Positions 1 to 20,062 of a DNA stretch of 20,062 bases are shown one piece after another. The translations under genes and the position numbers were made by a program. The notes beneath the pieces were generated by a model. That model saw nothing but the letters and a program-made list of their open reading frames with translations. It ran no database searches and was not told where the DNA came from. Positions within the stretch are counted from its first letter, which is position 1; the number at the start of each line of letters is the position of its first letter. Source of the stretch: a virus; IMG/VR virus record IMGVR_UViG_3300012924_000032, positions 1 to 20,062 of that record; one strand, given 5' to 3'.

Positions 1-88
1 TCGCGTGCACGTACGGCTCGGCGGCGTTCATCTTCAACACGTCCTCATATGCGTTGTCGACGTCCGCCAACGTCTTGGTTGTGCTCAT
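1..88 (-). CDS. Partial hypothetical protein, runs off left edge
   Basis: The reading frame opens with ATG at 88 on the minus strand and stays open to the window edge; the first residues read MSTTKTLADVDNAYEDVLKM. The start is preceded by an AGAAAGG ribosome-binding sequence about 9 nt upstream. Its ATG overlaps the TGA of a possible 18-codon ORF (141-85) in an ATGA arrangement. Only 29 residues are visible, so no family can be assigned. It is the last visible member of the minus-strand small-gene group that begins near 1750. Confidence 0.6.
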   Translation of the reverse strand, partial: MSTTKTLADVDNAYEDVLKMNAAEPYVHA

Positions 89-141
89 TGCACTTGCCTT
101 TCTGGTCGTGGTCCGGCCCTATGCCGGTCCAGGTCAAACAC
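85..141 (-). CDS. Possible 18-aa microprotein or leader peptide
   Basis: A GTG at 141 opens an 18-codon frame beginning VFDLDRHRAG and ending in a TGA that overlaps the ATG of the next gene (ATGA). The 15 bases around its start (139-153) are repeated exactly around an internal GTG at 704, where they place an AGAG/GGGAG ribosome-binding sequence before GTG. The repeated start context and the coupled stop are the only arguments for coding; a frame this short can occur by chance. It may serve to couple translation of the downstream gene rather than make a functional peptide. Confidence 0.3.
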   Translation of the reverse strand: MFDLDRHRAGPRPERQVQ

Positions 142-153
142 GTTCAAACGCTC
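139..153 (-). repeat. 15-bp repeat, copy 1 (start-associated)
   Basis: On the minus strand GAGCGTTTGAACGTG, ending in a GTG start codon (141). An exact copy is at 702-716, also ending in an in-frame GTG. It supplies a purine-rich ribosome-binding sequence at fixed distance from GTG and resembles the start-associated sequences described in some mycobacteriophages. Confidence 0.5.
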
Positions 154-156
154 TCT

Positions 157-294
157 TCAGCGCGCCCATCGCGGCACGCTGTCGCGCACCATTGCAGCCA
201 GCGCACGGGCCTCATGCCCTTTGCCTTCCAGCTGCAACTCCTTGGCCTTCGCCAGGGTCTGGCTGCGCCACGCTGCCCAGTCGTTGTCGTTCAC
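157..294 (-). CDS. Hypothetical small protein, 45 aa
   Basis: The start chosen is the GTG at 294, 2 nt after the TAG stop of the upstream gene (297-773), giving MNDNDWAAWRSQTLAK onward. The tight spacing implies translational coupling. The protein is charged, probably helical, with no signal peptide or membrane segment. A longer in-frame extension exists, but it would overlap the upstream gene heavily and its Arg-rich sequence looks like out-of-frame shadow. Family not recognised. Confidence 0.55.
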   Translation of the reverse strand: MNDNDWAAWRSQTLAKAKELQLEGKGHEARALAAMVRDSVPRWAR

Positions 295-296
295 GG

Positions 297-773
297 CTAC
301 ACGTCCTCCCAGGTCGCGCCGCTGGCGTCGGTGTACTTCACGTACGCCACCTCGCCGCTCTCGCGGTCCACGCGCCATCTAAAGTCCTCGCGGCCATATC
401 CAATGCGCTGCTTGGCCGTGGTCTTGGCGCGCTCCTTGGCGGCCACTTCCTTGTCCAACATGGCAAACAGGTCGTCTGCGCTCATGGGCCGCGCGTTGCG
501 CTCCTCTGCGGCCTTCTCCGCTGCCTTGCTCTCGGCACGTGCACTCTTGCCGGGCATCTTGGCCTCGCTGGCACGCGCTCGCGGCGTGGGCCCACGGTGC
601 TCTGTGGTCCCGGGGCTCTGGTACAGCGCCTTCCGCAGTACCAGCCTCTCCTCAACTTCGTTCTCCGCCGCTATGTAGCGGTTGTCTGGTTGGCGCTTAG
701 CCACGTTCAAACGCTCCCATCCCGTACCAAGTCCCCGCTGGCCTGCTGCCTGGGGTTCTTGCGCTTGGTACAT
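297..773 (-). CDS. Hypothetical protein, Lys/Ala/Glu-rich, 158 aa
   Basis: Unknown protein with a charged, probably coiled-coil middle (about residues 75-120, rich in K/A/E/R) and a compact C-terminal part containing WRVDRESGEVAYVKYTDASG, which reads like a small beta fold. Two starts compete. ATG 773 lies exactly 6 nt after a TAGGCT -10 box, the leaderless arrangement seen at many operon starts here. GTG 704 has a GGGAG ribosome-binding sequence and shares its start context with the GTG at 141. I prefer 773 for the transcript start and cannot exclude 704 (135 aa) as a second start. It is followed at 2 nt by the 45-aa gene. Function not recognised. Confidence 0.65.
   Translation of the reverse strand: MYQAQEPQAAGQRGLGTGWERLNVAKRQPDNRYIAAENEVEERLVLRKALYQSPGTTEHRGPTPRARASEAKMPGKSARAESKAAEKAAEERNARPMSADDLFAMLDKEVAAKERAKTTAKQRIGYGREDFRWRVDRESGEVAYVKYTDASGATWEDV
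702..716 (-). repeat. 15-bp repeat, copy 2 (start-associated)
   Basis: Exact copy of 139-153, positioned so that its terminal GTG (704) is in frame with the 158-aa gene. It suggests GTG 704 may be used as a start in addition to ATG 773. Confidence 0.5.
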
Positions 774-800
774 GTACCAAGCCTACCAGCGCGCTGGCAC
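774..800 (-). promoter_or_regulatory. Leaderless-type promoter with CCAGCGCGCTGG palindrome
   Basis: On the minus strand the 12-bp palindrome CCAGCGCGCTGG (786-797) is followed directly by a TAGGCT -10 box (785-780), 6 nt and ATG 773. TANNNT about 7 nt before the first base of a start codon is the known mycobacterial leaderless layout. No convincing -35 is visible. Confidence 0.6.
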
Positions 801-990
801 ATTACCTATTGTCCCAGGCCAGGGCATGTTTTCGGTGTTCCAAACGTGTTCGTAAACGGGACCAAAAACAGCCCCTACCAGGGCATATGCACCAAGACTT
901 GGGAAGGTGAACGAAAACCGGCCAAAACAGGCCCGTTTGGAGGCTCTTTGAAAGCAATGCGCCGAACGGCCTAATTGCTTTCATGCCACG
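801..990. other. Gene-free stretch between minus-strand units
   Basis: No convincing gene. A 60-codon minus-strand frame (984-802) is present but has no ribosome-binding site and an aromatic/basic composition typical of chance. The region is less GC-rich than its surroundings and holds the hairpin at 949-983. Confidence 0.4.
949..983 (-). terminator. 10-bp inverted repeat, probable terminator or operator
   Basis: TGAAAGCAAT (949-958) and ATTGCTTTCA (974-983) are perfect inverted repeats around a 15-nt loop that contains a further short GCC/GGC dyad. It lies 8 nt beyond the stop of the possible ORF 1137-991. There is no T-run, so a factor-dependent or actinobacterial-type terminator, or a protein-binding dyad, are both possible. 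Confidence 0.45.
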
Positions 991-1137
991 TCAGCGACCT
1001 GCGCGCTCCCTCCCCGTGACGTTCACCAGATTGGAAGGCCGAAAATGCCCGCTTGCGACTTTCAAACGGTCCCAGACGTTCTCGGCTGCGCCTGAGAACC
1101 GTCTTGTTCCAACCGCGACCGCCGGCTCGCCGGTCAT
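991..1137 (-). CDS. Possible small protein, 48 aa
   Basis: A minus-strand frame from ATG 1137 to TGA 991 encodes 48 residues starting MTGEPAVAVGTRRFSG and ending with several arginines. It sits between a hairpin on its 5' side (1144-1165) and a dyad on its 3' side (949-983), and is co-directional with its neighbours. No good ribosome-binding sequence is seen. Family not recognised; coding status uncertain. Confidence 0.3.
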   Translation of the reverse strand: MTGEPAVAVGTRRFSGAAENVWDRLKVASGHFRPSNLVNVTGRERAGR

Positions 1138-1143
1138 GGCGAA

Positions 1144-1165
1144 ACGCGCCGCTCCGTCGGCGCGT
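1144..1165 (-). terminator. 8-bp GC-rich hairpin after membrane microprotein gene
   Basis: ACGCGCCG (1144-1151) pairs perfectly with CGGCGCGT (1158-1165) around a 6-nt loop. It begins 5 nt past the stop codon of the 31-aa membrane protein on the minus strand. Only TTT follows the stem, so this would be a U-poor terminator. Confidence 0.45.
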
Positions 1166-1170
1166 CCCTC

Positions 1171-1266
1171 CTAGATCAGGCCCAGCATCCACATCCCGGC
1201 GGTCGCCGCTGCCAGCGCTGCCAGCGTGCCCAGCACCAGCACCAGCGTGTCCAACTTGGTTCTCAT
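1171..1266 (-). CDS. Membrane microprotein, 31 aa, single TM helix
   Basis: ATG 1266 is preceded by a near-ideal AGGAGG ribosome-binding sequence 6 nt upstream, one of the best in the window. The 31-residue product starts MRTKLDTLVLVLGTLAALAA and is almost entirely one hydrophobic helix with a short, positively charged N-terminus. It is separated from the upstream 116-aa gene by a 13-bp hairpin and followed by an 8-bp hairpin. Phage microproteins of this kind can act in the host membrane (superinfection exclusion, lysis timing, inhibition of a host membrane protein), but nothing here identifies which. Confidence 0.6.
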   Translation of the reverse strand: MRTKLDTLVLVLGTLAALAAATAGMWMLGLI

Positions 1267-1297
1267 CTCAACCTCCTCTCGGTCCAACACTCGCTTG

Positions 1298-1328
1298 GCT
1301 GGCCGTGCCCTTGGCGGGCACGGCCAGC
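1298..1328 (-). terminator. Perfect 13-bp hairpin
   Basis: GCTGGCCGTGCCC (1298-1310) and GGGCACGGCCAGC (1316-1328) form a perfect stem with a 5-nt loop, starting 7 nt past the stop of the 116-aa gene. No T-run follows on the minus strand. It may terminate or attenuate transcription into the 31-aa membrane gene, which has a strong ribosome-binding site of its own. Confidence 0.6.
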
Positions 1329-1335
1329 GCTTGCG

Positions 1336-1686
1336 CTACGCCACCTGCGCGGCGGTTTCCTTCTTGGCCTCCGCGGCCGCCTTGCGCGCCGCGCCTGCGG
1401 CCGCACGCTTGGCGGCGCTCTCAGCGGCCTTCTTGTTGTCGTTCACGGCCGCCCAGTACGCTTGGCTAAAGCTGCCCGTGGCCAGCTCCACGGCCTTCCC
1501 CGTCTGCGCCTTCCGGGTGGCCACGTACTGCCCGTTCTCGTTGCGTGCCAGCGCGTACGCCACGCCGCCCAGGCCCAGGCCTGCCTGGTCCTTCCCGTTG
1601 TTGTGGGTTTGGCCCACGGTCCAGCGAATCTTGCTGCCCTTGGCAACGGCGGTGGCGGTCTTCTTGGTGGTGGTCTTGGTGGTCAT
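1336..1686 (-). CDS. Lys/Ala-rich hypothetical protein, possible nucleic-acid binder, 116 aa
   Basis: The start chosen is ATG 1686 (MTTKTTTKKT), with a purine-rich GAGAAAG about 9 nt upstream; an in-frame TTG at 1695 adds three residues. Residues 1-20 are Thr/Lys-rich, 20-75 look like a small folded domain (WTVGQTHNNGKDQAG, then VAYALARNENGQYVATR), and 85-116 form an Ala/Lys-rich tail resembling histone H1-like tails. This composition suggests DNA or RNA binding, as an inference only. The promoter at 1751-1777 would give a leader of about 65 nt. It is the first gene of the left minus-strand group. Confidence 0.65.
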   Translation of the reverse strand: MTTKTTTKKTATAVAKGSKIRWTVGQTHNNGKDQAGLGLGGVAYALARNENGQYVATRKAQTGKAVELATGSFSQAYWAAVNDNKKAAESAAKRAAAGAARKAAAEAKKETAAQVA

Positions 1687-1750
1687 TTCGTCCAACTTTC
1701 TCTTCTGGGGCTGGCGCTTTGCCTGCCCTTTGCCTGCCCTGGTGGGGCAT

Positions 1751-1777
1751 TGCCCTTAGCCTACCAGCGCGCTGGTA
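1751..1777 (-). promoter_or_regulatory. Promoter with 16-bp perfect palindrome
   Basis: TACCAGCGCGCTGGTA (1762-1777) is a perfect 16-bp palindrome. On the minus strand it runs straight into TAGGCT (1763-1758), the same -10 as at 780-785 and 10487-10492. An ATG lies 7 nt further on (1750), but its frame is the out-of-frame shadow of the 116-aa gene, so here the transcript probably has a leader to ATG 1686. Confidence 0.6.
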
Positions 1778-1877
1778 CATTCCCCAAAGTCCCAGGTAGG
1801 TCGCGTTTGCTGGGCTCTCGGGGGCTCTCAAAAGTGACTGTTTTCCCAGGTGGTACAGCAAACTCAGGGCTCTCAGG

Positions 1878-1966
1878 CGTTGTCCCAGGTCGCCGGAGTT
1901 TGCTCAAAATTCATAGTCAAATTGTGGCGCACGCCACACAAACTGACATGGCGACCTGGGACAACG
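1878..1966. repeat. 17-bp inverted repeat with nested dyads and AT-rich core
   Basis: CGTTGTCCCAGGTCGCC (1878-1894) is exactly inverted at 1950-1966. Inside it, AGTTTG/CAAACT (1897-1902/1939-1944) and TGTGGCG/CGCCACA (1923-1929/1932-1938) form nested stems. The loop segment 1903-1922 is AT-rich in an otherwise GC-rich phage. Such architecture fits a replication origin, a recombination site or a structured RNA; the sequence alone does not decide between them. Confidence 0.6.
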
Positions 1967-2245
1967 GCGGTCACCAGCCTTGCGGTCCGGCGGCGCGCGG
2001 GCACCGAGACGCATTCCACCGACCAGCAAACTCCCCAGTGTCAGACCCACGGTCACACGCTCTCGACCGCCACGGCGCTCCCAGGCTCCCGACGTGGCGC
2101 TCAGTCGAGATGCGCCCGTCCCGCGCCGCTCCCTCACCGGACACGGGCTCCGGACAGAGGCCTCAGTCCCCGGTCACGTCCCGTCAGTTCCCGCAGCTGA
2201 GAGCGTGCGGACCGCGCCCTCAACGGACGCTCGCCGACGTTCTGA

Positions 2246-2319
2246 GGGGGAGGGGGGGTCAAAACTATGACCGCTCCACGGACGCCTCCATTGCGGAGGC
2301 TGTAGTAGCCCCCCCCTAC
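2246..2319. repeat. G-tract/C-tract block with three short hairpins
   Basis: A G5-A-G7 tract (2246-2258) faces a C8 tract (2309-2316). Between them lie GGTCA/TGACC (2257-2272) and GCCTCC/GGAGGC (2284-2300), and GTAG/CTAC flanks the C tract. It could be part of a cohesive-end or pac region, a terminator pair or a G-quadruplex-forming site. Confidence 0.4.
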
Positions 2320-2370
2320 GAGTACGAAAAAAGCAGCGTGTGACACCCATTGAGTCCATCGGAACCCTGA

Positions 2371-2391
2371 CCTACCAGCGCGTTTCATAAT
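2371..2391 (+). promoter_or_regulatory. Candidate promoter with half copy of the CCAGCGCG element
   Basis: CTACCAGCGCG (2372-2382) matches the left half of the repeated palindrome and is followed by CATAAT (2386-2391), a plausible -10. It would give a leader of about 50 nt for the HTH gene at 2450, which has a second possible -10 of its own. Confidence 0.4.
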
Positions 2392-2437
2392 GCCAGGTCA
2401 AAGCCACCTGCTGCTTCCCATGCAGGGAAAATACGAG

Positions 2438-2449
2438 CACAATGCACGC
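2438..2449 (+). promoter_or_regulatory. Leaderless-type -10 (CACAAT, 6 nt before ATG)
   Basis: CACAAT at 2438-2443 lies exactly 6 nt before ATG 2450, the spacing found at other operon starts in this window. No ribosome-binding sequence precedes that ATG, which favours a leaderless start. Confidence 0.4.
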
Positions 2450-2641
2450 ATGAGTGAACGAAAGGGCCGTTTTTACGCCCTGACCGCCGATGAGCGCGAC
2501 CGCCAGATCTGCGACCTGAAGAACAAGGGGTGGAACAACGTGCGGATCGCCAAGCGGATCGGCTTGACCGAGGGCGGTGTGCGCGCGGCCATCATCAGGA
2601 TTAGAGAGGGTGGCTACGGCCAAGGGCAAGCGCCACGCTGA
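2450..2641 (+). CDS. Small helix-turn-helix protein, 63 aa (paralogue of 14309-14488)
   Basis: The product (MSERKGRFYALTADERDRQI onward) contains a helix-turn-helix of the resolvase/sigma-70 region 4 type: a first helix ERDRQICDLKNKGW, the HTH NNVRIAKRIGLTEGGVRAAI, then a basic tail. It aligns well with the protein at 14309-14488: both share Y-x-L, ERD, GW, I-x-KR-[IV]-G and a basic end. An in-frame ATG at 2390 would add 20 residues, but the leaderless -10 favours 2450. It could be a transcription regulator or a DNA-binding packaging or replication factor. It is followed by the HNH gene, which has its own promoter. Confidence 0.75.
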   Translation: MSERKGRFYALTADERDRQICDLKNKGWNNVRIAKRIGLTEGGVRAAIIRIREGGYGQGQAPR

Positions 2642-2645
2642 TCCT

Positions 2646-2694
2646 ATGTGACACATTCGCCGCTTGACCAGGGATGCAACGGTAAACTTGCAGT
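2646..2694 (+). promoter_or_regulatory. Leaderless-type promoter of HNH gene with ATGTGACACAT dyad
   Basis: TAAACT (2683-2688) stands 6 nt before ATG 2695. The perfect odd dyad ATGTGaCACAT (2646-2656) lies upstream; the GTGACAC core begins 35 bp before the -10, the same offset as at 14044/14079. This suggests an activator or operator site. Confidence 0.5.
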
Positions 2695-3234
2695 ATGACC
2701 CGCGGCCCAGATGCAGCCTGCGCAGGATGCGGGAAGCCATGCTGGCGAGCCAAGCGGCCAGGTGAAGGAAATGCCAAGCGGCATTACCCGAAGACCCATG
2801 AGCACCTGTGCGTGAAGTGCCGCAAACGGAAATGGGAGCGGATATGCCCGCAGTGTGAGCGCCCGTTCATGCTACGAGATAACAGCTGTTCTCAGAAGTA
2901 CTGCTCGCACGCCTGCGGATGCGCGGCGCGTAGTTCGCGCAAGATCCCGCCCAGTGACCACTACAATCGCCGCCGCGCCCAGAAGCTGCGTACCGAGGTG
3001 GAACCCGTAGATAGGCTAAGGGTCTTCGAGCGCGACAAGTGGATCTGCCACCTGTGCGGCAAGAAGGTGAACAAGCGGCTCAAGTCGCCGCACCGCATGA
3101 GCGCCAGCATTGACCACGTCATACCGCTGGCGCGCGGCGGCGGCCACACCTATCGAAACGTGCGGTTGGCGCACCGTGGCTGCAACAGTTCCAAGGGCGC
3201 ACGCGGCGGCGGCGAGCAACTAGCCTTGATCTGA
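2695..3234 (+). CDS. HNH endonuclease with N-terminal zinc-ribbon-like Cys pairs, 179 aa
   Basis: The C-terminal 75 residues are a clear HNH nuclease: a metal-binding pair C118-x2-C121, then D140-H141-x2-P, GGG, N155 and H160-x2-CN-x2-K167 (SIDHVIPLARGGGH and HRGCNSSKG). HNH nucleases make metal-dependent nicks or breaks in DNA. The N-terminal 75 residues carry further Cys pairs (C9/C12, C39/C42, C51/C54, C65/C70/C74) that probably bind zinc and DNA. Phage HNH proteins either help terminase at cohesive-end sites or act as free-standing homing endonucleases. The location beside the unusual gene-free region and more than 13 kb from terminase leaves both open. ATG 2695 is chosen because it follows a leaderless-type -10; no ribosome-binding sequence is visible. 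Confidence 0.88.
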   Translation: MTRGPDAACAGCGKPCWRAKRPGEGNAKRHYPKTHEHLCVKCRKRKWERICPQCERPFMLRDNSCSQKYCSHACGCAARSSRKIPPSDHYNRRRAQKLRTEVEPVDRLRVFERDKWICHLCGKKVNKRLKSPHRMSASIDHVIPLARGGGHTYRNVRLAHRGCNSSKGARGGGEQLALI

Positions 3235-3259
3235 TCTACCAGCGGTTTACACTGCGAAC
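3226..3259 (+). promoter_or_regulatory. Leaderless-type promoter (TTGATC -16- TACACT, 6 nt to GTG)
   Basis: TTGATC (3226-3231), a 16-nt spacer, TACACT (3248-3253) and 6 nt to GTG 3260 make the most complete promoter in the window. The spacer contains CTACCAGCG, a partial copy of the palindromic element. The -35 overlaps the end of the HNH gene. Confidence 0.6.
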
Positions 3260-3577
3260 GTGCCCGAACCAGCAATGGATGGCCCCGAGCCCCCGCCGCG
3301 CAGACCCCCTGTGCAGCTTGACTCGGTACTGGGCCTGCCGAGTGAGCGGGCCGTTACCAGCGGCGTTGCACAGGAGCGATACCGGCAGGCCGCCGCCGCG
3401 ATGCAGGCCGATGGCCCGATGACGCCAGTCGCGGTGCACGCGGCCCTGCAGGAGGCGCTGCTGAGGCTGCACAGCTGCACGCTGCCGCCGCCGTTCAAGA
3501 TGCTGCTGCCGCCGCAGCAGGCCAAGATGTGGCGTGACCTGGGTTTACCCGAAGACTGCATTGAGGAGACATCGTGA
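3260..3577 (+). CDS. Hypothetical protein, 105 aa, Pro-rich
   Basis: Starts at GTG 3260, 6 nt after a TACACT -10, and so is predicted to be leaderless. The first 20 residues are Pro-rich (MPEPAMDGPEPPPRRPPVQ); the remainder is helical and Ala/Leu-rich. No family recognised, no membrane segment. It is the first gene of an overlapping chain: its TGA overlaps the GTG of the next gene (GTGA). A structural or regulatory small early protein is possible, without direct evidence. Confidence 0.7.
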   Translation: MPEPAMDGPEPPPRRPPVQLDSVLGLPSERAVTSGVAQERYRQAAAAMQADGPMTPVAVHAALQEALLRLHSCTLPPPFKMLLPPQQAKMWRDLGLPEDCIEETS

Positions 3578-3843
3578 CCGAATGGCATGAGTCCATCACG
3601 CCTGACGCGTTCGCCGATGCCGCGAGTCGCTTGCAGCTCCCACGCAACGCGCCGGATCTACCGGTGATCGTGTACCGCGAGGCGATGTCCCTGGAAGACC
3701 AGGCGCTTGCCGATGACTACCACCGCCGGGTGTTCTCCGGTGGACAGGACGTGCAGGGCCGCCAGACCGATGACCTGCCGTCGAACAGCGTGGCCCGCCC
3801 GGTGTCAGCAGATTGCTACCCCGACGAACCGTTTGGAGACTGA
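3574..3843 (+). CDS. Hypothetical protein, 89 aa
   Basis: GTG 3574 overlaps the previous stop by 4 nt and has GAGGAG 5-8 nt upstream. The acidic product (MTEWHESITPDAFADAASRL...) has no recognisable motif; residues 40-60 look helical (EAMSLEDQALADDYHRRVF) and the C-terminus is disordered and acidic. It is translationally coupled to the gene before and ends just before the 53-aa gene. Function unknown. Confidence 0.65.
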   Translation: MTEWHESITPDAFADAASRLQLPRNAPDLPVIVYREAMSLEDQALADDYHRRVFSGGQDVQGRQTDDLPSNSVARPVSADCYPDEPFGD

Positions 3844-3844
3844 G

Positions 3845-4006
3845 ATGGATCTACACACCTTCAAAGTGCAGGTAGAAGGCACGGACCGGCGTGCCGCAAT
3901 GCGACAACTCCTGCAGCTGTTGACGGCTAGCGCCGATACCGCTGGCCTGCCCAATGTTGGCCTGCTGATGAACAAGCAAGACCTCGAGCTACTGGAGACG
4001 GTGTAA
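3845..4006 (+). CDS. Hypothetical protein, 53 aa
   Basis: ATG 3845 is preceded by GGAGA 5-9 nt upstream and follows the previous stop by one base. The product MDLHTFKVQVEGTDRRAAMR onward starts with a beta-strand-like segment and continues as an amphipathic helix. A longer upstream extension in the same frame would overlap the previous gene and has no support. Its stop TAA overlaps the next start (TAATG). Unknown function. Confidence 0.6.
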   Translation: MDLHTFKVQVEGTDRRAAMRQLLQLLTASADTAGLPNVGLLMNKQDLELLETV

Positions 4007-4182
4007 TGGACATTGGAACGCGCGTACGCCTGAGCCTCCCGCAGCCCGGATATGCAAGTGCCCGTGGCGAGGTGATCGATGAGGCCCGCAGCCCGAATGG
4101 CGATGAGTTGGTGCAGATCAAGTGGGACAACATAGCTGACGCCGGTTGGTTCCTGACTGCTGGCCTGGTGCCGGTGGACTGA
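4006..4182 (+). CDS. Hypothetical protein, 58 aa, SH3/KOW-like pattern
   Basis: Begins at ATG 4006 inside TAATG and ends with TGA 4180-4182, which overlaps the next ATG. The sequence (MDIGTRVRLSLPQPGYASAR, later ELVQIKWDNIADAGWF) alternates short strands and turns in the manner of a small SH3-like barrel, with a V-R-L start, G-E-V-I-D and V-Q-I-K-W. This is an impression of fold, not a family match. The overlaps on both sides support it as a real coupled gene. Confidence 0.6.
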   Translation: MDIGTRVRLSLPQPGYASARGEVIDEARSPNGDELVQIKWDNIADAGWFLTAGLVPVD

Positions 4183-4589
4183 TGACCACCGTTGAGCATG
4201 AGGGCCACGCGCATCAGCAGCTTGAGCACGTGCAGCATCTGACCATCGTGGGCGACCGGCAGGCTGGCAAGACTCACCTGCTGATCAACATCGCCATCGA
4301 CGAAGCTGCACGTCAGAACCGCAGCGTGCTGTTCTTCGTGTCCAGCCGTGACTACGCCCGCTACATACTCCAGAACCTCAGCGACCGTAGTGAGCAGCTG
4401 GTGCCCGGCCTAACGGAGCGCGTGTACTGGACCGGCGGCAAGGAGCGAATCCATTACGTGCACGGCGGCGTGGTCCGCTTCAACGTGCCCCGTGACTGGG
4501 ACCGCTTCGACACGGTGATCGTCGACGACGTGGCGGGTGGGGATGTCGACTTTGGCGCTACCCGGATCTACCGCGCGTCCATGCGATGA
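4182..4589 (+). CDS. Compact P-loop NTPase, 135 aa
   Basis: Residues 22-32 (IVGDRQAGKTH) form a Walker A loop, G-x4-GKT, and residues 109-116 (FDTVIVDD) a Walker B strand ending in two Asp. Between them lies a RecA/ASCE-like strand-helix pattern (NRSVLFFVSSRDYARYILQNL). The protein stops soon after Walker B, so sensor or arginine-finger regions are absent; it is far shorter than a helicase or a DnaC-type loader. It may be a minimal ATPase, a partner subunit or a remnant. The start ATG 4182 overlaps the previous stop (TGATG), and its own stop overlaps the next ATG (ATGA). Role unknown; replication or recombination is a guess from fold. Confidence 0.75.
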   Translation: MTTVEHEGHAHQQLEHVQHLTIVGDRQAGKTHLLINIAIDEAARQNRSVLFFVSSRDYARYILQNLSDRSEQLVPGLTERVYWTGGKERIHYVHGGVVRFNVPRDWDRFDTVIVDDVAGGDVDFGATRIYRASMR

Positions 4590-4744
4590 CCAGGCCGGTA
4601 GGCGACTTCCTACAGCAGGAGAGGGCGTTGGCCCACGCTGCGCTGAATGGCGATGTCGATGTACTGATCCGCGCCGCTGAGATGATCGACGCAGTCATGA
4701 AGAAGGCCCGTGACAACCAGCCGACCGGTACGCCAGCGCGCTAG
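4586..4744 (+). CDS. Hypothetical protein, 52 aa
   Basis: ATG 4586 overlaps the ATPase stop in an ATGA. The product MTRPVGDFLQQERALAHAAL continues as a helical, acidic/basic mix to the stop TAG at 4742-4744. The final codons double as the palindromic promoter element of the next gene, and the TAG stop supplies the first bases of its -10 box. No family recognised. Confidence 0.6.
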   Translation: MTRPVGDFLQQERALAHAALNGDVDVLIRAAEMIDAVMKKARDNQPTGTPAR

Positions 4745-4753
4745 CATACGAAC
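4733..4753 (+). promoter_or_regulatory. Leaderless-type promoter inside the preceding gene end
   Basis: CCAGCGCGCTAG (4733-4744) overlaps TAGCAT (4742-4747), which lies 6 nt before ATG 4754. The palindromic element is embedded in the last four codons of the upstream gene. Confidence 0.55.
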
Positions 4754-5050
4754 ATGATTACCCCACTAGAGGCGGCCAGGGGCCGCGAGAAGCGGCTGCT
4801 GGATGAGTGCGCCGAGCTACAGCGAAAGATTCTCGAGAACGACATTCAGCTGCAGCGCGCCCAAGTGACCGTGGCGTACCGCGGCCGAACGGCGAGCACG
4901 TACAGCCAGGACTTGATGATGTTGAACGAGCAGCTCGCCAACGCCGTGATAGAGCGCCACGCGGTTGAGGAGCGGCTCATCGCTCAGCGGCTCCCTGCGC
5001 CCGTGCTCAAGACTCTGCAGGACGCCGCGGTAGCCCTGACCGCACACTGA
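4754..5050 (+). CDS. Coiled-coil hypothetical protein, 98 aa
   Basis: ATG 4754 follows a leaderless-type -10 by 6 nt. Residues 5-35 and 50-80 are long heptad-like helices (REKRLLDECAELQRKILEND and QDLMMLNEQLANAVIERHAV), giving a probable coiled-coil hairpin. There is no membrane segment and no enzymatic motif. It could be a scaffold- or adaptor-like small protein. A 6-bp GC hairpin follows at 5070-5084. Confidence 0.7.
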   Translation: MITPLEAARGREKRLLDECAELQRKILENDIQLQRAQVTVAYRGRTASTYSQDLMMLNEQLANAVIERHAVEERLIAQRLPAPVLKTLQDAAVALTAH

Positions 5051-5069
5051 GCGCGCCTACCGGTACCGC

Positions 5070-5084
5070 CGCCCCGGAGGGGCG
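5070..5084 (+). terminator. Short GC hairpin
   Basis: CGCCCC (5070-5075) pairs with GGGGCG (5079-5084) across a GGA loop, just after the palindromic TACCGGTA (5058-5065). It lies 20 nt past the coiled-coil gene. No T-run, so a weak terminator at best; GGAGGGG in it could also serve as a distant ribosome-binding sequence for GTG 5096. Confidence 0.3.
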
Positions 5085-5095
5085 ACGATTGGGCG

Positions 5096-5287
5096 GTGCG
5101 ACGCACGAGGGCTGAGCAGCCAGCTCACAGCAGGGTCATCCATGACGGCAACCCTGCCGAGGAGGTGTTCGTGCAACACCGGGACGGCAGCTACAGCTCC
5201 GTGATCATCGAGCTGGTGAACGACGGCCTGGTGGTTGACCTGCGGCCCAGCGTTACACACCTACCGCGATTCAAGGGGGCCTCGTGA
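5096..5287 (+). CDS. Hypothetical protein, 63 aa
   Basis: The frame is open from GTG 5096 to TGA 5287. The downstream half (EVFVQHRDGSYSSVIIELVN followed by DGLVVDLRPSV) has a beta-rich pattern with alternating hydrophobics. The N-terminal start is uncertain: GTG 5096 has GGAGGGG 13 nt upstream, farther than usual, and internal GTGs are possible. The stop overlaps the next GTG (GTGA), which supports the reading frame. Unknown function. Confidence 0.55.
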   Translation: MRRTRAEQPAHSRVIHDGNPAEEVFVQHRDGSYSSVIIELVNDGLVVDLRPSVTHLPRFKGAS

Positions 5288-5475
5288 TCCCGTACCGCGC
5301 CGTGCTCATCGAGTGGTGGTTCAAGAACAGCCCGTACTGGCGCGGCTACCGCGCTGGCCTGAAGGCCCACGTCCACGCCGCTGAGCGCTACCAGGCCATC
5401 CAACGCGCCATCCGTGATGACGACGGGGCGCGGATGCCATGGTTCACGCCCAACGAAATCAGGCGGCGGATGTGA
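5284..5475 (+). CDS. Hypothetical protein, 63 aa, Trp/Arg-rich
   Basis: GTG 5284 overlaps the previous stop and has AAGGGGG 5 nt upstream, a strong ribosome-binding sequence. The basic product MIPYRAVLIEWWFKNSPYWR onward is rich in aromatic and Arg residues and ends EIRRRM. No family recognised. It ends in a GTGA overlap with the next gene. Confidence 0.6.
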   Translation: MIPYRAVLIEWWFKNSPYWRGYRAGLKAHVHAAERYQAIQRAIRDDDGARMPWFTPNEIRRRM

Positions 5476-5651
5476 AGCACCGCAAGCCCGAGCCCGAGCT
5501 GCGGTACTACCGGATCCTGTACGACGAGTGGACCGGCGAGTACTGGGTCCGGCGCAAGTCGCTGCGCATGTTCGGCGATCAGGCCCGCCGCCAGTACCGC
5601 GAAATCGAGGCGCTGGGCAACGTCCGCAACGTGGTGATCAGCCCATGCTGA
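5472..5651 (+). CDS. Hypothetical protein, 59 aa
   Basis: GTG 5472 lies inside the GTGA overlap with the preceding gene. The product VKHRKPEPELRYYRILYDEW continues with TGEYWVRRKSLRMFGD, a basic, Tyr/Trp-rich short fold with a beta-hairpin look. An upstream GTG (5439) would overlap the previous gene by 37 nt and is less likely. The stop lies 7 nt inside the next gene. Confidence 0.6.
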   Translation: MKHRKPEPELRYYRILYDEWTGEYWVRRKSLRMFGDQARRQYREIEALGNVRNVVISPC

Positions 5652-5980
5652 GGCGGCGCTGCGACCACTGCGGCAAGATGGCGCAGGCCATCGGAGACGA
5701 CGGTGCTCGGGCGCTCGGCTGGCTGGTTGGAGCTACCGCCATGTGCGATACCTGCGCGGGCCCGCCGATCTGTGTTCGGCCGCCGGGCACGAACTGGAAG
5801 TGCGAGGACTGCAACTGCGACTTCGCCGGTCAGGGCGAGATCCAGACCTGCGACTCAGGGCTCGCCGAGGGCATGTGTCGGTACTACTGCCGCACCTGCA
5901 AGACGCACGGCCAGCCGCACGTCGATGGTTACAGCGCACGGGTCGAACTCTCGGAGCACAACGCCATGGCGCACGCCTGA
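5645..5980 (+). CDS. Cysteine-rich zinc-ribbon-like protein, 111 aa
   Basis: ATG 5645 starts MLRRRCDHCGKMAQ. Cys pairs CDHC (6-9), CDTC (34-37), CEDCNC (52-57) and CRTC (82-85) look like two zinc ribbons or knuckles, with a region in between containing GLAEGMCRYYCR. His/Cys positions near the end (HGQPH) could add ligands. Zinc-ribbon proteins of this size in phages are usually nucleic-acid or protein binders; no exact family is recognised. It overlaps the previous gene by 7 nt and the next by one base (TGATG). Confidence 0.7.
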   Translation: MLRRRCDHCGKMAQAIGDDGARALGWLVGATAMCDTCAGPPICVRPPGTNWKCEDCNCDFAGQGEIQTCDSGLAEGMCRYYCRTCKTHGQPHVDGYSARVELSEHNAMAHA

Positions 5981-6210
5981 TGGCTGGCTTGCTCGTCGAT
6001 CTCATCGCCCGGCTGTTTGCTCTGCGATACGCCTTATTTGGCTCGACCTGGGGAAAGTCTCCAAATTTTCGGGGGGAGATAAACCGCCGCCAGTTAGCTG
6101 TCAAAGAGAAGCTGCGAGTTCTGTGTGCGCACTGCTCGGTGGACGTAGACTCGTCCCGTGCCCAGGTGGGGCGCGTGAAGATCCCCGCCCACCGAAAGGC
6201 ACTTCCATGA
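5980..6210 (+). CDS. Possible small protein, 76 aa, atypical base composition
   Basis: A frame from ATG 5980 (TGATG overlap) to TGA 6210 (ATGA overlap with the next gene) reads MAGLLVDLIARLFALRYALF then a basic stretch and CAHC. Both overlaps argue for coding. Against it, the DNA at about 6030-6110 is AT-richer, with low third-position GC and a G6 run, unlike the genes around it, and a promoter-like TAGACT lies inside at 6146. It may be a recent insertion, a non-coding island, or a gene with a regulatory tail. Confidence 0.4.
   Translation: MAGLLVDLIARLFALRYALFGSTWGKSPNFRGEINRRQLAVKEKLRVLCAHCSVDVDSSRAQVGRVKIPAHRKALP
6146..6157 (+). promoter_or_regulatory. TAGACT -10, 6 nt before a 6-codon GTG micro-ORF
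   Basis: TAGACT (6146-6151) stands 6 nt before GTG 6158, which opens only six codons to TGA 6178. The spacing matches the leaderless promoters elsewhere, so the transcript for the gene at 6207 may start here with a tiny leader ORF. Confidence 0.35.
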
Positions 6211-6395
6211 AGCGAATCTGCATTGAGCGCTACCCCAACCCCGATGAGCTGGGGTTCTCCGGTCTCGTCGAGGGCACGCGCGACGACGGCAGCACGTGGA
6301 TTCTCTGGCTCGACGAACACGGATCGCCCAGCGTGTACTTCGCGCGCCGGGATGAGAGCGGCGCTACCACCAGTGATGCGGTGCTCCTGCAGTAG
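6207..6395 (+). CDS. Hypothetical protein, 62 aa
   Basis: ATG 6207 has GAAAGG 7-12 nt upstream. The product MKRICIERYPNPDELGFSGL then TRDDGSTWILWLDEHGSPSV is beta-rich and acidic, with a pattern of small antiparallel strands. No family recognised. A long GC hairpin starts 7 nt past its stop, so the plus-strand chain beginning at 3260 probably ends here. Confidence 0.65.
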   Translation: MKRICIERYPNPDELGFSGLVEGTRDDGSTWILWLDEHGSPSVYFARRDESGATTSDAVLLQ

Positions 6396-6401
6396 CGCCG
6401 A

Positions 6402-6438
6402 CACACAGCCGGTGTGTGCCTCACACATCGGCTGTGTG
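6402..6438 (+). terminator. 17-bp stem-loop terminator-like hairpin
   Basis: Arms 6402-6418 and 6422-6438 pair over 17 bp with one G-U wobble and a 3-nt loop (CACACAGCCGG with its mirror). It sits between two co-directional genes, 7 nt past a stop. No U-run follows, typical of actinobacterial hairpin terminators. Near-symmetry means it could act in both directions. Confidence 0.65.
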
Positions 6439-6510
6439 CGCGTTACGCTCCTTCCAGCCGCGCGATGCGGTGATAGGGCGCGATGCCCTCGTAACTGAAG
6501 GAGATTCACC

Positions 6511-6999
6511 ATGCCGTACGAGACTGTGCAATATCCGACCACCAAGGGCAGCTGCCCCACCGAAGTGACGGTCAGCTGGAACAAGGACCAGGCCCACGTC
6601 CAGCTCCGCGTCGAGCGCCACCACGTCATCGAGTGCCCCAACGGGTGCGATAGGCACAACCGTGCCGTCGAAGAGGGTGCCGCCAAGATGGGCTGCACCG
6701 ACTGCCCGCCGTTCGGGGACCCCATTCCCATCAATTCGTTGCGGGTGAGCGGCGACGGCCACGTGGCGCGCAAGGACGACGACGGCGCGTGGAACATCTG
6801 GCGGCGCGAGGGCATGGGCCGGACCGGCCCCGAGGTGGTCGTCGAAGACCAGATCCTCGAATGGCCGGTGGCGTGGATGCCCGACGACCAGCCGGTGGCC
6901 GCAGTGATCTACACCGAGGTACTGACGCGCCCGCAGATCAACAAGATGATCCGCACGCTGCGCAAGGCCCGCGATGACGCGTACGGGGCCGACGCCTAG
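6511..6999 (+). CDS. Hypothetical protein, 162 aa
   Basis: ATG 6511 has an excellent GAAGGAG ribosome-binding sequence 7 nt upstream. The N-terminal 60 residues are strand-rich (TEVTVSWNKDQAHVQLRVER); a Cys cluster follows (CPNGC at about 44-48 and CTDCPPFGD at 62-70), then a Trp-rich part (GAWNIWRREGMG) and a helical basic C-terminus (INKMIRTLRKARDD). No family recognised. It follows a hairpin, so it is probably transcribed separately. It converges with the minus-strand glycosyltransferase, sharing the bases CTAG for both stop codons. Confidence 0.75.
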   Translation: MPYETVQYPTTKGSCPTEVTVSWNKDQAHVQLRVERHHVIECPNGCDRHNRAVEEGAAKMGCTDCPPFGDPIPINSLRVSGDGHVARKDDDGAWNIWRREGMGRTGPEVVVEDQILEWPVAWMPDDQPVAAVIYTEVLTRPQINKMIRTLRKARDDAYGADA

Positions 7000-7940
7000 T
7001 TGACGTAGCGCCCCACCTCGGGGTCATTGTCCGCGTGCCGGTTGCGCCAGTTGTTCGCGTCCCACCGTGGCTCGTCGCCGCTGGGCTCTTCGACTGGCGC
7101 AACCGCCCGCACATTGAACCGTTCATCGGAGAGGTACTGCTTCCCCAACGTCGCGTAGTGGCCGCGCCAACGGGTGAGTTGGCCGGCGCTCGGCTTCTGC
7201 GGGCCAAAGGTGAGATGCCCGGCGACGAAGCCGCGCAGGATGATGCGCTTGAACGTGTTCATGCACCCTTCGTCACCCAGCCGGTTCGTCCTGCAGAACG
7301 ACCGGCCCGCGATGAGCTGCGGATGCGGCTTGTCGAGGTTGTGAGCGATGCGTTCGTTCATCGCATAGTCGAACCCGACGACGTTGATCGACAGCCAATC
7401 TTCGGTGGGTATCAGCTCGACCGGCTGGTTGATCAGCTCGGCGCTGTGGTTGAAGAAATGGGTGTGCGCCATCGTGGCGTAGGCGCAGCTCTCGTGCACG
7501 TCGAGCAGGGGAATGCCGAGCTTCTCGAAGCGTTGCCACAGCTGCGGTTCCAGCGGCGTACAGGCACCGTTGTTGACGACGTTGGCCGACAGGATGGCGC
7601 GCGGATGGTTGACGATGGCGTCGACGAAGTCATCGAACCGGTGCGTCTCGAGGAACACAACGTCGTCGTCCAGCTTGATGAACACCGTGCCCTGGTACTG
7701 CGACTCGGCGTAGTGCCGGTACACGTCGTTCCAGCTGCCGCCGGGATACAGCTCGCTGCGCACCGTGATGCCGCGTCCACTGATGCTGCGAACGTAGGCG
7801 TTGTCGTGCTCCTCACGGCACAGGTTCCAGACGTGATACTCGACATCTGGGTGTTCGTCGAGGATTCGCCTGACGAACGGGAGCTGTAGCTCCATGTTGG
7901 CCTGGCGACCTGCAAAGACGAACATGATCACACGTGACAT
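6996..7940 (-). CDS. Glycosyltransferase, GT-A-like, paralogue of the upstream gene, 314 aa
   Basis: Predicted to transfer a sugar from a nucleotide donor. Residues 88-97 (FIKLDDDVVF) carry a DxD-type motif for metal and nucleotide sugar binding, and the N-terminus MSRVIMFVFAGRQANMELQL starts a Rossmann-like strand. It is clearly paralogous to the gene at 7943-8932: FAGR, EYH-WN and DDD-FLET align along the length, as do a later TEDW and the C-terminal FxAGHL-FG block. ATG 7940 lies 2 nt after the upstream stop; the ribosome-binding sequence is weak, so coupling is likely. It ends the minus-strand carbohydrate operon and its stop overlaps that of the convergent gene. Confidence 0.85.
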   Translation of the reverse strand: MSRVIMFVFAGRQANMELQLPFVRRILDEHPDVEYHVWNLCREEHDNAYVRSISGRGITVRSELYPGGSWNDVYRHYAESQYQGTVFIKLDDDVVFLETHRFDDFVDAIVNHPRAILSANVVNNGACTPLEPQLWQRFEKLGIPLLDVHESCAYATMAHTHFFNHSAELINQPVELIPTEDWLSINVVGFDYAMNERIAHNLDKPHPQLIAGRSFCRTNRLGDEGCMNTFKRIILRGFVAGHLTFGPQKPSAGQLTRWRGHYATLGKQYLSDERFNVRAVAPVEEPSGDEPRWDANNWRNRHADNDPEVGRYVN

Positions 7941-7942
7941 GG

Positions 7943-8932
7943 CTATTGCGGCCAGAGTCCCTGATCCCGCTTCCCGCAGGAGATTTCCTCGCTGAGTTCG
8001 GGAAGATCGGCGGGGTGGGGGCGGTCGTATTTCAGGTACACCTCGGCAAGGTGGCGATAACCCTCGCGCCACTGAGACAGTAGATCCTCGCCCTGCGCAC
8101 CGAAGGATAGATGGCCCGCCGTGAAGCCCTTCATGACATACCGGGCGAGCAGCTGGAACGTTCCCTCGTCACCGAACATCTGACCCCACGGGTATTCGCG
8201 CACGATGTGGTTTCCGCGACGCACGTCGCGGGGTGCCATATGCCTACCTGCCAGTATTGGGGGATGCGGCGTGCCGATCGTCTCAAGGCAGTGCTTCATC
8301 ACCCGGTGCGAGTAGCCAATGGCGTTGATCTCAGTCCAGTCCTCGGTACGCACCAATCGGGCGGGTTGGTCCAAGATCTCGGTGGCATTCTCGAAGAGGT
8401 AGGTGTGCGCGATGTCGGCGTACTTCTGACTCCTGAAGACGTCATCGACTGGGATGTCGAGGGCGAGGAACTGGCTCCATAGCATCGGGTGGGTCCGGGT
8501 GCAGCAGCAGTTGTTGATGGTGTCCGCGATGATCACGGCATCCGGGTAGGCGGTGATGGCGGCGGCAAACTGCGCAAACCGTGCGGTTTCCAAAAAGCAG
8601 ATGTCGTCATCGATCTTGATGAACTGACAATCCTCGTAGTCAGGCTTCGCGTAGTGCGTGTACGCCGCGTTGTGCTCGTTCGCGCCAAACTGCCTGACCT
8701 GGGCATCTACCTCGGTAGGGGTTGGCGATGCAAAGCCAGCGCCCTCGCCGTTCCACACCGTGATTCGATCACCGTCGATGGTCTTGACGTACTCGCGGTC
8801 CGCGTCATTGCGGGCGAAGTTCCACAGGTGGTACTCGGCGTCAGGGTTTTCCGCGAGGATGCGCTGCACCAGCGGAACCTGCAGCTCGAGGTTGGGTCGT
8901 CGACCGGCGAACGTAAAGACGATCGTCTTCAT
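7943..8932 (-). CDS. Glycosyltransferase, GT-A-like, tandem paralogue, 329 aa
   Basis: Same family as the following gene. Residues 103-114 (CQFIKIDDDICF) hold the DxD motif; TEDW near residue 220 and the GFTAGHLSFG block near residue 290 are shared with the paralogue and may be acceptor or catalytic elements. ATG 8932 overlaps the methyltransferase stop (ATGA). A longer in-frame extension upstream is the shadow of the methyltransferase gene. Compared with its paralogue it has an insert near residues 62-85 and a run of three Cys (NNCCCTR), so the two probably use different donors or acceptors. Likely adds successive sugars to one glycan (inference). Confidence 0.85.
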   Translation of the reverse strand: MKTIVFTFAGRRPNLELQVPLVQRILAENPDAEYHLWNFARNDADREYVKTIDGDRITVWNGEGAGFASPTPTEVDAQVRQFGANEHNAAYTHYAKPDYEDCQFIKIDDDICFLETARFAQFAAAITAYPDAVIIADTINNCCCTRTHPMLWSQFLALDIPVDDVFRSQKYADIAHTYLFENATEILDQPARLVRTEDWTEINAIGYSHRVMKHCLETIGTPHPPILAGRHMAPRDVRRGNHIVREYPWGQMFGDEGTFQLLARYVMKGFTAGHLSFGAQGEDLLSQWREGYRHLAEVYLKYDRPHPADLPELSEEISCGKRDQGLWPQ

Positions 8933-9585
8933 GGCTGCATGTCCGGCCTGCGAATGAGCCACGACGAATCGTTGAACACCTTGACGTTGCCCTTTCCAAA
9001 GAGGTGATCCACCGCCGGGATCACTCGGTTGGCCTCGCCATCGCCCAGTACGTAGTCGTGGCCTGCCATCCAGCCGCCCTTGCTGACGAGTGGCCACGAG
9101 GCGCGAACGTCGTCAATGACCGGCTGCTCCTCGTGCACGGCGTCGACGTAGACCAGATCGAAGTAGCCGGTGTACTTCTCCGCCATGGCGACCTGGGCGT
9201 TCGGGCTGTAGTCGCGGATGACCGTGAGATTCGGATACCCACCGTTGCGGTCAAGGAACTGCTGGCTACGTCCGGCCCGCATGTTCATGAAGTCGGTCTT
9301 GGCGTCATCGCCCTCGATGTGGTCGAACTCGAAACTAATGTCGGGGAAGTCATCCCATGGATCGACCACGACGACTTCCTCGCACAACAGCAGGAATACC
9401 TCAGTGGAGACGCCACGGTCACCGCCAAGTTCGAGCACTCGGCGCGGTCGAACCTCTTGAACGAGGTCTATCAGGCCGCCGGTCGTGTCCACTGGATTGC
9501 CTAGGTCGTCACCGCAGCGCGGTGTCCTACGAAGCTCTTCGAGGCGCTCCTCGACTGTCACATCCACTGGTAGCTCACTTCCCAT
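8929..9585 (-). CDS. Class I SAM-dependent methyltransferase (Methyltransf_24-like), 218 aa
   Basis: Motif I is VLELGGDRG (50-58), the SAM-binding glycine loop; motif II ends in VVVVDPWDD (about 71-79), and YFDLVYVDAVHEE (141-153) followed by VSKGGWMAGHDY is the typical Methyltransf_24 signature. Members of this group methylate sugars or small molecules. ATG 9585 overlaps the epimerase stop by 11 nt, and AAGGAG lies 12-13 nt upstream. Placement between a sugar epimerase and two glycosyltransferases suggests O-methylation of a glycan, a common feature of mycobacterial surface sugars. Confidence 0.85.
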   Translation of the reverse strand: MGSELPVDVTVEERLEELRRTPRCGDDLGNPVDTTGGLIDLVQEVRPRRVLELGGDRGVSTEVFLLLCEEVVVVDPWDDFPDISFEFDHIEGDDAKTDFMNMRAGRSQQFLDRNGGYPNLTVIRDYSPNAQVAMAEKYTGYFDLVYVDAVHEEQPVIDDVRASWPLVSKGGWMAGHDYVLGDGEANRVIPAVDHLFGKGNVKVFNDSSWLIRRPDMQP

Positions 9586-10480
9586 CGGTCAGCATCTCCT
9601 TGATTCCATCCGTGAACGAAACTTGGGCCGCCCAGCCCAGCAGGTCGTGCGCTCGCTGCACGTCAGCCTGGGTGGATTGCAGGTCGATGCGCCGGGGTGG
9701 CAGGTAGGTCTGGCTTGGGGAGATGAGGTTGGCCAGCTCCTGAACCGTATGCACCTTGCCGGTGCCCACGTTGATCGCCAGTCCGTCAGTGTGAGCACCC
9801 AGCGCGGCGACGTTGGCCCCCGCCACGTCGGTGACGTGAACGAAGTCGCGGGACTGGGTGCCATCGCCCTCGATGGTCAACGGCTCACCGGCTAGGTACT
9901 GACGCAGGAAAACTCCTGTCACCAGCGCATACGGTCCAGTTGTTGGCTGGCCGGGTCCGTACACCTGAAAGTAGCGCAGCACGGTGGCCTTGATGCCGAA
10001 CGTCACCGCGAACGAGCGCACCAGCAACTCACCGGCCAGCTTGGTGGCCGAGTACGGAGACTGCACGTCAGGCAGGTCCGACTCGCGCTGCGGCACCGGC
10101 CTTCCCCCGTAGGCGGTAGAGGAACCGGCGTAGACCAGCTTCAGGTGCGGGTTCGCGGCCACCGCCGTCAACACGTTCACGGTCCCGCCAACATTCGTGG
10201 CAGCCGAGTCCACTACCTTGCTCGGATCGGCCAGGCTCGGCAGCACCCGACTGTCGGCGGCCAGGTGGACCACGCCACGTCGGACTCGGCCGACTAGGTC
10301 GGTAACCAGGCCAGCACTGCGCACGTCACCCTCTATGAACGGCACGCCCAGGTCGGCGTATTCGCTCAGTGACAGGTTGTCCAGGCACACGATCTCGTCG
10401 TCGGGATACCGGGCTCTCAGTGCGGCAATCGTGTGCCGACCGATGAATCCCATGCCGCCCGTAACCAGGATGTCGTACAT
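9575..10480 (-). CDS. NAD-dependent sugar epimerase/dehydratase, 301 aa
   Basis: An extended short-chain dehydrogenase of the UDP-glucose 4-epimerase/dTDP-glucose dehydratase type. Residues 7-14 (TGGMGFIG) are the NAD-binding glycine motif, D34 follows strand 2, GSST (119-122) provides the catalytic Ser/Thr, and Y143-x3-K147 (YSATK) is the catalytic pair. Length is near the family norm (about 310). It should interconvert or dehydrate a nucleotide sugar for the neighbouring transferases; which sugar cannot be read from the sequence. ATG 10480 lies 6 nt after a TAGGCT -10 and is predicted leaderless. It is the first gene of a four-gene overlapping operon. Confidence 0.9.
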   Translation of the reverse strand: MYDILVTGGMGFIGRHTIAALRARYPDDEIVCLDNLSLSEYADLGVPFIEGDVRSAGLVTDLVGRVRRGVVHLAADSRVLPSLADPSKVVDSAATNVGGTVNVLTAVAANPHLKLVYAGSSTAYGGRPVPQRESDLPDVQSPYSATKLAGELLVRSFAVTFGIKATVLRYFQVYGPGQPTTGPYALVTGVFLRQYLAGEPLTIEGDGTQSRDFVHVTDVAGANVAALGAHTDGLAINVGTGKVHTVQELANLISPSQTYLPPRRIDLQSTQADVQRAHDLLGWAAQVSFTDGIKEMLTDGK

Positions 10481-10486
10481 GCGCGG

Positions 10487-10504
10487 AGCCTAACAGCGCG
10501 CTGG
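10487..10504 (-). promoter_or_regulatory. Leaderless-type promoter of the carbohydrate operon
   Basis: On the minus strand CCAGCGCGCTGT (10504-10493) is followed directly by TAGGCT (10492-10487), 6 nt and ATG 10480. The arrangement is nearly identical to 774-800, with one base of the palindrome changed. Confidence 0.6.
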
Positions 10505-10539
10505 AAGAATGGTCGGTATGCACGCCACGTCGAGGTTGG

Positions 10540-11289
10540 TCATCGGACCATCCGCTTTCGCCAGTCGTCCTGCAGCGCGCCGCCGCCGGTCAGCCATCGA
10601 ATCTCCTCGGGGTTGCGGGCCCGTTGGTACATGGCCAGCCTCTTGCCATTGCGCTCCTGCGCCCGTGCATCCTCTGGCCTGATGTGCGCGCCACTGGTGA
10701 GACCTGGGTCGAACTCCAGGTGGTACAGGTGATGGGCCTGGCCTCCGACGAACCGCGTAGAACTACCGGTCATCTCAAAGGCGATCTTCATGGCCGTGTC
10801 GTCGTGGCCGTGCCCCTCAAACGCCTCGTCCCATTGGCCGGCGCTCCGCAACGTCTGACGGCTGATGACGCACGCCGACCCATGATTGATGGTGCTGGCC
10901 CAGGTGTCATGGATGGCCTCACCCTCGAACATCCGATAGTCCGCGCCGCCACGCACCAGGTGACTGTCCATGTTGCCGAGCTTGTGCTGGAACGAGAACG
11001 GCACGATCAACCCGGGCGTCACGGCCCATTCGATGGCCGACTGCAGCTGCGCGTACGGCAGGACTGTGTCGGACTCGATGTAGCAGAGCACGTTGGCATC
11101 GGTCAGGGCAGTGCCACGGTTGTACGCGCGACTGCGGTTGAAGTGATCATTGCCGCTGCCACCATCGTCGACGATGTACACCGGCCAGTTCGACTTGCCC
11201 CAGTAGGCGGCGACGTAATCGAGGTTCCACTGGCGCAGCGGGTCGACACCGCGATCCCGAAAGGCGATGATGATCGCCGCGTCTGTCAC
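10540..11289 (-). CDS. GT2-like glycosyltransferase with Glyco_transf_7C-type C-terminus, 249 aa
   Basis: The N-terminal strand AAIIIAFRDRG and VYIVDDGG (37-44) fit a GT-A fold. IESDTVL (71-77) is the DxD equivalent, here ESD. QWDEAFEGHGHDD (152-164) is the W-D-E-x-F-x-G-x-G-x-[DE]-D motif of galactosyltransferase-type C-terminal domains, which supplies the catalytic base and acceptor contacts. The start GTG 11289 lies 7 nt after an AATACT -10, so it may be leaderless. It has its own promoter, divergent from the microgene operon at 11324, and precedes the epimerase operon, with which it probably cooperates. Confidence 0.85.
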   Translation of the reverse strand: MTDAAIIIAFRDRGVDPLRQWNLDYVAAYWGKSNWPVYIVDDGGSGNDHFNRSRAYNRGTALTDANVLCYIESDTVLPYAQLQSAIEWAVTPGLIVPFSFQHKLGNMDSHLVRGGADYRMFEGEAIHDTWASTINHGSACVISRQTLRSAGQWDEAFEGHGHDDTAMKIAFEMTGSSTRFVGGQAHHLYHLEFDPGLTSGAHIRPEDARAQERNGKRLAMYQRARNPEEIRWLTGGGALQDDWRKRMVR

Positions 11290-11296
11290 ATGGCGG

Positions 11297-11302
11297 AGTA
11301 TT
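11297..11302 (-). promoter_or_regulatory. -10 of the GT2-like gene (AATACT, 7 nt to GTG)
   Basis: Minus-strand AATACT lies 7 nt before GTG 11289. It faces the divergent TAACCT -10 at 11312 only about 10 bp away, so the two promoters probably compete or are jointly controlled. Confidence 0.4.
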
Positions 11303-11311
11303 CCACGGGGC

Positions 11312-11323
11312 TAACCTTGAGCC
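11312..11323 (+). promoter_or_regulatory. Leaderless-type promoter of the microgene operon (TAACCT, 6 nt to ATG)
   Basis: TAACCT (11312-11317) stands 6 nt before ATG 11324. No ribosome-binding sequence precedes the ATG, consistent with a leaderless mRNA. Confidence 0.55.
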
Positions 11324-11461
11324 ATGGAAGAGAAGGCTGACACACGCAACCCGAAGCGCCCCGTTCGCGAGCAGCTCGAGAACAAGGCCCTCAAGAAGCA
11401 TTCCGACGACCCCCGCATGGAGACTGCCGCATATCCGGCCGGTACCGCGCCGCGCCAGTAG
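11324..11461 (+). CDS. Hypothetical small protein, 45 aa
   Basis: The first ORF after the divergent promoter pair; ATG 11324 is predicted leaderless. The product MEEKADTRNPKRPVREQLEN and on is highly charged, probably disordered or helical, and ends AGTAPRQ. No family recognised. It is separated by about 50 nt from the next gene, with a second possible promoter in between. Confidence 0.6.
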   Translation: MEEKADTRNPKRPVREQLENKALKKHSDDPRMETAAYPAGTAPRQ

Positions 11462-11474
11462 TTCAGCGTGGCGC

Positions 11475-11511
11475 TACCCTGATCCGCGGTCACTGGGTCA
11501 CAATGGGCGGC
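11475..11511 (+). promoter_or_regulatory. Possible promoter elements before the 54-aa gene
   Basis: Two candidates: TACCCT (11475-11480), and CACAAT (11499-11504) lying 7 nt before ATG 11512. The second matches the leaderless spacing. No good ribosome-binding site is present. Confidence 0.35.
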
Positions 11512-11676
11512 ATGGCTGCTGTCACACTGAATCCGTACCCCGCCGTCACGCCGCTGGTGCTGCCGTGCACGATCCTCCAGCTCCGTAACTGGGTGAAGGA
11601 AGCTGACAAGCTTCTACTGGGCGACAACGTATCCGTCATCACTGCCACGGCCACGGCCGTGTCGGTGACGGGCTAG
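11512..11676 (+). CDS. Hypothetical small protein, 54 aa
   Basis: ATG 11512 gives MAAVTLNPYPAVTPLVLPCT onward, ending with an Ala/Thr/Val strand (VSVITATATAVSVTG). An in-frame ATG at 11503 adds three residues (MGG). The stop TAG overlaps the next GTG (TAGTG). The N-terminal half is Pro-rich and hydrophobic without being a clear membrane helix. It resembles small phage proteins found among virion or head-associated genes, but no family is recognised. Confidence 0.6.
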   Translation: MAAVTLNPYPAVTPLVLPCTILQLRNWVKEADKLLLGDNVSVITATATAVSVTG

Positions 11677-11765
11677 TGGACGACCACACACTTCTGATCA
11701 TCAATCTGGTGGTCAGCGTGGTCGTCCTTCTGTTGCTGCTCATCCCCTTCGCGCGGCGGCCGTAG
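11676..11765 (+). CDS. Membrane microprotein, 29 aa, immediately upstream of Acb2
   Basis: GTG 11676 within TAGTG opens VDDHTLLIINLVVSVVVLLL, followed by LLIPFARRP: one strong transmembrane helix with an acidic N-terminus and a basic C-terminus (N-out/C-in by the positive-inside rule). Its TAG stop again overlaps the next GTG (TAGTG), coupling it to the Acb2-like gene. Overlaps on both sides and the clean membrane profile support coding. A role beside a CBASS antagonist is possible, since many CBASS effectors are membrane proteins, but that is speculation. Confidence 0.6.
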   Translation: MDDHTLLIINLVVSVVVLLLLLIPFARRP

Positions 11766-11980
11766 TGGCCTCTCAGCAAGAGCTGGACAACTGGTACGAG
11801 TACCACCCGCCCACCCCACAGCAGGGCGACGCGTACATGGCCATCCGTGCCAAGGCCAGGGAGCTGGCCGAGCTGTTCAACGACGCCGCCCCGTCGAGTG
11901 CCGACGCCACCGCCGCACACCGCAAGCTGCGCGAGGCGGTCATGGCGATGAACCTGGCGATTGCCTGCAATACCGCCTGA
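11765..11980 (+). CDS. acb2: Acb2/Tad1-hairpin family protein, predicted anti-CBASS cyclic-nucleotide sponge, 71 aa
   Basis: The sequence WYEYHPPTPQQGDAYMAIR (10-28), followed by an Ala-rich helix, a short P-S-S turn and KLREAVMAMNLAIACN (about 54-69), matches the helical-hairpin Acb2/Tad1 family: a Y-H-P-P-T-P entry, Y-x2-[IL]-R, a helix, then L-x-EAVM-x2-N-x-AIA-x-N. Acb2 proteins form oligomers that bind cyclic di- and trinucleotides made by host CD-NTases, blocking CBASS effector activation; related sponges act on Thoeris signals. Length (71 aa) is near the family norm. GTG 11765 overlaps the stop of the 29-aa membrane protein. I judge this from recalled family consensus, not from a search. 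Confidence 0.85.
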   Translation: MASQQELDNWYEYHPPTPQQGDAYMAIRAKARELAELFNDAAPSSADATAAHRKLREAVMAMNLAIACNTA

Positions 11981-12168
11981 TGGGCTTCTGGATCATGGGT
12001 ACGGCGCACCTCGGTGAGGCGCGGTGCATCTGTGGCACGAACCCCGCGGGTTGCCCGCTTCACCAGCACGTTGAGGTCGTGGCCACCCCTGATCCCATCA
12101 ACGAGTACATCGTTGATCTGGTGCGGCGCAGCGTAATTCTGCGCGTGCTGCTGCCCGCGATGGTTTGA
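11980..12168 (+). CDS. Hypothetical protein with Cys motif, 62 aa
   Basis: ATG 11980 overlaps the Acb2 stop (TGATG). The product MGFWIMGTAHLGEARCICGT contains C-x-C and a later C-P-L-H-x-H, which could bind a metal; the C-terminal part (EYIVDLVRRSVILRVLLPAM) is an amphipathic helix. No family recognised. The stop overlaps the next ATG (TGATG). Confidence 0.6.
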   Translation: MGFWIMGTAHLGEARCICGTNPAGCPLHQHVEVVATPDPINEYIVDLVRRSVILRVLLPAMV

Positions 12169-12401
12169 TGATTGCCATGCAGGGAGACACGCTCACCCGC
12201 GAAGACGAGGACGTTGCCCTCGACACCACGCCGCCAGAGATGTTCCACTACGTCCGCAAGGGCGACATGGTTCGCAGCGCCGCCGAGGGGTCGCACGTCG
12301 TGGCGCTGTGCGGCGAGGTATTCCCGGTGACCAAGGTTCCCAAGAAGAGCAGCAACGTCTGCCCCGATTGCGAGCGCCTCTTCAAGACGATGAAGCCTTG
12401 A
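12168..12401 (+). CDS. DUF3039 family protein, 77 aa
   Basis: The core HYVRKGDMVRSAAEGSHVVA, LCGEVFPVTKVPKKSS and CPDCERLF fits the actinobacterial DUF3039 pattern: an HYV-x-K start, VVALCG, a V-P-x2-P loop, then CP-x-C. The single Cys of LCG and the CPDC pair likely form a zinc site. The biochemical function of DUF3039 is not established; it is common in actinobacterial chromosomes and in actinophages. ATG 12168 overlaps the previous stop; ATG 12177 is an alternative start. It overlaps the next gene by 4 nt (TTGA). Confidence 0.75.
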   Translation: MIAMQGDTLTREDEDVALDTTPPEMFHYVRKGDMVRSAAEGSHVVALCGEVFPVTKVPKKSSNVCPDCERLFKTMKP

Positions 12402-12529
12402 CCGAGGTCGCCGTGGTGGTGCAATGGTGCGCGGGCTGTGATGCCGCGCTACCGCCGCCGGACCGGGACAAGCATGCGATTCAGGTCTGCCCGGTGTGCC
12501 TCTCCGAGCAGCCGCACCGGGGGCGGTGA
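12398..12529 (+). CDS. Small zinc-ribbon-like protein, 43 aa
   Basis: Two Cys pairs, C-A-G-C (11-14) and C-P-V-C (32-35), separated by a Pro/Asp-rich segment with a His, make a minimal treble-clef or zinc-ribbon pattern. The TTG at 12398 overlaps the previous stop (TTGA); three successive GTG codons near 12413 are alternative starts that keep all four Cys. The stop overlaps the next ATG (TGATG). Function unknown; many such phage proteins bind host proteins. Confidence 0.5.
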   Translation: MTEVAVVVQWCAGCDAALPPPDRDKHAIQVCPVCLSEQPHRGR

Positions 12530-12753
12530 TGGTCGACCACGATCCGATCCTGCCCACCGAAACCCTGGCCAAGGCGCATGACGCCGTCGACGACATGGTG
12601 GCCAAAGTCGCGGATCTCAGCAACGCCGACAGCGTGTGGATCATGGCGATGAGTTCAGTAGAGGAGCTCACGCCCGAGCAGCAGCGCCAGAATCTGGCCC
12701 TTCTTCTGACGGTGGCACTGCAACGGCTGGCCCAAATCCAGGCGTCGAAGTGA
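12529..12753 (+). CDS. Hypothetical helical protein, 74 aa
   Basis: ATG 12529 overlaps the previous stop and is preceded by GGGGGCGG. The acidic, all-helical product (MVDHDPILPTETLAKAHDAV and on, then EELTPEQQRQNLALLLTVAL) has no recognisable motif. It is the last gene of the microgene operon; about 105 bp with a promoter separate it from the Rpf gene. Confidence 0.65.
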   Translation: MVDHDPILPTETLAKAHDAVDDMVAKVADLSNADSVWIMAMSSVEELTPEQQRQNLALLLTVALQRLAQIQASK

Positions 12754-13255
<502 letters not shown>

Positions 13256-13259
<4 letters not shown>

Positions 13260-14047
13260 ACAAGCAGTGGGCCACGACCTACTTCGGTGCACACCTTCTC
13301 TGCGACGGCGTCGACATCATCCAGCGCACCATTGCCGCGCACGGCGTCTGGGAGCCGGATGTTAGCCATGTGATCGAGAAGCGGTTGCGACACGGCGATG
13401 TGTTCGTCGACGTGGGTGCCAACATCGGCTACGACTCGCTGCTGGCGGCGTCATGCGTCGGCCCCATGGGCAGCGTCGTCGCCATCGAGGCGGCACCGGC
13501 CACGTACGACCTGCTATGCAACAACATCGCGGCAAACGACTACGCCAACATCAGGCCGGTGTGGGTTGCGGTGGCCGACCGATTCGGTGAGGCAACGCTG
13601 TACGAATACGGCCCGACCAACACGGGCGCGACGACGACGATGGCCAAGCGCCGCATGTTCCGCGACGGTGATCCCGAGCGGGCGTTCCATGGGACACCGG
13701 TGGGCACCGCCACCGCTGCGCCGCTCATCGAGATCCTGTCGCCCATCGAGCGGGTACGGGCGCGCATCATCAAGATCGACGTCGAGGGCGCTGAGGGGCC
13801 CATCGTCGCGGACATCCTGAAGCACCTGGACAAATACCCCGAGAACATGGAGATCCTGGTCGAGGTAGACCCCGAGCTGTACGACTGGGACGGGCTGTTG
13901 GGCGCGCTGGTGGCCAACGACTTCGCCGCCTACCAGATCAAGAACGACTACACCGGCTACCACCAGATCAGCGACGACGTGCGACTCAAGATCCTGCTCG
14001 ACGTGCCCACCGAGCAGGTTGACCTGCTCCTGACACGCCAAATGTGA
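13256..14047 (+). CDS. FkbM-family SAM methyltransferase, 263 aa
   Basis: VFVDVGANIGYDS (49-61) is the SAM-binding motif of FkbM methyltransferases and IKIDVEGAE (172-180) is the family's second diagnostic block; AIEAAP (77-81) closes strand 2. FkbM enzymes O-methylate sugars or small-molecule hydroxyls. Length is typical (250-280). ATG 13256 overlaps the previous stop (ATGA). Separated from the minus-strand glycosylation cassette by about 2 kb and on the opposite strand, it may still act on the same glycan. The 3' end is followed by an ATGTGACAC element. Confidence 0.9.
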
Positions 14048-14091
14048 CACGCTTCCCCCATTGGCATGTGACAGCGGCTAACGTGACCTTC
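14042..14091 (+). promoter_or_regulatory. Leaderless-type promoter with ATGTGACAC element
   Basis: TAACGT (14079-14084) lies 7 nt before GTG 14092. ATGTGACAC begins at 14042, so its GTGACAC core is 35 bp upstream of the -10, exactly as in the HNH promoter; a second ATGTGACA lies at 14067. Confidence 0.45.
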
Positions 14092-14316
14092 GTGATGAAG
14101 CTGACGGTGACCGTTGAAATGGGCGGGCGTACCGCGTGCGAAGTAGTCATGATCCCTGGCAATGCGCGCAAGGACTGGCGTGCTGCCATCAGCGACGTGG
14201 CGTGCCGCATCGAGTTGGGCACGTATGGACCTCCTGGGCCCGTGCCCGACATGACGGCTGAGGACCAGCCGCGGTCGTATGCCAATCACGCATTTGGCGT
14301 ACAGCCCGATGCCTAG
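14092..14316 (+). CDS. Hypothetical protein, 74 aa
   Basis: GTG 14092 (followed at once by ATG 14095) is chosen because of the TAACGT -10 seven bases upstream; a farther GTG (14044) would overlap the promoter. The product VMKLTVTVEMGGRTACEVVM followed by a helical basic stretch is a short alpha/beta protein with no recognised family. Its last codons overlap the HTH gene by 8 nt. Confidence 0.6.
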   Translation: MMKLTVTVEMGGRTACEVVMIPGNARKDWRAAISDVACRIELGTYGPPGPVPDMTAEDQPRSYANHAFGVQPDA

Positions 14317-14488
14317 TCGCGACTACGAGCTACCGGCCCATGAGCGGGACAAGATGATCATGGAGCTGCGGCTACGCGGCTGGAGTTATCGCGCCATCGG
14401 CAAGCGCGTGGGGATGTCAGCCAACGGCGTCATGCACTCGCTGCGCCGGATGAGTGAAGGCAAGGAAGGGAGAGCCCCCCGTGGGTGA
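14309..14488 (+). CDS. Small helix-turn-helix protein, 59 aa (paralogue of 2450-2641)
   Basis: [20 protein letters not shown] leads into an HTH ([20 protein letters not shown]) and a basic tail ([16 protein letters not shown]). It aligns with the protein at 2450-2641 in the ERD, GW, I-x-KR-x-G and C-terminal basic positions. ATG 14309 overlaps the previous gene by 8 nt; a start further upstream (14279) is not favoured. Such compact HTH proteins can be regulators, terminase small-subunit-like DNA binders or transposase-derived modules. Two copies 12 kb apart suggest gene duplication with divided roles. Confidence 0.7.
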
Positions 14489-14942
14489 TGAGCAGGACCA
14501 CTTTCCGAGTGGTATCGAATGGCCGCAGGGCACGTTGACCGAGCGGCGCGCCATCTTCGTGTACGAGACCGCCAGGCAGCAGGCCGCGGCGGTCCATGCA
14601 CCCATCATTCCCGAGCCGTGGTCGCACCGCGAGCACGCGTTCACCAGTCAGTTCCTCGACGTGATCGAGATGATGTGCGGCCCCAACCGCAAGTCCGATC
14701 CCCGCGAGCTGCACGACGACTGGTGGCAGAAGTACATCGACATGGGCTGGGTGCACGGCCCCGAGCGTGACCCGGTCAAGAAGACCCACCCAGACATGGT
14801 CCCGTACGACGAGCTGGGCTGGGAGGAGCGCATGAAGGACGCGGTGTTCGTCTCGCTCTGCGAGCTGGCGCGGCAGTACATCGTCGACGAGGAGCCCGCC
14901 GCAGAAGCACTCCTCGGTCCAGCTTGGTCGGCGGCCCAGTGA
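14481..14942 (+). CDS. RyR-domain protein, 153 aa
   Basis: Residues 78-128 ([20 protein letters not shown] and on through [18 protein letters not shown]) match the RyR domain pattern: W-x6-GW-x-[YH]-GP-x-[RK]-D, then K-x-HP-x-[LM]-VPY-x-EL, then acidic/basic and a final helix. This repeat was first defined in ryanodine receptors and also occurs in bacteria and phages, where its role is not settled; ligand or nucleotide sensing has been suggested. The N-terminal part (20-75) is helical with Trp/His. GTG 14481 is preceded by GGAAGGGAGAG. The stop overlaps the next start (GTGA). Confidence 0.8.
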
Positions 14943-15646
14943 ACGCCACCTTCATCGAGACGCAGGCGCACGCCTGGGAGGAGATTCGCGAGTGGGCGCA
15001 GGAGGCCGAGGCGCAGCCGCTCATCCCGGTGCAGCCCGGTGGCAGCTGGGATGGGCCTGGAAGCAGCGTCGAGGGCACCAAGCGGCTCGTATCGGTGCTG
15101 CCAGCGCTGCTGCGGCAGATTGGCGTCACCAGCATGCTCGACATGGCCTGCGGCGACTGGAATTGGATGCGCCTCGTCGACCTGGGCCGCATCGAGTACA
15201 CCGGCTGGGATGTCGACCCCGGCCGCATCGAGCGCTGCCGAGAGCGCCTCAACACCGCTGACTTCGCGTCGCTCGATCGACCCAATGCTCAGTTCGAGCA
15301 GGTCAACGTGCTCACCGTCGACCCGGTGCTGCTGGGTGGTTGGGACCTGGTGCTGGCGCGTGACTTCTTCGCACACCTGCCCAACGACTATGTGCTCGAG
15401 ATCGTGCAGAAGCTGCGCGCCCAGGAGTCGATCTACCTACTCGCGAGCACCTACCCCAACGCGACGAACGACTTCGTGTACGACCCCAGCCAGTACGCCT
15501 GGGACGGCTACATGGAGCACCCGGTCAACCTTGAGACTGAGCCGTTCCTGCTGCGCAAGGTCGACGCCATCCCCGAGGAGTACGGTCCCGGCGGCGTGCT
15601 GACCGAGTACCACGAACTGGGCCTGTTCGAGCTGGGCCCGCCATGA
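14939..15646 (+). CDS. Class I SAM-dependent methyltransferase, 235 aa
   Basis: [12 protein letters not shown] (66-77) is motif I with an unusual C-G-D-W-N-W loop, and YTGWDVDP (about 84-91) gives the acidic residue that holds the ribose of [16 protein letters not shown] (about 137-149) corresponds to motif IV. Substrate unknown; phage relatives of this form are usually annotated only as methyltransferases. GTG 14939 overlaps the RyR gene stop (GTGA); coupling suggests a common pathway. The C-terminal [19 protein letters not shown] is beta-rich. Confidence 0.85.
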
Positions 15647-15804
15647 GCGAGATGAGCGAGCTGCCCGTCATCATATGTACGCCCAACCCGATCTTCGAGC
15701 CCCGGCAAAGCCCCTACACGCTGAGTTCGATCTTCACGCTTCGGCCAGGGCCGCCGTGGGACCGTTTGCTACGGCGAAATGCTGACCAGGGAAAATGTTC
15801 TTAA
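15643..15804 (+). CDS. Hypothetical protein, 53 aa
   Basis: ATG 15643 overlaps the methyltransferase stop (ATGA). [20 protein letters not shown] continues with FTLRPGPPWDRLL to TAA 15804. The composition is Pro-rich, with no family recognised. The 3' part is less GC-rich and could contain a promoter for the following membrane gene (an A-rich stretch then CTTAACGG). Confidence 0.5.
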   Translation: MSEMSELPVIICTPNPIFEPRQSPYTLSSIFTLRPGPPWDRLLRRNADQGKCS

Positions 15805-15829
15805 CGGACGAGCAGCGAGGAGTTAGCTA

Positions 15830-16102
15830 GTGGCCAACGCTTACATCCAGGCGATCCTTCCGAAGATTGAGAAGTTCACTCGCCAGCAACATGTATTCAG
15901 GTGGGGCACCTTCATCTTGGTGGGCGTGCTGGGCGTACTCGAACTGTGGCAGTGGTCCTGGCTCGTCCTGGGCCTCGCCGCGTTTGCCTCAATGATCGAC
16001 ATCGGCCTGGCGCTCGTCGTCGGTCAGGTAAACCCGGTGGCGTCGGACCTGCAGGCCGAGGAGGCAACACGCGCGCAGCCTGCCTCCAAGCGCGCAGCTT
16101 GA
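15830..16102 (+). CDS. Two-helix membrane protein, holin-like candidate, 90 aa
   Basis: GTG 15830 has AGGAG 9 nt upstream. Residues 26-42 (GTFILVGVLGVLELWQW) and 44-66 (LVLGLAAFASMIDIGLALVV) are two adjacent transmembrane helices; the N-terminus is amphipathic (PKIEKFTRQQ) and the C-terminus hydrophilic. Phage proteins of 70-130 aa with two helices and a charged tail are often holins, but no endolysin gene is visible next to it, so the call is tentative. It lies about 2.7 kb downstream of the Rpf gene. Confidence 0.65.
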   Translation: MANAYIQAILPKIEKFTRQQHVFRWGTFILVGVLGVLELWQWSWLVLGLAAFASMIDIGLALVVGQVNPVASDLQAEEATRAQPASKRAA

Positions 16103-16110
16103 ACGGGTCG

Positions 16111-16122
16111 CACACTGGTCTC
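16111..16122 (+). promoter_or_regulatory. Leaderless-type -10 (CACACT, 6 nt to ATG)
   Basis: CACACT (16111-16116) stands 6 nt before ATG 16123 in the 20-nt gap between two genes. No ribosome-binding sequence is present. Confidence 0.4.
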
Positions 16123-16368
16123 ATGACCTGCACGGGGTGCAGCCACCCGTTCGAGCAGCATCGATTGGGTAAGGCAAAGAGATGTGCCACGCGGATTGCG
16201 TACGGCTGGAACGAGGAGACGAAGGCGTTTGCGGGAACCGCGCCGTGCGCTTGCTCGGGCTACACCGGATCTCTTCCTGGTCACGACTGCCCGCATGAGT
16301 ACATCAGGGAGAGCGCGAAGTGCGTACATTGTCGTCACGTAATGGCAAGCGGAGGTAAGTCGGCATGA
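16123..16368 (+). CDS. Cys/His-rich zinc-binding hypothetical protein, 81 aa
   Basis: Residues 3-7 (CTGCSH), C21, C42/C44 (CAC), then HDCPHEYI and CVHCRHV make at least two metal-binding clusters in 81 residues. No known family was recognised, though C-x-GC-x-H-x-F-x-x-H starts are common in actinophage small proteins. ATG 16123 follows a leaderless-type -10. Its end overlaps the next ATG (ATGA). Confidence 0.65.
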   Translation: MTCTGCSHPFEQHRLGKAKRCATRIAYGWNEETKAFAGTAPCACSGYTGSLPGHDCPHEYIRESAKCVHCRHVMASGGKSA

Positions 16369-16517
16369 TCCTGCTCGGACTGGTGCTATTGATCCTGGGA
16401 CTCGTGTTCGGGATGCAGCTGCTTACGCTCGTCGGCGCGGTGCTCCTGGTCGTCGGCCTCACATTCGAGGCGCTGAGCCAGGTCGGTCGACCAGTTCGTG
16501 GTCGGCGGTGGTGGTGA
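16365..16517 (+). CDS. DUF6131-like small membrane protein, 50 aa
   Basis: MILLGLVLLILGLVFGMQLL then LVGAVLLVVGLTFEAL and a basic GRPVRGRRWW end: two short hydrophobic helices with G-x-x-L-x-x-[LI]-G repeats. This matches the recalled DUF6131 pattern of actinobacterial two-helix proteins. ATG 16365 has GGAGG 10 nt upstream and overlaps the previous stop. The function of the family is unknown; a membrane role is clear from composition only. Confidence 0.65.
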   Translation: MILLGLVLLILGLVFGMQLLTLVGAVLLVVGLTFEALSQVGRPVRGRRWW

Positions 16518-16852
16518 TGGAGCAGTACATGATCTTCCGCGACGGCAAGCCGGTATTCGTTCCCGTCGTCAGTCGGTCGATGCCCATGTATCCGGCCAAG
16601 GACTGGCGCGACGGCACGGGCCAGCCCACGTCGATGCGGCGCTTCTACTTCGAGCGCACCAATGACGTGAGTGGCACCAGCGGCATCGGCGTGGTGGCCG
16701 AGGGCGTGCAGTTCTCCGATGGGCGCGTGGCGCTGCGGTGGGTCACCGACTCAGGCCCGTCATCCACGGTCATCTACGACAGTGTCGAGGATGCCGAGAC
16801 CATCCACGGCCACAACGGCGGCACGCGGGTGGTGTGGGTCGATGGCGGGTAA
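16517..16852 (+). CDS. Hypothetical protein, 111 aa
   Basis: ATG 16517 lies in a TGATG overlap; three GTG codons just upstream are alternative starts. The product MEQYMIFRDGKPVFVPVVSR is beta-rich, with GVVAEGVQFSDGRVALRWVT and a final GGTRVVWVDGG strand. No family recognised. The end overlaps the probable small terminase by 11 nt, so it belongs to the packaging transcript. Its position just before terminase suggests a late or packaging-related role, inferred from context alone. Confidence 0.7.
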   Translation: MEQYMIFRDGKPVFVPVVSRSMPMYPAKDWRDGTGQPTSMRRFYFERTNDVSGTSGIGVVAEGVQFSDGRVALRWVTDSGPSSTVIYDSVEDAETIHGHNGGTRVVWVDGG

Positions 16853-17291
16853 GCCGCAGCTCAGCCGCGAGGAGCGCGAGCGCCGTGACGGCATCATCCT
16901 GAACATGTTCCTGTCCGGGGCCACCGAGCGTGACATCGCCAAGAGCCGCAGCGTCAACCTGTCGTCCAGCCGCGTGCACCGCATCATCGTCGAGCAGCTC
17001 GAGATCGCGGGCGAGCGCTTCGGGCTCATCTCCGAGAAGGCGCTCATCGTCTACTCGGAGCGGCTGGAAATGCTGCTCAAGGCCATCTGGCCCGCCGCCA
17101 TCGGAGACAAGGACCCCAAGAGCATCGAAGTGGCCCGGCGGCTGCTCGATCAGCAGGCCAAGCTGTACCAGATCAGCGACGAGCGCACAGCCATGCCCAT
17201 GCCGCCGATGGGTGACAATGAGCTGAGCGACGAAGTTGCTGAATTGAGCGAGTATCGCGAGCGGCACCGCAAGCCTCCGCAGGCGCGCTAG
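16842..17291 (+). CDS. terS: Probable terminase small subunit, 149 aa
   Basis: Residues 6-45 (LSREERERRDGIILNMFLSG then ATERDIAKSRSVN) form an HTH as in small terminases, followed by a helical oligomerisation part (about 50-115) and an acidic/basic tail (ELSDEVAELSEYRERHRKPP). The gene directly precedes the large terminase, which is the main argument. Small terminases recognise the packaging site and load DNA onto the large subunit. ATG 16842 overlaps the previous gene by 11 nt and only a weak GGTGTGGG ribosome-binding sequence is present. The frame upstream of 16842 is a shadow. Confidence 0.75.
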   Translation: MAGKPQLSREERERRDGIILNMFLSGATERDIAKSRSVNLSSSRVHRIIVEQLEIAGERFGLISEKALIVYSERLEMLLKAIWPAAIGDKDPKSIEVARRLLDQQAKLYQISDERTAMPMPPMGDNELSDEVAELSEYRERHRKPPQAR

Positions 17292-17310
17292 CAAATAGTT
17301 AGGCGCGCTA
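17281..17310 (+). repeat. Direct repeat AGGCGCGCTA, 20-bp period, before TerL start
   Basis: AGGCGCGCTA occurs at 17281-17290 and 17301-17310, separated by the AT-rich GCAAATAGTT; the first copy carries the small-terminase stop and the second abuts ATG 17311. It resembles a variant of the CAGCGCGCTA promoter element at 4735 and may be a control or DNA-binding site. Confidence 0.5.
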
Positions 17311-18930
17311 ATGACTGTGACGCTTGAGGAGCACCAGACCAAGGGCTCCATGCTGCCCCGTATCATGACGCCGCCGCTTGACGAGCACTGCGATGTCAAC
17401 GCCCCTGGTCCACAGTGCCCGTGCGGCTGCGGTCTTCACGAGGGCACCAGTTGGGGGCCATCCTGCATCGAGTTCCTTGAGAAGCTGTGGGGGTGGAGGC
17501 TACTGCCCTGGCAACGCTTCCTGTACTTCCACGCGTTGGAGAAGCGCCGCGACGGCACCGGCTTCCGCTTTCCCACAGTGGTGGTGCTGGTCGGCCGCCA
17601 GCAGGGCAAGACGCGGTGGATCAAGGGCTTGGGTCTATGGCGACTCTTCATGAACGAGTACGGCATCGCCTCGGCGCATGGCCCGGCGGCGCGCCTGGCG
17701 GTCATCGCCGCGCAGAATCTCGACTACGCCGAGGCGATGCTGAACGAGGTGGTCAACGAGATCCGTGAGCATCGCGTCTTCTCACGCGAGTTGATCAACC
17801 ATCGTGAGACCAACGGCAAGCATCGCGCCATCCTCACCAACCGGCGGCTGTGGCGCGTGGCCACCGCCTCGCGCAAGGGTGCTCGATCGCTCTCCGTCGA
17901 CCTGGCCATGCTCGACGAGCTGCGTGAGCACACCAACTGGGATGCCTACAACGCCATCGCGCCGACGACCACGGTGCGCGCCTACAGCCAGGTCATCTGC
18001 ACGTCGAACGCGGGCGACGCTCGTTCCGAGGTGCTGCGGTCACTGCGCGAGGCCGCGGTGCAACGCATCGTCAAGGGCGATACCGAGTCGGCCAGGGTGG
18101 GCCTGTGGGAGTGGAGCGTCCCCATGGACGTGAGCCCGCACAAGCCCGAGTACTGGTACATGGCACTTCCGGCCATGGGCAACATCGGGGACTTCACCCT
18201 CGACACGGTGATGGGCTTCTACGAGGCCATGCACACCAAGAACATGCCGGGCTTCCAGACCGAGTACCTGTGCCAGTGGGTCGACTCGATGGAGCCCGGC
18301 GTCATCCCCGCCGAGTACTGGCAGAACGGCATGGACGCGAACAGCTGCCGCGCAAGGGGAGCGCCCGTGTATGCCGCCTTGGACGTCAACTACGACCGAT
18401 CTCACGCCTACGTCGCGATTGCGGCCCGCCGCGCTGACGGTTTGACCCACATCGAGGTCGTTCAGGCCGCTCGGGGCACCGATTGGGTGGTTCCCTGGCT
18501 CGCCGAGCGCAAGGACCGGTTCAAGGGCGTGGCGATCCAGAAGACCGGAGCGCCGGCCAGCGGCATGATCATCGACCTGCTGGAGGCGGGCGTCCCGGTT
18601 GTCGAGTGGGGGCCCGGTGCTGAGCTGGCCTCGGGCTGCGGCCTGTTCTATGACCAGGTCGTGCAGGACGGCATCTACCACCGGCCAAGCCTGGTGCTCG
18701 ACCGCGCCGCCGCGAGCACCATTGCGCGTCGTGCCGGTGATGCGTGGATCTTCGACCGTCGCAATTCGCCGGTCGACGCCGCGCCATTGGTAGCGTGCGC
18801 AGCAGCAGTGTGGCTGATGGAGAATTACGTCGACCCACTCACGCCCAACGTCCACCAGTGGCCCGAAGAGGACATCATCGCTCAATGGGAGCGCGAAGCA
18901 GAGGAGCTATTCAATGACGATCAACCCTGA
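17311..18930 (+). CDS. terL: Terminase large subunit, 539 aa
   Basis: The motor and nuclease that packages phage DNA. VLVGRQQGKTRW (92-103) is the Walker A motif with G-R-Q-Q-GKT, typical of actinophage terminases; LAMLDE (198-203) is Walker B with catalytic Glu203. The nuclease half starts at AALDVNYDRS (355-364), with D358 as the first metal-binding Asp, and NSPVDAAPLVACAAAV near 490-505 carries the final Asp. CPCGCG (36-41) plus C52 near the N-terminus is an unusual Cys cluster that may bind zinc. Length is normal for the family (480-560). ATG 17311 has no strong ribosome-binding sequence; the stop overlaps the next gene by 17 nt. Confidence 0.95.
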   Translation: MTVTLEEHQTKGSMLPRIMTPPLDEHCDVNAPGPQCPCGCGLHEGTSWGPSCIEFLEKLWGWRLLPWQRFLYFHALEKRRDGTGFRFPTVVVLVGRQQGKTRWIKGLGLWRLFMNEYGIASAHGPAARLAVIAAQNLDYAEAMLNEVVNEIREHRVFSRELINHRETNGKHRAILTNRRLWRVATASRKGARSLSVDLAMLDELREHTNWDAYNAIAPTTTVRAYSQVICTSNAGDARSEVLRSLREAAVQRIVKGDTESARVGLWEWSVPMDVSPHKPEYWYMALPAMGNIGDFTLDTVMGFYEAMHTKNMPGFQTEYLCQWVDSMEPGVIPAEYWQNGMDANSCRARGAPVYAALDVNYDRSHAYVAIAARRADGLTHIEVVQAARGTDWVVPWLAERKDRFKGVAIQKTGAPASGMIIDLLEAGVPVVEWGPGAELASGCGLFYDQVVQDGIYHRPSLVLDRAAASTIARRAGDAWIFDRRNSPVDAAPLVACAAAVWLMENYVDPLTPNVHQWPEEDIIAQWEREAEELFNDDQP

Positions 18931-19291
18931 GAACGGCGTCCCGATTGGTGATCGACTGGGCACCGAGCGTCTGTACGAACAGCTTGAGCCTGGGCTGACG
19001 CTACCACCGCCAGCGCTGCCGAATCTGCAGGCAGTGCCCCCGCCGCCCCGTCCGAAGGGGAAGCGCGAGAAGCGGGCCAAGCAACCACCCGCACCCACGC
19101 CCGATAGGGCGGCACAGGCCAAATTAGCCGACCGAAATTGGCGCAACATCAGCAGTAATTGCCTTGAATTGGCCGGGATCGTTGCGATTACGGCCGGATG
19201 CGCCCTGATTGCCACGTATCTGGCGTTTATCGTCGGCGGCATCCTCGTCGTCGTGCTAGGCGTGGCTATCGGTCTTCAAGTGACAGATTGA
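18914..19291 (+). CDS. Membrane protein with Pro-rich N-terminus, 125 aa
   Basis: ATG 18914 overlaps terminase by 17 nt and has AGAGGAG 9-15 nt upstream. Residues 25-65 are Pro/Lys-rich and disordered (LPPPALPNLQAVPPPPRPKG); residues 85-122 contain two transmembrane helices (LELAGIVAITAGCALIATYL and FIVGGILVVVLGVAIGL). A membrane protein between terminase and portal is unusual in the packaging block. The DNA of its second half has lower third-position GC than terminase. Function unknown. Confidence 0.75.
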   Translation: MTINPENGVPIGDRLGTERLYEQLEPGLTLPPPALPNLQAVPPPPRPKGKREKRAKQPPAPTPDRAAQAKLADRNWRNISSNCLELAGIVAITAGCALIATYLAFIVGGILVVVLGVAIGLQVTD

Positions 19292-19294
19292 TGG

Positions 19295-19307
19295 GACAAT
19301 CCGCCGC
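19295..19307 (+). promoter_or_regulatory. Possible leaderless-type -10 of portal (GACAAT, 7 nt to ATG)
   Basis: GACAAT (19295-19300) lies 7 nt before ATG 19308 in a 16-nt gap without a ribosome-binding sequence. The hexamer fits NANNNT, but read-through from terminase is equally possible. Confidence 0.35.
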
Positions 19308-20062
19308 ATGAGCTTTCTCGGCCGATTCGTCGCGCGTGGCGGCGCGGGGGCTCTCGAACAGCGCGTGCTGACCAGTTCGGCATTCGTGCCGCCCCCGTCC
19401 GTGGGCATCCTCGACGACTACGTCGGCATCCACCGTGCCATGTCGAACCTCACCGTCATGGCCTGCGTGCGCATCCTGTCGGACACCATCGCGGCGCTGC
19501 CATGGAAGGCGTACCGCCGCGACGCCAATGGCATCCCGGTCGAACTCAACCCGCAGCCCACACTGCTCAGGGCCCCGTTCCCCAAGTTCGACCTCTTCCA
19601 GTACAAGTGGATGATGGTGTCCAGCCTGGCGCTGCGCGGCAACTTCTACGGCGTGGTCACTAGCCGGGACTCGGCCTTGCGGCCCACGGCGATCTTGCCA
19701 CTGCACCCCGACAGCGTCTTTCTCGAGCGACGCAACGACCTGCTGATGTGGTTCGATCCCATCTACCGCATCCTCGGTGAGCAGATCCCCAGCGAAGACA
19801 TGATCCACATTCGCCGCTTCACGATGGCCGGCGAACCATACGGACTCTCGCCCGTGCGCCAGGCCGCCGTCGCCATCGGCCTCGGCCTGGCTGCCGAGGA
19901 GTACGGCTATCGCTACTTCAAGGAGTCGGCCAACCCCTCGGGCATCCTGTCGACGGATCAGGATCTGGGCGACGAGGCGGTCACCCGCCAGCAGAAGAAC
20001 TGGATTGCGAGCCACGGCGGCCGCCGGATGCCCGCGGTGCTCACCGGTGGCTTCAAATGGCA
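19308..20062 (+). CDS. Portal protein, HK97 family, partial (cut by window end)
   Basis: The frame opens at ATG 19308 (MSFLGRFVARGGAGALEQRV) and runs off the right edge after 251 codons. The features are those of HK97-type portals: a short basic N-terminus, AMSNLTVMACVRILSDTIAA with the LPW-x-Y strand after it, LRGNFYGVV, LPLHPDSV, IPSEDMIHIRRF and the GLSPV-type loop here written YGLSPVRQAAVAIGLGLAAE, followed by YFKESANPSGILSTD. The portal forms the dodecameric DNA gate at the capsid vertex and docks terminase. The gene order terminase-membrane protein-portal fits a head-assembly operon. Confidence 0.93.
   Translation, partial: MSFLGRFVARGGAGALEQRVLTSSAFVPPPSVGILDDYVGIHRAMSNLTVMACVRILSDTIAALPWKAYRRDANGIPVELNPQPTLLRAPFPKFDLFQYKWMMVSSLALRGNFYGVVTSRDSALRPTAILPLHPDSVFLERRNDLLMWFDPIYRILGEQIPSEDMIHIRRFTMAGEPYGLSPVRQAAVAIGLGLAAEEYGYRYFKESANPSGILSTDQDLGDEAVTRQQKNWIASHGGRRMPAVLTGGFKW

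Follow-up and report, generated by a model that had tools for sequence, protein, structure and literature searches.

A probable epimerase-supplied variant of the mycobacteriophage virion-glycosylation module on a 20 kb viral contig

The DNA considered here, a 20,062-nucleotide stretch of IMG/VR record IMGVR_UViG_3300012924_000032 (the window), is part of the genome of a Mycobacterium-type virus and carries a five-gene minus-strand cassette at 6996–11289. Judging from sequence, the cassette is probably a variant of the mycobacteriophage virion-glycosylation module that is supplied by an epimerase and builds a methylated glycan. The kind of cassette is already known: it is the capsid and tail-tube glycosylation module of phages Che8 and Corndog, published by Freeman et al. 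2023 (Cell Host Microbe), as relayed by PMC12363180, PMC12619734 and PMC11256854. What is new is the epimerase within the cassette, the subclade of phrog_4447 transferases linked to it, the finding of no gp110/gp38-type transferase, and the orientation opposite to the terminase.

The cassette comprises, in the direction of the minus strand, GT2 (10540–11289), the epimerase EPI (9575–10480), the methyltransferase MT24 (8929–9585), and the transferases GT_B (7943–8932) and GT_A (6996–7940). All five open reading frames proposed from the letters alone are present, intact and codon-biased (GC3 0.75–0.85), with database support far above chance, which confirms the observation. GT2 matches phrog_1721, annotated as galactosyl transferase (E=5e-64), EPI matches Epimerase PF01370 (E=8e-48) and a phrog of nucleotide-sugar epimerases (E=2e-65), and MT24 matches Methyltransf_24 (PF13578, E=1e-11). 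The tandem paralogues, both of which keep the DDD motif, match the phrog_4447 glycosyltransferases with E=4e-110 and 8e-79 for the pair. Alignments put the starts of the DDD genes at ATG 7940 and ATG 8932 in place of the GTGs farther upstream. EPI and MT24 overlap by 11 bp (9575–9585), MT24 and GT_B by ATGA (8929–8932), and GT_B is separated from GT_A by 2 bp. The proposed division into two transcription units is not established: GT2 and EPI are 59 nt apart, the sole break in the cassette, and scans for promoters (2 promoter-like sites vs. 1.3 expected) and terminators (3 terminator-like sites vs. 3.3 expected) stayed at chance level. On the plus strand, 6 kb from the cassette, lies the gene for the terminase large subunit (17311–18930; 53% identity to Mycobacterium phage Typha), followed by the portal gene (19308–20062; 69% identity to the portal of L009/G002), inside which the contig ends; it carries neither the capsid gene nor the tail-tube gene. 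A second contig, L008, equals window positions 6590–20062 with one synonymous difference, so that the gene arrangement was assembled twice, from one and the same population. At the DNA level, the window as a whole had no match among 50,697 phages.

About 84 further loci, almost all of them in mycobacteriophages, likewise combine the phrog_4447 and phrog_1721 families as neighbouring genes, usually in the company of a TylF methyltransferase and a transferase of the Che8 gp110 type; in dozens of relatives the pair lies beside terminase, portal or capsid genes. Across 92 loci, several of which are near-duplicates, phrog_1721 is found in 84, TylF in 73 and the gp110 family in 70. A phrog_4447 transferase next to phrog_1721 and a methyltransferase, represented in the window by two phrog_4447 copies and MT24 in one gene string, recurs in most of the 92.

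PMC12363180 and PMC12619734 present Che8 gp110 and Corndog gp38 as the glycosyltransferases that capsid glycosylation requires, and place the glycans at the C-termini of the capsid and tail-tube subunits. The window shares with Che8 gp108–gp110 and Corndog gp38 a phrog_1721 transferase (GT2 is 44% identical to Che8 gp109, E=1e-62), an adjacent methyltransferase, further transferases, a mycobacterial phage background and proximity to terminase and portal. It differs in having the epimerase, Methyltransf_24 in place of TylF and two phrog_4447 enzymes (Che8 gp108 is a TylF fusion that the phrog_4447 model does not match), and in lying on the minus strand relative to the terminase. No member of the gp110/gp38 family was found at the four epimerase loci (the window, G002, G003 and the Mycobacterium gordonae contig), all of which are fragments. 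In Omega and cluster J (MiaZeal gp15–gp17) and in cluster O (Dylan gp32–gp35), TylF, phrog_4447 and phrog_1721 genes lie beside the head genes, and the MiaZeal and Dylan counterparts are 42–46% identical to GT_A and GT2; unlike the window, these two phages have one phrog_4447 gene, co-oriented with the late genes, and no epimerase anywhere in either genome. The M. abscessus prophages (the prophiGD series and CCUG48898T-2 gp71–gp77) likewise have phrog_4447 (up to 51% identity) and phrog_1721 upstream of the terminase, and no epimerase was found in CCUG48898T-2. A prophage of M. gordonae DSM 44160 (contig NZ_LQOY01000071), located at a tRNA-Asn, shares with the window EPI (70–73%), a phrog_4447 transferase of the GT_B clade (54%), phrog_1721 and an HNH gene (54%), which there precede terS and terL in this order, EPI being directly upstream of the transferases. 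Unlike the window, it is co-oriented with the terminase, is without MT24, and has Stealth_CR2-like and phrog_2456-type transferases.

The sequence-only reading had proposed a methylated oligosaccharide on virion proteins or on the host surface. The methylated oligosaccharide is well supported by the recurrent transferase/methyltransferase module and by relatives of the epimerase that lie beside UDP-galactopyranose mutase in other phages; as to the acceptor, the virion is favoured rather than proven. By analogy, virion proteins would be the likeliest acceptor, because of the homology to the Che8/Corndog module and the terminase and head-gene neighbourhood in dozens of relatives. The capsid C-termini of the related phages G002, L040 and MiaZeal have no special tail, being no richer in Ser/Thr than those of the transferase-free Typha and prophiGD43A-5. 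In the 67 other scorable cases phrog_4447 is always co-oriented with the terminase; the window cassette is opposite, so that its late co-expression is not assured. Mainly because the late-gene orientation is missing, we keep an unlikely alternative, in which the cassette, expressed from a minus-strand promoter of its own and perhaps in a lysogen, would act on glycolipids of the host surface or on glycans of its wall, with superinfection exclusion, receptor masking or lysogenic conversion as the result. The presence of an epimerase-type cassette on the tRNA-Asn prophage of M. gordonae would fit such a role, as would the combination of nucleotide-sugar supply with several methyltransferases, which resembles surface-glycan pathways such as that of the mycobacterial glycopeptidolipids. 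However, none of the cassette genes was seen to encode a membrane-bound flippase, a polymerase or a prenyl-phosphate glycosyltransferase. The M. gordonae prophage, like most relatives, has the cassette directly upstream of the terminase and in the same orientation, and the cassette's families belong to the proven virion module.

EPI appears to be a GalE-type NAD-dependent UDP-sugar 4-epimerase. It shares with GalE the extended SDR fold family, the NAD-binding GxxGxxG motif (present as TGGMGFIG) and the catalytic Ser/Tyr/Lys, which align with S124/Y149/K153 of the E. coli enzyme, and differs in its length of about 300 residues, in a Thr where E. coli GalE has Tyr299, and in belonging to a distinct phage clade (the epimerase tree contains two mis-stranded rows, L195 and L203, and serves solely to group the phage epimerases). 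The Thr does not decide between UDP-Gal and UDP-GalNAc. EPI scores 118.9 bits against the NCBIfam galE equivalog TIGR01179, below its 262-bit cut-off; the enzyme is GalE-like, and its sequence does not assign it to that equivalog. An epimerase lies within the cassette in four of the 92 loci, namely the window, two metagenomic contigs and the M. gordonae prophage, whose genome is the only one among 396 Mycobacterium-group genomes to carry this EPI; no isolated phage has a homologue above 38% identity. A recent capture from the host was rejected, the best chromosomal homologues in the three host genomes searched being at most 38% identical. A fusion of EPI with a TylF methyltransferase occurs in L010. 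More distant epimerases (47% identical, loci L119 and L120) adjoin a gene for UDP-galactopyranose mutase, the substrate of which is UDP-galactose. This neighbourhood, the Ser-Tyr-Lys pattern of E. coli GalE and the top solved relatives, which bear the name UDP-glucose 4-epimerase (4zrm, E=6e-38), all argue against another donor, such as UDP-GlcA/GalA or, were EPI a 4,6-dehydratase, a 6-deoxysugar precursor. We consider such a donor improbable, even though the NCBIfam models for dTDP-glucose 4,6-dehydratase and GalE score nearly equally, both far under cut-off, and the nearest solved structures include MoeE5, a UDP-glucuronate 4-epimerase; a donor of this sort would leave the virion-glycosylation function unchanged.

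The phrog_4447 proteins of the epimerase loci form a supported clade (98/93), and none of 500 shuffles clustered them as closely. GT_B belongs to this subclade, found only at epimerase-bearing loci; among the transferases, GT_B rather than GT_A has the tightest link to the epimerase. Since one supported subclade is present at all four epimerase loci, the epimerase and the transferase probably evolved together. GT_A and GT_B are 42% identical, and their origin by a recent tandem duplication was rejected, since GT_B falls together with proteins from the epimerase loci of other phages. A search for GT_B on plasmids found none. GT_A is modelled with a GT-A fold (pLDDT 90.6) whose best matches are ppGalNAcT, B4GALNT1 and COLGALT1, and the predicted GT-A fold of GT2 is nearest to beta-1,4-galactosyltransferase (GT7) and ppGalNAcT (GT27). 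All cassette transferases come nearest to users of UDP-Gal or UDP-GalNAc, hence the proposed donor, a weak inference from fold given the low TM-scores (0.4–0.6).

MT24 is a probable sugar O-methyltransferase. Its search against phages gave no match, so that its identity rests on Pfam and on a homologue near the related epimerase in L119; profile comparison revealed no significant similarity to either the TylF or the CmcI group. Both plus-strand methyltransferases noticed earlier are genuine by family matches. The class I SAM-dependent enzyme (phrog_3382, 14924–15646) has homologues within glycosyltransferase islands, Ariel gp17 (40%) and prophiGD91-2 gp76 (38%), and is likely an accessory part of the glycosylation system. 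The FkbM-family gene (PF05050/TIGR01444, 13256–14047) is a plausible sugar O-methyltransferase; its phage matches are weak (≤32.5%), with none in mycobacteriophages, and no link to the module was found in any other locus.

A role against restriction, in which the transferases would add sugars to modified bases of the phage DNA, is very improbable. Although PMC12619734 reviews this as a common role of phage glycosyltransferases and DNA-modifying genes may lie outside the fragment, no gene for hydroxymethylated or hypermodified-base synthesis was identified within the 20 kb, the transferase families agree with those of the protein-glycosylation module and not with known DNA glucosyltransferases, and UDP-Gal(NAc)-type folds with sugar methyltransferases are atypical of DNA glucosylation.

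In the virion-glycosylation pathway that we propose, EPI would convert UDP-glucose (or UDP-GlcNAc) to UDP-galactose (or UDP-GalNAc), from which one or both phrog_4447 enzymes together with the phrog_1721 enzyme would assemble a short glycan. Its O-methylation would fall to MT24, probably assisted by the class I methyltransferase encoded on the plus strand. The most likely acceptor would be a Ser/Thr of some abundant protein of the virion, such as the capsid or tail-tube protein, glycosylated in late infection. Tentatively, one may go further and suppose a second type of mycobacterial phage glycosylation, independent of gp110, in which the phage's own epimerase supplies UDP-Gal/UDP-GalNAc by way of a phrog_4447 subclade that evolved with it. 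The resulting methylated glycan would differ in composition, and in the window phage the system would have moved to a separate minus-strand transcription unit.

Glycosylation of phage virions is a trait described recently, and what is at stake here is what determines its glycan structure. The cassette would be a rarer version of the sugar pathway that coats the particle, one that brings its own enzyme for a sugar building block. An epimerase that tracks one transferase subclade offers a concrete, testable donor–enzyme pair, and the prophage of M. gordonae DSM 44160 provides a named, cultured strain in which to search for the glycan. The case also shows the module varied by swaps of genes for methyltransferases, initiating transferases and donor synthesis, which bears on how these phages diversify the surface they expose to other organisms.

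The 20,062-base IMG/VR virus fragment, whose terminase is closest to that of Mycobacterium phage Typha (53%), carries five intact minus-strand genes from 11289 to 6996, and their Pfam and PHROGs identities bear out the glycan cassette proposed in the sequence-only reading. In order, they are GT2, a phrog_1721 transferase by PHROGs (10540-11289); EPI, an NAD-dependent epimerase by Pfam and PHROGs (9575-10480); MT24, a Methyltransf_24 methyltransferase by Pfam (8929-9585); and two phrog_4447 transferases by PHROGs, GT_B (7943-8932) and GT_A (6996-7940). Neighbours among the last four overlap or lie 2 bp apart and a 59-nt gap separates GT2 from EPI, so the two transcription units claimed earlier are possible but unproven. 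A TANNNT-like element, TAGGCT, 6 nt 5' of the EPI ATG would fit a mycobacterial leaderless start, though such motifs are common by chance. Elsewhere, the left end of the window (1-2400) has a base skew unlike the rest, and its plausible minus-strand ORFs (e.g. 297-773, 1336-1695) are without family matches. A 39-nt direct repeat (780-818 and 1758-1796, 87%) may have a regulatory role. A pair of small paralogous ORFs of helix-turn-helix-like type, 2390-2641 and 14279-14488, shares 40% identity over 2453-2638 / 14303-14482.

The cassette belongs to an already known kind, the mycobacteriophage glycosylation module. By tblastn against phage records, phrog_4447 relatives occur in 119 records, every one a Mycobacterium phage, and phrog_1721 relatives in 152, 150 of them Mycobacterium. 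We gathered 92 phrog_4447/phrog_1721 loci, drawing on phages, IMG/VR and genomes. Of these, 84 include phrog_1721, 73 encode a TylF methyltransferase and 70 a transferase of the Che8-gp110 type, counts that are not independent because of many near-duplicates from M. abscessus prophages. These loci mostly adjoin terminase, portal or capsid genes. Che8 gp109 is a phrog_1721 member 44% identical to GT2, and Che8 gp110 belongs to the third transferase family of the module. According to published work, capsid glycosylation requires gp110 in Che8 and gp38 in Corndog, and C-terminal glycans occur on both capsid and tail-tube subunits (PMC12363180, PMC12619734, PMC11256854).

The epimerase is the first departure from the known module. 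It is found in 4 of the 92 loci: the window, the metagenomic contigs G002 (65% identical to EPI) and G003 (64%, fused to a TylF methyltransferase), and a prophage of M. gordonae DSM 44160 (70-73%), which is sited at a tRNA-Asn, with repressor and antirepressor genes. Five mycobacteriophage records tested held no epimerase of any sort, and among 50,697 records no phage had an EPI relative above 38% identity. Across 396 Mycobacterium-group genomes, phrog_4447 occurs in 4 and the EPI-type epimerase in M. gordonae only. The prophage cassette begins with a Stealth_CR2-like protein (phrog_7999, L206:15782-16522); Stealth_CR2 is a hexose-phosphate transferase family. G003 (IMGVR_UViG_3300032893_000011, 113,740 bp; L027-L032) bears its EPI-TylF fusion cassette together with a TrwC relaxase-helicase (91317-96602, PF08751, E=4e-83), a VirB4-like AAA_10 ATPase, a tape-measure-like ORF (2178 aa, 58931-65467) and a 1383-aa intein-bearing ORF; the contig is either a hybrid of conjugative element and phage or an assembly chimera.

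The best solved-structure relatives of EPI are UDP-glucose 4-epimerases. In alignment, its catalytic Ser, Tyr and Lys match E. coli GalE positions, and Thr replaces the bulky Tyr299, which, from established knowledge of GalE gatekeeping, would permit N-acetylated substrates. On two other phage contigs (L119 and L120), 47%-identical epimerases adjoin UDP-galactopyranose mutase, whose substrate is UDP-galactose; on L119 an MT24 homologue lies beside both. As EPI scores below the NCBIfam GalE equivalog cut-off, its sequence supports a GalE-type epimerase and nothing finer. Both contigs look non-mycobacterial, with distant phrog_4447-like transferases adjoining an apparent tail region, and their GalE-type epimerase and mutase genes might constitute a galactofuranose pathway encoded by phage.

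When 40 non-redundant phrog_4447 proteins are placed in a tree, those of epimerase loci cluster (equalled in 0 of 500 label shuffles). GT_B forms a supported clade (98/93) with the proteins of L009 (on G002), L010 (on G003) and M. gordonae, while GT_A is placed close by with a non-epimerase locus, which ties the epimerase to GT_B-type transferases. The predicted structures of GT_A (pLDDT 90.6) and GT2 (pLDDT 89.1) are confident GT-A folds. Among solved structures, their closest folds all belong to enzymes that use UDP-Gal or UDP-GalNAc: ppGalNAc-transferases, B4GALNT1, collagen galactosyltransferase and beta-1,4-galactosyltransferase. At TM-scores of 0.4-0.6 these matches are only consistent with such a donor.

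Two plus-strand methyltransferases lie nearby. The class I enzyme (14924-15646, phrog_3382) shares 40% identity with Ariel gp17 and 38% with prophiGD91-2 gp76, both within glycosyltransferase islands; Ariel gp17 sits between capsid and zinc-finger-protease genes, in a stretch corresponding to that holding TylF-phrog_4447-phrog_1721 in MiaZeal. This enzyme probably belongs to the glycosylation set. For the FkbM gene (13256-14047), relatives searched among phages gave no comparable tie. The two divergent halves of the glycosylation gene set flank a gene for a small secreted protein with an Rpf-like transglycosylase domain (12859-13161, plus strand; PF06737, E=5e-33).

The search for a gp110-type transferase gave no hit in the window, in G002 or G003, or on the M. 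gordonae contig; since all four sequences are incomplete, the result is a lead and falls short of demonstrating that the phages lack this gene. The window cassette also lies on the strand opposite to its own terminase, unlike phrog_4447 genes elsewhere, co-oriented with it in 67 of 67 other scorable cases. This unusual orientation slightly strengthens the main rival reading, modification of the host surface, which ranks second and which we consider rather unlikely. Homology and neighbourhood favour virion proteins as the putative acceptor. The window contig terminates within the portal gene; among relatives with a readable capsid, the capsid C-terminus of transferase-bearing phages is no different from that of transferase-free ones. 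Overall, the cassette is genuine and intact, a version of the mycobacteriophage glycosylation module that carries an epimerase, and its role is, with reasonable though not strong confidence, most likely virion glycosylation.
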